Below, piece after piece: positions 1 through 64,000 of a stretch of 64,000 nt of DNA; the stretch's first letter is position 1; every line of letters begins with the position of its first letter. The notes beneath the pieces are model-generated. The model saw only the letters and a program-made list of their open reading frames with translations. It searched no databases and was not told the origin of the DNA. Origin of the DNA: Methanomassiliicoccales archaeon. Lineage in GTDB: Archaea > Thermoplasmatota > Thermoplasmata > Methanomassiliicoccales > UBA472. Position numbers and translations under genes: made by a program. The stretch is from contig DASXVU010000048.1 of NCBI GenBank assembly GCA_036504055.1, positions 1-64,000 of the forward strand, given 5' to 3'.

Positions 1-105
1 AATTAAAGGGTTATTTCAAGCTGGCTCTGCGTTCTGCCTTTAGTATGAAAAGTGAGAAAGGCCAAATATGTTACATACTGACCAGATCGGTATCGAGGCC
101 AAAGA

Positions 106-381
106 TCACCTCTTGCCTTTCCAGAACTGGTCTGCCTCATTCTCCAGCTGGTATAATCGGGTATAGTAGTCAGGGAACTCGTTTAGATGAGCCAACGCGA
201 TTTTTCCCGTCATGATGGGATCATCATCGGTAACATTTGTGGGCGGGCTTATTGCTCCATGCTCCAATTCCACGTCCAAACCCATCCGGAACTGTTCGAC
301 GTCGAACTCCTTCCAAGTGATCCCGAGTTGTTCTCCTATGCTCTTTGCATCCTTCTTCGTAAAATGCTTCTTTTCTGTCAT
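106..381 (-). CDS. DUF5661-like small protein
   Basis: A 91-residue soluble protein that resembles the DUF5661 family of unknown function. The family signature is visible as FDVEQFRMGLDVELEHG around residues 26-42, followed by a TDDDP segment and the block GKIALAHLNEFPDYY (59-73). There is no signal peptide, membrane segment or cysteine. Length fits a complete family member. It lies alone on the minus strand, separated from the upstream aldehyde dehydrogenase gene by a terminator-like hairpin, so it is probably transcribed separately. No biochemical role is established for the family; a general stress role is only a guess from the nearby redox genes. Confidence 0.75.
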   Translation of the reverse strand: MTEKKHFTKKDAKSIGEQLGITWKEFDVEQFRMGLDVELEHGAISPPTNVTDDDPIMTGKIALAHLNEFPDYYTRLYQLENEADQFWKGKR

Positions 382-490
382 GCTGATATCCTGCCAGTGA
401 AACGAGCTGAATAGATACTTGTTATTTTCCTCAAGCCCGAACCTCAGTATTAATATCGATAATCTTTCCCTGCAAAATATTAAAAAGGTA

Positions 491-519
491 GGCCGTTCGA
501 AATACTGGTTCGAACGGCC
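491..519 (-). terminator. Hairpin terminator downstream of aldehyde dehydrogenase
   Basis: A perfect 11-bp inverted repeat, GGCCGTTCGAA / TTCGAACGGCC, with a 7-nt loop lies just past the stop codon of the aldehyde dehydrogenase gene. Read on the minus strand it is followed by a T-rich run (TTTTTAATATTTT). Position and tail fit transcription termination before the DUF5661-like gene. Confidence 0.6.
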
Positions 520-546
520 ATCGTTAAATAACCATTGATCAACGCG

Positions 547-1938
547 TCAGAAGACCGCATCTATATCGGAAATGCCGATAACTTTGTGGTTGACAAATTC
601 CTTGATGCCAAGACCAGTCAATTCGCGACCATAGCCGGAATGACGTATTCCACCAAATGGAATGTCTGCTTTCACCAATGTGGGGTGGTTAACGAAGACC
701 ATCCCGGTCGATAGCTTGGCGGCTACCTCAGCACCATGTTTGACATCAGCCGTAAAGACCGAACCACCAAGACCGAAAGGAGAATCATTGGCGATGCGAA
801 TAGCATCAGATTCGTCCTTGGCGCGGAAGATCATCGATACGGGACCGAAGAATTCCAGTCTGCATGCGGGATTGTCCGGTCGGACATCGGTCAGGATCGT
901 CGGTTGGACGAACGCACCCTTAGATGGGACCTTCGGCCCAACCTCAGACGCCTTCGCACCATGCGCCACAGCTTGCCGGACCTTTTCCCTCAATTCTTCG
1001 GCCGCCTTTTGCGATGAGAGCGGTGCTAGACTTGTATCGGGATCGAACGGATCGCCAGCTCGTAGCGAGGCAACTCCGATCCGATATTGTTCCATAAAGT
1101 CATCATAGATCTCATCGACAATGATGATTCTCTTGGAGGAACTGCAAACCTGCCCCCCATTCCAATGACGTCCGAACACTGCCCATTTCACCGTTTTTTC
1201 CAATTCGGCATCGGCTAACACCACAAAAGCATCGGCACCTCCCAATTCCATGGTAGATTTCTTAAGTGCCTTAGCTGCTTGAGTTGCAATAACGGTTCCT
1301 GCCTCTTCACCGCCAGTAAATGCGACCCCCCGAACTCGTGGGTCGGCCAATATTTTTTCGATCTGTGGACGGGTCGCATACAGGTTCTTGAACCCACCTT
1401 CAGGTAAACCTGCCTCACGCATCAGTGTTTCGAACATAGCGGCGCTTTGTGGAACGTTGGAGGCATGCTTCAAAAGTATCGTGTTACCGGCAGAAAGCTG
1501 CGGTGCGATGATGCGGGCTACCTGGTAATATGGGAAGTTCCATGGTTCGATCGCTAGCAATACCCCCAGCGGCTCGTGGACCACGGTTACCTCACCTTCG
1601 GAGGGATCGGCCACGGGCAGCTTCTCTGGAAGTAGCAATCTTTCAGCATTCCTCGCATAATATTCAAAGATCTGTGCCGAGAGCTCGACCTCAGCCTCGG
1701 CCTCAGCCGTTATCTTTCCCATTTCAATAGTAAGGAGCTTCGCAAAATCCTTTTTCGACTTTCGCATGATCGCAGCCGCCTTGTTCATAACGGCGGCACG
1801 AACCGCAAAAGAGGTATTGCTCCAAGATCGAAATGTGGTATCGGCACTGACAATAGCTTCTTCGATCTCGGCATCCATTGCATCAGGATACTTCTTTTCA
1901 AGTTCGTTGGTGTATGGATTTATTGTTGCGTATGTCAT
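547..1938 (-). CDS. NAD(P)-dependent aldehyde dehydrogenase, succinate-semialdehyde type
   Basis: Aldehyde dehydrogenase superfamily enzyme of 463 residues that oxidises an aldehyde to the acid with NAD(P). The PWNFP motif (132-136), the general base Glu in MELGG (E231) and the catalytic Cys in GGQVC (C265) are all present, and length matches the short GabD/SSADH-like branch. The closest look is to prokaryotic succinate-semialdehyde dehydrogenases, but substrate cannot be decided from sequence. It sits about 46 bp downstream of the peroxiredoxin gene on the same strand, so the two may be co-transcribed as an oxidative or aldehyde stress pair. A strong hairpin follows its stop codon. Confidence 0.85.
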   Translation of the reverse strand: MTYATINPYTNELEKKYPDAMDAEIEEAIVSADTTFRSWSNTSFAVRAAVMNKAAAIMRKSKKDFAKLLTIEMGKITAEAEAEVELSAQIFEYYARNAERLLLPEKLPVADPSEGEVTVVHEPLGVLLAIEPWNFPYYQVARIIAPQLSAGNTILLKHASNVPQSAAMFETLMREAGLPEGGFKNLYATRPQIEKILADPRVRGVAFTGGEEAGTVIATQAAKALKKSTMELGGADAFVVLADAELEKTVKWAVFGRHWNGGQVCSSSKRIIIVDEIYDDFMEQYRIGVASLRAGDPFDPDTSLAPLSSQKAAEELREKVRQAVAHGAKASEVGPKVPSKGAFVQPTILTDVRPDNPACRLEFFGPVSMIFRAKDESDAIRIANDSPFGLGGSVFTADVKHGAEVAAKLSTGMVFVNHPTLVKADIPFGGIRHSGYGRELTGLGIKEFVNHKVIGISDIDAVF

Positions 1939-1984
1939 ATTATTCCTCCGAATTATCGACTTGATCTCCTTTTTTCATGAATTC

Positions 1985-2629
1985 TCAGATCTTCTTGAAA
2001 CAAAGGTACCAGTCTTTGCACTCGTACCCTTCGGCCATGCGTTTGTCCATGTCGGCCACGGTTTTTGGCGGGGCCACCACTACTTTGTCCCCTGGCTGCC
2101 AGTTAGCCGGTGTCGAAACCTTGTACTGGTCGGTCGTTTGGAGCGCTTTTACAAGCCTGATGATCTCCGGCATGAACCTTCCATTCTGCAGAGGGTAATA
2201 GATCATCGCCCGCATGATACCCTTGTCATCGATGAAGAAAACGCACCTTACTGCGGCCGTTGAGCTCTGCGCCTGATGGATCATGCCGTACTTCTTTGCA
2301 ACCTTCATATTCAGGTCTGCAATGACCGGGAACGGGATCGTGACCCCCATCTTTTCCCTTATGTTGCTTATCCATGCAAGGTGTGATGAAATGCTGTCAA
2401 CTGACAACCCAATCAATTTGACGTTTAGCCCCTCGAGTTCTTCGTGGATCGCGGCAAAGGCCATGAATTCCGTTGTGCAGACCGGGGTGAAATCGGCGGG
2501 ATGTGAGAATAATACCACCCATTTCCCTTTTAGGTCCGAGAGCTTCATCGGACCCTGGGTGGTCTCAGCCTCGAATTCCGGGGCAGGTTCTCCCAGCACA
2601 GGAAAGCTCGGAACCGTCTCTTCGATCAT
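1985..2629 (-). CDS. Peroxiredoxin, archaeal Prx6-like
   Basis: Thiol peroxidase reducing H2O2 and organic peroxides, 214 residues. The peroxidatic cysteine is C51 in FTPVCTTEF, with the preceding HPADF motif typical of the 1-Cys/Prx6 branch. Two further cysteines near the C terminus (C204 and C210, in ECKDWYLCF) match the arrangement of archaeal Prx6-like enzymes such as the Aeropyrum enzyme, where they help form the resolving disulfide. The glutaredoxin and disulfide reductase genes at about 20 kb are possible but unproven electron donors. Probably first gene of an operon with the aldehyde dehydrogenase. Confidence 0.9.
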   Translation of the reverse strand: MIEETVPSFPVLGEPAPEFEAETTQGPMKLSDLKGKWVVLFSHPADFTPVCTTEFMAFAAIHEELEGLNVKLIGLSVDSISSHLAWISNIREKMGVTIPFPVIADLNMKVAKKYGMIHQAQSSTAAVRCVFFIDDKGIMRAMIYYPLQNGRFMPEIIRLVKALQTTDQYKVSTPANWQPGDKVVVAPPKTVADMDKRMAEGYECKDWYLCFKKI

Positions 2630-2915
2630 AATAGAGCACCCCGATTGAACATCTTCGTGATTCCATCGGCTTTGCCAGATACGTTTCCAACATGATCCAA
2701 GATCTCATGACTCATGAGTGTCGACTCACAACGCCCCCTATTTGCTGTTTTTGCCTGCCAACACTTTGAATTGAAAGAACGTGTACTGGCGCAACAAAAC
2801 CCATTTGGTCTTGCCATCGGTCACCTGTAAGGATCGAGAAAAAGACGAAAAGGGGAGATCCTTCAGCCCTGATGCGGAGAATATTAGACATGGAACCTTG
2901 TCAATAGGTGTAAAC

Positions 2916-3515
2916 ATGAATAACCAGACATCACCAAATGTGATTGATCAGTCGGTCGCTGTTTTCACATCCCGCACGGTCAAGCCTGGATCTGAAGGAA
3001 GATTCGAGGCTGCGCTGAATGATTTCATCGCCGGATCCCTTCGAACCGGTGGTCAACTTGGGATAAGCGTCATGAGACCCGTTGAGGGGAGCGGATCGCG
3101 GGAATACGGAATATTGCAACGATTCAAGGATGAAGACAGCCGTGATCGCTTTTATTCCTCATCCATTTACAAACAGTGGGAAGCATTGGAGGAGTCCTTG
3201 GTAGAGGGAGGGACGAAACATCCTCACCTTTCCGGCCTGGAGACCTGGTTCGTGGGTCCAGGTCAACGGGCCATGGTCCCTCCTCCCACATGGAAGATGG
3301 CCATTGTCACCATCGCCGGCGTCTGGCCTGCCAGTATGCTGGTACCGTGGCTGTTCAATCCATTTATGGGGGGCCTGAATTGGCTTTTGCAGGCGCTCAT
3401 CATCGCAATAGGCATAGTTGTCCTTCTCACCTGGGTGATCATGCCCGTCCTGGTAAGGATTCTCAGACCCTGGTTATATCCAGACCATCAAAGTATGCCC
3501 GAGGCGTCCCATTGA
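2916..3515 (+). CDS. Antibiotic-biosynthesis-monooxygenase-fold protein with C-terminal membrane anchor
   Basis: A 199-residue protein. Residues about 12-105 look like a dimeric alpha/beta-barrel (ABM/YgiN-like) domain: VFTSRTVKPGSEGRFEA, a central YGILQRFKDEDSRDRFYSS strand-helix unit, and an ETWFV end. Residues about 125-145 and 152-180 form two hydrophobic helices. The open frame extends to 2781, but ATG 2916 is preceded by a TAGGTG ribosome-binding-like sequence and begins the recognisable domain, so that start was chosen. This ABM-plus-two-TM architecture is known from bacterial proteins of unknown role. Function is unassigned; binding of heme or a small aromatic compound is possible for the fold. 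Confidence 0.65.
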   Translation: MNNQTSPNVIDQSVAVFTSRTVKPGSEGRFEAALNDFIAGSLRTGGQLGISVMRPVEGSGSREYGILQRFKDEDSRDRFYSSSIYKQWEALEESLVEGGTKHPHLSGLETWFVGPGQRAMVPPPTWKMAIVTIAGVWPASMLVPWLFNPFMGGLNWLLQALIIAIGIVVLLTWVIMPVLVRILRPWLYPDHQSMPEASH

Positions 3516-3637
3516 ACCTCAGATGGCCCGAATAGCCCAAATCTTGATGAACATATAATTTTCCCAGCTTTCCGCCTGGCAGTGTATGTATCCGGAGTTC
3601 ATGGCAGAGCCTAGGAGGCATCAAGAAGTCATCAAGG

Positions 3638-4498
3638 TCATTGGTTCGGATCCTTGATGAACGTATGATTTCGTATCTCCTTGAAAGCCTGATCCAGTTC
3701 CTCCTCGGTATTCATCACGATCGGACCACCCCAGGCGATCGGCTCTCGCAGAGGGTTTCCGGACACCAGGAGAAGCTTCGAGCCCTGGTCGCCTCCGACC
3801 ACCTTGACAAGATCGCCTTCCCCTAGCACGACCACGTTCTCAGAAGCAACCTCTGTTGCGTTAACGTCACCGACGATCGCCGATCCAGCATACACCGCAG
3901 AGAACGTGTTCATCCCTTTTTTCACCTCATGCTCGAGCTTCTCTCCCGGTCCCAGATGTACATCGAGATACTCTATCTCCACGGAAAGGTCCTTTACTGG
4001 CCCAATTGTCCCATCGAAGTTACCGGCGAGGACCTTCACCGACGACCCGTTCCCCAGGTCAACCATCGGTATCTGGTCCTTGGTTAAGCCCCGGTATTTC
4101 GGCGGGATCATCTTCTTGGCCTTAGGAAGGTTCACCCATAGCTGAAGTCCCCTCATCCATCCGCTCGTCGGGCGGGGCATCTCCTCATGCATGATCCCGC
4201 TCCCGGCGGTCATCCACTGTACGTCTCCCGGTCCGATGGTTCCCTTGTTGCCGATGGTGTCCTTATGGTCGACATACCCATCGAGCATGTATGTGACAGT
4301 CTCGATACCGCGATGAGGGTGGAGAGGGAAACCCGCGATGTAGTCCTCGGCCCGGTTGGAACCAAAGAGATCAAGCAGTAGGAAGGGGTCCATATCCGTC
4401 ACCTCATTGTTGCTGAACATCCTGGTCAGTTTCACCCCTGCGCCGTCCATGGTGTGATTGCCATGGCGCATCTTGGCGATCTGTTTGTAAGTGCTCAT
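3638..4498 (-). CDS. Pirin family cupin protein
   Basis: Bicupin of the pirin family, 286 residues. Metal ligands typical of pirins are present: H60 and H62 in FPLHPHRG, and H104 with E106 in GIMHEEMP. Some pirins act as quercetin dioxygenases and others as redox-sensitive regulators; the sequence does not tell which applies. A TATA-like element (read on the minus strand as ACTATATTCC, about 4525-4535) lies some 30 bp upstream of the ATG, implying a leaderless or near-leaderless transcript. The gene is monocistronic, flanked by the ars-type operon, which ends about 190 bp upstream. Confidence 0.85.
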   Translation of the reverse strand: MSTYKQIAKMRHGNHTMDGAGVKLTRMFSNNEVTDMDPFLLLDLFGSNRAEDYIAGFPLHPHRGIETVTYMLDGYVDHKDTIGNKGTIGPGDVQWMTAGSGIMHEEMPRPTSGWMRGLQLWVNLPKAKKMIPPKYRGLTKDQIPMVDLGNGSSVKVLAGNFDGTIGPVKDLSVEIEYLDVHLGPGEKLEHEVKKGMNTFSAVYAGSAIVGDVNATEVASENVVVLGEGDLVKVVGGDQGSKLLLVSGNPLREPIAWGGPIVMNTEEELDQAFKEIRNHTFIKDPNQ

Positions 4499-4689
4499 GT
4501 TCGTATCCTTCGAGATTGCGGAATATAGTTTTTTCTAGAGAAAACGGGGGTTGACCGATCTTATAAGGGTCTTCTCAGGTTTGGATCTGAATGCCGGTGT
4601 CACGCTTCCCTTTGGAAAAAGGGGCTTGAGCGTATCCTCAAGCGGTCGGGTTCAATGTCAATGCTTTTCTTTTGGATGGTCAGTTCACG

Positions 4690-5268
4690 TTATATCAGAT
4701 GCCTTCCGACCGCAAGACCGACCCCCACCTTCGCCACTTTCCTTCCGACCGCATAGTAGCAATGGTCGTCATGCGCATAGATAAGCGGCCTGATAAGGCC
4801 GATCAGCCCTTCATCCGGACCTGACTCCAGTTCTACCGTCACCTTCACGTCCTTGATCTCTCCCACGAACTGAGTATGCAGCCCCAGCTCGATGGTTTGG
4901 ACCAATTCGCACTCGAGGACCAGTGGGCATTCCTCGACGTAGGGCGCGTTGACGAGCTCCGAGCGGACCGGCGTAAGACCAGTGACCGCGAACTTGTCTA
5001 CGTTCCTGCCCGAGGTCAGAGCGAAGAAGTCCACATCCTTGACCATATCCTCGGAAGGGACGTTCACCTTGAACGCCCCACTGTCCATGATATTCCCATA
5101 GGAGTAGGTGGCCTTCCTGAGCGATACCGAAACGCAGGGCGGCTCAGAGCAACAGATACCGCACCAGGCAGCCGTCATTACGTTCGCTTTTCCTTCCTGG
5201 TCGTAGCTTCCGATCACCAGAGCAGGGGTGGGGAAGAGCAGCGCCTCCGCCCCCAATGACCTCTTCAC
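4690..5268 (-). CDS. Flavin reductase-like / flavoredoxin family protein
   Basis: FMN-binding split-barrel protein of 192 residues. The N-terminal [14 protein letters not shown], the [22 protein letters not shown] segment region and [11 protein letters not shown] fit the flavoredoxin/flavin reductase-like family found widely in anaerobes. C36, C39 and C40 form a small cysteine cluster near the flavin-binding area. Its start overlaps the stop of the ArsD-like gene by 4 bp, so it is the third gene of the arsA operon. This tight coupling suggests it reduces or handles a substrate of the same pathway, but arsenical reduction is only inference. The family has many different substrates. Confidence 0.75.
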
Positions 5269-5633
5269 TTCCTCACCCCGTTTCCCGTCTTCGTTTCTTT
5301 CTCCGTGCCGGAACCCATATGGCCCTGAGCTCCTCCAAACGTTTCGAGGACCTCCGATATCTTATCCATGGTCGGCACGCCGCCGTAGAGGACCAGCTCA
5401 TCGTCTATCAACATCGCCGGCATCATGGCCAACCCATATCTGTCGAATAGATGCCGCACCTTCCCGGCCGTCTCCGGGCTAAGGACGGAGGCGGCCTCGC
5501 TGGCGACGACGATACCGACCTGCGCTTCGATCTTCGCTTTGACAAGGGCCTCACGGACCTTTTCGAGATATCGCTGGTCCTCCGACCGCATCGCCGGATT
5601 GCAGCAGGAGAACGTGAGTATCGATATCCTCAT
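5265..5633 (-). CDS. ArsD-like thioredoxin-fold metallochaperone candidate
   Basis: A 122-residue protein with a thioredoxin-like fold pattern: a first beta strand ending in a vicinal cysteine pair (C10-C11 in TFSCCNP), a long helix, and a cis-proline loop [19 protein letters not shown] near residues 73-91. ArsD proteins, which hand As(III) to ArsA, have the same layout with a CC pair at about positions 12-13 and a late LVDGE..G.YPT segment. The third ArsD cysteine is missing here. It directly abuts arsA (stop and start codons adjoin) and overlaps the flavin reductase gene by 4 bp. Call is by motif and context; a generic thioredoxin-like protein is the alternative. Confidence 0.55.
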
Positions 5634-6569
5634 TCAATCGCCTCCATATAGTTGGAGTCCGACCTGTCTCAGCATCTCCAGACCATGAATGTCCGATTCC
5701 AGGAGAGGTATTTGTTTCAACACCTTCCCTTTGAACCGATCGGCTATCTCCTCGAGGTACCTTTCCTGATTGTTCCTCCGCTTCGTCAAGAACCGGTTGC
5801 CTTCAAGGGAATCGCGAGGAATGACCTGGTTGATGATCAGGGACGGGATGTCGATCCCGAAGCCCGAGAGATCCTTGACCGCCCTGGCCGTCTCCTCGAC
5901 CGGTAGACGTTCGGCAAGCAGGACCATGTTGAAAGCGGTCATCGTGCTGTCGGAAAGGCTGCGTACCGCCCCATCATACCGTTCCTTCTCTCCTTTCAGC
6001 AATGTCAGCGTTTCCTCAGGATCGCCCCAGCCGAGCGAGGATGCCAGCTCCTTCCGGTCCCTTATCTGGTCCGCCATGTAGGTCGACCAATCGAATGGCA
6101 TGGATAGCTCGCGCAGGGTATGTCCCGTCGGCGCCGTGTCGAAGACGATCCGATCGTGGGAATCATTTTGCAGATATCCGACGAACTGGTCGAACGCGGC
6201 CATCTCCTCTGCGCACGGAGTGCTCAGAGTATCCTTGCCGAACGTCCCGCTGATCCCTTCGGTCATCCCCTCAAGCCGCTTCTGGAAGACCCCAGGCGCC
6301 TTCTTTGGGTCGATGTTCAGAGCGTATAGTCGGTCGATGCCCTTGATCTTGGTCGGTTCGACCTCATCGATGCCCTGTCCGAAAGCTTCGGGCAGGCTTA
6401 CCGTTGGATCGGTGGCGATCACGAGCGTCCTATATCCATGGTCGGCCAGCCAAACTGCTGTTGCTGCAGCCATGGTCGTCTTTCCAACTCCACCTTTGCC
6501 TCCGAAGAACAGGTATTTCCTGCTCCTGGCCAATTCCGTCATTGTCATGCTAACCATATCGGTCACCAC
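5634..6569 (-). CDS. arsA: ArsA-family ATPase
   Basis: Deviant Walker A ATPase of the ArsA/GET3 family, 311 residues, single-domain form. The P loop GGKGGVGKTT lies at about 23-32 and the signature DTAPTGHTLR at about 144-153. The CAEEMAAF segment contains the only internal cysteine, so the paired As(III)-binding cysteines of classic ArsA are not obvious. Members either energise arsenite export or deliver tail-anchored membrane proteins. The ArsD-like protein, flavin reductase and divergent regulator favour an arsenic or metalloid role, yet no ArsB/Acr3 efflux pump lies nearby. Internal ATGs a few codons downstream are alternative starts. Confidence 0.8.
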   Translation of the reverse strand: MVTDMVSMTMTELARSRKYLFFGGKGGVGKTTMAAATAVWLADHGYRTLVIATDPTVSLPEAFGQGIDEVEPTKIKGIDRLYALNIDPKKAPGVFQKRLEGMTEGISGTFGKDTLSTPCAEEMAAFDQFVGYLQNDSHDRIVFDTAPTGHTLRELSMPFDWSTYMADQIRDRKELASSLGWGDPEETLTLLKGEKERYDGAVRSLSDSTMTAFNMVLLAERLPVEETARAVKDLSGFGIDIPSLIINQVIPRDSLEGNRFLTKRRNNQERYLEEIADRFKGKVLKQIPLLESDIHGLEMLRQVGLQLYGGD

Positions 6570-6628
6570 GATATCGGATTTACCGATACTGTTATAACCC
6601 TTGGTGTTGGTATCCGATATCGGTGATC
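6551..6628. promoter_or_regulatory. Divergent promoter with clustered TATCGG operator half-sites
   Basis: Short control region between arsA (minus) and the PadR-fusion regulator (plus). At least five TATCGG or CCGATA half-sites occur: TATCGG at about 6557 and 6572, CCGATA at about 6583 and 6614, and TATCGG at about 6618. Two are arranged as TATCGG-5nt-CCGATA and two form a perfect palindrome CCGATATCGG touching the regulator start. A TATA-like GTTATAAC at about 6589-6596 would place plus-strand transcription at or very near ATG 6629. The layout is typical of an autoregulating repressor. Confidence 0.6.
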
Positions 6629-7372
6629 ATGGACCGCCCATCAACGCCCACAATCTCTGGCCCGCTCCAAGAAAGGATAATGATGCTCTTGAGGGAGAGG
6701 TCGCTCTGCGGCAAGGAACTGATGACCGAGCTGAGGATCAAGAGTCCTGGAACGATCTATCCGGCCCTGGAGGAGTTGAAGAGAAAGGGCATGATCGATT
6801 TCCGTCTCGAGGCCTCGGGGGCGGTGAGGAAGAAGATCTATGATCTCACGGTCCAGGGCAAGAAACACCTCCATGACAGCATGACCAGCTCTGCCAAGAT
6901 GTTCTGTTGTGATACTTCTCTCTATGCGGAAACGATCCTGCGCGACGCCAAAGACATGATCGATATCCAGAGGCATCAGAAGGTCCTGTCCACCTTGGAT
7001 CTCGTGGATCTTAGGGCGTTTGTCAACGGAGCTGACCTGACATATGCTTCGGACGCCGACAAGATCTCGGATCAATATGATGTCATACTCACCTTCACCG
7101 GTGTGGGCTGTCTTATGGGAAGGAAAGAAGGCGACCTTACGAAATATTTTGCCTCGCTCCGACCCAGACTAAGGAAGGGCGGACAGGTCCTGGTCGTCGA
7201 GATCGAGAGGACCGACAACCTTTTCGCCAGGATATTCTTCGAGGACATCAGGAAGATATCCAAACAACCAGGTGTGAGCGTCGGGGAGCTGGAGGCCATG
7301 ATCCTAGAGGCCGGCTTCAATGAGGCCTCGGTCATCTCAAAATCCGGTCTGCTCTATGGTCTGGCTCGTTGA
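6629..7372 (+). CDS. PadR-type winged-helix regulator fused to methyltransferase-like domain
   Basis: A 247-residue protein. Residues 10-95 are a PadR-like winged helix: LQERIMMLLRERSLCG, SPGTIYPALEELKRKGMI and a wing ending in YDLTVQGKKHL. Residues about 120-247 look like the second half of a class I methyltransferase (DVILTFTGVGCLMG, LRPRLRKGGQVLVVEIER, ILEAGFNEASVI), but the glycine-rich SAM motif I is not evident, so it may be a degenerate sensor domain. A vicinal cysteine pair C93-C94 lies at the junction, with C27 and C161 elsewhere, giving a candidate As(III) site. ATG 6629 was chosen over GTG 6623, which lies inside the operator palindrome. Confidence 0.7.
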   Translation: MDRPSTPTISGPLQERIMMLLRERSLCGKELMTELRIKSPGTIYPALEELKRKGMIDFRLEASGAVRKKIYDLTVQGKKHLHDSMTSSAKMFCCDTSLYAETILRDAKDMIDIQRHQKVLSTLDLVDLRAFVNGADLTYASDADKISDQYDVILTFTGVGCLMGRKEGDLTKYFASLRPRLRKGGQVLVVEIERTDNLFARIFFEDIRKISKQPGVSVGELEAMILEAGFNEASVISKSGLLYGLAR

Positions 7373-7377
7373 CCCGG

Positions 7378-8025
7378 TCATTCACCTTTGGCCAATCTTG
7401 AGCCCATCTGGAAGGCCTTCGCGCAATCCTCGGGGAAGACATCCTTGCGTCTTTTGGCCTTGAGCTCAGGATCGAACATCGAGTTGACGTATTTCGAATA
7501 ATCATCGAACTGGTATGTGTCCGTGACGATCAGGGTTTCCGATGGACCTAAGGCCCAGGTCATCAACCTGTTGGTGTTCAAGAACAGCTGCTCATATCCG
7601 GAATCCTTCAGCGAGGACTCTGGGATGTTCATCGTATATATCCAGCCGTTCCTTCGCTTCTTGGGGAATAGCATCGTGCGTTCCTTGTCATAGACCAGAT
7701 ATGGGAATATCAGGCGCTCAAGGAACGATTTCATCTCTCCGGTAACGTTCCCAAGATAGATCGGGGATCCGAATATTACCGCATCGACGGCCGGTATTTT
7801 TTCCAGAAGCGATGTCAGGCCGTCCTTTACGGCACATCTTCCGTAGCTCCTGCCCCCTATCCTCTTGCATGCGAAGCAGCTGATGCATCCCTTGAAGTCC
7901 AGATCATATAGGTGAATGATCTCTGTCTCCGCGCCTTCAGCACGCGCTCCCTCAAGAGCCTTCTCAAGGAGCATTGCAGTGTTGCCATTCTTACGGGGGC
8001 TCCCGTTTATCGCCAGAACCTTCAT
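7378..8025 (-). CDS. Flavodoxin-fold NAD(P)H-dependent FMN reductase / iron-sulfur flavoprotein
   Basis: A 215-residue flavoprotein. The N-terminal FMN phosphate loop GSPRKNGNT and the cysteine motif CISCFACKR followed by a fourth Cys in SYGRCAVKDG match the iron-sulfur flavoprotein (Isf)/NADPH-dependent FMN reductase family, which moves electrons between ferredoxin, flavins and small acceptors. The PIYLGNVTGEMKSF loop is the usual second FMN-contact region. ATG 8025, preceded by a GAGGGT sequence, is favoured over the upstream ATG 8040. It is convergent with the PadR-fusion regulator, with only 5 bp between the two stops. Physiological substrate is unknown. Confidence 0.8.
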   Translation of the reverse strand: MKVLAINGSPRKNGNTAMLLEKALEGARAEGAETEIIHLYDLDFKGCISCFACKRIGGRSYGRCAVKDGLTSLLEKIPAVDAVIFGSPIYLGNVTGEMKSFLERLIFPYLVYDKERTMLFPKKRRNGWIYTMNIPESSLKDSGYEQLFLNTNRLMTWALGPSETLIVTDTYQFDDYSKYVNSMFDPELKAKRRKDVFPEDCAKAFQMGSRLAKGE

Positions 8026-8252
8026 TTCCACAACCCTCATCGATCTCGATGTACGCCGTCATATCACTCACCTGATGATACTTCAAAATTACCCAGGTGG
8101 TCCCAGATTGTACAAAGAAATTCTTGAGAAAGAGGTAGCTGTATGATCTCGCCATCAAGATGTTCTGTCGGATGAAGATTGGGAGGGCGGCATAACATAC
8201 TATCGATGGCATATGCATCGGTCACATTGCCTGATACTCTGGTGCGAGTCCA

Positions 8253-8262
8253 TAAATACAGA
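8253..8262 (+). promoter_or_regulatory. TATA box of the receiver-PAS-kinase gene
   Basis: CCATAAATAC lies about 27 bp upstream of ATG 8285, the spacing expected between an archaeal TATA box and its transcription start, so the transcript is probably leaderless. The rest of the stretch from 8026 to 8284 shows no gene. Confidence 0.45.
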
Positions 8263-8284
8263 CACTATTGTCAGACTTCATTAG

Positions 8285-10228
8285 ATGACTTCTTCTCGGA
8301 TCCGGGTCCTGGCGGTCGATGATGAACCAGACCTGGGTTTCTTATCAAAGGAGTTCCTGGAGAGGTCGGGCGAAATAATGGTGGACAGCGTGACCTCAGT
8401 GGCCAAGGCCAGGGAGGCATTGTTGGACCAGAAATATGACGCCATAGTCTCTGACTATCAGATGCCCATGGAGGACGGTCTCCAATTCTTGAAGTCGTTA
8501 AGGGCGTCAGGGGACCAGGTACCATTCATCCTCTTTACAGGCAGGGGGCGTGAAGAGGTGGTCATAGAGGCGTTGAACAACGGGGCCGATTCATATCTGC
8601 AAAAGGGTGGGATGCCTGCTCCGATGTATGTAGAGCTGGAGCATCGTATACGCACGGTCGTCCGCAAACGCCAGGCAGACAAGGAGGTGGAACAGCGGAA
8701 CCGAAAGCTGCTCAAGGCAAACAAAGAACTGGCCTCGGCCAAGCTGGAAATGACCAAGCAGCTGGAGGAGATCACGGCGGGGAACATGGCCAGAGAGGAG
8801 GCCGAGAAGGAGCTTCGTGGAACCGAACTGAGGTATCGCAGCCTGTTCGAGGGGATGATAAACGGTGCGGCGGTCCACGAGATCCTGTGCGACGAGGCGG
8901 GAACCCCTATCGACTATCGCTTCCTGGAGATAAACGAGACATTCGAGAGAATGACCGGATTGAATAGGTCAGAGGTCATCGGAAAGACCGTTAAGGAAGC
9001 CCTCAAGGAGATCGAGCCGATATGGATCGAACGATATGGGAAGGTGGCCTTGACCGGCATTCCAGACCATTTCGAGAGCTACTCCCATGCGCTGGGCCGG
9101 CACTACGAGGTCTCCGTGTACCGGAACGCTCCGATGCAGTTCACCGTAATAATCACGGATGTCACAATCCGCAGGAAGGCCGAGGACGCCCTGAGGGCCA
9201 GCGAGGAGAAGTTCAAGGCCATCGCCAACTATGCGGCGAGCTGGGAGGCATGGTTCGACCAAAAGGGCACACTATTGTGGATGAACACCTATTCGATCGC
9301 CCTGACAGGGTATACCCCAGAAGAGTTCATCGCCGCCCAGGATTTCCTGTCCATGGCCATAGCCGAAGAGGACCGGGCAAAGGCTTTGGAGAAGATACGG
9401 GAGGCGATCAATGGCGGGTCGGGGGACAATCTGGAGGTAAGGGCGCTGCGCAAGAACGGCTCAAAGTTCTGGATCTCCATCTCCTGGCGTCCGATCCTGG
9501 ATTCAAACGGACGGTCGCTTGGTTTCCGAACCAGCGTCCAGGACATCACTGAACGTAAGCAGGTGGAGGAAGCGCTCCGGCGGGCCAGTCTCAAATTGGG
9601 AATGCTGAACAGCATCACCAGACACGATATCCTGAACCAGATGCAGGTCCTGACCGGATACATGGCCCTGTTCAAGATGAGGGACAAGGACCCGGAACTG
9701 GTTGCCTATCTGGAGAAGATGTCGCGTGCGGCCCAGAACGTGCAGCAACAGATCGCTTTCACCAAGGATTATCAGGATATCGGCAGTCAAACGCCCTCTT
9801 GGGTGTCGATAGGCAAGCAGACCTCCGAGGCCTTCGTCCAGCTGCACCTGAAAGGGGTGGCACTGGATGAAAGGACCGGAGGATTGGAGATCCTCATAGA
9901 CCCGCTAGCGATGAAGGTGCCATACAACCTCATCGACAACTCCATGCGGCACGGAGAGCATGTGAACCGGGTCAAGATGAGCATCGAGCAGTCCGGTGAT
10001 CTCATGAAGATAATCTATGAGGATAACGGCGTTGGGATCGCCGCCGAGGACAAGGACCTTATCTTCATCAAAGGCCACGGCAAGAACACCGGCCTCGGAC
10101 TGTTCCTGATCCGTGAGGTGCTGGCGATAACCGGCATCACGATAAGGGAATGCGGTCAACCCGGACACGGGGCACGGTTCGAGATCATTGTACCGGCAGG
10201 CGGATGGCGGCGGAACGCTTCAAAGTGA
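8285..10228 (+). CDS. Hybrid sensor: receiver - PAS - PAS - histidine kinase
   Basis: Cytoplasmic signalling protein of 647 residues. Order: receiver domain 1-125 with acidic pair D12/D13 and phospho-acceptor D57 (VSDYQMP); coiled coil about 125-178; PAS about 180-300; PAS/PAC about 300-428 ending in the TERKQVEEAL linker; phospho-acceptor H447 in SITRHDILNQM; ATPase domain with NLIDNSMRHG (548-557), EDNGVGI and GHGKNTGLGLFL. No membrane segment is present, so it senses an internal cue or another protein. Receiver-first hybrids with a TRHDI-type H box are common in methanogens and Thermoplasmatota. No separate response regulator gene is adjacent. The signal is unknown. Confidence 0.9.
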   Translation: MTSSRIRVLAVDDEPDLGFLSKEFLERSGEIMVDSVTSVAKAREALLDQKYDAIVSDYQMPMEDGLQFLKSLRASGDQVPFILFTGRGREEVVIEALNNGADSYLQKGGMPAPMYVELEHRIRTVVRKRQADKEVEQRNRKLLKANKELASAKLEMTKQLEEITAGNMAREEAEKELRGTELRYRSLFEGMINGAAVHEILCDEAGTPIDYRFLEINETFERMTGLNRSEVIGKTVKEALKEIEPIWIERYGKVALTGIPDHFESYSHALGRHYEVSVYRNAPMQFTVIITDVTIRRKAEDALRASEEKFKAIANYAASWEAWFDQKGTLLWMNTYSIALTGYTPEEFIAAQDFLSMAIAEEDRAKALEKIREAINGGSGDNLEVRALRKNGSKFWISISWRPILDSNGRSLGFRTSVQDITERKQVEEALRRASLKLGMLNSITRHDILNQMQVLTGYMALFKMRDKDPELVAYLEKMSRAAQNVQQQIAFTKDYQDIGSQTPSWVSIGKQTSEAFVQLHLKGVALDERTGGLEILIDPLAMKVPYNLIDNSMRHGEHVNRVKMSIEQSGDLMKIIYEDNGVGIAAEDKDLIFIKGHGKNTGLGLFLIREVLAITGITIRECGQPGHGARFEIIVPAGGWRRNASK

Positions 10229-10289
10229 ACGCTCACCCGATGGATTTATTTTTGTGGAAATGACCTCATATATTGGCCGGATGATGACC

Positions 10290-10309
10290 GGAGGGTTCGC
10301 TGACCCTCC
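10290..10309. terminator. Hairpin between convergent kinase and cooS genes
   Basis: A 7-bp stem GGAGGGT / ACCCTCC with a 6-nt loop lies between the kinase stop (10228) and the cooS stop (10330), which face each other. It could end transcription from either side; no long T run follows it. Confidence 0.4.
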
Positions 10310-10329
10310 CTCGTTTATGCTTGGATTCT

Positions 10330-12267
10330 TCACATCCCCAGCGCCTTCCTCTTCATCTCGATGTGGTCAGACATCAGCGCTGCCGCGTTCAACGGGCTCG
10401 GTTCCACCCAGAACTTGGCGTGGACCAGTCCATCGAGGTCCTCGGTCAGGGTCTTGATCACGTTGTGGCTCCCACCGATGTGCGGCATCACCCCGAGACA
10501 TACGCTGACCCCGCTGCCCACGAAATAGCTGCCGATCGCAACCGCCTTCGGAGAATACCATTCTGGAGCCGCCCCTACCACCGGCAGTTGATCGATCCGC
10601 ACTCCAGCCGTTCTTGCCAGTTCCGCGACCAGAGCCAGGATCCGGCTGTTGTCGACGCAGGATCCCATGTGCAGGACCGGTGGTATCCCAAGGGAACCGC
10701 AGACCTCCTGCAGGCCCTTTCCGGCCTGGTCGATGGACCTCGGCTGCAGCAGTCCCGCCTTGGCGCAGGCGATGGACGAACAGCCTGTCTCGACGCACAG
10801 GATGTCCCGTTTGATGAGTTCCTTGGCCAATGTGACGTGCCCATAGTCATGCTTGATCCGGGGATTGTTGCAGCCGACGATCCCCGCGCAGCCTCTGATC
10901 TTGCCCGATGCCACCGCGTCCAGCAGAGGCTTGAGGCTTCCTCCCAGTGCCTTCCTGATCGATTCCACCGAGAATCCTACCATGGCATCGACCGGGGCGT
11001 CTGGAATCAACACCCGTTCCTTCACCCGGTTGGGATAGTTGTCGATGGCAGCGGCGACGATCTTCTTTGATTGCTCGAATGCGTTCTCCGGTGTGATCTC
11101 TACGTAATAGCTGCCCTGAATGACGGCCTTCGGCGATGTCGTGAACAACATCGTGTGGTAACAGGAGGAGGTGTTCGCCAGTGTCGGGAATATGCATTGA
11201 TAGTCGACGACCATGGCCTCCAGCGCACCGGTGGTTATCACCAGTTCCTGGTCCAGATGGTTGCCCGCCTGAGGTATGCCTTTACGCATCAGCAGCTCAT
11301 TGCCGGTGCAGCACAATCCCACCAGATTGATCCCGCTGGCCCCTACGCCCTTTGCCCGGGAGATCATTTCCGGCAGGTTCGCCACATTGACGATCATTTC
11401 CGAGAGGATCGGATTGTGTCCATGCAGGGATATGTTCACCTGGTCATGCTTTAGCACTCCCAAGTTGACCTTAGAACTCTTTATGCTCGGGGTTCCGAAC
11501 AGAACGTCCGAGATCTCCGTGCCCATCATCGAGCCGCCCCAGCCATCGGCCATGGAGGCCCGCATTCCCTGCAGCAGGAATCCTGAATAGTCAGCGCCGA
11601 CCCCCATATGGACCCGGTGCATCGCCTCGACAACTTCCCGGTCTATGCTTCTCGGCAGAATGCCCGCCGCCTTCCACATGTCGACGCATGCCTGCGGTGC
11701 CCTCTTCGGCATCTGCATCTCCCCCTTGATGGTCCCGAACTCTTCAAGCATGGCCAAGGCCAGCTTCTCTGCCTTCTGGTTTATGGTGTCCGATTCGGGC
11801 AATCCGTACTCGGCCGCAAGCAGTTTCAGCTTCTCCTCATCCTTGACCATATAACCGGGGGCTTTCCCTCTGGCGGTCTTCAGCAGCGTCTCTACGACCT
11901 CTCGTCCGTGATCCGAATGGGAGGCAGCCCCGGTCGCCATCGTATCAAGAAGGTTTCTGGCCACCATCAGGTCGGCATCGGCACCGCAGACTCCTCTGGT
12001 ACGGTCCCCGCCCATTAGCCGGCAAGGGCCCATGGCACACCGCTGGCAGGATATCCCTTCGGTGCAGAACTTGCACTGCGGCTGTTGCCTTTCGAACCTG
12101 TCCCAGACGGTGTCGGTCCCTTCCTTCATCGTCTTACGCAGGACATCCTGTGTCGACCTATCCAATGCCCGTTCCTTGACCTTCTCCTCGATCTCGTCGG
12201 GCTTGAACTTCTTGATCGGGACCTTCAGGCACTCCACTGATTCAATTTCGGGCAGATCATTATCCAT
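10330..12267 (-). CDS. cooS: Anaerobic carbon monoxide dehydrogenase catalytic subunit
   Basis: Ni-Fe-S CO dehydrogenase of 645 residues, interconverting CO and CO2 with ferredoxin-level electrons. The N-terminal cluster ligands (C65, C68, C74, C77, C82 in CKFCTEGISCQRCAMGPC) and the active-site C-cluster segments GLCCTGNELL, GCNNPRIKHDYGH, ETGCSSIACAKAG and MGSCVDNSR are all present. ATG 12267 has a GGTGA ribosome-binding sequence 8 bp upstream; an open frame continues to 12387 but is not needed. No cooF, cooC, cooA, acetyl-CoA synthase or energy-converting hydrogenase lies in the window, so this is a solo CooS. Reduced ferredoxin from it could feed the Fpo-like complex at 54.5-64 kb. Confidence 0.92.
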   Translation of the reverse strand: MDNDLPEIESVECLKVPIKKFKPDEIEEKVKERALDRSTQDVLRKTMKEGTDTVWDRFERQQPQCKFCTEGISCQRCAMGPCRLMGGDRTRGVCGADADLMVARNLLDTMATGAASHSDHGREVVETLLKTARGKAPGYMVKDEEKLKLLAAEYGLPESDTINQKAEKLALAMLEEFGTIKGEMQMPKRAPQACVDMWKAAGILPRSIDREVVEAMHRVHMGVGADYSGFLLQGMRASMADGWGGSMMGTEISDVLFGTPSIKSSKVNLGVLKHDQVNISLHGHNPILSEMIVNVANLPEMISRAKGVGASGINLVGLCCTGNELLMRKGIPQAGNHLDQELVITTGALEAMVVDYQCIFPTLANTSSCYHTMLFTTSPKAVIQGSYYVEITPENAFEQSKKIVAAAIDNYPNRVKERVLIPDAPVDAMVGFSVESIRKALGGSLKPLLDAVASGKIRGCAGIVGCNNPRIKHDYGHVTLAKELIKRDILCVETGCSSIACAKAGLLQPRSIDQAGKGLQEVCGSLGIPPVLHMGSCVDNSRILALVAELARTAGVRIDQLPVVGAAPEWYSPKAVAIGSYFVGSGVSVCLGVMPHIGGSHNVIKTLTEDLDGLVHAKFWVEPSPLNAAALMSDHIEMKRKALGM

Positions 12268-12437
12268 GAGAATTTCACCAATCGGTATGATGACTTGTCG
12301 TTTCAACACACCCGATGGCATATATTGGTTTGGTTCGTCCCTCGGTTGGCCAGAGTGGCGATTGTTAAGGGAAACCGCCAGATGCAACTAGAACAGCATG
12401 ACGGCGGCAGGGTTCGTGGTGGTAGAAAATGAAGAGG

Positions 12438-12453
12438 GAACTCCTGGGAGTTC
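12438..12453 (-). terminator. Terminator hairpin after the polytopic membrane protein gene
   Basis: A perfect 7-bp inverted repeat GAACTCC-TG-GGAGTTC lies 19 bp past the stop of the 12472-13401 gene. On the minus strand it is followed by a T-rich stretch (CTTCATTTTCTA). Confidence 0.5.
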
Positions 12454-12471
12454 GTTGAGCGACCTTCTGTC

Positions 12472-13401
12472 CTAGACGACCGTCGTGGCCCTCCGATCCC
12501 TAAGAGCGGCGATCTTGTCCTTCAGCAGGAACAGCAGGCTGGCATAGGCCAGGACGCCAAGGATCGGGAATATGATCAGTCCGGCGGCGTTCGCTCCGCC
12601 TATCGCTGGGTCGTTGTTCAAGACCTCGACCAATGCCATGGCGTTGACCGCTGTTCCCATGGTGATGAAGAACCCAAAGAACAGTAGCACCACTGGATAG
12701 GCCTTCTTCGGCTTGGAGAGCATCAGAATGATCGCCAGGTATCCGATCGGTATGGATATCCCCAGGTCCAGGAATCGTACCATCCAGAAGCTTGTAGGGG
12801 CTCCTGAGTATGAGCCGGTCGCCGTGTCCCCGGTGGACATGACCTGGGAGATCTCCATGACCCACATCATTGCGAATATGAACAGGAACAGCGAAAGGAA
12901 TCCGACATACGCCTTTAGGGTTCTCGGTTTGAACTCGGGGGCATCTGCCGGGGTGAACTTCGACAGGTTGCCAAGCAGCAGGAACAGCCCGCCGATCACC
13001 AGGATCAGGAACAGCCAGGCGTATTGCTCGAAGTTGCCGGTGATGTTCGGGTTGCTCCACTCCTGGCCCACACCGACGGAGATGCCGGTGTACATGAGAG
13101 TGATCGGGGTCAGTATGAGGAAGTACTTGGATGAGCTCTTGCGGGCAAGTTCCAGAGTCCCTCCGATCAGCAGCAGCGGCGCGATCAACACCAGATTGAC
13201 GATGTCATTCCCCTCGTTCTGCCAGATCGCCGATTGGGATGTCCGGTAGTGTATATCTCCAAGGAATAGAGGTCCAAGGACGGCGATGGCGATCAGGACG
13301 ATGGCGCAGATTATCGCCACGGTTCCATTTACATACCATGGGAGTAGATGTTCGGTGGATTTTTCATCAGATTCTATTTTTGTCGAGACCAAGTTATGCA
13401 C
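12472..13401 (-). CDS. Polytopic membrane protein of unknown function
   Basis: A 309-residue integral membrane protein with about eight hydrophobic helices and a short charged N-terminal tail (IESDEKSTEHLLPW). The first helix is near 27-48. Conserved-looking loop sequences include GQEWSNPN after helix 3 and a proline-rich PADAPEFKPRT cytoplasmic loop. No transporter, quinone or metal motif was recognised. It follows the UbiD gene on the same strand after a 145-bp gap, so it may be a distal member of the quinone operon or an independent gene; a terminator hairpin closes it. Function cannot be given. Confidence 0.7.
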   Translation of the reverse strand: MHNLVSTKIESDEKSTEHLLPWYVNGTVAIICAIVLIAIAVLGPLFLGDIHYRTSQSAIWQNEGNDIVNLVLIAPLLLIGGTLELARKSSSKYFLILTPITLMYTGISVGVGQEWSNPNITGNFEQYAWLFLILVIGGLFLLLGNLSKFTPADAPEFKPRTLKAYVGFLSLFLFIFAMMWVMEISQVMSTGDTATGSYSGAPTSFWMVRFLDLGISIPIGYLAIILMLSKPKKAYPVVLLFFGFFITMGTAVNAMALVEVLNNDPAIGGANAAGLIIFPILGVLAYASLLFLLKDKIAALRDRRATTVV

Positions 13402-13546
13402 CTAGCCCACCGATGTCCGCGATAAGTCATATCTCCGCGTCAAAGGTCGGCGGTAACAAATAGAAACGGAACGTCGCTAATGAGCCGGATCCTCAACCCA
13501 AACTGAGAAGAACGGGAAGCATTTTTCGGAAGCCAGGGTCCAATTC

Positions 13547-15358
13547 TTATCCTAGACCGAACTCCTTCTTCCTCTGCTCTATGCGGTTCTTGACATCCTT
13601 TGACATCTCGATCTCATCCGGCCACTCGCGCAGGTATCCGTCCGCCGATCCTTTCTTTGTGGCATCGATGACCGCCCCGCTTCCCGCCAGCTCGATGTCC
13701 CGCAGGGGGTCGACATTGTTGAACGCCTTCCAAAGGACCAAGGAGTCATCACCGAGGTCAATGTCATCATACAGGACCAGTGTTAATCCGAGCGATGATG
13801 CCACGGTCCTGATATGATCCTTGAGCTGTTTCGAGCTCTCTGTCCCCTTTTTCATGCCTATCAGCACGACCGGATTCCTGGTGTCGAGGCCGACCGATCT
13901 GGACGTCACCGGGGACTTCAGCCCCAGGATCGCAAACTGGACATCCTCTTCGCTCAACCGGCTGCCGGTCATTGTGGTCCTTGAGGGCTCCCCATCGACC
14001 CTATCGGTAGCGTCAATGCCCAGTTTGCCTCCGAACAGGGGGTTGGGGGCCGAATGGTCCAGAACGTCCAGGACGCCCTCGGTCATGACAAGGTCGTGGG
14101 ACAGGTCCAGGTTATCCTGGATCTTCTGCAGAAGCATTGGCGGGTCTTTGAGCAGTCTCGGATCATCGACCACCACGATCATCTTGGCGAAGCTCATCTG
14201 GTTGTTGCCCCACAAGGCGCTCATGACCTTGCGGGCCTGCATGGGATACTCCTTCTGAATGGCCACCACGACGATATTATGGAAAACACCTTCCCAGGGC
14301 ATCCAGTAGTCAATGATCTCGGGCAGGATCTTCATCAATGGAGGAAGGAACACCCTTTCAGTGGCCTTAGCCATATAGCAGTCCTCCATGGGTGGCCTCC
14401 CCACCACCGTGGCGCTGTAAACAGCGTTCCTACGATGGGTTATCGCCGTGACATGGAATACCGGGTAGTCTCCCTGGAGCGAATAGTACCCAGTATGGTC
14501 GCCGAACGGCCCTTCCACTCGCTTTTCCTCGGGATCGACATAACCTTCCAGGACGAACTCCGATTCCGCTGGGACCTCCATGTCGATCGTCCTGCATTTG
14601 ACCATCTCCACAGGGGACCCGCGGATGAACCCGGCCAGTATCATCTCGTCAATTCCCTGAGGCATCGGTGCCGTCGCTGCATATGTGATCGAAGGATCGG
14701 TTCCGATGGCAACTGCCACAGGCATCCTTTTGCCCAGCTTCTTATAGCCGTTGAAATTGTGACGGCCGTCCTTATGGATGTGCCAGTGCATGCCGGTCGT
14801 ATTCCTGTCGAAGACCTGCATGCGGTACATTCCGGCATTTCTGTGGCGTCCTTCGACATCCTTGGTGAATACGACCGGCAGCGTGATGAACCGTCCCCCA
14901 TCCTGGGGCCAACATTGCAGGACCGGTAATTCAGAGAGATCAACATAATCTCCTGTAACCACAACTTCTTGGCAAGGGGCCCGGGAGCTTTTTACGGTAC
15001 GTGGGAACGCTTTGGAGAGGGAAAGGAGCTCGGGCAGCATGCCCAGCTTTCCCATCAAGCCCTCAGGCGGCGCAGTGTCCAGCAATCCACCGATCTTCTT
15101 CTCCAGCTCGTCAAGGCTGTCACAGCCCAGCGACATCGCCATCCGCCGTTCTGACCCAAAGGCGTTGGTCAGGACCGGGAACGATGAACCGGTCACCTTT
15201 TCGAACAAAAGAGCTTTCCCTCCGTTCGGACTTTTGGACATGCGGTCGGTCACTTCGGTTATCTCCAGAAGTGGCGACACCTCTCCCTTCACGCGGAACA
15301 GCTCCCCTTCCCTCTCCAACCGAGATATGAAATCGGCAAGGCTGCTGTAGTGCATCAT
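13547..15358 (-). CDS. UbiD-family decarboxylase, late menaquinone synthesis (MqnL-like)
   Basis: Prenylated-FMN-dependent decarboxylase of 603 residues. The conserved UbiD segments NAGMYRMQVFD with HWHIHKDG (174-198) and EGPFGDHTGYYS (282-293), which hold the metal/prFMN ligands and catalytic acids, are intact. Length fits the long UbiD branch used in menaquinone synthesis, where it removes the ring carboxylate after prenylation. Its start overlaps the UbiE gene stop by 4 bp, within an operon that also supplies a UbiA domain. No UbiX-type prFMN synthase gene is in the window, so that must be elsewhere. A non-quinone aromatic acid substrate is the alternative. Confidence 0.85.
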   Translation of the reverse strand: MMHYSSLADFISRLEREGELFRVKGEVSPLLEITEVTDRMSKSPNGGKALLFEKVTGSSFPVLTNAFGSERRMAMSLGCDSLDELEKKIGGLLDTAPPEGLMGKLGMLPELLSLSKAFPRTVKSSRAPCQEVVVTGDYVDLSELPVLQCWPQDGGRFITLPVVFTKDVEGRHRNAGMYRMQVFDRNTTGMHWHIHKDGRHNFNGYKKLGKRMPVAVAIGTDPSITYAATAPMPQGIDEMILAGFIRGSPVEMVKCRTIDMEVPAESEFVLEGYVDPEEKRVEGPFGDHTGYYSLQGDYPVFHVTAITHRRNAVYSATVVGRPPMEDCYMAKATERVFLPPLMKILPEIIDYWMPWEGVFHNIVVVAIQKEYPMQARKVMSALWGNNQMSFAKMIVVVDDPRLLKDPPMLLQKIQDNLDLSHDLVMTEGVLDVLDHSAPNPLFGGKLGIDATDRVDGEPSRTTMTGSRLSEEDVQFAILGLKSPVTSRSVGLDTRNPVVLIGMKKGTESSKQLKDHIRTVASSLGLTLVLYDDIDLGDDSLVLWKAFNNVDPLRDIELAGSGAVIDATKKGSADGYLREWPDEIEMSKDVKNRIEQRKKEFGLG

Positions 15359-16074
15359 TTTCCCTCCTTCTCCAGAATGTAAAGGTGGCAGATGCCCTGG
15401 GTCTGGGAGATCGAGCGGATGACCTTGAATCCCTTGGAGACCATGGTCTTCTCCAGCTCTACCGGCGTTGGGAAAGTGAGGATGGAGTCGCTCAGGTAAC
15501 GGTAGGCGGCGAGGTCTCCAGATTGCATGCTACCGATCAGCGGCAGTATCTGCGTGAGATAGGTGAGGTACAGCGGCCGGGTGATCCGACAGACCGGAAC
15601 GGAGAGCTCGAGCACGGCGAAACGTCCTCCGGTCCTCAATACCCGATTGACCTCTTCCAGGAAACCCCCAACATCCGGGACGTTCCGGATCCCGAAGGCC
15701 ACCATGGCCTTGTCGAACGTCCCCTCCCTGAACGGCATCAACAGTGCATTGCCCTGTATGGCCGGGAACGCCGAGCCAAGCCTCTTCCTCTCCCATTTAC
15801 TGACCGCGATCTCAAGCATGTTGCGCGAGAGGTCGATGCCCACCATGGAGCAGTCCGCCCGAGTAAGGGCCTGTATGGCCATGTCCCCGGTCCCGGTGGC
15901 GATGTCCAGGACCAGCTCCCCGTCCTTGAGCTCGAGGCAATCCAGGGCTTGTCCCCTCCAGATCCGGTCGATCGACATGGACATCAGGTGGTTCAGGCGG
16001 TCGTAGGTGGGGGTGATGTCATCGAACAGTCCTTCGATCCTTTCCGGGTTCTTATCCAGTTCCAAATCCTTCAC
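15355..16074 (-). CDS. Demethylmenaquinone/ubiquinone C-methyltransferase (UbiE/MenG family)
   Basis: SAM-dependent methyltransferase of 239 residues, expected to carry out the final C-methylation of demethylmenaquinol. SAM motif I is DIATGTGDM (57-65); FGIRNVPD near 128 and the YRYLSDSILTFP segment near 192-203 are characteristic of UbiE/MenG rather than of generic methyltransferases. It begins 34 bp after the permease-UbiA fusion gene and overlaps the UbiD gene by 4 bp, so translation is coupled. Among UbiE homologues some methylate other lipids, but the neighbours make quinone methylation the best reading. Confidence 0.88.
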   Translation of the reverse strand: MKDLELDKNPERIEGLFDDITPTYDRLNHLMSMSIDRIWRGQALDCLELKDGELVLDIATGTGDMAIQALTRADCSMVGIDLSRNMLEIAVSKWERKRLGSAFPAIQGNALLMPFREGTFDKAMVAFGIRNVPDVGGFLEEVNRVLRTGGRFAVLELSVPVCRITRPLYLTYLTQILPLIGSMQSGDLAAYRYLSDSILTFPTPVELEKTMVSKGFKVIRSISQTQGICHLYILEKEGK

Positions 16075-16108
16075 ACCCCAAAAGCGTTAATTCTCCATAC
16101 AGGTACGA

Positions 16109-17743
16109 TCAGACAAGAACCCCCAGGAGGACCGAGGCGAACACCATGATCGAGATCACGGCGTTGACATTGAAGAACGCGACGTTAACCTTGGAGAGAT
16201 CGGCCGGACGTACCAGCAGGTGCTCCACCACGAACATCACCCCGATCGCCGCCAGTCCGATCAGGTAGACCGTTCCCAGAGCGTACATCCAGAACAATGA
16301 GGCGAGCGAGACGAAGCTGACCACATGCAAGACCGACGAGATCATCAGCGCGTTCATCACGCCGTAACGGGATGGCATGGACCAAAGCCCTTCCTGCCTG
16401 TCGAATTCGATGTCCAAGCACGAATACAGGATGTCGAAACCGGCGATGTACGTTGTCAGTGCCAGTCCGAGCACCAGTATGCCCGGGGGAATAGAACCGG
16501 TGACCGCCACGCTGGCCCCCAGCGGCATCAGGCCGATCGAGATCCCCAGGATGATATGGCTAGCGGCCGTGAACCGCTTCGAATACGAATATCCCATGAC
16601 CACCCCAAGCACCGGGAAGGACAGCCAGAAGCACAATGGCGAGAGCATGGCGGCGGATACGACGAACACAGCGGCCGACACTATGACAAATATCAGTCCC
16701 TCCCGCATCGTCAGCATGCCGGACGGGATATGCCGCATCTTGGTCCTGGGGTTCTTGGCATCGATCTTCGCATCCACGACCCGGTTGAAGCCCATGGCCG
16801 CAGACCTTGCCCCGATGATCGCCAGGACCACCCAGAATATCATGGCGAAGGTGATCGGATTGTCCTTGGCCAGCAAAACGAGCGCCGCCAATCCGAAGGG
16901 GACCGCGAACACGCTGTGGCTCAGTTTTATCATCTGCGCATAGGAAGAGATCTTCGTCAGGACGGACCGGTCGTCTTCCGTCTCTTCAGTCACTTCTGGG
17001 ACCTCTTTCCACCGGCAGAGCCTCCGTTCCATATAGGTGAAAGCTTCGTAGAGGACGAGACCCAGTATGCTCATGGCGATGATGCCTACGAATATCTGGG
17101 TATACTGCAGATATCCCCATGCGTTATAGATCATGTATCCGAGACCGGTCGAGCCAGCGAAGGCCTCGGCGAAGAAGAGGACGGATATGGCCGTACCGGT
17201 CACGATCCGCAGGGACGTGAAACTGCTGGGGAGGGCCGCCGGAATGATCGCTTCCCGGAGAATGTCCTTGTTCGTGGCGTTCATGGACCTCATCGAATCG
17301 ATATACTTGCGGTCGATCGCGCTCACTCCTTCCTTGGTCGCCACCAGTATCTGGAAGAACACGATCAGCATGATCAGAAGTATCTTGGTAATATCGCCAA
17401 TACCGAAGAACACGAACAGCACCGGCAGGAACACCATCTTGGGGATCGGATAGGTCAGGAATATCAACGGGCTGAAGTAACGGTCCATCTTCTGACTATA
17501 GCCGATGAAGATGCCAAGCGGGAACGCCAGGCACCAGGCGAGAGCGATGGCCACGACGACCCGATATGCACTGATACCGAAATTGGACCAGAACACTGCG
17601 GTCTGAGCGGTGTCGATGAACGCTTCGAAGGTGGTCTCCGGGCTTGGGAGTATGGGTGACGATACCAGAAGCGAGACGATCGCCCAGACCATCAGGCCCA
17701 CCGCCAGGGAGAGCAGGTAACCGAACGCCCTCTGCCGGTTCAT
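16109..17743 (-). CDS. ABC importer permease fused to UbiA-type prenyltransferase
   Basis: One continuous 544-residue frame with two unrelated membrane domains. Residues 1-240 are a TauC/SsuC-type permease with about six helices and the EAA loop IDSMRSMNATNKDILREA (147-164). Residues 241-262 are an acidic cytoplasmic linker (VPEVTEETEDDRS). Residues 263-544 are a UbiA prenyltransferase with NRVVDAKIDAKN (320-331, the NxxxDxxxD Mg-diphosphate motif) and DILYSCLDIEFD (437-448, second Asp motif). The ATPase start overlaps by 4 bp upstream and UbiE/UbiD follow. The neighbours suggest the permease brings in an aromatic acid that the fused domain prenylates, as MqnP does with 1,4-dihydroxy-6-naphthoate. 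Substrate and coupling are inference; the fusion itself is read directly. Confidence 0.9.
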   Translation of the reverse strand: MNRQRAFGYLLSLAVGLMVWAIVSLLVSSPILPSPETTFEAFIDTAQTAVFWSNFGISAYRVVVAIALAWCLAFPLGIFIGYSQKMDRYFSPLIFLTYPIPKMVFLPVLFVFFGIGDITKILLIMLIVFFQILVATKEGVSAIDRKYIDSMRSMNATNKDILREAIIPAALPSSFTSLRIVTGTAISVLFFAEAFAGSTGLGYMIYNAWGYLQYTQIFVGIIAMSILGLVLYEAFTYMERRLCRWKEVPEVTEETEDDRSVLTKISSYAQMIKLSHSVFAVPFGLAALVLLAKDNPITFAMIFWVVLAIIGARSAAMGFNRVVDAKIDAKNPRTKMRHIPSGMLTMREGLIFVIVSAAVFVVSAAMLSPLCFWLSFPVLGVVMGYSYSKRFTAASHIILGISIGLMPLGASVAVTGSIPPGILVLGLALTTYIAGFDILYSCLDIEFDRQEGLWSMPSRYGVMNALMISSVLHVVSFVSLASLFWMYALGTVYLIGLAAIGVMFVVEHLLVRPADLSKVNVAFFNVNAVISIMVFASVLLGVLV

Positions 17744-18474
17744 ATTCCCTCCACCACCTTTCTTACCGCCTTACAGGTGGAGAAATAGGCATCGGTCCCG
17801 CGGTGCCCTGGTGATCCAGCCCCCGGGTTATCTATAATGGCCCTGATCGTGCATGGGCGGCCGCCGAGGACAAGTATCGAGTCACCCAGGAAGGCCGCCT
17901 CCTCGATGCTGTGGGTGACCACCACCATGGTCAGGCCGTTCCTCTCCCTGATGTCCAATAGCATCTCCTGCATTCTCTCTCTGGTGAGGGTGTCCAACGA
18001 CGAGAAGGGCTCGTCCATCAGGAGCAGTTTCGGCTCCGTGGCAAGCGCTCGTCCGATGGCGACCCTCTGCCGTTCTCCCCCGCTGAGCCTTGCGGGGTAG
18101 TGTTCATGGTGTACTTCCAGGCCAAGTTCCCCTATCAGGCGGTCCGCCCTTCTCTCCCTCTCTTCTTTAAGGGTTCCCCGCAGTTTCATGCCCAGGCATA
18201 CGTTCTCCATGACCGTCTTCCACGGAAGAAGGCCAAAATCCTGGAGGATGAAAGAGACCTCGGTTGACGGGCCCTCCACCGGTCTGCCGTTCACGGTAAC
18301 GATGCCGGTCGACCTCCTTGTCAGGCCAGCCAGAATGTAGAGCAGAGTGGTCTTCCCACAGCCAGAAGGCCCAATTATTGCCAAGGACCTGCCCTGTTCG
18401 ACCGAGAAGGTGAGATCGTCGATGACCTGAAAACCTCCCTCAAATGACTTGGACAGATGCTCAACGTTGATCAT
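17740..18474 (-). CDS. ABC importer ATPase, taurine/nitrate/aromatic type
   Basis: Nucleotide-binding subunit of 244 residues for the adjacent permease. Walker A GPSGCGKT (35-42), Q78 of the Q loop, signature LSGGERQ (130-136), Walker B LLLMDEP (150-156) and H188 of the H loop are all intact. The family (SsuB/TauB/NrtD-like) energises import of sulfonates, nitrate, thiamine precursors and aromatic acids. It sits between the substrate-binding protein gene (4-bp gap) and the permease-UbiA gene (4-bp overlap), so the transporter is encoded as one translational unit. Stoichiometry would normally be two ATPases to two permeases. Confidence 0.9.
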   Translation of the reverse strand: MINVEHLSKSFEGGFQVIDDLTFSVEQGRSLAIIGPSGCGKTTLLYILAGLTRRSTGIVTVNGRPVEGPSTEVSFILQDFGLLPWKTVMENVCLGMKLRGTLKEERERRADRLIGELGLEVHHEHYPARLSGGERQRVAIGRALATEPKLLLMDEPFSSLDTLTRERMQEMLLDIRERNGLTMVVVTHSIEEAAFLGDSILVLGGRPCTIRAIIDNPGAGSPGHRGTDAYFSTCKAVRKVVEGI

Positions 18475-18478
18475 GCTC

Positions 18479-19438
18479 TCACGGGTAAAGCTCCCGGGCC
18501 ACTATCGTATCATAGACCACGGCATTCTGGAGGATGACTTTGCCCGCTATCCAATCATAGACCTTCTGGAATTCCTGCAAGGTCGGGAGCGAAGTGCTGC
18601 TCAGCACGGGGAATGTGAAGTTGCCCTCGAGCGCCTTTGGGAAGCCGATATCCTTCTCCAAGACATCATAGTATCTGGTCGGGTCTTGGTTGACCGATTG
18701 GACGGTACTGTTATAGACCGTGAGCAGTTTCTTCACATCCTCGATGTGATCGGTTATGAATCCCGCTTTCATGCCGATGACGGTGGCGGTAATGTTGATC
18801 GTCCTGTCATCGGCGACCAGATGGGCTCCCGCCAATATTGCCTGCGTAGCATAGGGCTCAGGCAGGATCGCGAGGTCCACATTGTTCTGTACAAGTGACT
18901 GGTACCGCATCGGGATGGCCTTCAATTCGAATTTGCCGATCTTGCCGGTCATGTTCTTCTCGGCGAGAATGTCGTCAAGAACATATTCTGTGACGGTACC
19001 AGAGGATGTCGCCACCTCCATCCCGACCGTGGCGTTGATGTCGGAAATGTTGTTGTCAGGCGATGCAAGCAGACCGAACATACGTGCCTGTGGATTCGAA
19101 TGGTAGTCGATGGTAATGACCTTGACATCCTGACCGGATGATTTTAGCAGAATGGTATTGACCATGTCCCCGAAATAGCCGTCGATGGAGCCAGCTGTCA
19201 TTGCCGAATCCCTCTCCAGAGCACTCCCGAACTGGACCAGTTCGACGTTCAAACCTGCCTGTTCGAACAGCCCCCTTTCCTGGGCAGCGTACAACGGGAG
19301 CGTGTCGATCACTGGGAGGACCCCGATCTTGATCTTATCGGTCGTCTGTCCATTGGGTGATGTGACTATGAAGGCAGCAGCAGCAATGACTATTATGACC
19401 AATCCGACCGCTAGCAACTTGACACGAAGGCTTGCCAT
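18479..19438 (-). CDS. Membrane-anchored substrate-binding protein (NMT1/TauA/SsuA-like)
   Basis: Extracellular solute receptor of 319 residues for the adjacent importer. A single hydrophobic segment (about 7-26) acts as anchor or signal; no lipobox cysteine is present. The class II periplasmic-binding fold is seen in IKIGVLPVIDTLPLYAAQERGLFEQAGLNVELV (about 36-68, read in parts), GSIDGYFGDM and LAILPEPYATQAI. The first operon gene; a GGAG sequence precedes the ATG and a TATA-like AATAAACG lies 40 bp upstream on the minus strand. The same fold includes the menaquinone enzymes MqnA and MqnD, but the anchor and ABC neighbours argue for a receptor. Ligand is unknown; an aromatic quinone precursor is inferred from the operon. 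Confidence 0.85.
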   Translation of the reverse strand: MASLRVKLLAVGLVIIVIAAAAFIVTSPNGQTTDKIKIGVLPVIDTLPLYAAQERGLFEQAGLNVELVQFGSALERDSAMTAGSIDGYFGDMVNTILLKSSGQDVKVITIDYHSNPQARMFGLLASPDNNISDINATVGMEVATSSGTVTEYVLDDILAEKNMTGKIGKFELKAIPMRYQSLVQNNVDLAILPEPYATQAILAGAHLVADDRTINITATVIGMKAGFITDHIEDVKKLLTVYNSTVQSVNQDPTRYYDVLEKDIGFPKALEGNFTFPVLSSTSLPTLQEFQKVYDWIAGKVILQNAVVYDTIVARELYP

Positions 19439-19640
19439 AGTGATGCTCCGACGATGCCTGCCAATGCGAACTCCGTTTATTACATTTCCCTTAATCGGTC
19501 CACCGTCGACTATGGAACATATCCTTGATCCAACATGACCACGCAGATATTTCCACTGGACACGACGGCAAATAAAATATTATACCGGGGATTGACATAG
19601 ATTGCGGTCTGGAATCGAACGTTCTATGGGTGCATAGGTC
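19439..19640. promoter_or_regulatory. Divergent promoter region between quinone/ABC operon and Rieske operon
   Basis: About 200 bp with no gene. An AT-rich element ATAAAATATTATAC at about 19571-19584 is a good TATA candidate for the plus-strand Rieske operon, leaving a leader of roughly 30 nt. A second element near 19475-19486 (AATAAACG on the minus strand) suits the substrate-binding protein gene. Shared intergenic control of the two operons is possible. Confidence 0.4.
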
Positions 19641-19958
19641 ATGGAAGAATGGATACCAGTCTTGGATGAGAAGGTTCTGGATGAGAACGGCGGCACTGTC
19701 GTCACCGCCAAAGGGCTACCGATATTACTGATGAAGCGTTACGGACGGATATACGCCCTCGCGAACAAGTGCCCCCACATGGGTTGCACCTTGGGAGGTG
19801 GTTCCATAGATGGATACACTTTGACCTGTCCATGCCACGACTGGCAGTTCGACATCCGGACAGGAAGCATGGTGCCCCAGGACACTGGTGTTGTTCTTGG
19901 ATCCTATGAATGGAGGATCGATTCCGGCAAGATAGCGATCAAGGTAAGAGGTGATTGA
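19641..19958 (+). CDS. Rieske [2Fe-2S] ferredoxin-like protein
   Basis: Soluble Rieske protein of 105 residues, able to carry one electron. The cluster ligands are C44/H46 in CPHMGC and C63/H66 in CPCHDW; the CPHMG variant and absence of a membrane anchor fit Rieske-type ferredoxins rather than bc1 complexes. First gene of a compact plus-strand operon with glutaredoxin, a ferredoxin:thioredoxin-reductase-like protein and a second Rieske protein. Its stop is embedded in the region preceding the glutaredoxin start (2-bp gap). Likely partner is the FTR-like enzyme, but this is inferred from gene order. Confidence 0.85.
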   Translation: MEEWIPVLDEKVLDENGGTVVTAKGLPILLMKRYGRIYALANKCPHMGCTLGGGSIDGYTLTCPCHDWQFDIRTGSMVPQDTGVVLGSYEWRIDSGKIAIKVRGD

Positions 19959-19960
19959 TC

Positions 19961-20224
19961 ATGGAGCACAAGGTTACAGGATACACGCTAAGTTATTGTC
20001 CGTGGTGCAAGAAGACAAAGAAGTTCTTCCAGGAACATGGGATAAAATTCGACTACATCGATTATGATCTTCAGGATGAGAAGGAGCAGGAGCAGATAGA
20101 GGAGGAGATGCGCAAATACAGCAAGGGAGGGATAGCGTTCCCTTACGTTGTAATAGACGGTAACGTAGTGATCGGTTGGAATCCGGAAAGGTACGAGGAG
20201 CTCCTGAACCTCAAGAGCAAGTGA
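19961..20224 (+). CDS. Glutaredoxin-like protein
   Basis: Small thiol-disulfide oxidoreductase of about 87 residues with the active site CPWC (in SYCPWCKKT) and a cis-proline segment AFPYVVIDGNVVIGW near the end. The CPWC site and the GWNPERYEELL tail resemble archaeal and bacterial glutaredoxin/NrdH-type proteins. ATG 19961 is preceded by GAGGTGA with good spacing, so it was preferred over the TTG at 19955. Located between a Rieske gene and the FTR-like gene, it is the obvious candidate disulfide substrate of the latter. Archaea usually lack glutathione, so it probably works with protein thiols. Confidence 0.85.
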   Translation: MEHKVTGYTLSYCPWCKKTKKFFQEHGIKFDYIDYDLQDEKEQEQIEEEMRKYSKGGIAFPYVVIDGNVVIGWNPERYEELLNLKSK

Positions 20225-20229
20225 ATCAG

Positions 20230-20571
20230 ATGAACGATGAAATGAGAAAGAGGGCATTGATCGACCAGTTCACACCGGTCGTTGATGCCATGGGATACAA
20301 GTTCTCGCCGGACAAAGAGATCGTCTCTGACCTGCTCGATGCAGAGGTCATGCTTATGCATCAGACCAGCATCCCTTATTGCCCCTGTCAGGGCCGCACC
20401 AGGGACCGCAAAAAGGATATGCTGATCGTCTGCCCTTGCATTCCGCACCATAAGGCCCATTTCGATGCCATGAAGCGGTGCTGGTGTGGTTTGTTCGTGC
20501 ATAAGGACGTTGAAGATCCCAGCAAGTTGCGCCAGATACCCCTCGAAGTGGCCCTAGGGGGTAAGATTTGA
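20230..20571 (+). CDS. Ferredoxin:thioredoxin reductase catalytic subunit-like protein
   Basis: A 113-residue [4Fe-4S] disulfide reductase of the FTR beta family. Three cysteine pairs are visible: C51/C53 (CPCQ), C68/C70 (CPCI) and C84/C86 (CWCG). In plant-type FTR, four of the equivalent cysteines bind the cluster and the other two form the redox-active disulfide. Spacings here (14 and 13 residues between pairs) differ from the plant enzyme, in line with archaeal relatives. ATG 20230 follows the glutaredoxin stop by 5 bp. It likely passes electrons from a one-electron donor, perhaps the flanking Rieske proteins, to the adjacent glutaredoxin. Confidence 0.85.
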   Translation: MNDEMRKRALIDQFTPVVDAMGYKFSPDKEIVSDLLDAEVMLMHQTSIPYCPCQGRTRDRKKDMLIVCPCIPHHKAHFDAMKRCWCGLFVHKDVEDPSKLRQIPLEVALGGKI

Positions 20572-20951
20572 GGTCCAAGGTGGCTTTGGTGGGTGATATC
20601 CTGCCCGGTGGCATGATGTCCGTCCAGGCAAATGGCAAAGAGATGGTGCTCTGCAATGTGAACGGGACCTATCACGCGTTGGAAAGGCGGTGCGGTCACA
20701 TGAGCGCGCCGTTGGAGATGGGGACCCTGAACGGTTATGTCCTAACGTGCCCGATGCACGGCGCGCAATTCTCGGCGGTCACGGGCGAGGCGATCCACAG
20801 CTCGATCCCTCTGAATCGGTCACCGCCGAAGATCGATGGCCCATATGCCGTACCGGGATACCTTGCCAGGCTGATCGACAAGGTGAAGACGATGGACCTC
20901 AAGTCGTTCCCTGTAACTGTGGAAGGGGACGAGATATTCGTTGAAGCATGA
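20568..20951 (+). CDS. Second Rieske [2Fe-2S] protein
   Basis: A 127-residue soluble Rieske-domain protein. Cluster ligands are C42/H44 in RRCGHMSAPLE and C61/H64 in CPMHGAQF, a pattern like Rieske ferredoxins and oxygenase components. The C-terminal 40 residues (VPGYLARLIDKVKTMDLKSF) form an extra helix not seen in the first Rieske protein. Start is TTG 20568, overlapping the FTR-like stop by 4 bp and preceded by a GGGGG stretch. Having two different Rieske proteins bracket an FTR-like enzyme and glutaredoxin suggests two donors or an electron branch point. Confidence 0.82.
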   Translation: MRSKVALVGDILPGGMMSVQANGKEMVLCNVNGTYHALERRCGHMSAPLEMGTLNGYVLTCPMHGAQFSAVTGEAIHSSIPLNRSPPKIDGPYAVPGYLARLIDKVKTMDLKSFPVTVEGDEIFVEA

Positions 20952-20977
20952 GTCCCGATCGAAGGCCGGCGGCCTCT

Positions 20978-21781
20978 CTATTTGGACGGGAAGGCGACCC
21001 CCGCTGAGATGTTCAGAATGATGTCCAGGCCGAGCCCGGTGAACCTCTTCTTTATCGCGGCCTTCAATTCATCAGCGGTCCGGGAAGTGATTACCGCCGC
21101 ATCGTAGTAGTTCAGGTAATCCTTCATGAACTGGATGCAGGAAGGGTCGTCGGTCCTGGTTGGATCCTTATGGCCCGCCACTACCGTTGCTGGCCTAAGA
21201 GATTCGATCTTTTCAAGAGACCTTAGCCATTCTTTCCTTTCCGCCGGCGATGTATCGGCGGTCCAGGGATATACTCCGTTGTAGACGATGTCCCCGCAGA
21301 TGACCGCCTTGAGCGAAGGTATCCACACATAAGAGTTGCCGCGGTCATCTCCCTGAGCGTTCATGTATATGGGGAACATCTCCCCCTCAAGTTCGAGGAT
21401 CATCCCAGTCATCGGGGTCGGGATGACCGGGGAGGTGGTGATGTTGTTACCATATACCGGCGCCCACTGCTCGACCTTCCCCTTCCAGGTCTTCCTGATG
21501 CTCTCTACTGTCGTGGGCTGGGCAAGGATCTGGGCATCGGGAAATGCCTGAACGATCTCCTGAAGGCCAAAATAATGGTCTGGATGATGGTGGGTGATGT
21601 ATACTGTCCTCAGCTCCCTGCCACTTTCCCGGATCATCGTGACAAGTTTTCTGGCATCGGGAAGAGTGAATTGGGCATCGATGAGGATGGCGTCGCGCTC
21701 TCCGCAAATAAGGGTCGAGTTTATCCACAATGCTTCCTGAGATGCTGTGAACACCCTCAGCTCTTTTCTCGAAGTGGTCAT
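20978..21781 (-). CDS. Metallo-beta-lactamase-fold hydrolase
   Basis: A 267-residue MBL-fold protein. The metal motif HHHPDH (in YITHHHPDHYFG) and a later AGHKDP histidine are present; the active-site Asp of the ICGDIVY segment provides the bridging ligand. The family includes glyoxalase II-like, SoxH-like and quinoprotein-associated hydrolases; nothing in the sequence fixes the substrate. A TATA-like GTTTAAATATTCC on the minus strand at about 21806-21818 lies 27-35 bp upstream of the ATG, implying a leaderless transcript. It is convergent with the Rieske operon, with 26 bp between stops. Confidence 0.8.
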   Translation of the reverse strand: MTTSRKELRVFTASQEALWINSTLICGERDAILIDAQFTLPDARKLVTMIRESGRELRTVYITHHHPDHYFGLQEIVQAFPDAQILAQPTTVESIRKTWKGKVEQWAPVYGNNITTSPVIPTPMTGMILELEGEMFPIYMNAQGDDRGNSYVWIPSLKAVICGDIVYNGVYPWTADTSPAERKEWLRSLEKIESLRPATVVAGHKDPTRTDDPSCIQFMKDYLNYYDAAVITSRTADELKAAIKKRFTGLGLDIILNISAGVAFPSK

Positions 21782-21979
21782 ATTGGAAATTAGTTTAGCC
21801 CGGAATATTTAAACCTTTGAACTGGAGGGGGATGAAAACCCCAACGATTCTTCGTTCCAGAATGCCGTCAGGTCCGGGCAAATGTCAGCAAATGGCAAAT
21901 AGCACTATCCTAGATACTTCCTGAGAGCGAGCTCCGTTGAGCAGGTCGAACCAACGGGATCCAAGGTCGGAGTAACGTG

Positions 21980-23410
21980 ATGGAAAGCAATAGGGAGATC
22001 CCCGCCCACGAAAACGAAGAAGGTACGCAGGGGCGGTCGGAACTTGAACTGCATCGGATCGAATGGATGCTGACCAAAGCATTCGATGAAAGCGACAGCA
22101 AGGTGGTCGCTGACGGATCGGCCGGGCTCGGGGCAAAAGAGGAAAGGAATTCCCATCTGATCGCAGATGCGGTGGGGAAGGATGTACTGGAAGGGATCAT
22201 CCTTGACACACTGAACCTGCTTGGCACCTCGGCGGCGGTCTATGAGAAGGACGGCACATGCTCCATGGGCATATTCTCGTCTGGTTGGTGCCGATACCTG
22301 GACAACGCCTGCAGGAACGAGGACGAGGGAAATGATATGGAAGAAGGCGGCCTTCTATGCCATCATCGCAATTGGAGCGAATCCACGAAACTGGCGGAGG
22401 AGGCGAACGGTCCGGTGGACCGGCCATGTCCCGGCGGTCTCCACATATATGCCGTCCCGATCAAAGCCGGGGGTGACGTCATCGGTTCGATCAACATCGG
22501 ATATGGGGATCCCCCCCAGGACCGTCAGGTCCTACTGCAGATAGCCGACCAGAAGCATCTGGACGGAGAGCAGCTCATCAAAGCGGCACACGCCTACAGG
22601 TCGAGGCCGCTGTTCATGGTGGAATCGGCCAAGAGCCGTATCCGGACATCGGCGCAGCTGATCGGGGTGATCGTGGAGAAGCATTACGCCGAGGCTGAAC
22701 TGGAGATGCGGGCCAAGGAACTGTCACGTTCCAATAAGGAACTCGAGCAGTTCGCATACGTGGCATCTCATGACCTGAAGGAGCCGTTGCGCATGGTCTC
22801 AAGCTACCTGTCGCTGCTGGAGAAACGGTACAAGGACAGGCTTGACGAGGAAGCGAATGAGTATATCGGGTTCGCGGTGGACGGAGCCCAAAGGATGAAC
22901 GACCTGGTGGACGGGCTGCTGACATATTCCCGCATCGACCGTAGCACCACGCCGTTTGAGCAGGTCGACCTGGAGGAGGTGTTCCAGATAGCCACCACAA
23001 ACCTCGAGGTCTCGATAAGGGATTCCGGGACCGTCCTGTCCCACGATGTTCTTCCTCAGGTGTTGGGAGACCGCAGGCAACTGATCCAGCTGTTCCAGAA
23101 CCTCATGTCAAACGCCCTCAAGTTCCAGAACGGGAATGTGCCCCAGGTGCAGGTGTCCTCGCAGGCAGAAGGAAAGGACTGGAGGATATCCATCAAAGAT
23201 AACGGGATCGGTATTTCCCCGGAGCATTCGGAAAGGATATTCCAGATGTTCCGGAGATTGCATACTCGCGATGAATATCCGGGCAACGGGATGGGGCTGG
23301 CAATATCCAAGAAGATAGTGGAAAGGCACGGTGGCAGGATATGGTTCGAATCCGAGCCGAACAAGGGGACCACCTTCATCTTCACCATTCCCGTTTCCGT
23401 AAGAACCTGA
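21980..23410 (+). CDS. PocR-domain sensor histidine kinase
   Basis: Cytoplasmic kinase of 476 residues. Residues about 68-232 resemble the PocR sensory domain: a cysteine series C94, C104, C111, C127 and C150 with the closing motif CPGGLHIYAVPIKAGGDVIG. A coiled coil (233-258) leads to H264 in FAYVASHDLKEPLR, a phytochrome-like HisKA site, and an ATPase domain with QNLMSNALKF, DNGIGI and GNGMGLAISKK. The cysteines could bind a metal, heme or corrinoid-type ligand; PocR itself senses propanediol, and related domains in anaerobes accompany methyltransferase systems. ATG 21980 has GGAG 7 bp upstream. No partner receiver gene is adjacent. Confidence 0.8.
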   Translation: MESNREIPAHENEEGTQGRSELELHRIEWMLTKAFDESDSKVVADGSAGLGAKEERNSHLIADAVGKDVLEGIILDTLNLLGTSAAVYEKDGTCSMGIFSSGWCRYLDNACRNEDEGNDMEEGGLLCHHRNWSESTKLAEEANGPVDRPCPGGLHIYAVPIKAGGDVIGSINIGYGDPPQDRQVLLQIADQKHLDGEQLIKAAHAYRSRPLFMVESAKSRIRTSAQLIGVIVEKHYAEAELEMRAKELSRSNKELEQFAYVASHDLKEPLRMVSSYLSLLEKRYKDRLDEEANEYIGFAVDGAQRMNDLVDGLLTYSRIDRSTTPFEQVDLEEVFQIATTNLEVSIRDSGTVLSHDVLPQVLGDRRQLIQLFQNLMSNALKFQNGNVPQVQVSSQAEGKDWRISIKDNGIGISPEHSERIFQMFRRLHTRDEYPGNGMGLAISKKIVERHGGRIWFESEPNKGTTFIFTIPVSVRT

Positions 23411-23493
23411 TCGCTACGGCATCCTGGAAATTCGGCCATGCGATTTCCCGATGGCCTTTATGAAAAGGATAAAGGGTTTCAGAGGGAGCCGGA

Positions 23494-25011
23494 TCACTTC
23501 TTCTCGTAATACTTGCTCCAGTCGCTCTGGGTCGGACCAGGCATCTCGTAACCTTGTTGAGGAAGTTTCGGCCTCTTCCTGATCATGATCGCGGCAAGGA
23601 CAACGCCGATCACGATAACCGCTCCGACCATCAGCAGTCCCAATTGGAACAGGTGGGGGATGTTGCCCGAGGCCGAGCCGTCCAAGGAGGCTGCCGCGCC
23701 GATGTTCAGGGTGGCCTGCGAGGACACCGAGGGGTCCTGCACTATCAGGCTTCCGCCGGGATAGGTGATGCCCCCCACCAGGACGAAACCGGTGAATATC
23801 TCACCGTTCCAGCCCCGCACCATGGTCGGATATCCAGCGATCACCTGGGAATGCGCATGGGCAGCCTGGCCGTCCACGGTGACATTGGTGACCCATTCGA
23901 AGGTACCGATCTGGGTCTTATCCCCGCCGAAGGTCATTCTGGGGGTCGACAGGTCCATAGGTCCCTTCATATCACCCACCTTGTTGTCCAGCCTCTCGCT
24001 CCCGTTGGATGTTTGGACACTGGCGCTCCCGTCTTCACCGAGATCGTCGATGATCTTCTGATATTCCCTTGCCTCCAGGATGGACGCTGCCGTCAGGGGA
24101 ATGTAATTGCCCACCAGGCTTTCGAACTCCAGCAGGATCGCCGGGTTCGTGTTGTTGGGGTCGACATCCCATCCCTGGATGGTCTTGTCCCACTTTGCGT
24201 TGTAGGAGACGACGTCCTCGCTCACATACTTAGAGTCCAGCTGCTGGATGTTATACAGCATCCGATTGCCGAAGGGGCCAGAAGCGACCGTCAGCTTGTA
24301 CCGCGGTATGGTGGCGTTGCCTACGTGCGTGTTCGTGGCTGACAGACGGAATGTCAGGTTAAGGTCGTTTAGCACGTTGTCGCCGACGTTCTGGTTTGCT
24401 TGAGGGCCGAGATACGTGTAGGACTGGTCGGTGGCCGACAAACTGAAGGAGAAGACGGTCGAGTCACCAGCGGAGGTGTTGGTGACCGCCGTGCTCTTCC
24501 AGGCGGTCATCAGGTTCACCATCTTGTACATAGTCTCCGATGAGGTGTAATTGCTGCCCATTATCTCCGCCATCATGTCGTATCCGCGATGATACTGGAG
24601 CATGCCATCCTGGTTCGAGTCATTGTACTCGATCAGGTTGTCGAGCTTCACGGCATACATGGTGTACACCTTGATGGTGTGGTTGGCCTGTATCAGCTCG
24701 TTCTGCCGATTGTACACCTGAGCCTCTCCCAGATATCGGGCCACAATGGAAACCACATAGATGTCGTTGGGGTTATCCTGTGTTCCCCAGACCACTCCAA
24801 AGGCTGCATCGGACCCAAACCTTACGAAGAAGTGGTCCCCACCGCCGAGGATCCCGGTCGGTCCCGCTTCGGTCGTCAAATGCGTGTCCTCTGTGGTGGA
24901 CGCCGCTGAGGTGGTGACCGGCACCATCGACAACATCATCGCCGCGATCAGTGTGAAAGCCACCATTACGGTCAATTTGCCGTGTGATCGGTTGAACATC
25001 AAAGATATCAC
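23494..25011 (-). CDS. Secreted, C-terminally membrane-anchored surface protein
   Basis: A 505-residue protein with an N-terminal signal peptide (about 14-36, ending in a TSAAS-type cleavage area), a long extracellular domain rich in Thr, Asn and Ser, and one transmembrane helix near 458-482 followed by a basic, proline-rich tail. YNDSNQDGM (about 108-116) resembles an EF-hand-like calcium loop. Many N-x-S/T sites suggest N-glycosylation. No known enzyme domain was recognised. GTG 25011 or ATG 24999 may be the start. It is transcribed divergently from the STAND regulator gene, which may control it. Confidence 0.75.
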   Translation of the reverse strand: MISLMFNRSHGKLTVMVAFTLIAAMMLSMVPVTTSAASTTEDTHLTTEAGPTGILGGGDHFFVRFGSDAAFGVVWGTQDNPNDIYVVSIVARYLGEAQVYNRQNELIQANHTIKVYTMYAVKLDNLIEYNDSNQDGMLQYHRGYDMMAEIMGSNYTSSETMYKMVNLMTAWKSTAVTNTSAGDSTVFSFSLSATDQSYTYLGPQANQNVGDNVLNDLNLTFRLSATNTHVGNATIPRYKLTVASGPFGNRMLYNIQQLDSKYVSEDVVSYNAKWDKTIQGWDVDPNNTNPAILLEFESLVGNYIPLTAASILEAREYQKIIDDLGEDGSASVQTSNGSERLDNKVGDMKGPMDLSTPRMTFGGDKTQIGTFEWVTNVTVDGQAAHAHSQVIAGYPTMVRGWNGEIFTGFVLVGGITYPGGSLIVQDPSVSSQATLNIGAAASLDGSASGNIPHLFQLGLLMVGAVIVIGVVLAAIMIRKRPKLPQQGYEMPGPTQSDWSKYYEKK

Positions 25012-25148
25012 TCTATGACCATTTAGTGAGATTTTGAATATTTAATCGGGAACATCTGTTTTGCATTAGTTTTGCGTTCTTGCATACCAAGTGCAAACCC
25101 AACAAATATACCTTAGACCAGCCGTTTGTCCGAGTGCCGAGGAGCCAC
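25012..25148. promoter_or_regulatory. Divergent promoter with repeated TTGC sites
   Basis: Intergenic region between the surface protein gene and the STAND regulator. TATA candidates are GATTAAATATTC (minus strand, about 25036-25047) and CAAATATA (plus strand, about 25103-25110). Between them are three direct TTGC repeats at about 25061, 25072 and 25080 and an inverted GCAA at about 25093, consistent with a bound activator or repressor. Confidence 0.45.
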
Positions 25149-27959
25149 ATGCCACGTTTGTCCGTCTCGCAGATCGAGCTGCTGCAGCTGCACCTCATGG
25201 AGATGGAACCTTACAGGGGAGAAATGGAGGTGCCCAGGGAAGCCTGTCAGGAAGGCATCTCAAGCGAGATGGATTCCGGCCTTCATAATATCTCGCGGGC
25301 ATTGGCGACCATGGTGGCAGAAGGGTTGGTCGAAAGCCGTCTGTGCCATATTCGCGGGGCCCCCAAACGCAGGAAAGCCTATTTCTTGACCGAGAAAGGG
25401 CTCCTGAGCGCTCGGGCCCTCATCAGGGACCTTGAAACTCGTCTCGTGTCCTTCGATGACGGCACATCGGTCCGGAACGTGACCCTCGCCACCGCCATGA
25501 AGACAATTGAGGACCGGACCGGGAAGAAGCCAAATCTCACGGACCTGGTGAGAACGGCAAGGAACTCCGAAACACTGATGCTGGAATCGATCTCCAGGCC
25601 GTCAAAGAACGTGGAGGTCATGTTCTTCGGCCGTCCGGAGGTCGAGGTCTTTGAGGGACGGGAAAAGGAATTGGCAGAACTGAACGAGTTCATTCTTTCC
25701 AAGGAGACATCCTGCGCTCTGGTGGTCGGTCTCCCCGGCATCGGTAAGAGCACATTGGCCTCAAAGACGTTCGAGAGCCAGATGAAACAGAGATCAGCAT
25801 TTTGGTACACCATCCATGAGTGGGATTCGGTCCAGTCCGTAATGCGGGCCCTGATCGCGTTCTTTCAGAACATAGGGACCGAAGACCGGTTCTCCGACAG
25901 CGATCTGGAATTGGATATCGCCAGCGTCTATTCCCCCACCGTCCTGTGTCTGCGGGATAGCCATCCATTGATCTTCTTCGACGATGTCGACAAGGCCGGG
26001 CCGAACGTCACCTTGCTTCTGAGCATGTTATGCGATGCGGTTAGCGCAGCCCCTCCCTCGAAGATCGTCCTGGTATCCAGATCTGTCCCTCCCTTCCTGA
26101 TCTCCACCACCAAGATCGTACGTATCGAACTGAAGTGCATCGACGGGAAGGCATCTTCTGCACTGGCCTCCGCGTGGAACGCCAGGGACCCGATTGCCGC
26201 GGTCGAAGAGAGCGGTGGCCATCCGCTGATGCTCAGGCTTTCGTGCGAGGTCGGCATCGAATCCGCCAGGGGAAGTATCGACGACATCCTCGGTGAGCAT
26301 TTCCGGCGGGTTCTGGGTCCGCAGGAAAAGGACATGCTGGAGTTCCTTTCGGTCATCCGGCTCCCGATACCGGCGAAAGAACTGCCAGGTTTCCTTCCCG
26401 AGACGACGGCATCCCTGAAACGAAAGGGCCTGGTCCAAGAGTATGCTGAGGGGGTGGCTGTACATCAGGTCGTCCGTTCCTATTTCGCCTCGAAGACCCC
26501 GGATGAGGAAGCGGTTCGGATGCACCGGATCGCCGCCGAATATTGCAGGCGCCGCCCCGGGGAAAGATGGCGCCTGGAAGAGATATCGCAGGACATCGCT
26601 GCAAGGGATTTTGAACGGGCCGCAGGGACATTTCTGGAGAACGGTGAGCGGCTCCTGAGCTCGTATTCGGAAGAATCGATGGTGCTGCTCTCCGAGATAC
26701 CTCTCGAACGGGTGGACGCCAGTTACGGAGCTCACCTGTCGTTCCTCAAGGGCAGGTTAAGTCAGACCCTTGGAAGGCCACATGATGCCCTGGTCCATTT
26801 CGAACGCTCGCTCTCCCTGTTAGGGAAGGATCGAGAGGAGGGGGTGAGAGCGTCGGTGCTCGAGTCCTATGCCCGTTCATTGGCGGAGGTGAACCGGATC
26901 GAGGAGTCGTTGAAGACCCATCGCCAGGCCCTATCCTATTACGAAAGCGTCAACGACAAGGTCGGCCAGATAAGAGAATGGATGGGTATTGGCTCGGCAT
27001 GGAGAAAGGCCCGGGGAACGAAGGAGGCATCAGAGGCATTCACAAAGGCGCTGGGAATCGCCAGTGAACGGGGCGACATGGCCGCGGTGGCGGCAAACCT
27101 GAACAACGTGGCATTGCTCGAGTGGGAGTCCGGGGACCTGAAAAGGGCGGAGGCCGACCTCAAGGAGTCCATCTCTGTCGCCATGGCAGCGGGTGATGAT
27201 GTGGGTGAAGGCATCGGGCAGACCAACCTTGCCGATCTGTATCATGTCCAGCTTAGGGAAAGGGAATCGGAGAATCTGCGTTTGGAATCTGCCGAGACCT
27301 TCAGGAGGGCGGGGGACATCTCACGGTCGAAGAAGATCAAGGCCAGGTGGGCCCTGGATGTCTCCGGGGCGGGAAGAAGCGCCGAGGCCATCGAGGTACT
27401 GGAGGGTTCGATCGGGCCGTCAGGGAGATCGATCAGGACCGGTCGTTGCCTGGTGGCGGAAGGCATAGATGCAGGCGATCTTGCTCTCTTGCTCGCTCTG
27501 ATCGAAGCGTACAGAGGCACAGGGGAAAGGGACAGGACCGCACGTGCGATAGAATCGCTGTTCCGTCTGGCAAAGGAAATGGAAAGCAAAGACCTGGAGG
27601 CCCAAGCCTGGATGGAGGCGGCCATCACCGATGAGGCATTCGGAGACCTGGCATCAGCCCTGGGAAAGCTCAACAAGGCCGGGAACGCCCTCAGGGAATT
27701 GGGCAACAGTGAAGGCCTTGGAGCGGTCTACCTCAGATCGGGGATGGTCCGCCTGCAGTTGGGAGAGAGAAGCGAGGCACTGATCGACCTCCGAGAAGCG
27801 GTCAGGCACGCCGAGCGTTCAGGCAACGCGGGTGCATTGGCGGCTGCTCTGGACGAGCTCGGAGAGGCGCTCGGTTCGGTGTCACCAGAAGGCAGGGGAT
27901 GCCTGGAAAGGGCAAGACAGCTCCGGAAGGATGGCAGGGCTCAGGCATACGATCGGTAA
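25149..27959 (+). CDS. STAND-type regulator: winged helix - NTPase - TPR repeats
   Basis: A 936-residue cytoplasmic signal-transduction ATPase. Residues about 8-95 form a winged helix (GLHNISRALATMVAEGLVES, then a YFLTEKG wing). Residues about 165-420 are an AP-ATPase/NB-ARC-like NTPase with P loop GLPGIGKST (194-202) and Walker B LIFFDDVD near 275. Residues about 470-930 contain roughly ten tetratricopeptide repeats (for example DALVHFERSLSLLG, SGDLKRAEADLKESISVA). Such MalT/AfsR-like proteins bind an inducer, oligomerise and control transcription. ATG 25149, preceded by GAGG, begins the winged helix and was chosen over ATG 25080. A role in controlling the divergent surface protein is inferred. 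Confidence 0.85.
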   Translation: MPRLSVSQIELLQLHLMEMEPYRGEMEVPREACQEGISSEMDSGLHNISRALATMVAEGLVESRLCHIRGAPKRRKAYFLTEKGLLSARALIRDLETRLVSFDDGTSVRNVTLATAMKTIEDRTGKKPNLTDLVRTARNSETLMLESISRPSKNVEVMFFGRPEVEVFEGREKELAELNEFILSKETSCALVVGLPGIGKSTLASKTFESQMKQRSAFWYTIHEWDSVQSVMRALIAFFQNIGTEDRFSDSDLELDIASVYSPTVLCLRDSHPLIFFDDVDKAGPNVTLLLSMLCDAVSAAPPSKIVLVSRSVPPFLISTTKIVRIELKCIDGKASSALASAWNARDPIAAVEESGGHPLMLRLSCEVGIESARGSIDDILGEHFRRVLGPQEKDMLEFLSVIRLPIPAKELPGFLPETTASLKRKGLVQEYAEGVAVHQVVRSYFASKTPDEEAVRMHRIAAEYCRRRPGERWRLEEISQDIAARDFERAAGTFLENGERLLSSYSEESMVLLSEIPLERVDASYGAHLSFLKGRLSQTLGRPHDALVHFERSLSLLGKDREEGVRASVLESYARSLAEVNRIEESLKTHRQALSYYESVNDKVGQIREWMGIGSAWRKARGTKEASEAFTKALGIASERGDMAAVAANLNNVALLEWESGDLKRAEADLKESISVAMAAGDDVGEGIGQTNLADLYHVQLRERESENLRLESAETFRRAGDISRSKKIKARWALDVSGAGRSAEAIEVLEGSIGPSGRSIRTGRCLVAEGIDAGDLALLLALIEAYRGTGERDRTARAIESLFRLAKEMESKDLEAQAWMEAAITDEAFGDLASALGKLNKAGNALRELGNSEGLGAVYLRSGMVRLQLGERSEALIDLREAVRHAERSGNAGALAAALDELGEALGSVSPEGRGCLERARQLRKDGRAQAYDR

Positions 27960-27973
27960 GGATCCTGTTTCGA

Positions 27974-28702
27974 TCATTCCTTGACCGTAGAGGCCCTCCT
28001 GCTGTTCCATACGTAAAGACCGAAAACGGCCACAATGGCGGCGTTCGCTATCAGGCCCACCAGCAGATAAGCATACCCCGTGGCCCCGCTGGCGATGCTG
28101 AACACCGGAGTGATCAGCCCAACGGACGCCCCTATCAGGGCGGCGGCACCGGCCGACATGGCGACCAGAATGAGGATGAAGAAGAAATTGCCCCTGATGG
28201 CATTGTTCAGGTCATCCTCCGACGCCCCTCTTCCTGCCAGTGCCTTCCTGACCCAGACCAGGTGAAGGTGGGAACGGAAAAGCAGGCTGGCGCAGAGCAG
28301 GACCACTCCATTCATGAAAATGTAGATCTGGGGCAGGTCGTTGGAGAAAAGACTGAAATTGCCCGGCATCCCCATCAGATACATCCAGTCGATCTTCGAA
28401 TAGAACAGGATCGCTGGTATGAGCATCGTCCATCCGGACCTCAGGGTGGATCTGAGCCTCTTCTCGCTGAAGACCCCGATCAGGACCACGAAGAACATCA
28501 GGCCTACCAGGATCAGGTCGGTGTTGAATCCGACGCCCAGCGCCCGGAAGAAGGTCGAGGCGGCGGATCTGATGTAGACATAGAATCCATAGTTCATCAG
28601 AGTGATGACGCTCATGACAAAGGCCAGTAGAACCACCAAGGTGGTCACCGCCCTGGGCAGCGGATCGGGGCGGTCCTTGGATGAGTGGTCCGCCATATTC
28701 AT
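27974..28702 (-). CDS. Membrane protein at the end of the MoxR/DUF58 cluster
   Basis: A 242-residue integral membrane protein with about five or six hydrophobic helices (first near 17-37, then 60-80, 88-105, 124-142, 168-190 and 203-226). No known family was recognised. Its start overlaps the DUF58 gene stop by 4 bp, making it the last gene of a long translationally coupled operon. It is convergent with the STAND regulator gene, 14 bp apart. It probably forms part of the membrane assembly served by the MoxR ATPase, but this is context only. Confidence 0.65.
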   Translation of the reverse strand: MNMADHSSKDRPDPLPRAVTTLVVLLAFVMSVITLMNYGFYVYIRSAASTFFRALGVGFNTDLILVGLMFFVVLIGVFSEKRLRSTLRSGWTMLIPAILFYSKIDWMYLMGMPGNFSLFSNDLPQIYIFMNGVVLLCASLLFRSHLHLVWVRKALAGRGASEDDLNNAIRGNFFFILILVAMSAGAAALIGASVGLITPVFSIASGATGYAYLLVGLIANAAIVAVFGLYVWNSRRASTVKE

Positions 28703-29997
28703 TTCCTCCTCAGGCCTTTGAGCATGAGATCGTTCAGGCTCTGCCTCCGCGGATTCCAGGGAACCACTCTGATGCCCGGTCCAGCCAGCGACCTGATGGA
28801 AGCGAGCGACAGCAGATCGGTCGCCAAGGCCGCTGCCTCCTCCTCCAGGTTCGTCGGTATCAGGCTGTTGCCATCGACATGCAGGACCAGCACTTTTGAT
28901 CTGGGTCCGGAGGACATGCGCATCTCACGGATGCCGGCCCGCATCTCCTCCACGTTCTCCTGCCTGACCATGGTGATGACTATGAACAAAGGGCTGGACC
29001 CGACCAGGTGCCCGCGGCATGACCGCACGTCCTCCTTCAGCCTCCCCCTCAGCCTGGTCATTTCCAAGCCAAGCAACAGCTTGGAGACCATTGCTCTCTG
29101 TCTCCTCCCTACATCAGGCAATATCTGTCGGCCCGAGTTGAAGACCTTAAGCCCGACCCGGCAGTTCCTTGCCAGATAGAATTGGGACAGACCGTTCGCC
29201 GCCTTGATCCCGTGCTCGAACGCGTTCTCCACGCTGGAACCCACGGACATCAGTTCCGAGGCGTCCAGGAATATCCATACCACCTGCTGGCCCTCTTTTT
29301 CGTACTCATTGACCAGAGGGTTGCTGATCTCCAGGTCGGCACTTCTCACGCTGGCCTTCCAATTGATATGCCGGAACGGGTCTCCGTTGCGGTATTCGCG
29401 GATCTCCTTGAAATCGGTGGTGGTGGACCCCAATTTGCTGGCTGCCCCTAATGGCATAGGTATCCGGGACAGCAGCCTCGGGTCCCTCATCTTCCTCATG
29501 TCCATCGGCCTCTGTTGGACCAGCAGTTCGACCGGATCCAGTCCGGGAACGATCTGGTTCTCCTGTAACCCGGCCAGGTCGATGGATTCGATCTTCGAGT
29601 TGCCGATGGTGTACACGCCTCGTCTGGTGCATTCCACGCTGTACTCCGTCCTCACCTGGAGCGGTGCCCCCGATTTCCAGAACACCCGGAAGTTGTTGCC
29701 CTCCGCCAGTCGGAAATGGTCTGGCAACGAATCCCCCACCGTCACTATCCCGAGGCCATCCCGGATGGACAGGTCGGAGATGACCTTCATGTTCTCGTTG
29801 ACATACGCATTCAACCGAGGTGCAGGGCGGGACATGCTCATCTCGGTCGGAGATTGGTAGAGCATGGAGAGGACCACGAACAGCATCGGCAGGAGCGATA
29901 GCAGCACTATCAGCACGTTCCCCAGGAATATCCCGAACACCAGCAGTAGGGCGAAGGTCTTGAACTCGATCGAGACCCGGGGCAGCATGTGCTTCAC
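28699..29997 (-). CDS. DUF58-domain protein with N-terminal membrane anchors
   Basis: A 432-residue protein. Two hydrophobic helices occur near 9-30 and 32-48, followed by a beta-rich cytoplasmic or extracellular section and a DUF58 core containing EIREYRNGDPFRHINWKAS near 208-226, the hallmark of the family. The later VVWIFLDASELM segment gives a von Willebrand A-like DxS start of a MIDAS-type fold. DUF58 proteins are almost always partners of MoxR ATPases. Start overlaps the MoxR gene by 4 bp. Role of the pair is likely chaperone-like assembly or metal insertion for membrane or surface proteins. Confidence 0.88.
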   Translation of the reverse strand: MKHMLPRVSIEFKTFALLLVFGIFLGNVLIVLLSLLPMLFVVLSMLYQSPTEMSMSRPAPRLNAYVNENMKVISDLSIRDGLGIVTVGDSLPDHFRLAEGNNFRVFWKSGAPLQVRTEYSVECTRRGVYTIGNSKIESIDLAGLQENQIVPGLDPVELLVQQRPMDMRKMRDPRLLSRIPMPLGAASKLGSTTTDFKEIREYRNGDPFRHINWKASVRSADLEISNPLVNEYEKEGQQVVWIFLDASELMSVGSSVENAFEHGIKAANGLSQFYLARNCRVGLKVFNSGRQILPDVGRRQRAMVSKLLLGLEMTRLRGRLKEDVRSCRGHLVGSSPLFIVITMVRQENVEEMRAGIREMRMSSGPRSKVLVLHVDGNSLIPTNLEEEAAALATDLLSLASIRSLAGPGIRVVPWNPRRQSLNDLMLKGLRRK

Positions 29998-30968
29998 TTC
30001 CGGCCGAAGTCCTTAGGGGCCGGGGTCCGGGTCACAATGGCATCGACCACCGATTGCGGTGTGACCCGGTTGTCGATCTCGTATTCCATCTTCATGATGA
30101 TACGGTGGCACAAAGCGTCGCGGACGAAGAGCTTCACATCGTCCGGCGTGACAAAATCCCGACCCATCATCGCTGCATGGGCCCGGGAGACCTTCAAAAG
30201 CGAAAGGGAACCGCGGGGAGATGCCCCCACCTCTACCGCCTCGTGCTCCCTGGTGCTCCGTACCAAGGTGCTCACATAGTCCAGGACCTGGTCGTCCACA
30301 TAGATGCCCTTCTCGACCAGTTCCTGCATCTCCACGAACTTGGACTGGTCCATGGCCGCCACCAGGCGGTCCACGGGGTCGTCCGCCTGCCACCGGATCC
30401 GCCTACGCATGATCTCGCTCTCCAACTGGACGGTCTTCACATAGCCAGTGGCCATCTTGAGCAGGAACCTGTCCATCTGGGCCTCAGGCAAGGGGAATGT
30501 CCCCTCCTGTTCGATAGGGTTCTGAGTGGCTATGACGAAGAATGGTTTGGTGAGCTGGTGGGTCGTGCCCTCGATGGTCACCTGCCGCTCCTCCATGGCC
30601 TCCAGGAGTGCAGACTGGGTCTTCGGAGGGGAACGGTTGATCTCGTCCGCCAGAAGTATGTTGGTGAACACCGGTCCCTTTTCCAGCACGAACTCGGAGG
30701 TCCTGGGCCTCCATATTCGCGTGCCCAGGATGTCCATGGGCATCAGGTCCGGGGTGAATTGGACCCGTCCCCAATTGCACCCGGTGACCTTGGCGAACAC
30801 CTTGGCCAACAAGGTCTTCCCCAGCCCAGGCATGTCCTCGAAGAGCACATGCCCGTTGGCCAGCGCCGCGCACAGAAGCTTCCTGAGGATGAGCTCGTCC
30901 CCCACGAACACTCCGCCAGTCGAATCGATTATGTTCCGAGAATGCTGTCTGAATTCCTGAATGTCCAT
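29994..30968 (-). CDS. MoxR-family AAA+ ATPase
   Basis: A 324-residue AAA+ ATPase of the MoxR group, thought to act as a chaperone for multi-protein complex assembly. The P loop is DMPGLGKT (45-52), Walker B is LLADEINRSPPK, and sensor 1 ATQNPIEQEGT and the arginine-bearing QMDRFL follow as expected. Length matches the family. Only 1 bp separates it from the upstream membrane protein gene and it overlaps the DUF58 gene by 4 bp. Its client in this cluster is probably the large surface protein or the polytopic protein. Confidence 0.93.
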   Translation of the reverse strand: MDIQEFRQHSRNIIDSTGGVFVGDELILRKLLCAALANGHVLFEDMPGLGKTLLAKVFAKVTGCNWGRVQFTPDLMPMDILGTRIWRPRTSEFVLEKGPVFTNILLADEINRSPPKTQSALLEAMEERQVTIEGTTHQLTKPFFVIATQNPIEQEGTFPLPEAQMDRFLLKMATGYVKTVQLESEIMRRRIRWQADDPVDRLVAAMDQSKFVEMQELVEKGIYVDDQVLDYVSTLVRSTREHEAVEVGASPRGSLSLLKVSRAHAAMMGRDFVTPDDVKLFVRDALCHRIIMKMEYEIDNRVTPQSVVDAIVTRTPAPKDFGRK

Positions 30969-30969
30969 T

Positions 30970-32139
30970 CTATCCCTCTACGATCCCAGCTGGTTTGGTG
31001 CGTTCGGACATCAGATAGCCAGCCCCCAGCACCTGCGCCGTCTGGTCCAGCGCATCGAACGCTATCCTGGTCCTCTCGTCCTTGGTCACGGCCTCCTCGT
31101 TTCCCAAGGCCCACCTGAAGGTGAACTTCTGTTCTTTGACCGTGTAACGGACCACTCCGCCAATGACCCTCTCGATCCGATCGGGGTCGGCATGACCCTG
31201 GACCAGTACCGTAGTCAGCAGGACCACCAAGGGTTCCTTCCGGCCCTCGAGGACGAACCGGTCCACTACGCTCTGGGCATATCCGGTGTCTCCCCGGTCC
31301 TGATATATTGATTGGACCAGCCGGCGCGTGTCGCAGAATTCCTGCTGAACCTCGCTGGAACGGAAGAACGACATGACCTTGAAGACCACCGCGATGACCA
31401 CTATGGCGACCACGATCCACTCCCCCAGCAGGGTCTGGTCCGGAGCCGTTTTCGATATGGCATCCCTGAGCTTCAGAACGTAGACGAACAACAGCATCAG
31501 GACGACGGTGACAATTATCATGTTCGAGGGACTGTGGAAGAAGCGTCCGATCGCCCTTACGAATGGGTTGCTGTGCTCATGAAGGATCCCGAGCAGTGAA
31601 AGCAATCCCACCATCATGGCCACCATGAGGGGCACTCCCCGCAGCAGGTCCACCGTCGACGTCATCGTCACTCCCAATTCCAAGGTCAGGCCCAACATCA
31701 CGATGACCGCCGCTCTGCCTATGAGCCAATAATGGTCGGAATAGGCCTTGACGATGTATGCGACCATTGCCAGGAAGCCGGTAAGAATGAGAAGCAGCCC
31801 GGATTCCGTAGCGCCCTTGGGCGAGTTGGGGAAGAAGATCAGGAGCAGACCGATCAAGAGCGCCAAGGTCAGCATTTGGATACCGTTGCGAAGAGAATCC
31901 GCCATCTTTCCCCTGTTCAGAGCTCCGATCAAGCCCGATGCCAGATAGCAGGCCGACATGGCACATATTGCGGGGAACACGAACCATAGGTTGATCCTGC
32001 CCCCCTGGGGGCTCAGCACCATCAGCACTCCTGCGGACATGATGACGATCGCTAGGGCGATTATGGATGTCAGAGCGATCTTCCTTCTGGCCGACACCTT
32101 CCCATCCCTGTCCCCGGGTGCCTTGTTCGAAAATTTCAT
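30970..32139 (-). CDS. Polytopic membrane protein in the MoxR/DUF58 cluster
   Basis: A 389-residue protein with about eight or nine hydrophobic helices in residues 20-270 and a soluble C-terminal domain of some 120 residues rich in charged helices (QQEFCDTRRLVQSIYQDRG, RIERVIGGVVRYTVKEQK). No established family could be named. It lies between the surface protein gene (4-bp gap) and moxR (1-bp gap), so it is co-expressed with both. By analogy with other MoxR-DUF58 loci it would be a structural membrane component; function is unknown. Confidence 0.65.
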   Translation of the reverse strand: MKFSNKAPGDRDGKVSARRKIALTSIIALAIVIMSAGVLMVLSPQGGRINLWFVFPAICAMSACYLASGLIGALNRGKMADSLRNGIQMLTLALLIGLLLIFFPNSPKGATESGLLLILTGFLAMVAYIVKAYSDHYWLIGRAAVIVMLGLTLELGVTMTSTVDLLRGVPLMVAMMVGLLSLLGILHEHSNPFVRAIGRFFHSPSNMIIVTVVLMLLFVYVLKLRDAISKTAPDQTLLGEWIVVAIVVIAVVFKVMSFFRSSEVQQEFCDTRRLVQSIYQDRGDTGYAQSVVDRFVLEGRKEPLVVLLTTVLVQGHADPDRIERVIGGVVRYTVKEQKFTFRWALGNEEAVTKDERTRIAFDALDQTAQVLGAGYLMSERTKPAGIVEG

Positions 32140-32143
32140 GGGT

Positions 32144-34495
32144 TCAGCTCACCTGATTCGCGGCCCGGTACATGCTCTCATACTCCGGCCGGCCTACCGG
32201 CCTTTGACTGAACTCTGCTATCTCGAAAAGGGAGATCACCACGTCCAGCTGTCCATGTCGGGAAAGGTCCAGTTTAGGTTCCATTATCGACTGCAGCTCC
32301 CTGGGGGCCATCGAATCGGTGACGTTCGTGTCGCCGGCCTTCCATGAGTCGAAAGCCTCTCGGTAGAGCCTGACCGTTTCCTCACGGTAGTCGACCGTCT
32401 GGACCAGGACCGTGGTGGTTCCCAGCGGACCCGACACAGAAAGAAGATGGTCTCCCTTCGGAAGAGTTATGGTGAATTCCCCAGAACCGGATTCCAGGTT
32501 CATCTTGGAGCCGTTCCCGTCTATATCCATGTGCAGTTCCCCAGTCCCGCCCGACACCTGAAACCGCATGGGGTCGTTCTCCCCCCATACGGGGGGCAGG
32601 TCCTCAGCGATCTGGGGGAATTTAAGTTGATATGGAGAGGTCGGCAACCGGGACACGCTGGCGGCCGCAGTCGGAAACAGTCCCCGGGCGGTATGCCCGA
32701 TCCTTTTGCTGCGGAATAGCATGAATATGACAAGAGTCAGGACAGCTAACGACCCCAGCACGGCAACGATGATCCAATCCGTGGGGGAACCCCATCCCGG
32801 TGGCGAGTAATGGATCACGGCCGACGATGGCTGGTAGATCGAGTTGCCTGTGAAGTTGACCACATAGTCGTCCTCGCCCACCAGCGAGAACTCCGAGCCT
32901 ACCTTGCTGAGCCCGTTATCGATATTGGTCTTGTCCGAGCGCTGCAGTAGAATGGGCATTGAAAGCATCGCCTGGTTATGATCGTTCAGCAGGGTTGCGT
33001 TGACCTGGTTTCCTTCCAATGTCACCTTCATGGTGGTCATCGACTTCACGTTTAGGTCGATCTCGCAGCGCTTTATGCTGGGAAGGTCGAACACCATTTT
33101 ACTCGGGCCGAGAGCGTGATCACCGAATACCGGAACGATCACATCGACGCGCCCCATCCGATCCGTCACAAAAGCCCCGACGCTGTTGTCCTCGAAGTAG
33201 ACCAGCACGGAATGGAGCGCAACCGGAAGTTCCGAGGCGTGGACCAGAACGAAGAGATGATTGTCATATCCTCTTACCAGATATTGTGGCGCGATCTCCA
33301 CCGAGATGTCAAGCACGGTCACGGTCTTGTTCACGATGGTCCCATAGAGGGTGCTGTTCCCTCCATAGATGACCTGGAGACTGTAGACACCCGGCATTGT
33401 CCACCTGAGGTTGAAGTGCCCCGTTCCCTCCGAGTCCGTCTGGTTATAGGAATTGAGCTCCTTCAGATACAGGGTGGCATGTTGGACCGGCTTCGAGGAT
33501 GCGTTCTCCAGGAGAGTGAAATTGAATTCATACGTGACTCCCATGATCACTCGGTCAGGGGAATCGGTGATGAGTTTGGTGTCATCCGTAACCTTGACCG
33601 CTGGGTCGCTCTCGGACGGCTTGTAGGTACTGTCCCCCAAGGACCTGGCGATCAGCTGGTAGTTGCCCAGTTGAAGTTCGTCGGGGATTAGGCAGTTGGC
33701 GGTGAATATTCCGCTGCTCACCTGGCCTGCACCGATGAAGTACCGTTCCGTGGTGGTCTTGCTCACGGCCACGAAGACCATGACGGAGACTCCGGAAACA
33801 GGCCTCAATAAAGTAGTGGTCACCGTGCCCTTGACCAGGAACCCCACCCCCTTCTTTATAAGGAATTGGCCAGAGGGGGAGGTGATGTCGGTTATCGTGT
33901 CGATGGCCGGGCTCTGGTCCGGCCTCGAGGTGGCGTTCAGGTCGATGCCGTCCTGCTGCCCACCGTCCACCTTTATCGTCCGGTTCTCACCGCCGATGAC
34001 GTTCGTGTTCGTTCCGGGGAATGTGCTGACGTTGTATTTGCCGGGGTCTACCTCGGTGAAATTGTAGTTACCGGAAGCGTCGGTCTGTGTGGTCCCTACC
34101 AGGGTGCCGTTCCCATCATACAGCTGGACCCCCACATCGGCCCGCCCTTCGCCTGGATCCACCAGTCCGTTCCCGTCCTTGTCATCGAAGACCGTACCGC
34201 TGACGTTCCCACCATTCAACGTGATATTTTGATCGGTGCCGTTGGGAATAGCCGGTATATCGAAAACCGGCGGTATCGTGGTGTTGTTCAGGTCCGGAAG
34301 GTCGGGGATCTGACCAGGATCAGTGACGTTGATGTCTGGAATGATATCGGTGGGGATCTCGCGATCTCCATCCTGGGTGTTGAGATTCTTGGTCAAAATG
34401 GGGGATGTGGCGATCTGGTTGAAAGCGCTGCCAAGGGCCGCCACCAACACTATCGCTGCAATGATGACGATGATGGCCCTATAGAGTGGTTTCAT
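32144..34495 (-). CDS. Large surface protein with SdrD-like and Ig-like domains and cytoplasmic DUF4129-like tail
   Basis: A 783-residue protein. One N-terminal helix (about 6-28) is followed by a P/N/D-rich stretch, an SdrD/Cna-B-like domain (about 98-185; GTVFDDKDGNGLVDPGEG and DASGNYNFTEVDPGKYNV), and several Ig-like beta domains up to residue 580. A transmembrane helix (about 585-608) precedes a 170-residue cytoplasmic part whose end, FEIAEFSQRPVGRPEYES, resembles DUF4129 domains. DUF4129 is a regular companion of MoxR and DUF58. The DKDGNGLVDPGEG loop is likely to bind calcium. It may sense or bind something outside and signal inward; that is inference. Confidence 0.7.
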   Translation of the reverse strand: MKPLYRAIIVIIAAIVLVAALGSAFNQIATSPILTKNLNTQDGDREIPTDIIPDINVTDPGQIPDLPDLNNTTIPPVFDIPAIPNGTDQNITLNGGNVSGTVFDDKDGNGLVDPGEGRADVGVQLYDGNGTLVGTTQTDASGNYNFTEVDPGKYNVSTFPGTNTNVIGGENRTIKVDGGQQDGIDLNATSRPDQSPAIDTITDITSPSGQFLIKKGVGFLVKGTVTTTLLRPVSGVSVMVFVAVSKTTTERYFIGAGQVSSGIFTANCLIPDELQLGNYQLIARSLGDSTYKPSESDPAVKVTDDTKLITDSPDRVIMGVTYEFNFTLLENASSKPVQHATLYLKELNSYNQTDSEGTGHFNLRWTMPGVYSLQVIYGGNSTLYGTIVNKTVTVLDISVEIAPQYLVRGYDNHLFVLVHASELPVALHSVLVYFEDNSVGAFVTDRMGRVDVIVPVFGDHALGPSKMVFDLPSIKRCEIDLNVKSMTTMKVTLEGNQVNATLLNDHNQAMLSMPILLQRSDKTNIDNGLSKVGSEFSLVGEDDYVVNFTGNSIYQPSSAVIHYSPPGWGSPTDWIIVAVLGSLAVLTLVIFMLFRSKRIGHTARGLFPTAAASVSRLPTSPYQLKFPQIAEDLPPVWGENDPMRFQVSGGTGELHMDIDGNGSKMNLESGSGEFTITLPKGDHLLSVSGPLGTTTVLVQTVDYREETVRLYREAFDSWKAGDTNVTDSMAPRELQSIMEPKLDLSRHGQLDVVISLFEIAEFSQRPVGRPEYESMYRAANQVS

Positions 34496-34686
34496 CGAGG
34501 ATCTCTCCCGACCTCAGTTCTGTCTTCTTCGTCATAGAACAGAGCAGGTAGAATAATCAATCTTTTCTCGGGATTCTTCGCATGCTCGCTTCCCAGCATC
34601 CTCACGAAGAATCGTCACGTTCACGATCATCTACGAATGGTGCATTCAGGACCGCTATAGCCTTACGGGCCATGAGGATCTCGGGA

Positions 34687-35343
34687 TCACAGTTGCTTTC
34701 GATCGAACATCCTTATCGTCACCGCCAATAGGAGAGCGGTCACCAAAACTCCCGGGACCAGAGGCAGCAGTGGCTGGCCAGGAACCAACAGTCCGGGCAA
34801 CGCCGCCACGACCGAGAGCTGATTTGCCCCATAGATGACCAGGATTATGCCGGTCAGCATGGAGTTGGCGAAGAAGCCGATCAAGACCCCCGCGGAACAG
34901 GCGATGGCGGTCATGGATAATGCCATTATAAGAGCGTTCACCGAGACGGTCAGCACATCGTTGGTGAATGCTCCGTTCCGGGCCAGGTCGAAGAGTGCGC
35001 CGAAGACCAGCGCAATGATGCCTGCGGCGGTGACGCACACGTAGGTCGCCAGGAACTTCGATAGGACGATGTCTCTTCGCTTGACCGGGCGTATTATGAA
35101 GAGGTCGAAGACATGCCGGCTCTTCTCGCTGATGATCGAGGAGACCAGCATCGCCGCCGAAAGCATCCCCCCGATGGAACCGATGAGGATAGCGGTGAAC
35201 GCGGCGAGGGACATATCCTGGCTGGTAGGCGAGGCGTAATAGATGATCAGGGTGAGCACCGGCAATCCCACCCAGAGCGTCAACATCACCTTGGATTTAT
35301 AGAAACCCCTGAGCTCGTCCCGGAACAGTAACCCGAGGCTCAT
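34687..35343 (-). CDS. ABC-2 type transporter permease
   Basis: A 218-residue membrane protein with six hydrophobic helices, of the ABC-2/CcmB-like permease class. The amphipathic N-terminal stretch FRDELRGFYKSKVML and the DLFIIRPVKRRDIVLSKFLA coupling loop are typical. Its start overlaps the ATPase gene stop by 4 bp, forming a two-gene exporter. It is followed after about 190 bp by the large surface protein gene, so it may belong with the envelope cluster. Substrate cannot be predicted. Confidence 0.85.
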   Translation of the reverse strand: MSLGLLFRDELRGFYKSKVMLTLWVGLPVLTLIIYYASPTSQDMSLAAFTAILIGSIGGMLSAAMLVSSIISEKSRHVFDLFIIRPVKRRDIVLSKFLATYVCVTAAGIIALVFGALFDLARNGAFTNDVLTVSVNALIMALSMTAIACSAGVLIGFFANSMLTGIILVIYGANQLSVVAALPGLLVPGQPLLPLVPGVLVTALLLAVTIRMFDRKQL

Positions 35344-36302
35344 GCCTTCACCCCTGCAAGGTAGTTGATGTAGATGTCCTCTAAAGTCGGGACGATGGGC
35401 GCGACCTTCCGGATCCTGCCGCCTTTGGTCAACACGTCCCGGATCAGCCTGTCGATCACCTGGTCGGCATCCGCTTCTGGTGCCAGGCAGATGATGTAGC
35501 GGCCCGGTTCCGGATTACCGATCACTTCTATGCCATCTCCGGTGCCGACCGCTGACCATTCTTTAGATCCGGGGGCCAGCACGATCTCGATCTGCTTCGG
35601 GACCTTGACCCTTTCCTTGATCTCGGACATGGAACCCACATATCCCATGTGACCATAGCTGAGGAAGCCGATCCGGTCAGCCAGGTCCTGGACGTCGTTA
35701 AGGATATGTGAGGAGAAGAATATCGTTGACCCTTCCTTGCGCAGGTCCTGGAAGATCTTCTTGAACTCGAACCGGGCGGTCGGGTCCAGCCCCGCCATCG
35801 GTTCATCCAGGATCAGTACCGATGGCTGGTGCAGTATTGCCTGGGCCATGCCTACCTTCTGCACCGTTCCGCCAGAAAGCTGGTTGATCTTCTTGTGTCT
35901 GAGCTCCGGGATCCCTACCCGTTCCAGTGCCGTCTTTATGCGGGAATCAAGCTCGTTCTCGGATATGCCTGACAAACGACCAAAGGTCGTCAGGGCATGG
36001 TCCACGGTCCTCCATTCCTGGAATCCGATGGTCTGCGGGAGGTATCCGAGCTCCTTATTGATCAGCATCTTGTTGTTCCTGATGGATTGTCCTTTGAACC
36101 TGACGTCCCCTTCAAAATCGGTGAGCAGGCCGACCAGTATCTTGATCGTGGTGGTCTTTCCGGAACCGTTCGGGCCTATATAGCCGAAGATCTCTCCGCT
36201 CCCGATACTGAATGAGACATCCTTCAAGGCCACAAAGTTACCGTAGGTTTTCGTTACCGAATCGATCGCCAGAAACGAATTGTCTTCATTTGCCTGGTTC
36301 AT
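35340..36302 (-). CDS. ABC transporter ATPase (exporter type)
   Basis: A 320-residue ATPase of the CcmA/NatA-like exporter group. Walker A is GPNGSGKTT (38-46), the signature LSGGTVQKVG, Walker B VLILDEPMAGLDP and the H loop SSHIL are intact. The C-terminal 90 residues form the accessory domain common in this group. It pairs with the ABC-2 permease encoded immediately downstream with a 4-bp overlap. The promoter region upstream (36303-36569) is shared with the divergent CDF transporter gene. Confidence 0.9.
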   Translation of the reverse strand: MNQANEDNSFLAIDSVTKTYGNFVALKDVSFSIGSGEIFGYIGPNGSGKTTTIKILVGLLTDFEGDVRFKGQSIRNNKMLINKELGYLPQTIGFQEWRTVDHALTTFGRLSGISENELDSRIKTALERVGIPELRHKKINQLSGGTVQKVGMAQAILHQPSVLILDEPMAGLDPTARFEFKKIFQDLRKEGSTIFFSSHILNDVQDLADRIGFLSYGHMGYVGSMSEIKERVKVPKQIEIVLAPGSKEWSAVGTGDGIEVIGNPEPGRYIICLAPEADADQVIDRLIRDVLTKGGRIRKVAPIVPTLEDIYINYLAGVKA

Positions 36303-36569
36303 TATGACTCACCGATGGGCAGAGAATGGCCAGGTAAGCCTTATGCTTTTCTTTGTTCCTTTGAGTCATACCGAAAACTGCGGTCTTGCTGTGAGGGCCG
36401 AATGTGCGGTTGGGAGGATATCGAACGACGATCCAAAGTTCTCTTTGGCGTTCCATGGAATGAATCCACACTAGCCTTGTATCTTCATTAGGCCAGCCTA
36501 AATTATTTTTCCATGCAATAGAAAAGCTTTATGTTCCCACCAAAGATTCAGGTCTCAATATGCTAGCGG
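36303..36569. promoter_or_regulatory. Divergent intergenic region with long inverted repeat
   Basis: About 267 bp between the ABC exporter operon and the CDF transporter gene, without a credible gene. An 8-bp inverted repeat ATGACTCA / TGAGTCAT (about 36304 and 36362) spans the exporter start-proximal region. AT-rich CCTAAATTATTTTTCC near 36497-36513 and GCTTTATG near 36527 are TATA candidates for the CDF gene. Confidence 0.3.
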
Positions 36570-37991
36570 GTGCAGTTTTTGACTCCTAAAGAGAAGGTCG
36601 CTTTCTTCTCTGTCGTCGCCGCTATAGGGCTAGTGGGCACAAAGATCGTTGTGGCCGTTTGGACCAATAGCCTGGGTATCCTGTCTGAAGCTCTGCACTC
36701 CAGCATAGACCTCATAGCCGCCTTCGTTACATTGGCGGCCGTACGCATGGCCGAGCGGCCTGCGGATTCAGACCATCATTATGGCCACGAGAAAGTAGAA
36801 TCGCTGTCCAGTTTGTTCGAGACCGCACTTCTGTTCGTGACCTGCGGTTGGATCGTCTACGAAGCAGTCCACCGATTGATATCGCCGGTAGAGGTGGACG
36901 TGACGTACATCGCCATCGTTGTTATGGTTTTCTCCATCATCGTGGACTTCACAAGATCAAGGGCACTTCACAAGATGGCAGTGCGATACAAGTCGCAGGC
37001 ACTTGAGGCTGACGCTATCCATTTCTCGACCGATCTGATCTCCTCGGTGGTTGTCATCCTTGGCATAGTGGTCACCATGGCCGCCACATCCGGAACGATA
37101 CCGATCGAGTTCCGTGCGTTCGACTCGATTTCTGCGTTGGGCGTGGGAGTAATAACCGCGGTGATCGGCTACCGGCTCTGGAAACGGTCCATCCATACAC
37201 TGATGGACGGCGCTCCCGAAGGGATATCCGAGCTTGTTGCCGATGAGGCGATGAAGGTCAGGGAGATCAGAGGGGTGAATCAGGTCCGGGTGCGGGAGAC
37301 GGGTCCAAAGGTCTACATCGACTGCACCGTCTTTATCGACAAGGTCATCCCTCTGGAACAGGCCCATCGGGTCACCGACGACTTCTCCAGAAGGATCCGG
37401 AAGAGGGTGGACAACGCAGTGATCATGGTGAACGCGGAGCCGTATTGCGTCGAGCCCACCGATCTGGTCGACAAGATCCGGGCAGAGGCGGCTGACTTCA
37501 AGGAGATCAAGACGGTTCACAACATAAACGTGTCCGAGTTCGACAACGATACCGGGGAGGAATTGGAGGTGGATTTCCATCTGGAGCTGGACGGGGATCT
37601 CTCCCTGGACAAGGCCCACGCCATCGCGACCCGGCTTGAGAACCGCATCAAGACCCTTGATCAACGCATAACCAACGTCACCACCCACATCGAGCCTGCT
37701 GATTGCCATTCGTGCGGCCTCAAGAGCATCCGTGTGGGGGAGGAAGGGATGGCGCGTTCGATCAAACAGCTGGTGGGAACATTCCCAGAGATCGAGGACG
37801 TGACCAGGATATCGGTGCAGAAGACAGAGGGAAAGATCCGTGTCGGCATGTGCTGTTCCTTCGGGAGCACGCACAGTGTCAAGCAGGCCCACGACGTCGC
37901 CGAGAAGCTCGAAGGGGTCATCAGGGCCAAGCATCCGGAGGTCGATGTGGTTTCCATCCACATGGAACCCAGCAACCGCGCGGTGATATGA
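36570..37991 (+). CDS. Cation diffusion facilitator transporter with three tandem ZT-dimer domains
   Basis: Metal-cation/proton antiporter of 473 residues. Residues 1-200 hold six helices with CDF metal-site motifs HSSIDL (helix 2), DHHYGHEKVE (loop) and DAIHFSTDL (helix 5), fitting Zn, Fe, Mn or Co export. Three consecutive cytoplasmic ZT-dimer-like domains follow (about 205-295, 298-388 and 395-470), whereas typical members have one. A DCHSCG motif between domains 2 and 3 adds possible metal ligands. GTG 36570 is the start; a TTG nine bases on is an alternative. Monocistronic. Which metal is transported is not evident. Confidence 0.88.
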   Translation: MQFLTPKEKVAFFSVVAAIGLVGTKIVVAVWTNSLGILSEALHSSIDLIAAFVTLAAVRMAERPADSDHHYGHEKVESLSSLFETALLFVTCGWIVYEAVHRLISPVEVDVTYIAIVVMVFSIIVDFTRSRALHKMAVRYKSQALEADAIHFSTDLISSVVVILGIVVTMAATSGTIPIEFRAFDSISALGVGVITAVIGYRLWKRSIHTLMDGAPEGISELVADEAMKVREIRGVNQVRVRETGPKVYIDCTVFIDKVIPLEQAHRVTDDFSRRIRKRVDNAVIMVNAEPYCVEPTDLVDKIRAEAADFKEIKTVHNINVSEFDNDTGEELEVDFHLELDGDLSLDKAHAIATRLENRIKTLDQRITNVTTHIEPADCHSCGLKSIRVGEEGMARSIKQLVGTFPEIEDVTRISVQKTEGKIRVGMCCSFGSTHSVKQAHDVAEKLEGVIRAKHPEVDVVSIHMEPSNRAVI

Positions 37992-38159
37992 TCGATCCGA
38001 ATGGAAACCCGATCTGATCGTATCCATCATGCGGCTCCATTTACTCAACGTGCAAGGTTCAATACGTTTCTTGTAGGGACGATCGATCGGATCGTTCAGC
38101 CGTGACTGTCATGGTGCCGATCTCGCTTTGTAGAAACGAGAATAGCGAAAATGCCATTG

Positions 38160-38510
38160 TCATTCGATCATTCTGCCCACCATTGTGCTGAGGTGCCCTA
38201 TCTCCCCAGGAAGTACGCTCTTTTGGCAATAGATCCAGCCATCTCCTTGGCTGGTCAGCTCGAAGCCTAGGTTTCGTGCCTCAAGGGCTATGTCCAGACC
38301 GCGATAGCACTTCTGGAGGTCTATCGGATGGCCGTCTTTCAGTACGCAGACCAACAGCTCAAGGACCAACATCGTTGCCTCATCCGAACAGCACGCGCAA
38401 ACTCCCAGACGGCCGTTCTCTCCGCTTCGCAGGTTAAGGTAGGTTTCGCCGTCCTCTGAGATTCTGGCCTTGGCCATGATCGATTCCAGGTCCATATCGG
38501 CCCATTCCAT
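38160..38510 (-). CDS. Cys-rich small protein of unknown function
   Basis: A 116-residue soluble protein with six cysteines: C38, C40 and C41 in GVCACCSDEA, then C55, C68 and C95. The CxCC cluster could bind a metal or Fe-S centre. No family was recognised. It is encoded 6 bp after the flavodoxin-like gene on the same strand and ends a small cluster with that gene and a membrane protein, so it may be a redox partner or regulator of the flavoprotein. That link is positional only. Confidence 0.6.
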   Translation of the reverse strand: MEWADMDLESIMAKARISEDGETYLNLRSGENGRLGVCACCSDEATMLVLELLVCVLKDGHPIDLQKCYRGLDIALEARNLGFELTSQGDGWIYCQKSVLPGEIGHLSTMVGRMIE

Positions 38511-38516
38511 GGTGGA

Positions 38517-39281
38517 TCAATCCTCTCTCGGGGTCATGTCTCTCATTGTACGTTTCAGGATGGCGATCAGCAATGCAGAGCCACCCCTCTTGCCCAGCCC
38601 GATCTTTGCAGGGAAGTAGTAATCCGTTTTGTCCCTGTAATACTCATAATCGGCTGGCAGGTGTTCGCGTGTTGATTCGGATACCGATTTGAAGAACCGG
38701 AAGCCCATGTATGAACCAAGCGAGACCCTGGGTTCCTTCCGCTGTAGTTCATCATAGAAGCGGTCTGCTGCCTTCTCTATCCTTTGCTGGTTCTTCCGGA
38801 TTGCCCGGTCGTTCATTGGCCAGGGAAGCTTCATGGCCTGCAGCTCGGAGACGATCTCCAGTCCTCCGATCGCCATGCTCAGCGACTTCGTGGTCCTTTT
38901 AAGGCCAGAACCTCCGTTGGCTACCAGCATGACCTTCTTTTCGAAGTATTTGGGGCGATGGTGTGTGTAAGCGAACCGGTCAATGAAGTTCTTCATCAAC
39001 CAGGAAACATCCTGGACGTACCCGGGCGAGACCAGTATGATGCCATCTGCATCTTCCATGCGCCTTTCGATGGCCAACCGGTCCTCTCTCATCGGGCACC
39101 GGTCCTCTCCCTTGGAAATGCATTGGAAGCATCCCCGGCACAGCCCCAGGTTCACATCCTTCAGCATCAGGTAGTCGAACTCCACCCTACCGCGAGCGTT
39201 CATATGTCCTTCGATGGCCTTGGTCACCTCGAACCCGTTTCCATTGCCCTTCGGGCTGCCCATTATTGCCAGTACCTTCAT
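38517..39281 (-). CDS. Flavodoxin-family NAD(P)H-dependent FMN reductase
   Basis: A 254-residue flavoprotein related to the one at 7.4-8.0 kb but only moderately similar. FMN-binding loop GSPKGNGNG at residues 8-16, a CRGCFQC motif plus a further Cys in EDRCPMRED for a likely Fe-S site, and the SPGYVQDVSWLMKNF FMN contact are visible. The C-terminal 70 residues (YMGFRFFKSV to the end) form an extension. The open frame runs to 39605, but that part overlaps the upstream gene; ATG 39281 with GAGG 6 bp upstream is the sensible start. Substrate unknown. Confidence 0.82.
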   Translation of the reverse strand: MKVLAIMGSPKGNGNGFEVTKAIEGHMNARGRVEFDYLMLKDVNLGLCRGCFQCISKGEDRCPMREDRLAIERRMEDADGIILVSPGYVQDVSWLMKNFIDRFAYTHHRPKYFEKKVMLVANGGSGLKRTTKSLSMAIGGLEIVSELQAMKLPWPMNDRAIRKNQQRIEKAADRFYDELQRKEPRVSLGSYMGFRFFKSVSESTREHLPADYEYYRDKTDYYFPAKIGLGKRGGSALLIAILKRTMRDMTPRED

Positions 39282-39289
39282 GTACATCC

Positions 39290-39733
39290 TCACTCCACGA
39301 ACGTTGTCTTGACGGCCGAGCTCGGCATGACCTCCGAGACGAACAGAGCGATCAATGCCAGATCGATCCCTATGGCGGCCATCCAATAGATGTTGAAGAA
39401 TCCAAATAGCAGGCACAGGGAAAAGAGTGACGATGACACGATCATTCTGTTCCTCATTACTGCCCACCTCCGGGTCAGAACGCTGATTCCCGAAAGCATG
39501 AAACCAACCGCCGCCAGTCCCACCACGGTGATCCCGATGCCGATGACGATGTCGGCCCCGAGACCGAGCGTCGTGAACACTGATGTCGACGGGTTCAGCA
39601 TCCACAGGCCCGGAGATCCATCCGTGTTCGGGGCCAAAGCAACTGCCAGGTGAACCAGTCCGTGCACCATCATGAACAGTCCCATTATCCGCCCATTTTT
39701 GATCGAACCGCCAGAATTCCTTATGAACTTCAT
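39290..39733 (-). CDS. Four-helix membrane protein of unknown function
   Basis: About 147 residues with four hydrophobic helices (roughly 16-34, 54-80, 92-110 and 112-132 from the chosen start). The GLFMMVHGLVHLAVAL segment, with two histidines in the first helix, recalls small DoxX-like or heme/quinone-binding bundles but is not diagnostic. ATG 39733 (MKFIRNSG) is preferred because the upstream codons to 39766 add a basic stretch without a ribosome-binding site. It precedes the flavodoxin-family gene by 8 bp in the same cluster. A role in membrane electron transfer is speculative. Confidence 0.6.
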   Translation of the reverse strand: MKFIRNSGGSIKNGRIMGLFMMVHGLVHLAVALAPNTDGSPGLWMLNPSTSVFTTLGLGADIVIGIGITVVGLAAVGFMLSGISVLTRRWAVMRNRMIVSSSLFSLCLLFGFFNIYWMAAIGIDLALIALFVSEVMPSSAVKTTFVE

Positions 39734-39855
39734 GTTTCTCACTGTAGCGAAGATGGTGGCGGGCATGATATTCCCGCGTTCACAGGGCCGATGACGTTCC
39801 TCACATGAGGAGGAGAGTTTTCTTCATTCCATCAACAAGGACGTTGAAAGACCTT

Positions 39856-40791
39856 TCATGTCATATTGTCTGGACGCTTCCCTCCGTCCAGGAGATGGTC
39901 GCGCCAGGTCTCATAGTATCGTCCTGCATAGATTATCTGCGGGACAGCGGAGCGCACACGGTCGCTCTTCTCTATCTCCATCAACAGCAGTTCCAGGTCA
40001 TGCAGGGTGTTGGTCCAGGCTAACATGACGATCGTGTCAGGGAGATTGCTGAAGGTGCGGTAATATCCGACCGCGGGAGCGAAACGCCGCACGAAGCCAT
40101 TGCCCAAGGTCATCTTGTCCGATCCATTGGTGAGCGTCACATCGATGATGGTTATGATGTTCCCGGAAAGGCCAGGATGGAGGCCAAGCGAGAATTCTAT
40201 GGAGCCATCATCGATCATCCTGTCCAATCGCCGCTTCACCGTCGCCGCTGTTACGTTCAGCTCGGAGGCGACATCCGCCACCGGTTTACGGGCATCCCTC
40301 CTCATGGAGGAGACGATTCTCTTGTCCAGCGGTGAGAGTTCCTGTCGGGCCTCCGGTCTCGAGATCTCCCCTGCCTTTCCTGCCAGGCCATGCGAGACGA
40401 TCGCCACTCTGGGCTCGGGCATAGCGGCGGACCTCCTGACAAACGAGACGAAGGATTCCAATTCCGAGATGTCGTGGAGGAGCGCCGTCACGAAAAGCAC
40501 TTTACCACTGCCGAACAGGACCTGGGATACCCGGCCGTCGGCGTGCAGTTCCGCGATCATGTCCGCCCTCGAGGTGAAGTGGGACTCGCCCTGGACCATG
40601 ACCTCCACCGCCTTCAGGTATCCGAGGGAGATGTTCGTCCCGAATCCGAGAATGATCCTTTCCTCCATCAATATCTGGATCCGGCGGTGGACGGCCTGCA
40701 CCGATACGTTCAGGCGATCGGCGAGCTCCCGGTAGGGAAGCCTGGGCTCGAAAAGAAGCATCCTGATCAAATGAAGGTCGGTTCCGTCCAC
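39856..40791 (-). CDS. Double Lrp/AsnC-type transcription regulator
   Basis: A 311-residue regulator with two consecutive AsnC-type winged helices. The first (1-55) has LLFEPRLPYRELADRLNVSVQAVHRR; the second (about 150-200) has RIVSSMRRDARKPVADVASELNVTAA. Each is followed by a ligand/dimer-like alpha-beta region. Such fused double-HTH Lrp proteins are found in archaea. It is upstream of, and on the same strand as, the membrane/flavodoxin/Cys-rich gene cluster (about 120 bp gap), which it may control. Effector unknown. Confidence 0.8.
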   Translation of the reverse strand: MDGTDLHLIRMLLFEPRLPYRELADRLNVSVQAVHRRIQILMEERIILGFGTNISLGYLKAVEVMVQGESHFTSRADMIAELHADGRVSQVLFGSGKVLFVTALLHDISELESFVSFVRRSAAMPEPRVAIVSHGLAGKAGEISRPEARQELSPLDKRIVSSMRRDARKPVADVASELNVTAATVKRRLDRMIDDGSIEFSLGLHPGLSGNIITIIDVTLTNGSDKMTLGNGFVRRFAPAVGYYRTFSNLPDTIVMLAWTNTLHDLELLLMEIEKSDRVRSAVPQIIYAGRYYETWRDHLLDGGKRPDNMT

Positions 40792-40875
40792 TTCCCATTG
40801 TAACCGACCGAACGCATATGAAGGTTACTTTATCGGAGACCACAAAATGGAGGCCTGCCATGCCAGTTCCATTGA

Positions 40876-41379
40876 TCAGTTCAGCCAATGAGTGACCTTG
40901 GATATCTCAACCACGACCGGTCCCCCTGAGATATCATAGTGAAGGGTCCAGATGCCGAAACCGGTCTGTCCGGTGCCCTCGGTCCTGTTCGCGGGAACTC
41001 TTTCGCCCATGGCATGGTCCGTGGCGTCTTGGGCCACTCCAGAACTCCCTTTTGTCACCAGTGAACTTGCCGATGAGAGAGCATAGGTGCATGACCAATC
41101 TGTGTTCGTAAATAGTGGATAGAACATGCACTCAACGATCTCCCAGCTCTCATCCACGTTGAATGGGATGGAAGTGTTGTCATCGATCACGATGACCTTC
41201 TTTATGACCTCATAGGTCCCATGTCCCTGGTATTCCATAGGTGTCCTTTCGTAGATTTCTCTTGTGATGTTGGTCGATGTGCCGCCCTGGATCATTTGGG
41301 GGAGGATGGCACCAAGGACCATCCCTACAATGAATACGCCCACTACTATCGCCGATGCCACCTTTTTCGACCGCTCCAA
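40876..41379 (-). CDS. Membrane-anchored extracellular protein, unknown
   Basis: A 167-residue protein with one N-terminal hydrophobic helix (8-28), most likely an anchor, and an extracellular domain of about 135 residues with two N-x-S/T sites and two cysteines (in VECMFYPL and DWSCTYAL) that could form a disulfide. No family was recognised. The upstream region carries AT-rich TATA candidates, and the gene is divergent from the UPF0173 hydrolase gene. Confidence 0.6.
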   Translation of the reverse strand: MERSKKVASAIVVGVFIVGMVLGAILPQMIQGGTSTNITREIYERTPMEYQGHGTYEVIKKVIVIDDNTSIPFNVDESWEIVECMFYPLFTNTDWSCTYALSSASSLVTKGSSGVAQDATDHAMGERVPANRTEGTGQTGFGIWTLHYDISGGPVVVEISKVTHWLN

Positions 41380-41504
41380 ATCTCCCCCTCCTGAAATCCT
41401 AGATAATTAAATATTATACCGTATTTAAATATGATGCATGTTTTCTATTTGACGAAGAACCCGCAAACTTATTTCGGCTTGACTTACATCAATGGATTGA
41501 GCCC
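41380..41504. promoter_or_regulatory. Divergent AT-rich promoter region
   Basis: Contains ATTAAATATTATACC (about 41405-41420) and GTATTTAAATATG (about 41422-41434), both good TATA candidates. The first suits the minus-strand extracellular protein gene. The plus-strand UPF0173 gene start is some 70 bp away, so its core promoter may be the weaker CTTATTTCGG near 41470. Confidence 0.4.
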
Positions 41505-42179
41505 ATGGTCAAACTTCGCTATCTCGGTCATTCCGCATTCACCATCTCTGACGTCCGCAACACGGTGATCATCGATCCGTTCCTCACCGGTAACAGTGAA
41601 GCATCGTTCCGGGCCCGGGACATCGAGGCCGACCTTATCCTGGTGACGCATGCGCACAACGACCATCTGGGTGACGCCATAGAGATCTCCAAACGTTCAG
41701 GCTCACCGATCCTATGTTCCTTTGAGCTGGGGATGTACTGTGAATCCCAGGGGGCCAAGGTGATTAACGCCCATATCGGGGGGAAGTTCAAATTCGATTT
41801 CGGCTCGGTCAAACTGTTTCCCGCTCTGCATTCGTCCTCCCTCGATGACATCCATCCCCTTGGAACAGCGGTTTCCTTCATGATCAACATGGAGGGCAAG
41901 AACATGTACCATGCCGGCGACACTGCCTTGTTCGGGGACATGGCCTTGATAGCGGAGCAATACAAGATCGACGTGGCCATGCTGCCTATCGGAGGCATCT
42001 ATACCATGGATTCGGAGGATGCCGTAAGAGCGGAGAGGCTGCTGCGGGCAAAGAAGGTCGTCCCTATGCACTACGGCAAATGGTCCGAGGCGGACCCCTA
42101 CGAGTTCCGCGACCGTATCGGGGAACAGGGCATCGGGACTGCGGTGGTCATGAGGCCCGGGGATGCGATAATCGTCTGA
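41505..42179 (+). CDS. UPF0173 metal-dependent hydrolase (MBL fold)
   Basis: A 224-residue member of the UPF0173/YtkL-like group. GHSAFTI at the N terminus, IDPFLTGN, the metal motif THAHNDHLGDA, YHAGDTALFGDM and the closing MHYGKW are all in place. The substrate of this widespread archaeal and bacterial family is not established; some relatives cleave phosphodiesters or N-acyl phospholipids. The gene is followed after 76 bp by the COG0523 GTPase gene on the same strand. Confidence 0.9.
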   Translation: MVKLRYLGHSAFTISDVRNTVIIDPFLTGNSEASFRARDIEADLILVTHAHNDHLGDAIEISKRSGSPILCSFELGMYCESQGAKVINAHIGGKFKFDFGSVKLFPALHSSSLDDIHPLGTAVSFMINMEGKNMYHAGDTALFGDMALIAEQYKIDVAMLPIGGIYTMDSEDAVRAERLLRAKKVVPMHYGKWSEADPYEFRDRIGEQGIGTAVVMRPGDAIIV

Positions 42180-42255
42180 TCAACGGCCTTTCAACCATTT
42201 GATTCTGGAGTAAAACGTTTATCCTCACTCACGATGTATGTGCTGGGTTGAACGA

Positions 42256-43329
42256 ATGGGTACGCGCATTGCCATTATCGGAGGCTTCCTGGGTGCGGGC
42301 AAGACCACCTTGATCAATAAGATCGCCAAGGGTCTGAGCGAGGATGGCAAGACCATCGGTCTGATCATGAACGATCAGGGAGAGGCGTTGGTCGACACGC
42401 AGTACTCCAAGGCGAACGGTTTTGAGACATCGGAGGTTCTGCGCGGCTGCTTCTGCTGCCGATTCAACGATCTCATGGCCTCGGCCAGGAACATCGTCTC
42501 CCGGACCCGTCCCGACTTCATAATCGCCGAGCCAGTGGGCTCTTGCACGGACCTCCTCGCCACGGTCGTGGCCCCGCTGAAGCTGATGTATCCCAACGAG
42601 TTCGAGGTGGCGCCATTGATCATAGTGGTGGACGCACCCCGCCTCGCCGAAGAAGGGCTGGACCCGGGCACGCTCAGCGGCTATCTGAGGAAGCACCAGA
42701 TCGAGGAGGCGGAGCACATCGTCATCTCCAAGATCGACATGGTCTCCAGGGAGGTGATGCTCAAGCTGGTCGACGCGGCGAAGAACTACAACCCGCAGGC
42801 GGACGTGATACCCTACTCCTCCGTCACCGGCCATGGTCTGGAAAGGATCATGGGCGTCATACGTTCTGGAAAGCGCAGCGACCGTCAGCCCATCGATATC
42901 GATTATGATACGTATGCCATGGCCGAGGCGGAGCTGGGCTGGTACAACGGCACCTTCAGCTTCCATGCCCTGGATAGGGTGGACACCTATGATCTGGCCA
43001 CTAAGATCATCCGCGCCATCTCATTGAACTATGAACCAGAGGACATCGCCCATGCAAAATTGATGGTGACCTCGGACACGAACTCCCTGAAGATGTCCGT
43101 TGTCTTCGATAACATATCGATCGACGGTATCAAAGGTTCCAGATACGCTGAGGGCAGGGTCAAGGTCACGATAAACGCCCGGGTGGTGTCGTCTCCCGAC
43201 GATCTTCAGTCCAATATCCGGAGCGCAGTATTCCAGGCGATGGATTCGATAGGCAAGCGTTCGGAAGGTTTCGCGGATGAATGTTTCGCGCCCTCTAGGC
43301 CAAATCCAACCCATCGGATCGTCGATTAG
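42256..43329 (+). CDS. COG0523 (CobW-like) GTPase, putative metallochaperone
   Basis: A 357-residue G3E-family GTPase. The P loop GGFLGAGKTT lies at about 9-18, the metal-binding CxCC motif is CFCC (in LRGCFCCRFNDL), and the base-recognition motif is SKID. The C-terminal half after residue 215 is not a standard CobW C domain and has two beta-rich units, one with FDNISIDGIKGS. Family members deliver Zn, Co or Fe to client proteins. ATG 42256, preceded by GGTTGA, is chosen over ATG 42238. A Cys-rich winged-helix regulator follows, hinting at metal-controlled expression. Confidence 0.8.
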   Translation: MGTRIAIIGGFLGAGKTTLINKIAKGLSEDGKTIGLIMNDQGEALVDTQYSKANGFETSEVLRGCFCCRFNDLMASARNIVSRTRPDFIIAEPVGSCTDLLATVVAPLKLMYPNEFEVAPLIIVVDAPRLAEEGLDPGTLSGYLRKHQIEEAEHIVISKIDMVSREVMLKLVDAAKNYNPQADVIPYSSVTGHGLERIMGVIRSGKRSDRQPIDIDYDTYAMAEAELGWYNGTFSFHALDRVDTYDLATKIIRAISLNYEPEDIAHAKLMVTSDTNSLKMSVVFDNISIDGIKGSRYAEGRVKVTINARVVSSPDDLQSNIRSAVFQAMDSIGKRSEGFADECFAPSRPNPTHRIVD

Positions 43330-43330
43330 A

Positions 43331-43365
43331 GGAAACCGGTATAATAGCGCCTTTCAACGGTTTCC
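43331..43365. promoter_or_regulatory. Inverted repeat between COG0523 and HTH genes
   Basis: GGAAACCG (43331-43338) and CGGTTTCC (43358-43365) form a perfect 8-bp inverted repeat with a 19-nt centre containing TATAAT. It could be a terminator for the GTPase gene, since it starts right after its stop, but no T run follows; an operator upstream of the TATA element ATTAAATA (about 43387-43394) of the next gene is equally likely. Confidence 0.35.
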
Positions 43366-43409
43366 CTATTGGACTACAGACTCAATAATTAAATAGCCCG
43401 CGGTTTGAT

Positions 43410-44039
43410 ATGAACCTAGTGTCATCGAATTACAGGATCGAGATAGCCTACATTGACCCCGAGACTTACTCGTCCATTGTAAATCATGACATGAGAAAGC
43501 GCATCCTGCGAACCCTTTACACTTCTACGAGGGACGCCCCCATATCCAAACAGGACCTGGCGGACAAGTTGGGGGTCGGCTACCACCAATTGGTCTACCA
43601 GCTGAACAACCACCTCAAGGATTTCTGGGCGGTGCGCGAGGAACGAAAGGTCAGGGGGACGAGGATGGAGCTTATCGAGCCGGCGAAACCATCCACCGTG
43701 TACATAACCTTCGGGAAGGATAACGGTATCTTCCTGGTGGACCCGATGGCCAACCTATTCGGACCGTTGTCCCGAAGCGGCACCAGGTGCGATACGTGCT
43801 CCTTCGCGGAAACGGCAAAGTGCATGACCGCGGTAAGTTCGAGCTGTTCCTGTGCTGTGGTTCCCAACGAGGCTGAGAAGAGCATACTGATCTCAAACGG
43901 CCGGAAGATACCATTCAAGCCGATGGACCATGCCATACTGTGTGCCATCAAGGGAATACCGCAGGGAGACAAGTGCGTCCTTGAGATACCCGGCGAGGGT
44001 TGCGCTTTCCTTCGGCAGCCGATGATGATCAAGAACTGA
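43410..44039 (+). CDS. Winged-helix regulator with Cys-rich sensor domain
   Basis: A 209-residue protein. Residues 22-90 form an ArsR/MarR-like winged helix (MRKRILRTLYTST, ISKQDLADKLGVGYHQLVYQL). Residues 95-209 contain eight cysteines: C127/C130 (CDTC), C138, C146/C148 (CSC), C178, C189 and C198, a pattern suggesting an Fe-S cluster or zinc site. A TATA element about 20-25 bp upstream of ATG 43410 implies a leaderless mRNA. Located directly after the COG0523 GTPase gene. Role as a metal, redox or nitric oxide sensor is inferred from the cysteines; the target is unknown. Confidence 0.7.
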   Translation: MNLVSSNYRIEIAYIDPETYSSIVNHDMRKRILRTLYTSTRDAPISKQDLADKLGVGYHQLVYQLNNHLKDFWAVREERKVRGTRMELIEPAKPSTVYITFGKDNGIFLVDPMANLFGPLSRSGTRCDTCSFAETAKCMTAVSSSCSCAVVPNEAEKSILISNGRKIPFKPMDHAILCAIKGIPQGDKCVLEIPGEGCAFLRQPMMIKN

Positions 44040-44209
44040 TCGATGGGCGATGACCTCTCGATGGTTAGTGTCCGAACCCCGATTCTCGCATTGGTCCGCT
44101 TTTTACCTCTCAATTACCCCCTACGGCCCGTCGGAGTGGCGTAAACACCCGTTAGTTATATATTCCCGGGACAACTAAGAAAGAACGCAAAGTTGGGACG
44201 GGGCAGGAA

Positions 44210-44653
44210 TTGGTAACAGTCGATCAGATGAACAGAAAGATCATCGGTCTTCTTCTGGCTGATGGTAGGATGACATACAACGACGTTTCTGTTAAGCTGA
44301 GACGTTCCTCATCGACGGTAAGGGACCGGATCCGCCGCCTGGAGGACGACAAGGTCATCCTGGGCTACTACGCCATCGTCAACGCGGAGCGCATGGGGAT
44401 GAACGCCGACGCCATCGTCCTGGCCAACCTGAACCATGAAACGAGCGCGGCCGACCTCAAGAAGCTGGCCAAGATCGAAGGGGTAAGGGAGGTCCTTCAG
44501 ATATCCGGTCAGAAGAGGATACTTGTCCGTGTTTCTGCCTCCGACAATCACTCGCTCGAGGACATCGTCACCCGGGAGCTGATCCCGATGGGATTGAAGG
44601 ACATCGAGCTGAAGGTCGTGCTGGATTCCGTATCCCGACCGCCCGGTCTCTGA
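44210..44653 (+). CDS. Lrp/AsnC family transcription regulator
   Basis: A 147-residue Lrp-type regulator. The N-terminal winged helix is seen in MNRKIIGLLLADGRMTYNDVSVKL and STVRDRIRRLEDDKVI, and the RAM ligand-binding domain in ADAIVLANL and VREVLQISGQKRILVRV. Start is TTG 44210 with a GGCAGGA sequence upstream, or ATG 44228. A TATA-like GTTATATATTCC lies at about 44153-44165. It is convergent with the glutamate synthase operon, 3 bp from the stop of the last gene. Control of amino acid or nitrogen metabolism is typical for the family. Confidence 0.88.
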   Translation: MVTVDQMNRKIIGLLLADGRMTYNDVSVKLRRSSSTVRDRIRRLEDDKVILGYYAIVNAERMGMNADAIVLANLNHETSAADLKKLAKIEGVREVLQISGQKRILVRVSASDNHSLEDIVTRELIPMGLKDIELKVVLDSVSRPPGL

Positions 44654-44656
44654 CGT

Positions 44657-45496
44657 TCAGATGTTCGTCTTGTCATAATAACCGCTGAACGGCCGCGAAG
44701 AGGACGGGTGGATCTTCACGAAATTGGAATAGTCTCTGCCGACCGGCTCGCCGAAGTATCCTTCGAATTCCTCGATCAGTGAGGTAAGCTCGGCCGAATC
44801 CTCCTCCGTCACCGGGGAAATGATGGCACCCGGTCCCAGCTGGCGGCTGGTGACCTTGCCCCTCACATATATCCGGCCTCCATGCATGCCGGCGCCGATA
44901 TTATGGCCCACGGGTGAATCCACATGACTGCGGAGGCCCAGCACCAGTATCGTCCCACCTGCCATGTACTCGCCCAGATAGTCCTTGACCGTCCCCCCGA
45001 TGACCAACGAAGGCCTGGTCTTTCCGAATTCCTTCATGTGTATCCCGACACGGTATCCTGAGGAACCCTTGATCATGATCGTTCCGCCCCGGGCGGACAG
45101 GCCAGTGACGTCCCAGGCATTCCCATGAATGATTATCTTGCCGGAGTTCATGGTGTTGCCGGTCATGTCCTGGGCATTGCCCAGCACTTCGATCGTCGGT
45201 CCGTTGAGGAATGCCCCCAGGCTGTTGCCCGGGGTCCCGTGGACCACTATGCGAAGGTCGGTACCGCTGGCCGTGGCGCCGATGTACCGCTGCCCCATGA
45301 CCTCCTCGATGATGATGGTCCTAATGTCCGAGGCGATCGCCTTTCGGATGGCGCAGTTAAGCGTTTTGTAGTGCAATGGCCCCTTCCCCGTGTCCCTGCC
45401 GTCGGCACGGATGGTGGCGACGCCTTCTTTGGTGAAGGTGCAGTCCTTGCCGCAGTCGCACTCGTCCGCATGGTATTCGTAATCGATATTGGACAT
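44657..45496 (-). CDS. Glutamate synthase GXGXG-domain subunit (GltB3-type)
   Basis: Stand-alone C-terminal beta-helix domain of glutamate synthase, 279 residues. Repeating G-x-x-G-x-x-x-G units (NTMNSGKIIIHGNAWDVTG, MAGGTILVLGLRS, GMHGGRIYVRG) give the right-handed beta-helix that couples the glutaminase and synthase domains. An N-terminal ECDCGKDC motif holds three cysteines. ATG 45496 overlaps the stop of the FMN subunit gene. This three-gene split of the large subunit is typical of archaea. It completes ammonia assimilation from glutamine and 2-oxoglutarate. Confidence 0.9.
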   Translation of the reverse strand: MSNIDYEYHADECDCGKDCTFTKEGVATIRADGRDTGKGPLHYKTLNCAIRKAIASDIRTIIIEEVMGQRYIGATASGTDLRIVVHGTPGNSLGAFLNGPTIEVLGNAQDMTGNTMNSGKIIIHGNAWDVTGLSARGGTIMIKGSSGYRVGIHMKEFGKTRPSLVIGGTVKDYLGEYMAGGTILVLGLRSHVDSPVGHNIGAGMHGGRIYVRGKVTSRQLGPGAIISPVTEEDSAELTSLIEEFEGYFGEPVGRDYSNFVKIHPSSSRPFSGYYDKTNI

Positions 45497-47034
45497 CAGC
45501 CCCACCCCTCTCCCACTGTCTTGAGCCCCATCACTTCCGCTATCTTCGGGTTCGGGCCCATGTATCTGAGGCGGTCACGGTTTCCCACCAACGATTCGAC
45601 CGAGTCGATGCCCATGCCGCCGATGACCTCACGCAGCTCCTCGTTCCATGCCCTGAACAGCCGTACCACACGGGCCGCGGCCTGCTCTGGGTCCAACCGG
45701 GCCATCAGATCCTCCCTTTGGGTCGCGATTCCCCAGGGGCACAGTCCGCGATGGCACTGTTGGCATACCCGGCAGCCCATGGCGATCATGGCTGCGGTCG
45801 AGACCATGGCGATGTCCGCACCGAGGGCTATGGCCTTGATCATGTCGGCGCTGCATCTTATGCCACCGCCGGCAGCGATGGTGACCCGGTTGCGCAGCCC
45901 TTCATCGGTCAACCTCTTGTCCACCACGGCGATGGCCACCTCGATCGGGAGACCTGCATTGTCCCTTATGACCCTGGGGGCTGAGCCGGTCCCTCCTTTG
46001 AAACCGTCGATGGTGATGAAATCCGCCCCGGCTCGGACGATGCCCGAAGCGATCGCTCCGACGTTATGGACGGCGGCGATCTTCACCCCGACCGGACGTC
46101 CGTACTCGGTGGCCTCCTTGAGCACGGAGATCAGCTGCTGAAGGTCCTCGATCGAATAGATATCGTGGTGGGGATAGGGCGACAGCGCGTCCGTCCCAAG
46201 CGGTATCATCCGGGTCTCGGAGATGAGCTTGGTGACCTTCTCGCCCGGCAGATGTCCGCCCAGGCCGGGCTTGGCTCCCTGACCCACCTTGATCTCCACG
46301 GCCGCGGTGTTCTTCAGGTAGCTGGCGTTCACGCCGAAACGCCCTGATGCGACCTCCGAGCAGATGTGGTCCGCATAGACGTAGAAGTCCTCGTGCAGTC
46401 CGCCTTCCCCAGAACCGGCGATGATGTTGAGCTCCTTGGCGGCCATGAACAATGCCTTCTGGGTGTTGTAGGACACGGAACCAAGTGAGACGTGCCCTAA
46501 CATGATCGGCATGTCCATTTCGATTATCGGACCCTCGCCGCCGCACAGCTTCATGTGCTCCCCTTCGCATACCTCGATCCTGCCCGGGCGCCCGCCCAGA
46601 TAGGTCCTGGTCTCTACCGGTTCACGCAACGGGTCGATCGACGGGTTGGTGACCTGTGCGGCATCCAACAGGATATCCTCGAAAATGACGTCGTACGGTT
46701 CGTCGGTGCCGCAGGAGGAGAGAAGCACACCGCCGCTGTTCGCCTGTGCATAGATCCCGCGCCTCATCCTCTCGGTCCAGTTCCCATGAGGCGGGAATTG
46801 CGACGGCAGCGGCCTGATCTCGATGGCGCTGGTCGGGCAGACCGCGATGCACCTGCCGCAGGCCACGCAACCTCCCTTCGGTACCACCTTGTTGTCCCGC
46901 ACGTCGATCGCCTGGAACGAGCATTCGTTCACACAGCGCTTGCACTGGACGCAGGTGTTGTAGTTGATCGTCGGCATGAACTTCTCTGGCAGTCTGGTCT
47001 CCATGCGCTTAGGCCGGTCGGTCTTTTCGCTCAT
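45496..47034 (-). CDS. Glutamate synthase FMN-domain subunit with ferredoxin module (GltB2-type)
   Basis: Synthase subunit of 512 residues. The N terminus carries two [4Fe-4S] motifs, CVQCKRCVNEC (28-38) and CVACGRCIAVCP, which accept electrons from ferredoxin. The FMN barrel follows, with IDGFKGGTGSAP, and the 3Fe-4S ligands appear in CRVCQQCHRGLCPWG. It converts 2-oxoglutarate and ammonia (channelled from the GATase subunit) to glutamate. Starts 4 bp inside the end of the GATase gene (ATGA overlap). The ferredoxin module suggests independence from an NADPH-binding GltD. Confidence 0.92.
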   Translation of the reverse strand: MSEKTDRPKRMETRLPEKFMPTINYNTCVQCKRCVNECSFQAIDVRDNKVVPKGGCVACGRCIAVCPTSAIEIRPLPSQFPPHGNWTERMRRGIYAQANSGGVLLSSCGTDEPYDVIFEDILLDAAQVTNPSIDPLREPVETRTYLGGRPGRIEVCEGEHMKLCGGEGPIIEMDMPIMLGHVSLGSVSYNTQKALFMAAKELNIIAGSGEGGLHEDFYVYADHICSEVASGRFGVNASYLKNTAAVEIKVGQGAKPGLGGHLPGEKVTKLISETRMIPLGTDALSPYPHHDIYSIEDLQQLISVLKEATEYGRPVGVKIAAVHNVGAIASGIVRAGADFITIDGFKGGTGSAPRVIRDNAGLPIEVAIAVVDKRLTDEGLRNRVTIAAGGGIRCSADMIKAIALGADIAMVSTAAMIAMGCRVCQQCHRGLCPWGIATQREDLMARLDPEQAAARVVRLFRAWNEELREVIGGMGIDSVESLVGNRDRLRYMGPNPKIAEVMGLKTVGEGWG

Positions 47035-48269
47035 TGCTTAGCCCCCTGGAACGGATGCTCGATCCCCGCCCTGATGATGCCCTTGCCCACCTGGGCGATG
47101 AAAGGGCTGCCGGCATTGCAAGTCCAGGTGATCGCATCCGGCTGAACTGTCCGGACCGCGCACTCCTCCGAGGCGCAGAACGCCAACCGGTCGTCCGGTG
47201 ACTTGCCCACCAACATCGGTCTAAGCTTCTTGCGGTCGGCCAGCGCGATCAGGGTGATCTCTGGCTGGGAACGGCCGACCAGGATCGAGAACGGACCGTT
47301 TAGGAACGCCTCCCGATAGGCTATGCGGAGCCAGGTGGCCAGCTTCCGGCTGTCAGGATCCAGTGTGGCTATCTCTTCATGGGTCCATGGGGCCATGGCG
47401 AAGGCCGCAGCCTGGATGGGCAGTTTGTGCTTGCGCACCAGCAGGTCCCAGATGTAAGACACGACCTCGGTGTCGGTCTGAACCGTGCACTTGTAGCCGT
47501 TCATCTCGACCAGCTTCTTGTTCACCCCGTAGGAGGTGATCTCCCCATTGTGGCATACTCCCCAATCGAGAACGCTCATGGGATGGGCACCCGCCCACCA
47601 CGCCGGAGAGTTGGTTGGGAATCTGGAATGGGATATCCAAAGATTGCCGCTGTAGCGGGATATGTCGTAGAAGTCGGCGATCTCATAGGAGTAACCGTTA
47701 CCCTTGAAGACCGCCATGTTCTTGCCCGAGGATACGATCTGGGCCCCGTTCATGGTGGAATTGACATGCATGACCACCTGGATGATGAAGTCGTCCTGGG
47801 CCAGTTGCGTATTGCCAAACCAATCCTTGCCTGGTTTGGGTGTGACGAAGTATCTCCAGATCTTGGGAAAGGGAGGGGTCATGGTCTGGACCGGACGGGA
47901 GTAGACCTTCTCTGCATGGTGGATCTCGAGATAATCCTTGAAGAACTCCTCCACCCGCTTCTTGATCTCCTCGTCATCGAAGAACACCTGAAAACAATAC
48001 TCGTCAAGGTGCTGCGGGAACAGACCGTAACATGCATAGCCTGCGCCCAGTCCATTCTCCCTTTCGCCCATGGTCCTGAGCATCGACCCGATACGGTTAC
48101 CGGAGATCGTGCTGCCGTCCAGTGCCATCACTCCGGCGATGCCGCATCCCCCCATGAGGTAGGTGGACCCGGCGGGCCTGGCGGCTCCGTAAGCATATTC
48201 TGGTTTGGGGAGCGGGTTGCTTGCCCGTGACACACATCTGTGGTGACGTTCATCACCGAAATTTTCCAT
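47031..48269 (-). CDS. Glutamate synthase glutamine amidotransferase subunit (GltB1-type)
   Basis: Class II glutaminase domain of 412 residues. The catalytic cysteine sits in GGCGIAGVMAL and is residue 42 of the chosen reading frame, so a 41-residue N-terminal stretch must be removed to expose it, as with the GltB propeptide of bacteria. Substrate-binding motifs SRFPTNSPA, WGVCHNGEITSYG and QTDTEVVSY are intact. ATG 48269 was preferred because AGGAG lies 9-13 bp upstream; ATG 48305 has no such sequence and ATG 48155 (giving MGGCG) lacks one too. First gene of the gltB1-B2-B3 operon. Confidence 0.85.
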   Translation of the reverse strand: MENFGDERHHRCVSRASNPLPKPEYAYGAARPAGSTYLMGGCGIAGVMALDGSTISGNRIGSMLRTMGERENGLGAGYACYGLFPQHLDEYCFQVFFDDEEIKKRVEEFFKDYLEIHHAEKVYSRPVQTMTPPFPKIWRYFVTPKPGKDWFGNTQLAQDDFIIQVVMHVNSTMNGAQIVSSGKNMAVFKGNGYSYEIADFYDISRYSGNLWISHSRFPTNSPAWWAGAHPMSVLDWGVCHNGEITSYGVNKKLVEMNGYKCTVQTDTEVVSYIWDLLVRKHKLPIQAAAFAMAPWTHEEIATLDPDSRKLATWLRIAYREAFLNGPFSILVGRSQPEITLIALADRKKLRPMLVGKSPDDRLAFCASEECAVRTVQPDAITWTCNAGSPFIAQVGKGIIRAGIEHPFQGAKQ

Positions 48270-48305
48270 ATTACTTGCTCCTGTTGACGACGAAATCTTT
48301 CCCAT

Positions 48306-48771
48306 GGGATGGTCCGATGAAGAACGGTCCTCGCATCAAAGTCTCTGTAGTTGTCTCCATATGAGTTATTATACTTTCCAGAGAAACCCGCTGCAATGGC
48401 GAACGAAACCCTCCCAAGTCCTGGGCTGCCTTCTGTGGGTGGGGGCACCTATCGTCCATATTTGAGCGGGGGACCATCGCCCGCTGCTAGTTCCCGGAGA
48501 TATATATGCATCATTGTTTTATTGATTCATATGGGAATACAGCTCCAATTCGACTGTACAATTGTCTAGTTTATGGTGCAGTTGTCCGAATCTCATAGTC
48601 ATTTAAGCGAAATATTTTCATATTATCTAGCTATTTGTCTAGTCACTGTAATTCAGAATCACAAATCCAACATTGATTCCCCCGAGGATTTGTTCATATG
48701 ATTCTGGCAAAGCTTAAGTTCGGCGTGAACAATTAAGCTCCGCAGTAGGTCACAAGTAAAGGTAGATTCCC
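48306..48771. promoter_or_regulatory. Long AT-rich divergent control region with repeats
   Basis: About 466 bp with no credible gene, between glutamate synthase and the HTH-CBS regulator. A minus-strand TATA candidate AAGTATAATAA lies at about 48366-48376. A direct repeat TTGTCTAGT occurs at about 48563 and 48636, 73 bp apart. Just upstream of the regulator gene is an imperfect inverted repeat, AGCTTAA-GTTC / GAAC-AA-TTAAGCT (about 48711-48739), a strong operator candidate. Another AT-rich tract, AGATATATATGCATC, is at about 48499-48513. Confidence 0.45.
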
Positions 48772-49407
48772 ATGTCTTCGGCCCGGATCGCATTGGTACC
48801 CCAGCTCCCAGATCTTGACAAGATACGTCAGATGAGGAAGAGATTGAACCTCTCGCAGCGTGAATTGGCGAATTTGGCAGGAGTAAGTCAATCGCTGATC
48901 GCAAAGATCGAGCGCGGTAGCATCGATCCATCCTATAGCAACGTGCGCAAGATCCTCGTGGCCTTCGAGGAAGTGCTCAGAAGGCGCAAGGTCGAGGGCA
49001 TGAAGACCGGGAACCAGCTCACCGTGGGCGATCTGGCCACCCGCGGGGTCATCCATGTGACCCCAGACCAGACGATCGGCGAAGGGACCGAGAGGATGAT
49101 GAAGGGGCGGTTCACACAACTGCCAGTGATCGTCGGTGAGCGGGTCGTCGGTGGCATAACCGATGACAGGATCCGTGACTATACCATAGAGGAAACTAAA
49201 TCTGGCCGGAAGACCTATGATGAGGTCATGAGGACCAAGATCGAGGAGATCATGGATGAGCCATTTCCCATACTCTCCGAGGACACGCCCATAGACCTTG
49301 CCTCGTTCCATCTGCAACGCGAGGAAGCTATCCTCATCTCTCGAAAGGGTCAGATCGTAGGTATCCTCACCAGCGCGGATTTCCTCAACCTTGGCCTTAA
49401 CCAGTAA
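48772..49407 (+). CDS. XRE-type HTH regulator with CBS domain pair
   Basis: A 211-residue protein. Residues 15-72 are a Cro/CI helix-turn-helix (MRKRLNLSQRELANLAGVSQ, SLIAKIERGS). Residues about 78-210 are two CBS domains (QLTVGDLATRGVIHVTPDQT, GRFTQLPVIVGERVVGGITD; EEIMDEPFPILSEDTP, GQIVGILTSADFL), which usually bind adenine nucleotides or SAM. This HTH-CBS layout is common in archaea. Divergent from the glutamate synthase operon across a repeat-rich region, so energy-responsive control of nitrogen assimilation is a fair but untested idea. Confidence 0.88.
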   Translation: MSSARIALVPQLPDLDKIRQMRKRLNLSQRELANLAGVSQSLIAKIERGSIDPSYSNVRKILVAFEEVLRRRKVEGMKTGNQLTVGDLATRGVIHVTPDQTIGEGTERMMKGRFTQLPVIVGERVVGGITDDRIRDYTIEETKSGRKTYDEVMRTKIEEIMDEPFPILSEDTPIDLASFHLQREEAILISRKGQIVGILTSADFLNLGLNQ

Positions 49408-49421
49408 AGCTAGCGGTCAAT

Positions 49422-49724
49422 ATGCTCAAACATATAGTCATGTGGAGGCTGAAGGAATCGGCCGGAGGCCGGACGAAGGAACAGAATGCCATTCAGGCAA
49501 AGGAAATGCTCGACCTTCTCCCTTTCAGGATCAAGGAGATAAAGAAGCTAGAGGTAGGGATCAATGTACTGAACACTCCGACCTCCTATGACCTGGTCCT
49601 CATCGTGGACTTCGCGAACATCCTGGACCTCCAGACATATCAGGCGCATCCCGAACATGTCAAGGTGGCCGATTACGTCCTCAAGATAAGAGAGACCCGG
49701 GCCGTCGTCGACTACGAGTATTAA
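49422..49724 (+). CDS. Dabb (stress-responsive A/B barrel) protein
   Basis: A 100-residue dimeric alpha/beta-barrel domain protein. LKHIVMWRLKE at the N terminus, the mid-region SYDLVLIVDFAN and the YQAHPEHVKVADYV segment are the Dabb family signature. It stands alone as the full protein. Family members are linked to stress or to polyketide cyclisation, but the function of stand-alone microbial copies is largely unknown. It follows the HTH-CBS gene by 14 bp, so the two are probably co-transcribed. Confidence 0.85.
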   Translation: MLKHIVMWRLKESAGGRTKEQNAIQAKEMLDLLPFRIKEIKKLEVGINVLNTPTSYDLVLIVDFANILDLQTYQAHPEHVKVADYVLKIRETRAVVDYEY

Positions 49725-49749
49725 TCATCGATCCACATCTCGGTGTGCA

Positions 49750-50352
49750 ATGAAGAAGAAAGATCTGGAGATCCTCTTACAATCCATCCCGCCATTTGAC
49801 AGGCCGAAGGCTTCGCTGGAGCAGTACTCGACACCATCAGTGATCGCGGCGGACTTCCTTTTCACGGCCTATGCCGATGGGGATATTGCAGACAAGGCCG
49901 TGGCTGACCTGGGATGCGGGACCGGGATACTGGCCATTGGAGCTGGTAAATTGGGCGCGAAGCGCGTGATCGGGGTGGACCTGGACGAGAACGCCATCAC
50001 GCAGGCCAAGGCCAACGCCAAGTTCATCGGGGTGGATGTCGACTTCCTCAACCTCAATGTGATAGATTTCGACGAGAAGGTGGACACAGTGGTCATGAAC
50101 CCACCTTTCGGGTCTCAAAAAAGGAACGCGGACCGGCCCTTCCTCGACACGGCGATGACCGTCGCAGACACGGTCTATTCCATCCACATGACCGACACCG
50201 TCGACTTCCTGGCCAAGTATATTTCTGACCGTGGTTTTTACGTGGACTACCAGAAAAGGTATAAATTCGAGATTCCTCATATGTTTTCGTTCCATACGAA
50301 GGCTAAGAAGTGTTTCGACGTTTCGCTTCTCTGCTTGCGCAGAATTGGGTGA
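49750..50352 (+). CDS. METTL5-like nucleic-acid methyltransferase
   Basis: A 200-residue SAM methyltransferase. Motif I is DLGCGTGILAIGAGKLGA (about 54-71) and the catalytic motif IV is NPPFG (about 117-121), which marks N6-adenine methyltransferases. The layout, N-terminal SLEQYSTPS and length match archaeal relatives of METTL5, which modifies small-subunit rRNA. It overlaps the csl4 gene by 1 bp, placing it with RNA-processing genes. rRNA as the target is inferred from family and context. Confidence 0.85.
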   Translation: MKKKDLEILLQSIPPFDRPKASLEQYSTPSVIAADFLFTAYADGDIADKAVADLGCGTGILAIGAGKLGAKRVIGVDLDENAITQAKANAKFIGVDVDFLNLNVIDFDEKVDTVVMNPPFGSQKRNADRPFLDTAMTVADTVYSIHMTDTVDFLAKYISDRGFYVDYQKRYKFEIPHMFSFHTKAKKCFDVSLLCLRRIG

Positions 50353-50921
50353 TGAAAATGAACGATAAGAGAAAGGTCTTGCCCGGCGACGAAGTGGCCG
50401 AGGCTGAGGAGTACTTGCCGGCTGAGGGCACCTACGAGGAGAACGGCAAGGTATTTTCTGCTCTCAAAGGCACCCTAGAGCTTGACGACAAGGAGAAGGT
50501 CGCCAAGGTGGTCGCCGAGAACCCGATGGTCACACTAAATATCGGCGATGAGGTGTTCGCCGAGATCACCGACGTACGTGCCTCGATGGCCATAGCCGAG
50601 GTGGTCGTGGTCAACGGCAAGAGCCGCAACATCACCGGAGACACCAATGGCACCATCCACGTATCCAAGCTGTCTCAGGAATATGTGCAGGACGTAGGCC
50701 GTGAGGTCAGGCCCAGCGATATCATCAGGGCCAAGGTGACCCAGGTCAAGCCATCTGTCCAACTGACCACCGCCGGTCCGCACTATGGCGTCGTGAAGGC
50801 CCTTTGCCGCAAGTGCCGGCAGCCGCTGCTGAAGGTCGACAAAGGCCTCTATTGCAACTCTTGCGAGAGAGGCGACATGAGGAAGTTGGCCGATGACTAC
50901 GGCGATGTGGAGAGCATCTGA
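50352..50921 (+). CDS. csl4: Exosome RNA-binding subunit Csl4
   Basis: A 189-residue cap protein of the archaeal RNA exosome. The N-terminal domain begins KVLPGDEVAEAEEYLPAEG, an S1 domain spans about 60-140 (IGDEVFAEITDVRASMAIAEV, RPSDIIRAKVTQVKPSV), and a C-terminal zinc ribbon has CRKC and CNSC pairs. ATG 50352 overlaps the methyltransferase stop; ATG 50358 is a near alternative. A perfect 10-bp hairpin begins at the stop codon. Csl4 links RNA substrates and the DnaG subunit to the exosome core. Confidence 0.93.
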   Translation: MKMNDKRKVLPGDEVAEAEEYLPAEGTYEENGKVFSALKGTLELDDKEKVAKVVAENPMVTLNIGDEVFAEITDVRASMAIAEVVVVNGKSRNITGDTNGTIHVSKLSQEYVQDVGREVRPSDIIRAKVTQVKPSVQLTTAGPHYGVVKALCRKCRQPLLKVDKGLYCNSCERGDMRKLADDYGDVESI

Positions 50922-50945
50922 AACGGGACCTTGGTCCCGTTTTCC
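50921..50945 (+). terminator. Strong terminator hairpin after csl4
   Basis: AAACGGGACC-TT-GGTCCCGTTT forms a perfect 10-bp stem with a 2-nt loop, starting at the last base of the csl4 stop codon and running into TTTTCCTTATTTCCC. Good intrinsic-terminator-like structure. Confidence 0.65.
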
Positions 50946-51036
50946 TTATTTCCCGATCATCTTTCTCATGAATCACAGCTCTCTGCTAGAAAAGCATATA
51001 TCTAACGGACCGGGTTCAACAACGGAGTGAGGTCGC

Positions 51037-51222
51037 ATGGCAAAGAGCAACGAGGACCTGGCCAGAGAGATCAAGGAGCTCAAGGAAGAGGTCCAACAGA
51101 TGAAGGAGATCATGACGCTCCTTCTGAACATGGTCGTCGAACAAGAGGATGACGAAGGCGACGAGGATTTCGTCACCTACCCCGGAATGGCGACCACGAG
51201 CGATTTCAAGACCAACAATTGA
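51037..51222 (+). CDS. Small coiled-coil protein, unknown
   Basis: A 61-residue acidic protein. Residues 5-37 form a heptad-like helix (LAREIKELKEEVQQMKEIM, then LLLNMVVEQ) followed by an acidic tail and TYPGMATTSDF. ATG is preceded by GGAGTGAGGT, a good ribosome-binding site, and a TATA-like GCATATATC lies about 40-45 bp upstream, which supports it as a real gene. No family was recognised. It lies between csl4 and the ThiI-like gene. Confidence 0.6.
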   Translation: MAKSNEDLAREIKELKEEVQQMKEIMTLLLNMVVEQEDDEGDEDFVTYPGMATTSDFKTNN

Positions 51223-51280
51223 TCGGCGTCCGTCTTTTCCCGGCAATGTTATTATGGGGGATAACTTCCCTAGTCCCGAT

Positions 51281-51934
51281 ATGAAGGCAGTGGCGCTCAT
51301 TTCCGGCGGTATCGATTCACCCGTGGCCGCCTACATGATGGCAATGAGGGGGGTAGACCTGACACTCCTCCACATGGACAACCGTCCCTATGGGGCACCG
51401 GGCAGCGTACGCAAGACATCCCGGATGATCGCACCGCTGGAAAAGGCCACCGGCAAGAGCTTCGATTTCTATTATGCGCCGCATGGAAGGAACAACCAGA
51501 TCAACGCCGAGAAGTGCCGGGCGACCTTCCAGTGCGTCCTTTGCAAGCGTCAGATGCTGCGGACGGCGAAAGGGTTCGCGGAAAGGATAGGCGCCGACGC
51601 CATCGTGACCGGGGAATCGCTCGGCCAGGTCGCCTCCCAGACGCTCCAGAACCTGAGGGCGGAAACCTATGGCATCGACTTCCCGATCCTGCGCCCGCTC
51701 ATCGGTCTGGACAAGATCGAGATCGAGTTCATCGGGAAGCAGATCGGGACCTATGAGATATCCATCTCACACGGAAAGGCACCGGCGTGCACCATCGTTC
51801 CGGACAGACCTGTCACCATGGCCCGGCCGGAGCGTATACTGGAAGAAGAGGCCAAGATCGACGTCCCAGAGCAGCTCAAGTACGCTCTGGACAACATCAG
51901 ATCGCTCAAAGACCTGGATAAAGAGAACAGTTGA
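51281..51934 (+). CDS. ThiI-like tRNA sulfurtransferase lacking the THUMP domain
   Basis: A 217-residue PP-loop ATPase of the ThiI family. The PP loop is SGGIDSP at the N terminus. A CVLC motif (CxxC) and a later cysteine in KAPACTIVPD match the three ligands of the Fe-S cluster described for methanogen ThiI. The N-terminal ferredoxin-like and THUMP tRNA-binding domains of full ThiI are missing, so it either uses a separate THUMP protein or modifies another target. ATG 51281 is chosen because TTATTATGG about 27 bp upstream looks like a TATA box; ATG 51254 is the alternative. Its end overlaps a convergent gene by 29 bp. Confidence 0.8.
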   Translation: MKAVALISGGIDSPVAAYMMAMRGVDLTLLHMDNRPYGAPGSVRKTSRMIAPLEKATGKSFDFYYAPHGRNNQINAEKCRATFQCVLCKRQMLRTAKGFAERIGADAIVTGESLGQVASQTLQNLRAETYGIDFPILRPLIGLDKIEIEFIGKQIGTYEISISHGKAPACTIVPDRPVTMARPERILEEEAKIDVPEQLKYALDNIRSLKDLDKENS

Positions 51935-52169
51935 GCCCGACATCGGCATCGTACATCATGTCCATGGTGACCCGTTCGATGTATCGCGCCTGGACACGGG
52001 AAACGAAAAGCGTGTTCTTCCCTATCTTGACCTTGATATCGTTCTCCTTTGCGGGTTTGACCTCCAGAGGGAGGATGACCGGTCCAGAGCAGGTCGTGCT
52101 CACTCGGAAATCCCTGCCCGCCTTCAAGATGTAGTCCTTGACCGCTTGGTCCACTTCTATCTCGATCAT
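51906..52169 (-). CDS. Conserved-looking small protein, unknown
   Basis: An 87-residue protein with a compact beta-rich pattern: STTCSGPVILPLEV, DIKVKIGKNTLFVSRVQAR and a C-terminal VTMDMMYDADVG segment, somewhat like an A-type Fe-S carrier (HesB/IscA) strand order but lacking its cysteine triad (only two cysteines are present). ATG 52169 is favoured because TTAAATATCG on the minus strand (about 52194-52203) would start transcription at or beside it. The 3' end overlaps the convergent ThiI-like gene by 29 bp. No function assigned. Confidence 0.6.
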   Translation of the reverse strand: MIEIEVDQAVKDYILKAGRDFRVSTTCSGPVILPLEVKPAKENDIKVKIGKNTLFVSRVQARYIERVTMDMMYDADVGLNCSLYPGL

Positions 52170-52247
52170 GTCTGACGCCAAAAATGGATAATCGATATTT
52201 AAGACTGATTAGGAAAAGTATTACGGAGGCAGTGACATTGACCGGAC

Positions 52248-52715
52248 GTGATCGTCGTTCTGGACACATCCGCGCTGTTCTCGATGGAGTCCATCCCAGG
52301 GGAGTACAAGGCATACACCACCTCGGGTGTCGTCGACGAGCTGAAGAAGTACAATGACACCCGTTGGATGTTCTGGGAGCACCAGGTAACGGTGATGGAC
52401 CCCTCGCCCCAGTCCAGGAAGGCGATCGTTCAGGCATCGCAGGCCACCGGCGATTCCAAGCGGCTCTCTCCGGTGGACATAGAACTACTGGCTCTGGCAA
52501 GGGACCTGGGGGCCACCATACTCACCGACGATTATTCGATCCAGAACACCGCCAAGTTCCTCGGCCTGAGTTACAAGGCCGTCGGGATGAAGGCTATCAA
52601 GCAACTGGTCAAATGGAACTATAAATGCCTGGGATGCGGCAAGGTCTTCGACAAGGAGATGCCTGACTGCCCCATCTGCGGCTCGAAGTTGAGAACGACC
52701 AGGGCTGGTCGCTGA
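52248..52715 (+). CDS. Nob1-type rRNA maturation endonuclease (PIN + zinc ribbon)
   Basis: A 155-residue archaeal Nob1 homologue. The PIN nuclease domain (1-115) begins IVVLDTSALFSM with catalytic D6, and has further acidic residues in VDELKKY, SPVDIELLALA and LTDDYSIQ. The zinc ribbon is CLGCGKVF and CPICGSK (about 126-147). Nob1 cleaves the 3' end of precursor 16S rRNA during small-subunit maturation. Start is GTG 52248. It forms part of a local RNA-processing neighbourhood with METTL5-like, Csl4 and ThiI-like genes. Confidence 0.92.
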   Translation: MIVVLDTSALFSMESIPGEYKAYTTSGVVDELKKYNDTRWMFWEHQVTVMDPSPQSRKAIVQASQATGDSKRLSPVDIELLALARDLGATILTDDYSIQNTAKFLGLSYKAVGMKAIKQLVKWNYKCLGCGKVFDKEMPDCPICGSKLRTTRAGR

Positions 52716-52774
52716 TATCCATATCGGTTCGATATGTTCATTGATCCTAGCCCATCCGATGTTGGGAAAGATAA

Positions 52775-52806
52775 AGGAAAAAATAAAGGGCGGAGCGGGC
52801 CGCTCC
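52775..52806 (-). terminator. Terminator of proC
   Basis: A 7-bp stem GGAGCGG / CCGCTCC (52792-52806) lies directly past the proC stop. Read on the minus strand it is followed by CCCTTTATTTTTTCC, a clear T-rich tail, giving termination between the convergent nob1 and proC genes. Confidence 0.55.
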
Positions 52807-52810
52807 AGAC

Positions 52811-53614
52811 CTATTTGTTACCAAGTTCGGCCGATTTCACTGCACCGGCCTCGATCGCATCTATGAACGCGGCCCTGATGCTGTACTGCTCAAGCACGCG
52901 TATCCCTTCGATGGTCGTTCCGGCCGGTGATGCGACCATATCCTTCAGCTCGCCCGGGTGCTTCCTGGTCTCAAGCACGGTCTTGGCCGATCCGAGGACA
53001 GTCTGTGCCGCAAGGGCCAGGGCCACGTCGCGCGGCAACCCTGCCAGTACTCCTCCGTCCGCCATTGCCTCTATTACCATATAGACATAGGCCGGTCCGG
53101 AACCGCTCAGTCCGGTCACGGCGTCCAGGTACTTCTCGTCCATCGGGAACGCGATGCCGACCGAGTTCAGGATCTTCTGCACGGTCTCCTTGTCCTCTAC
53201 CTTGGCGCTCTTGCCCAGCGCGAAGGCAGATGCCGACGCGCCGACCTGACAGGGCTGGTTCGGCATGACCCTTACCACCCTTACGCCCCAGTTGATATGT
53301 TTCTCGATGAAATCGACCTTGATGCCGGCAGCGATCGAGACCAGGAGGTGCTCGCTCGTCAGGATCGGCTTGAGCTCATCGAGGACCGAACCCATCTGCT
53401 GCGGCTTGACCGCCAGGATGATCACGTCCGACGATCTCGCCACGTCCAGATTGTCCACGGTGGTGCGGACCTTCAGCGTCTTCGTAATGTAATCCCTGCG
53501 AGCCGGAACGATCTCGCTCGCCACTATGTCCTCCGCGGTCGTGACGCCCGCCGCTATGATACCCTTCATGAGGGCCTCGGCCATCATGCCAGCCCCGACG
53601 AATCCAATCTTCAT
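52811..53614 (-). CDS. proC: Pyrroline-5-carboxylate reductase
   Basis: NAD(P)H-dependent enzyme making proline from pyrroline-5-carboxylate, 267 residues. N-terminal Rossmann motif [11 protein letters not shown], mid-region [19 protein letters not shown], and the C-terminal signature [26 protein letters not shown] with [19 protein letters not shown] are all present (motifs read in parts). ATG 53614 (MKIGFVG) is chosen over 53626. A TATA-like element TTTTTTATATC on the minus strand is near 53670-53682, about 60 bp upstream. Confidence 0.95.
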
Positions 53615-53708
53615 ATGAGTCAACACTCCATTGACGTTTCCGTCAGTGGGTTGGCGTTATGAACTCGATGATATAAAAAAGAGTATCGTGGCCTATCTGG
53701 CCATTGAC

Positions 53709-54242
53709 CTATGGTTCTTCCTGAGATCGTTTGGCCTCCAGATATTGCAGTATCGCCTTCATGAAAGCGGGGAGGTCCTCCGGGCTCCTTGAGGTGATGA
53801 TATTCCCGTCCACCACCACCTCCTCGTCGAACCAGCGCGCCCCTGCGTTCATCATGTCGTCCTTGATCGAATGGAACGATGTCGCCTTCTTACCTTTCAG
53901 TATGTTCGCTGAGATGAGCATGGAACCCGCATGGCAGATCGAGGCCACCAGTTTCTGTTTTGAATACATCTTCCTGACGAAATCGACCATCGGCGGGTGC
54001 CTTCTCATGTAATCGGGGGCAAAACCGCCGGGAATTATTACGGCCACATAGTCATCCGCGGTCGCCTTGTCCGCCGCTATCCCCGCCTTGGCCGGATATC
54101 CATGTTTGCTCAGATATGTCTCCTTGGTCCCGCTGCCAATGATGATCGGATTGTATCCAGCCTCCTTCAGCCTGATCAACGGATACCAAAGTTCCAGGTC
54201 CTCGTACATATCCTCGACCAAAACAGCGACCTTCTCTACCAT
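53709..54242 (-). CDS. DJ-1/PfpI superfamily protein
   Basis: A 177-residue class I glutamine-amidotransferase-like protein of the PfpI/DJ-1 group. The nucleophile is the cysteine of ASICHAGS (C103), with the following His and the upstream Glu of YEDLELWYP as expected partners. GGFAPDYMRRHP is the typical loop. Relatives include intracellular protease PfpI and protein or glyoxal deglycases. The gene is upstream of proC on the same strand with a 95-bp gap and its own promoter. Exact activity cannot be stated. Confidence 0.88.
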   Translation of the reverse strand: MVEKVAVLVEDMYEDLELWYPLIRLKEAGYNPIIIGSGTKETYLSKHGYPAKAGIAADKATADDYVAVIIPGGFAPDYMRRHPPMVDFVRKMYSKQKLVASICHAGSMLISANILKGKKATSFHSIKDDMMNAGARWFDEEVVVDGNIITSRSPEDLPAFMKAILQYLEAKRSQEEP

Positions 54243-54536
54243 CTCATCAACCTGAGAATAAAGTCATACCCCGAGTTCTTTAATCTTGCCGGTGGAACGT
54301 CGTACCGTCCCGGCTCAAGGGTTTCATGAACAATTAGCCGCGACGAACACCTCCGTTTTTGATTATCAACATTCGTCGTTCTTAGGCCAACCTTAAAATA
54401 ACGATTCCTTGGCTCTGTTACAGCTCTCTGGTCAGCTGTTCCGGACTGAGTCATATAAGACTCTAAAAAGAGCGTTTCCAAGGCTAGCCAGCATATCTAT
54501 CAAACGTTTAAATACGGGGAGAATATTCCCCTCTCA
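54243..54536. promoter_or_regulatory. fpo: Intergenic region with fpo operon promoter and palindrome
   Basis: About 294 bp without a gene. GTTTAAATA (about 54506-54514) is a strong TATA box 27 bp before ATG 54537, implying a leaderless fpoA transcript. Between them an imperfect palindrome GGGGAGAATATTCCCC (about 54516-54531) sits where a repressor would block initiation. No structural RNA was recognised in the remainder. Confidence 0.55.
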
Positions 54537-54914
54537 ATGCTCGTAGACGATTATTATCCAATTGCTGTGTTCGTACTGGTGGCGATCATGTTCCCGGTAC
54601 TGGCCTTTGTTACGGCTAAGTTCTTTAGACCGACGAAGTACAGCACTCTAAGGGATACTACCTACGAGTGCGGAATGGAGCCCATCGGGCAAGCACAAAT
54701 CCAGTTCCATGTACAATTCTACATTTATGCCTTGGTCTTTGTTCTTTTTGATATCGTTACTGTTTTCTTGCTTGTTTGGGCTTTGACATATTCTGACGCT
54801 CTCTCCTCCATGGACCTGCTCGGTCAGGCAGGATTTTCTGCACTGGCGTTCATCGCCATCGGGTTGGTCGGAGTCTATTACGCATTGAAAAAGGAGGCCA
54901 TACTTTGGATCTAA
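54537..54914 (+). CDS. fpoA: Fpo/complex I subunit A
   Basis: NuoA/FpoA-family membrane subunit of 125 residues, three helices (about 8-30, 63-83 and 95-115). The conserved loop YECGMEPIG (43-51) at the quinone-channel region and FYIYALVFVLFDI are intact. First gene of a 12-gene operon; transcription probably begins at the ATG. Third-position base use looks more A/T-rich than in later genes of the operon. The fpoB start lies within its last codons. Confidence 0.92.
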   Translation: MLVDDYYPIAVFVLVAIMFPVLAFVTAKFFRPTKYSTLRDTTYECGMEPIGQAQIQFHVQFYIYALVFVLFDIVTVFLLVWALTYSDALSSMDLLGQAGFSALAFIAIGLVGVYYALKKEAILWI

Positions 54915-55465
54915 GCAATTCTCCCCAAATAATCACCATGACCGCCAAAGATTTCCAGAAGTGGTCCAGCAATTTCATGGTTGAAACCATGAAGGCCACC
55001 GGAGTCAAGCAGGCGGTCGACAAGATCACCGCTCCCATATGGTCTTGGGGGCAGAGGAACGCAATCTATCCGCTGGAGTTCGGTATAGCCTGTTGTTCGT
55101 TGGAATTCGCCGCGGCGTACGGTCCAAGATGGGATATGGAAAGGCTAGGGATGATCCCCCGTTCCTCTCCCAGACAGGCGGATGTTCTGCTCATCATGGG
55201 GTGGCTCTCCGCCAAACTGAGGCCGTCCCTGAGAAGGCTTTATGAGCAGATGCCGGAACCGAAATGGGTAATAGCCATGGGAGAATGCGCGATATCAGGA
55301 GGCCCATGGTATGATGGTTACAACGTCATTCAGGGACTGGACACGATCGTTCCGGTCGACATCTATATCCCTGGTTGCCCGCCGAGGCCAGAGGCCTTGA
55401 TTGATGGGATGCTGAAGCTGAACAGGAAGATAACCGCCGAGCAGAAGGGAAGCTTCCTGGATTGA
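54905..55465 (+). CDS. fpoB: Fpo/complex I subunit B (N2 cluster)
   Basis: NuoB/FpoB-family subunit of 186 residues that holds the N2 [4Fe-4S] cluster next to the quinone site. Ligands C63 and C64 (GIACCSLEF), C128 (MGECAISGG) and C158 (IPGCPPRPE) are all present. TTG 54905 gives a 10-bp overlap with fpoA; ATG 54938 (MTAKDFQ) is an alternative start. Sits between fpoA and fpoC. Confidence 0.95.
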   Translation: MDLSNSPQIITMTAKDFQKWSSNFMVETMKATGVKQAVDKITAPIWSWGQRNAIYPLEFGIACCSLEFAAAYGPRWDMERLGMIPRSSPRQADVLLIMGWLSAKLRPSLRRLYEQMPEPKWVIAMGECAISGGPWYDGYNVIQGLDTIVPVDIYIPGCPPRPEALIDGMLKLNRKITAEQKGSFLD

Positions 55466-55474
55466 GGTGGGAAA

Positions 55475-55951
55475 ATGACCGAGATGAGTCCCAAAGCCAA
55501 ATCTTTCACTGAGGAGCAGGTCGTTAAGGCCTTGACCGACAAGTTCCAGGACAAGGTCAAGGATGCAAAGATCAAACCGCGCCGGATAGTGCTCGACGCT
55601 GATCGTTCAGTCCTTCTGGAGATGTGCAAGACCCTTAAGGAAAGCTACGAGTTCGAACAATGCTCCTGCGTTTCCGGCGTCGATATGAAGACCTTCTTCC
55701 AGGTCGTCTATCACATTTCTTCCTATGCCAATAAGATGGTGATCCAGATTACGGTTGATATACCAAGAGACACCCCCGAGGTGGACTCGATAACCCCTCT
55801 GTATGGTGGGGCGAACTGGCACGAGCGCGAAGCCTATGACATGTTCGGGATCATCTTCAAAGGTCACCCGAGGATGGAACGTATCCTGTTGCCGCAGGAC
55901 TATCAGTTCTTCCCGCTGAGGAAGGACTACGAAGTGGGGAGGCGGATTTAA
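55475..55951 (+). CDS. fpoC: Fpo/complex I subunit C
   Basis: NuoC/FpoC-type 30-kDa-like subunit, 158 residues, part of the peripheral arm connecting module. The signature YGGANWHEREAYDMFGI (about 109-125) and the closing HPRMERILLPQDY and PLRKDYEVG are clear. Separate from fpoD, unlike fused NuoCD proteins. A GGTGG sequence precedes the ATG. Its stop overlaps the fpoD start by 1 bp. Confidence 0.93.
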   Translation: MTEMSPKAKSFTEEQVVKALTDKFQDKVKDAKIKPRRIVLDADRSVLLEMCKTLKESYEFEQCSCVSGVDMKTFFQVVYHISSYANKMVIQITVDIPRDTPEVDSITPLYGGANWHEREAYDMFGIIFKGHPRMERILLPQDYQFFPLRKDYEVGRRI

Positions 55952-57033
55952 TGACGGAAATGTGGGTCAATATGGGTCCGCAGCACCCCATGACGCATGG
56001 TCTGTGGAGCTTAAGGGTCAAGATCAACGGTGAGATCATCACCGATGCCGAGCCGATGATCGGTTATCTCCACCGCGGTTGGGAAAAGATGATGGAGAAT
56101 CGCGATTACCATCAGATCGTACCGCTCGCGGACCGGCTGTGCTACGCGTCGTCACTCTCCTGGTCTCACTTGTACTGTAAGACGGTAGAGGACCTATTGG
56201 AGCTTGAGGTGCCTGAACGCGCCCAGTGGATCAGGACGCTGACGCTGGAGATACAGAGGATCGCCTCTCATCTGATGTGGCTCGCGGCCATAGGGACCGA
56301 CCTTGGCTCCTACACCATGTTCCTCCTGCCAATGAGGGAGAGGGAGATGTTCTTGGACCTGATGACCGACCTGTCCGGTTCCAGGATGACCACGAACTAC
56401 CCCAGGATCGGAGGGGTCCGGAACGACCTCCCGCCCAACTGGGAGAGGGACACACTGCGCGTCCTCAACCTGTTCGAGAAGAGGCTCAGGGAGTTCGAGG
56501 CCCTGTTCGATGAATGCAGCGCCTTCCTGATGAGAACGAAGGGCGTGGGCAAGCTGTCCGGTCCGGAGGCCATCAACCTAGGAATGACCGGCCCGTTCAT
56601 GAGGGGCTGCAACGTTGATTTCGATCTACGGAGGGACGACCCCTACGAGAAGTACAGCGAGGTCGACTTCCGGGTGTGCACCCATCCTGACTGCGATTCA
56701 TATGCTAGGTACAGGGTCCGCATCGATGAGATGTACGAATCCTGCAATATCATCCGGCAATGCTTCCAAAAGATGAAGCAGGGTCCGGTCCGGGTCAAGT
56801 CGCCAAAGGCGGTACCGGCCGGGCGGGCGTTCGCCCATGTCGAGGACCCCAGGGGAGAGGGTCTGATGTACTTGATAAGCGACGGATCGGACAAACCATA
56901 CCGGTTGAAGGTCCGATCGCCCATATTCGTGATAGTATCCGGAATGCCAGCAGCACTGATCGGAGAGAAGGTGGCGGACATCCCCGCCATCATGGGCATG
57001 GCTGACATGTGCCTCGGTGAGACGGACAGGTGA
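55951..57033 (+). CDS. fpoD: Fpo/complex I subunit D (49-kDa-type)
   Basis: Quinone-site subunit of 360 residues related to NiFe-hydrogenase large subunits. N-terminal MGPQHPMTHG with the quinone-contact histidines, IGYLHRGWEK, and the C-terminal VADIPAIMGMADMCLGETDR tail (read in parts) are typical of NuoD/FpoD. The hydrogenase Ni-binding CxxC pairs are absent, so this is a true quinone- or phenazine-reducing type rather than a hydrogenase. Together with fpoB it forms the quinone-binding pocket. Confidence 0.95.
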   Translation: MTEMWVNMGPQHPMTHGLWSLRVKINGEIITDAEPMIGYLHRGWEKMMENRDYHQIVPLADRLCYASSLSWSHLYCKTVEDLLELEVPERAQWIRTLTLEIQRIASHLMWLAAIGTDLGSYTMFLLPMREREMFLDLMTDLSGSRMTTNYPRIGGVRNDLPPNWERDTLRVLNLFEKRLREFEALFDECSAFLMRTKGVGKLSGPEAINLGMTGPFMRGCNVDFDLRRDDPYEKYSEVDFRVCTHPDCDSYARYRVRIDEMYESCNIIRQCFQKMKQGPVRVKSPKAVPAGRAFAHVEDPRGEGLMYLISDGSDKPYRLKVRSPIFVIVSGMPAALIGEKVADIPAIMGMADMCLGETDR

Positions 57034-57038
57034 TCTAG

Positions 57039-58130
57039 ATGGTCGAAACTACACTCTTCAGTCTCTTGCACGGGCTCGCGTTGTGGATAGGCGAGGTCGC
57101 TCAATGGTTGATCAAGGTCACTGGAATAAAGGAGATACAGTTCATCGGTGACTGGGCGGTAACTGGTGGTCCAGTCAATTTCCTGACGATCCTGTTGGTC
57201 TGTGCCATATTCATGGTAGCAGCCCTGCTGGTAGGTATAACCTGCATCTGGCAGGAAAGGAAGGTCCTGGGCAGGATCATGGACCGGCGTGGCACCCAGG
57301 TCGGAATGCTGGGGCTGTTCCAGAACTTCGCTGATGCCATCAAGACCTTGTTGAAGGAACTGATCATCCCGAGGGACGCGGACAAGAAGCTGTTCATGTG
57401 GTCCGTGACCGGGTTGATCGGATCGTCCGTTCTGCTCCTGGGCCTGGTGCCCTGGAGCACCCGTTTCTTCGTAGCCAATCCTGAGCTGACACTTCTGATC
57501 GGTCTTGCCGTTTTCTCCCTGGCCCCGTTCTTCATCATGATCGGCGGGTGGGCCTCCAACAACAAATACTCGATGATCGGCGCGATGAGAGGGGCAGCCC
57601 AACTGATCGCCTATGAGATCCCGATCCTGATGGTCGTCCTTTCGATCATCATCATGACCGGAAGCCTGAACTTCAACGTCATCGTCGCATTCCAACAAAC
57701 GCACATGTGGCTGATGTTCCCGTTGTTCATCGGTTTCATCACATTCTTCGTATGCGGCATTGCAGAATCCGAAAGAGTCCCGTTCGACCTGCCCGAAGCA
57801 GAAGCGGAACTCGTCGAAGGCTGGCAGACCGAATATGGCAGCATCCAGTGGGGTCTGATAATGATGGCCGACTACCTTAGGGCGTACGTCGTAAGCGCGC
57901 TTATCACAGTGCTCTTCCTCGGGGGCTGGGACGGTCCCACGTTCCTATGGCCTGAGGTCTGGTACCTGATCAAGGTGTTCTTCGTCTTCTTCATCATGAT
58001 ATGGGTGAGGTCCGCAACAGTACGTATCAGGACGGACCAGCTCCTCAAGATCGGATGGAAGAGGCTTCTTCCGCTGTCCGTGGTCAACCTGGGAATCGCT
58101 GTCGTCATGAAGGCTATGGGGTGGTTCTGA
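57039..58130 (+). CDS. fpoH: Fpo/complex I subunit H
   Basis: NuoH/FpoH membrane subunit of 363 residues with about eight helices, forming the quinone entry channel. QERKVLGRIMDRRGTQVG, the glutamate-rich loop ERVPFDLPEAEAELVEGW (about 246-263) and the late WVRSATVRIRTDQLL are hallmarks. ATG 57039 follows the fpoD stop by 5 bp. It lies immediately before fpoI, as in Methanosarcina. Confidence 0.95.
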   Translation: MVETTLFSLLHGLALWIGEVAQWLIKVTGIKEIQFIGDWAVTGGPVNFLTILLVCAIFMVAALLVGITCIWQERKVLGRIMDRRGTQVGMLGLFQNFADAIKTLLKELIIPRDADKKLFMWSVTGLIGSSVLLLGLVPWSTRFFVANPELTLLIGLAVFSLAPFFIMIGGWASNNKYSMIGAMRGAAQLIAYEIPILMVVLSIIIMTGSLNFNVIVAFQQTHMWLMFPLFIGFITFFVCGIAESERVPFDLPEAEAELVEGWQTEYGSIQWGLIMMADYLRAYVVSALITVLFLGGWDGPTFLWPEVWYLIKVFFVFFIMIWVRSATVRIRTDQLLKIGWKRLLPLSVVNLGIAVVMKAMGWF

Positions 58131-58131
58131 A

Positions 58132-58878
58132 ATGGTCGAAAGCAGCAACAATCCGAGAGACAAGAAGCTGAGGGCCACCGGTTACATGCTGAAACCGCTT
58201 TGGGTCACGCTAAGGACCATGGTCCGGGTATCTCTTCCCGGTCACAGGCCGCGCACAATCATGTATCCCTGGGAGAAGAGCATAATCCCAGATTGTTTCC
58301 GCGGTCGGCCCGGTATCATCCTGGACAAGTGCATCGCCTGCCAAAAGTGCGTCAAGGTCTGTCCCACCACATGCATAAAGATGGTGCAGATCGAGCACGA
58401 GACCCTGGGCAAGGTCAAGCGCCCCGAGGTCAACGTCGGCAGGTGCATGATGTGCGGCAACTGCGCAGAGGTCTGCCCCACCAACGCGATGATCGTCACC
58501 CCGGAGTTCGAACTCGCTTCATACACTCGGGACGACCTGATCTATGACCCGATCAAGCTCCAGCACCCCTGGAAGGCTGGCTATGAGATCAACTACGAGG
58601 AGCAGCTGCCATCGAACATGAAGGGCCCCGCGGCCAAGAAAGGATCGATGGAGCTCAAGGACACGGTCTGCCTGGAAGCGAAGAAGTGCATCTCCTGCAG
58701 CCGCTGTGAGAAGACCTGCCCCACCGGGGCGGTGAAGATGACGGACACCGGAGAGGTCAACGAGAAGACCAAGAAACCGATCAAGAGGCCGGTCTTCGAC
58801 GATACCAAGTGCGTTTCATGCGAGATGTGCGTCGATGTCTGTCCTAAGGACTGCCTTACCATGAAGGAGGCGCAGTAA
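58132..58878 (+). CDS. fpoI: FpoI with four [4Fe-4S] motifs
   Basis: NuoI/FpoI-type electron-transfer subunit of 248 residues, longer than the roughly 130-180 residues usual for the family. The core holds clusters at C67/C70/C73/C77 and C105/C108/C111/C115. A second ferredoxin-like module at the C terminus adds C186/C189/C192/C196 and C227/C230/C233/C237. Two clusters are the normal N6a/N6b pair; the extra pair probably extends the electron input path. With no FpoF or NuoEFG in the operon, soluble ferredoxin is a likely direct donor. One base separates it from fpoH and none from fpoJ. Confidence 0.93.
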   Translation: MVESSNNPRDKKLRATGYMLKPLWVTLRTMVRVSLPGHRPRTIMYPWEKSIIPDCFRGRPGIILDKCIACQKCVKVCPTTCIKMVQIEHETLGKVKRPEVNVGRCMMCGNCAEVCPTNAMIVTPEFELASYTRDDLIYDPIKLQHPWKAGYEINYEEQLPSNMKGPAAKKGSMELKDTVCLEAKKCISCSRCEKTCPTGAVKMTDTGEVNEKTKKPIKRPVFDDTKCVSCEMCVDVCPKDCLTMKEAQ

Positions 58879-59145
58879 ATGGATCTGTCTGAGCTGTTAT
58901 TCTTGATTATCGCAGGTATCACCGTCGGCGCGGCGATCTCGGTCCTCGTGACCAAGGAGATCATCCGGGCCGTGTTCTACCTGACGTTCTGCTTCATTGG
59001 GGTGGGTATCACCTTCATCTTCCTGAACGCAGAGTTCCTGGGCCTCATCCAGGTGCTGGTCTATGTGGGAGCGATCAACGTGCTGATCCTGTTCGGGGTC
59101 ATGCTTACCAAGAGACGCCTCACTGGAGGTGGTGCCTGTGAGTAA
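58879..59145 (+). CDS. fpoJ: FpoJ N-terminal part
   Basis: First half of a split NuoJ/FpoJ membrane subunit, 88 residues, three helices. AVFYLTFCFIGVGITFIFLNAEFLGLIQVLVYVGAINVL (read in parts) is the conserved NuoJ core including the pi-bulge helix 3. The C-terminal half is encoded by the following overlapping gene. Splitting of fpoJ into two genes is known from Methanosarcina, so this is not a frameshift defect. Starts immediately after the fpoI stop. Confidence 0.9.
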   Translation: MDLSELLFLIIAGITVGAAISVLVTKEIIRAVFYLTFCFIGVGITFIFLNAEFLGLIQVLVYVGAINVLILFGVMLTKRRLTGGGACE

Positions 59146-59383
59146 GGCATCCGGTCTCGGAAATGCGATCGGAAAGACCGTCCTAGCGGCGGTCCTGCTG
59201 GTGTTCATAGGGGCGTCCATACTGTGGGTCACATGGCCTAGCGGGCCGATCGCTCAGTTCGCCTCGAAGGATTTCGGAACAATACTGTTCGAGAATTACG
59301 GCATGTTGGTCATTGTCCTGGGGCTTTTGCTCTTCGCCTCGATCACAGCCGGAGTCTTCATTGCACAGGAGGAAGAGCAATGA
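59138..59383 (+). CDS. fpoJ: FpoJ C-terminal part
   Basis: Second half of the split FpoJ subunit, about 81 residues with two hydrophobic helices (roughly 12-32 and 53-73) and an acidic end (AQEEEQ). GTG 59138 has GGAGGTG 6 bp upstream and is the most likely start, overlapping the first fpoJ gene by 8 bp; GTG 59129 is possible. It overlaps fpoK by 4 bp. Confidence 0.82.
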   Translation: MSKASGLGNAIGKTVLAAVLLVFIGASILWVTWPSGPIAQFASKDFGTILFENYGMLVIVLGLLLFASITAGVFIAQEEEQ

Positions 59384-59682
59384 TCCCCCTGGAATATTTC
59401 CTGATACTGTCGTCGGTCCTGTTCGTCATTGGAATAGTGGGTGTGCTAACGAAGAAGAACGCCATCCTTGTGTTGATTTCGATCGAGCTGATGCTGAACG
59501 CCGCCAACATAAACTTCGTGGCGTTCGCAGCGTACAACAATGACCCGACCGGGTATGTGTTCGCGCTGTTCTCCATCGGCATCGCTGCGGCCGAGGTCGC
59601 GGTGGGTCTGGCGATACTGCTGAACCTGAACCGGCTGAAGGACACGGTCCATGTTGATGACCTCAACACCATGAGGTGGTAA
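59380..59682 (+). CDS. fpoK: Fpo/complex I subunit K
   Basis: NuoK/FpoK membrane subunit of 100 residues, three helices, a Mrp-like proton pathway component. The conserved acidic residues appear in ISIELMLNAANINFVAF (about 29-45) and the third helix IGIAAAEVAVGLAIL. Length is exactly as expected. Overlaps the preceding fpoJ part by 4 bp and ends 2 bp before the fpoL ATG. Confidence 0.95.
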   Translation: MIPLEYFLILSSVLFVIGIVGVLTKKNAILVLISIELMLNAANINFVAFAAYNNDPTGYVFALFSIGIAAAEVAVGLAILLNLNRLKDTVHVDDLNTMRW

Positions 59683-59684
59683 GA

Positions 59685-61736
59685 ATGCAGATCTATGAAC
59701 TTGCCTGGATAATCCCACTGTTGCCGCTCGTTGCCTTCCTGATAGTAGGATTCCTCGGCGGCAAGATGAAGGACAAGGGCGGCATGATCGCGCTGGCCGG
59801 TGTCGGTGGCGCGATGGTGTTGTCGTTGCTCGTTGCCTATCAGGCGCTCACTGCCGGTTTCGACGGTGGAGCCCATTACTTCGAACAGAGCATGGCGTGG
59901 GTATCTGTCGGGGGTTACGACCTCCAGCTCGGTATCTACATCGACACCGTCACTGCATTGATGCTGATCGTGGTGTCGTTCGTCGCCTCGCTGGTCGTCA
60001 TTTACTCCGTCGGGTACATGCACGACCAGGGTGAGAGGAGACGCCGCTATTTCACCGAGATATGCCTGTTCGTAGGCGTCATGCTCGGACTGGTGCTGGC
60101 GAACAACTTCCTCCAGCTGTTCATATTCTGGGAGCTGGTGGGTCTTTGTTCCTACCTGCTGATCGGCTTCTGGTTCGAGAGGCCGTCGGCGGCCTCGGCC
60201 GCCAAGAAAGCGTTCCTGGTCACCAGGGTCGGTGACGTCATGTTCATGGTCGGCCTGATAGTGCTGCTGACGACGTTCAAGACCCTCAACTTCCATACGC
60301 TGTTCGATCCCGCAGTGATCGGGGGCGCGGACCAGGGAATGCTGGCGCTGGGTCTGTTCTTCATGTTCGGGGGCTCGATCGGTAAGTCCGCCCAGTTCCC
60401 GCTGCATGACTGGTTACCAGACGCCATGGAAGGTCCGACCACGGTGTCCGCGCTTATTCATGCCGCCACCATGGTCAAGGCCGGTGTCTACCTGGTCGCA
60501 AGGATGTTCCCGCTGTTGATCTTCGTGCCGGACGTCGGTCTGTTCATCGCCATCATCGGCGGTGTGACGGCATTGATGGCGGCCACGATGGCGCTCAACT
60601 CGCCACTGATCAAGCGCGTGCTCGCCTATTCGACCATCAGCCAACTGGGCTACATGTTCCTGTCGCTCGGTACCGGCGCATATCTGTTCGGTATCGGCCT
60701 GAAGGACGGTAACGAAGCTTTGATGGCTGCCGGTAGCATCGCATTCGCTGCCGGCCTGTTCCATCTGATGAACCATGCCTTCTTCAAGGCGCTGCTCTTC
60801 CTTTCCGCGGGCGCAGTAATCCACTACGTCCACACCGAAGAGCTGAGACTGATGGGCGGGCTGAGGAAGCACATGAAGGTCACTTCGACCGTGATGCTCA
60901 TCGGTTCCCTGTCGATCGCCGGTATCCCGATATTGAGCGGGTTCTGGTCCAAGGACGAGATCCTGGCAAGTGTGTTCGAGGCCGGGTCCGATCACTGGGT
61001 GTTCCTGCTGCTTTGGCTCATGGGCGTCATCACGGCCTTCCTGACCGCGTTCTACATGTTCCGCATGTGGTTCATGACGTTCGCAGGGGAAGAGGGCGAG
61101 GCGACCAAGCACGCCACCCACACCAAGGGAGAGCACGTCGGTGCCCACGGGGACGAGCACGGCCACGAGGCCGAGGTCCACGAGCACCACGAGGCGCCAT
61201 GGGTCATGCTTGGCCCGCTGGTCGTACTGGCGATCCTCGCCATCGGCTCTGGACTGGTCGTCTTCATAGGCGAAGGATTCAGCGGAACGATCTTCTTTGA
61301 CGTAAAGGAGGCGTTCAGCCTGGACAAGATCCTCGGAGACTGGCTGACCTACCTATCGGTATTGGTCGCGATCGCCGGTATTGCTCTAGCGTACTTCACC
61401 TTCTATAAGAAGAAGGTCGACGCCGGAGCCATCGCCAACAAGCCATCCGTCAGGCCCCTGTACAACATGCTCCTGAAAAGGTACGGCTTCACCAAGGGAT
61501 ATGACTACATCGGGGAGAAGGTCGTGTACGGCTTCTCGCTCGCGGTCGATTGGTTCGACCGAAAGATAATCGATGGCATAGTGAACCTCATCAGCCGCGG
61601 CCTGGTAGGCGGCGGAAAGGCAATGAGGAAAATGCAGACCGGACTGGTACAGAGCTACAGCGCCATCATCATCGGTGGCATAGTGGTACTGATCGTGCTG
61701 CTGTACGTGCTCGGGTATGTCCTTGGGGTGATCTGA
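59685..61736 (+). CDS. fpoL: Fpo/complex I subunit L (proton-pumping antiporter-like)
   Basis: NuoL/FpoL-family subunit of 683 residues, about 16 helices plus the long lateral helix at the C terminus. The pump signature includes WELVGLCSYLLIGFW, LPDAMEGPTTVSALIHAATM (read in parts) and a conserved lysine in the SAQFPLHDW region. A cytoplasmic or external loop at nt about 61108-61195 is unusually histidine-rich (nine His in about 31 residues). ATG 59685 is preceded by GAGGTGG; upstream GTGs overlap fpoK. Confidence 0.95.
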   Translation: MQIYELAWIIPLLPLVAFLIVGFLGGKMKDKGGMIALAGVGGAMVLSLLVAYQALTAGFDGGAHYFEQSMAWVSVGGYDLQLGIYIDTVTALMLIVVSFVASLVVIYSVGYMHDQGERRRRYFTEICLFVGVMLGLVLANNFLQLFIFWELVGLCSYLLIGFWFERPSAASAAKKAFLVTRVGDVMFMVGLIVLLTTFKTLNFHTLFDPAVIGGADQGMLALGLFFMFGGSIGKSAQFPLHDWLPDAMEGPTTVSALIHAATMVKAGVYLVARMFPLLIFVPDVGLFIAIIGGVTALMAATMALNSPLIKRVLAYSTISQLGYMFLSLGTGAYLFGIGLKDGNEALMAAGSIAFAAGLFHLMNHAFFKALLFLSAGAVIHYVHTEELRLMGGLRKHMKVTSTVMLIGSLSIAGIPILSGFWSKDEILASVFEAGSDHWVFLLLWLMGVITAFLTAFYMFRMWFMTFAGEEGEATKHATHTKGEHVGAHGDEHGHEAEVHEHHEAPWVMLGPLVVLAILAIGSGLVVFIGEGFSGTIFFDVKEAFSLDKILGDWLTYLSVLVAIAGIALAYFTFYKKKVDAGAIANKPSVRPLYNMLLKRYGFTKGYDYIGEKVVYGFSLAVDWFDRKIIDGIVNLISRGLVGGGKAMRKMQTGLVQSYSAIIIGGIVVLIVLLYVLGYVLGVI

Positions 61737-61737
61737 A

Positions 61738-63237
61738 ATGCTGCTGCAAAACGTACCCGTCATAACACTGCTCATATTGATCCCGCTGATCGGCGCAATC
61801 ATCGCGTTCATGCTGGGAAAGAACCCGAAGGCATCAAAGATCGTCGCACTGGTGTTCACGTTAATACCATTGGCCATATCCGTCCTGCTGTTGGCCGATT
61901 TCAGCCTGACAGTGGGCACGTTCCAGTATGTCGAGGACTTCACCTGGATCTCGTCCCTGGGAATATCCTACAAGGTAGGGGTGGACGGCATCAGCATCGC
62001 AATGGTCTTCCTGACCACTCTGCTGTCATTCCTGGCGGTCCTGTTCTCCTGGGATGTCGATGAACGAACCCACCAATACATGGGCCTGATGCTCATCCTG
62101 GAGGTCGGCGTCATGGGAGTGTTCACAGCGATGGACTACTTCCTGTTCTACGTCTTCTGGGAGGTCGTGCTGATCCCGATGTATTTCCTCATAGCGGTAT
62201 GGGGAGGTCCAAGGCGGGCGTACGCATCGATCAAGTTCTTCATCTATACCCACATAGCGTCGCTAGTGATGCTGCTGGGGATACTGGCCCTCTACTTCGA
62301 GGCAGCAACGCATCTGGGATATCATACGTTCGACATACAACAGATCGCGTCGGTGTCCGGACAGTTCGGCCAGTTCTTCCAGATCGTGGTGTTCGGAGCC
62401 TTGTTCTTCGGATTCATCGTCAAGATGCCGATGGTCCCGTTCCATACTTGGCTTCCGGACGCCCACGTCGAGGCCCCGACCGCAGGGTCAGTGCTGCTGG
62501 CGGGTCTGCTGCTTAAGATGGGTTCCTATGGTATCATCAGGATCTGTCTGCCTACCTTGCCATATGGCGCGAACCAGTACCAGATCGTGATGGTGATAAT
62601 CGCCATCGTCTCCATCCTGTATGGCGCCATAATGTGTCTGGCCCAGAAGGACCTGAAGAAGATGGTCGCTTATTCATCGATCAGCCACATGGGCATAGTC
62701 ATGCTAGGCATCGCCACCCTGGGAGAGCTGGGGATCGCCGCTGCCGTGTTCCAGATGTTCGCGCATGGTCTGATCACCGCCGTTCTCTTCATGATGTGCG
62801 GCATCGTCGGTCACCACGTAGGCACCAGGAACATGCCGAGGCTTGGCGGCCTGGCTGCAAAGATGCCCTATGCCGCGGTGTTCATGATGATAGGGTTCAT
62901 GGCCTCGCTCGGACTGCCTGGCATGGTTGGTTTCCTGGCGGAGTTCAGCGTATTCGTCGCGACCTTTGACGCGTTCGGATGGCTCCTGCTATTGCCCATA
63001 ATCAGCGTGGCGATCACCGCCGCCTATTACATCTGGGCCATGCAGAAGACACTGTTCGGACCGCTCACCAAGGAGGTCGACCTGGAACATGTCCATGACA
63101 TCACCTGGTTCGAGGCCGCCCCGCTGGTCATACTGAGCGCATTGATCGTTCTGTTCGGGATTCTGCCGGCGCTGATCTTCGACTATATCACGCCGTCGGT
63201 CAAATTACTGACCGCCGTCGTCCTGGGAGGCGCTTAA
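61738..63237 (+). CDS. fpoM: Fpo/complex I subunit M
   Basis: NuoM/FpoM antiporter-like proton-pumping subunit of 499 residues with about 14 helices. YKVGVDGISIAMVFLTTL, FWEVVLIPMYFLIAVWGG, and KMPMVPFHTWLPDAHVEAPT (read in parts) are diagnostic, including the key Glu and Lys residues. One base separates it from the fpoL stop and one from the fpoN start. Confidence 0.95.
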   Translation: MLLQNVPVITLLILIPLIGAIIAFMLGKNPKASKIVALVFTLIPLAISVLLLADFSLTVGTFQYVEDFTWISSLGISYKVGVDGISIAMVFLTTLLSFLAVLFSWDVDERTHQYMGLMLILEVGVMGVFTAMDYFLFYVFWEVVLIPMYFLIAVWGGPRRAYASIKFFIYTHIASLVMLLGILALYFEAATHLGYHTFDIQQIASVSGQFGQFFQIVVFGALFFGFIVKMPMVPFHTWLPDAHVEAPTAGSVLLAGLLLKMGSYGIIRICLPTLPYGANQYQIVMVIIAIVSILYGAIMCLAQKDLKKMVAYSSISHMGIVMLGIATLGELGIAAAVFQMFAHGLITAVLFMMCGIVGHHVGTRNMPRLGGLAAKMPYAAVFMMIGFMASLGLPGMVGFLAEFSVFVATFDAFGWLLLLPIISVAITAAYYIWAMQKTLFGPLTKEVDLEHVHDITWFEAAPLVILSALIVLFGILPALIFDYITPSVKLLTAVVLGGA

Positions 63238-63238
63238 G

Positions 63239-64000
63239 ATGATCGATATTCAAGCAATCCGTCCTGAGATCATAGTGGCGCTGTTCGCCGTGCTGGTACC
63301 GGCGGTCGGGCTGTTGACCAAGAACAGCAGCAAGATATGCGCGGCGTTCTCGCTGGTAGGGGTTGGCCTAGCGTTCCTAGACGTCTTCATGTTCGTCTAC
63401 AACAACAATGGAGCGGTCAGCATAAGTGGTGGCATGCTAAGTCTTGACCAGTTCTCCGCGCTGTTCATGATGATCTTCCTGGCGGTGGCGTTCTACGTCA
63501 TTCTGGCCTCGGCCCGCTTCATCCAGGAGGACCGGCACCAGCCGGAGTTCTACTCCCTGATCATGATCGCCACCATAGGCATGATGATAGTGGCAAGCTC
63601 CAACGACCTGATCACCCTGTTCGTCGGTATCGAGCTGACCAGCATAACCTCCTACGCCTTGGTGGCCTTCAGGAAGAAGGACGTCAAGGGAGCGGAGGCG
63701 GCGGTCAAGTACTTCATCATCGGAGGGCTGTCCTCGGGTCTGGCCCTGTTCGGCATATCCTTGCTGTATGGTGTCGCCCACTCGACCACGTTCACGGGAG
63801 TGGCCCAGGCAGTGGTGATGAACTCCCCGATGCAGCCAGTGATCTTCCTGGCCCTGATAATGATCGTCGCGGGCTTCGGTTTCAAGGTGGCGATCGTTCC
63901 GTTCCACATGTGGGCCCCGGACGTATACGAAGGTGCCCCAACCACCGTCACGGCCATGCTGGCCGGCGGCAGCAAGAAGATGGGTTTCATCGCCCTGTTC
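63239..64000 (+). CDS. fpoN: Fpo/complex I subunit N, 3'-truncated by window end
   Basis: NuoN/FpoN antiporter-like subunit; the first 254 residues are visible and the gene continues beyond the window. ELTSITSYALVAFRKKD, AAVKYFIIGGLSSGLALFG and KVAIVPFHMWAPDVYEGAPT (read in parts) identify it. ATG 63239 follows the fpoM stop by one base. It is the expected last proton-pump gene; whether fpoO, fpoF or other genes follow cannot be seen. Confidence 0.93.
   Translation, partial: MIDIQAIRPEIIVALFAVLVPAVGLLTKNSSKICAAFSLVGVGLAFLDVFMFVYNNNGAVSISGGMLSLDQFSALFMMIFLAVAFYVILASARFIQEDRHQPEFYSLIMIATIGMMIVASSNDLITLFVGIELTSITSYALVAFRKKDVKGAEAAVKYFIIGGLSSGLALFGISLLYGVAHSTTFTGVAQAVVMNSPMQPVIFLALIMIVAGFGFKVAIVPFHMWAPDVYEGAPTTVTAMLAGGSKKMGFIALF

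Follow-up and report, generated by a model that had tools for sequence, protein, structure and literature searches.

A five-gene operon on the minus strand (positions 13547-19438) of the 64,000-nucleotide stretch of archaeal DNA that we analyzed, hereafter the window, encodes a substrate-binding protein (SBP), an ABC ATPase, a permease-UbiA fusion, UbiE and UbiD. We consider it likely that this operon is a menaquinone salvage system, which would import a dihydroxynaphthoate and finish it with the encoded enzymes. Somewhat more tentatively, we lean towards viewing it as the first dedicated menaquinone ring-precursor importer, belonging to a salvage pathway common to archaea and bacteria, in which the archaeal channel and first enzyme are one protein. 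A preliminary description had proposed an importer joined to finishing enzymes for salvage. The absence of early markers, the conserved gene order and bacterial linkage to mqnL/mqnP/ubiX, menA and ubiE support that proposal, in which the ligand is predicted from gene context.

Operon layout, gene families and conservation

The five genes are closely spaced (Table 1). Gaps of 4 bp and 34 bp separate the SBP gene from the ATPase gene and the fusion gene from ubiE, respectively, and 4-bp overlaps join the ATPase gene to the fusion gene and ubiE to ubiD. These distances bear out the tight packing (4-bp overlaps, gaps of 34 bp or less) given in the preliminary description, whose coordinates and strand for the five ORFs match the ORF calls and whose family labels agree with the Pfam domains.

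Table 1. Genes and domains of the operon, with positions in the window.
Feature	Coordinates	Strand	Evidence
Substrate-binding protein (SBP), 319 aa, NMT1/SsuA-like	18479..19438	-	ORF, Pfam, AlphaFold, fold search
ABC importer ATPase, 244 aa, TauB/SsuB-like	17740..18474	-	ORF, Pfam, taurine ATPase model
Permease-UbiA fusion, 544 aa, whole protein	16109..17743	-	BPD_transp_1 + UbiA (Pfam)
Permease domain of fusion, about residues 1-246, NitT/TauT type	17006..17743	-	BPD_transp_1
UbiA/MqnP-type prenyltransferase domain of fusion, about residues 258-543	16112..16972	-	UbiA (Pfam), MqnP-like
UbiE/MenG-type demethylmenaquinone methyltransferase, 239 aa, GTG start	15355..16074	-	Ubie_methyltran, TIGR01934
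UbiD-family decarboxylase, MqnL type, 603 aa	13547..15358	-	UbiD_N/UbiD/UbiD_C, TIGR03701

The same five-gene order, fusion included, is present in four Methanomassiliicoccales-related genomes of another family, and thus in five genomes of two families, as well as in MAGs at loci L071-L073; the conservation that the preliminary description had proposed to survey is confirmed. Because genes, order and fusion all recur in this way, the operon is not a chance arrangement. The fusion of the window's genome is 64-67% identical to those of the four relatives, and because it recurs in independent genomes at this identity we rejected an assembly error. No McrA motif was found in the 1.62 of 2.66 Mb of the window's genome that was scanned.

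UbiD (Pfam UbiD_N, UbiD and UbiD_C) scores 629 bits with the NCBIfam model TIGR03701, 'menaquinone biosynthesis decarboxylase' (cut-off 496), and 382 bits with the UbiD equivalog PRK10922, well below the cut-off of 788. Residues of its catalytic region, including R179, E271 and E282, are invariant in an alignment of five archaeal homologues. UbiE matches Ubie_methyltran (9.1e-53) and scores 215 bits with TIGR01934 (cut-off 158). The UbiA domain of the fusion (Pfam UbiA, 4.5e-50) is over the TIGR01475 cut-off, is 41% identical to the bacterial MqnP of locus L074, and carries NxxxDxxxD (320-328) and DxxxD (444-448) motifs that are invariant in the alignment. It scores 230-241 bits with three MqnP models, below their cut-offs of 375-430, and 102 bits with the proteobacterial UbiA model; judged by these scores, it is closest to MqnP and far from proteobacterial UbiA.

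UbiA, UbiD and UbiE homologues also act in ubiquinone synthesis, and the fused UbiA domain is below the cut-off of every MqnP model. One could thus envision import of another aromatic acid, such as 4-hydroxybenzoate, and a prenylated quinone or quinol other than menaquinone as the product. We regard this scenario as unlikely, given that UbiD is over the MqnL equivalog cut-off and under that of the UbiD equivalog, that UbiA is much nearer to MqnP than to proteobacterial UbiA, that the operon has no hydroxylases for ubiquinone-type ring modification, and that bacterial cassettes of the importer family adjoin menA and mqnL/mqnP.

The NitT/TauT importer set is complete, with a binding protein, permease and ATPase of one family encoded together. 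The ATPase matches ABC_tran (2.5e-32) and a taurine ATPase model (1.1e-64) and has intact Walker A (GPSGCGKT), signature (LSGGERQ) and Walker B (LLLMDEP) motifs. The permease domain (BPD_transp_1, 1.1e-22) is 46-48% identical to free-standing bacterial permeases; no relatives were found among plasmid records. The binding protein matches NMT1 (4.9e-15) and NMT1_2 (4.5e-13), and its AlphaFold model (pLDDT 87.8) has a helix at residues 2-22 followed by a PBP fold. This hydrophobic N-terminal helix is a predicted membrane anchor; a lipobox cysteine is absent. The nearest fold neighbor is SsuA, followed by Thi5, PqqT and TauA. These neighbors span sulfonate, pyrimidine, thiamine and PQQ binders, and the predicted structure places the protein in an SsuA/TauA/THI5-like family too broad to reveal the ligand. 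All Tau/Ssu models score below cut-off (SsuA_fam, 83 of 163.5 bits; TauB, 218 of 357; TauC, 123 of 342). These scores, the fusion, the conserved order and the recurrent bacterial linkage led us to reject a taurine, nitrate or sulfonate importer placed here by chance.

Early menaquinone genes in the archaea

The window's genome is 99.9% complete. Our search for early markers covered MqnA/MqnD, MqnC and MenD. The MqnA/MqnD family (PF02621) has no match in the window's genome and none over cut-off in 60 relatives, and positive controls matched. The best MqnC and MenD scores in the window's genome are 38.7 bits (cut-off 428) and 69.9 bits (cut-off 244), and the sub-cut-off MenD matches are probably other thiamine-diphosphate enzymes. 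In none of the five operon-bearing archaea is MqnA/D, MqnC or MenD over cut-off. The preliminary description had noted no mqnA-D genes near the operon and proposed a genome search for early genes and UbiX: for MqnA, MqnD and MqnC the absence extends genome-wide by these curated models, and UbiX, also present in all four operon-bearing relatives, is encoded elsewhere in the genome. G043 and G053 match PF02621 at 19-22 bits, which does not reach the cut-off. We rejected the G053 match (locus L093) as an MqnA/D candidate; it adjoins an ABC ATPase gene and resembles a conventional NitT-type binding protein.

The lack of MqnC and MqnD over cut-off bears on whether the importer takes an earlier intermediate, namely futalosine, dehypoxanthine futalosine or its cyclic form. 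Such intermediates are soluble, and some linked bacteria retain mqnA, mqnC and mqnE. However, known enzymes could not finish these compounds in the archaea, and we give this alternative the least credence of those we considered.

Related cassettes in bacteria

The nearest kin of the archaeal permease lie in bacterial, unfused cassettes with the same order of binding protein, ATPase and permease. In several bacterial lineages, cassettes directly follow mqnL-mqnP(-ubiX) (loci L074, L150, L152, L153, L156 and L161). In others, menA lies beside or inside the cassette (L077, L145 and L146), and in one the cassette precedes ubiE (ubiE/menG; L151). Linkage to quinone genes involves at least six changes on the permease tree. 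Among 39 loci of one bacterial phylum, taken regardless of content, 7 show direct adjacency, against a roughly estimated expectation of about 0.2-0.4; many bacterial cassettes have no adjoining quinone gene. In established or proposed pathways, the substrate of MenA is 1,4-dihydroxy-2-naphthoate and that of MqnP and MqnL is the 6-naphthoate. A dihydroxynaphthoate ligand would therefore fit both the menA and the mqnL/mqnP linkages.

Since the NMT1/THI5 family includes binders of cofactor precursors, the importer could instead supply a flavin or other precursor of the prenylated FMN of UbiX/UbiD. Thi5, thiamine- and pyrimidine-binding proteins and the PQQ-binding PqqT are among the fold neighbors, and ubiX adjoins several bacterial cassettes. 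We think this very improbable: the menA-linked cassettes belong to a route that has no need of prenylated FMN, and the archaeal permease is fused to a prenyltransferase rather than to UbiX or UbiD.

MqnA/D and MenD are both absent, by the models searched, from four quinone-linked bacterial genomes (G697, G709, G979 and G669), of which two are near-single-contig assemblies. Most of the genomes analyzed here are MAGs or drafts. Presence of the permease and of MqnA/D is associated across 398 genomes (relatedness ignored; odds ratio 4.25, p = 4e-9). MqnA/D is present in 52 of the 108 permease-positive genomes, and MenD in only 4 of the 56 that have no MqnA/D. Because the family also co-occurs with MqnA/D, the importer may merely supplement synthesis in bacteria, or the family may include other substrates. 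This co-occurrence, in about half of the permease-bearing bacterial genomes, would also suit an undescribed early route that makes the naphthoate in the cell and leaves the importer as a supplement or a carrier of unrelated cargo; alternative enzymes such as MqnZ were predicted earlier (PMC4746308). We find such a route distinctly unlikely, given the permease-prenyltransferase fusion in 5 of 5 archaeal genomes, the independent recurrence of the linkage in bacteria, and the absence of the known early markers searched from all five archaea and from several of the linked bacteria. The binding protein, which shares the broad fold class of MqnA/MqnD, was also considered as a stand-in for MqnD in bacteria that lack it, since G666 and G670-G672 have one PF02621 copy each. 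The data do not support this idea: the permease is also present in 18 of 30 genomes with two PF02621 copies, and the binding protein carries a signal or anchor sequence.

A proposed route and its relation to known systems

We infer from gene content and context the identity of the ligand, its rate and direction of transport, its hand-over inside the fusion and the final product. In the salvage route that we favor, the membrane-anchored binding protein would capture a soluble dihydroxynaphthoate outside the cell. In the archaea the most likely ligand is 1,4-dihydroxy-6-naphthoate, most likely leaked from futalosine-pathway organisms. The ATPase and permease would bring it into the cell, where the fused UbiA/MqnP domain would prenylate it at the inner membrane face. 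UbiD/MqnL would then take off the 6-carboxylate, using prenylated FMN from UbiX, and ring methylation by UbiE/MenG would yield menaquinone. Those archaea and unrelated bacteria that carry the importer with the finishing enzymes but lack the ring-making marker genes thus probably build menaquinone from a precursor released by other microbes.

The three reaction types are those of the late futalosine (Mqn) genes mqnP, mqnL, mqnM/ubiX and menG (Ravcheev and Thiele, 2016; PMC4746308), with a UbiD over the MqnL cut-off, an MqnP-like UbiA and a separately encoded UbiX. Unlike the futalosine pathway, MqnA, MqnC and MqnD are absent here, and the late genes are joined to an ABC importer, in part by fusion. 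The operon shares its three-part layout, ATPase/permease family and binding-protein fold with NitT/TauT importers (SsuABC, TauABC, ThiXYZ, PqqT), but its permease belongs to a separate lineage with the bacterial quinone-linked cassettes and carries a UbiA domain. In the bacterial exchange of 1,4-dihydroxy-2-naphthoate and quinones, organisms that lack the early pathway, such as Lactiplantibacillus plantarum, likewise use the head groups of others, by an uptake route stated to be as yet unidentified (PMC10746273). The system described here differs in being archaeal and in having a dedicated predicted importer that is encoded with finishing enzymes and probably takes up the 6-naphthoate.

Microbes have been proposed to exchange soluble menaquinone precursors, by transporters that 'remain to be annotated' (Ravcheev and Thiele, 2016; PMC4746308), and we found no earlier report of such a transporter or salvage route in the open-access literature searched. 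The importer family is a concrete, testable candidate for these predicted transporters in two domains of life, and could account for genomes in which late menaquinone genes occur without an early pathway. If our reading is correct, neighbors supply the ring of the menaquinone used by some members of an archaeal order related to methanogens. The menaquinone and nutritional dependency predicted for uncultured Methanomassiliicoccales relatives could aid their cultivation. The fusion of an ABC permease with a biosynthetic membrane enzyme would be an unusual design; in the archaea, the ring may be prenylated during entry. The predicted structure of the fusion is of moderate confidence (mean pLDDT 68), with a linker at residues 247-279 below 50.

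Operon structure and conservation in archaea

The preliminary description proposed that five minus-strand genes join an ABC importer to the late steps of menaquinone synthesis, so that an imported ring precursor could be finished to the quinone. All five open reading frames were recovered where it had placed them, its family names are supported by Pfam and NCBIfam matches, and the packing is indeed tight, with spacings of +4, -4, +34 and -4 bp in 5'-to-3' gene order.

Coordinates of the operon genes and of neighboring features in the window
Feature	Coordinates	Strand	Basis
Substrate-binding protein	19438-18479	minus	ORF; family by Pfam/NCBIfam
ABC ATPase	18474-17740	minus	ORF; family by Pfam/NCBIfam
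Permease-UbiA fusion, 544 aa (ABC permease domain, then UbiA domain)	17743-16109	minus	ORF; Pfam/NCBIfam
UbiE methyltransferase	16074-15355	minus	ORF; family by Pfam/NCBIfam
UbiD decarboxylase	15358-13547	minus	ORF; family by Pfam/NCBIfam
CooS-type CO dehydrogenase	10330-12387
309-aa membrane protein	12472-13401
Rieske/glutaredoxin-like cluster	19641-20951
Complex I-like operon	54537-63237

The full-length fusion is present in exactly five of 400 genomes of the class: that of the window and four (G029, G032, G041 and G043) from another family of the same order, with fusions 65-68% identical to the window's. A survey of gene order, suggested in the preliminary description, found binding protein-ATPase-fusion-UbiE-UbiD unchanged in all four, and a scan of named genomes found it in 'Euryarchaeota archaeon AS22ysBPME_74', 'Methanomassiliicoccales archaeon PtaU1.Bin030' and 'Methanomassiliicoccus sp. 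QR_Bin.16', the last of these probably the same genome as G029. The CO dehydrogenase and 309-aa membrane protein genes that flank the operon in the window were not found at the four relatives' loci; the conserved unit is thus the five genes.

UbiD scores 629 bits with the menaquinone decarboxylase model TIGR03701 (curated cut-off 496) and falls below the cut-off of the ubiquinone UbiD equivalog model (NCBIfam). The fused UbiA passes TIGR01475 ('UbiA-like polyprenyltransferase', NCBIfam); it reaches 230-241 bits with three MqnP models, under their cut-offs, and 102 bits with the proteobacterial UbiA model. Both UbiA aspartate motifs (N320/D324/D328 and D444/D448) are invariant in an alignment of five archaeal homologues, as is the UbiD catalytic region. 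The window's genome encodes one further UbiA-family protein, most similar to geranylgeranylglycerol-phosphate geranylgeranyltransferase, and two distant ones.

For MqnA, MqnC and MqnD, the reported lack of early genes near the operon extends genome-wide. PF02621 (the MqnA/MqnD family) went unmatched in the window's genome (completeness 99.9%), and nothing exceeded its cut-off in 60 relatives; the family was recovered in four control genomes. The best MqnC score among the five genomes with the operon and four others is 38.7 bits, where the model requires 428, and MenD has no match over cut-off in the archaeal genomes tested. Most genomes in the analysis are MAGs or drafts, but gaps would hardly account for several genes missing from so many independent assemblies. 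A UbiX-sized flavoprotein occurs in all operon-bearing genomes, which makes a supply of prenylated FMN for UbiD plausible; it also occurs in relatives without the operon and is hence not diagnostic.

Related importers beside bacterial quinone genes

Bacterial permeases that stand alone share 46-48% identity with the permease domain, well above the 28-34% of other NitT/TauT permeases of related archaea. At L074, a 'Thermaerobacter' MAG locus, the unfused order is mqnL, mqnP, ubiX, binding protein, ATPase, permease. At L077 (an actinobacterial MAG) and L145 (a genome of the same class), the binding protein, ATPase and permease genes precede a menA that scores above the MenA model cut-off. The regions upstream of these menA-linked cassettes (L077:5143-7141, L145:5857-7173) encode a CCG-domain iron-sulfur protein and, at L077, a nitrate-reductase-gamma-like membrane protein before it, probably a quinone-linked oxidoreductase.

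In the L074 phylum, a profile search over 398 genomes found the permease in 108 at E <= 1e-55, an arbitrary threshold that may take in importers of other substrates. We compared 39 loci of this phylum, chosen regardless of content, together with L145. The cassette directly follows mqnL/mqnP/ubiX at L150, L152, L153, L156 and L161, shares their neighborhood at L149, encloses menA at L146 and abuts ubiE at L151; most remaining loci have no adjoining quinone gene. By a rough binomial estimate, 0.2-0.4 adjacencies would be expected, against seven seen. L149 (genome G979) also encodes, directly after mqnP, a 505-aa protein (15345-16862, minus strand) in which UbiX is fused to an ABC_sub_bind (TrpX-like) domain; no signal sequence is evident between the two parts. 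This is a second and different link of a transport-type domain to late menaquinone genes.

In a tree of 52 permeases the quinone-linked loci are dispersed, and linkage has changed state at least six times. The archaeal sequences make up a single starred clade within the bacterial family, nearest L074 with modest support (83), a placement that suggests that the archaea acquired the gene from bacteria and that the fusion came later.

Permease and MqnA/D are found together more often than expected among the 398 genomes (52/56/52/238, odds ratio 4.25, p = 4e-9, relatedness ignored). PF02621 is present in two copies in 18 of the 108 permease genomes, in one in 34 and in none in 56, only four of which have MenD. 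With MqnA/D present in half of the bacteria that carry the permease, the family cannot be read solely as a sign of auxotrophy. Neither PF02621 nor MenD was found in G697, G709 and G979, which carry mqnL-mqnP-ubiX beside the cassette (the assemblies of G709 and G979 are each close to a single contig), or in G669, whose cassette is menA-linked. These four genomes hold the archaeal combination in another domain of life. MenD was also not found in G1071. Exactly one strong PF02621 copy occurs in 74 of the 398 genomes of the G666 phylum; that of G666 is MqnA-like and sits between mqnC and mqnE, in agreement with the reported lack of MqnD in some Firmicutes (PMC4746308), where any replacement is putative.

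Candidate ligand and genomic surroundings

The model of the binding protein, of good confidence (pLDDT 87.8), shows an N-terminal helix followed by a PBP fold; its closest fold neighbor is SsuA, followed by Thi5, PqqT with PQQ, and TauA, which would allow an aromatic acid as ligand. According to established or proposed pathways, MqnP prenylates 1,4-dihydroxy-6-naphthoate, MqnL takes off the carboxylate and MenG methylates; MenA both prenylates and decarboxylates 1,4-dihydroxy-2-naphthoate. One importer family is thus linked to mqnP/mqnL or to menA, depending on the genome, and the simplest explanation would be that its substrates are dihydroxynaphthoates. For the archaea, gene content points to 1,4-dihydroxy-6-naphthoate as the probable ligand, since MqnL is present and a UbiD would not be required on the 2-naphthoate route. 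The structure model of the fusion has moderate quality, and its linker (247-279) is of low confidence; from the fusion itself, one could guess that the permease hands substrate over to UbiA.

Work on Lactiplantibacillus plantarum states that quinone uptake pathways are yet to be identified (PMC10746273). Our full-text search, mostly of open-access papers, found no importer for menaquinone ring precursors, no permease-UbiA fusion and no menaquinone salvage in Methanomassiliicoccales.

Between the CooS-type CO dehydrogenase gene and the operon lies the 309-aa protein, predicted to be multi-pass; it matches nothing in Pfam, NCBIfam or PHROGs. Divergent from the operon is a tight cluster of two Rieske proteins, a glutaredoxin-like protein and a cysteine-rich protein that, judged by eye, is ferredoxin:thioredoxin reductase-like. 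The complex I-like operon, 35 kb away, has recognizable subunits A, B, 49 kDa and H and antiporter subunits, and is a plausible quinone-reducing partner.
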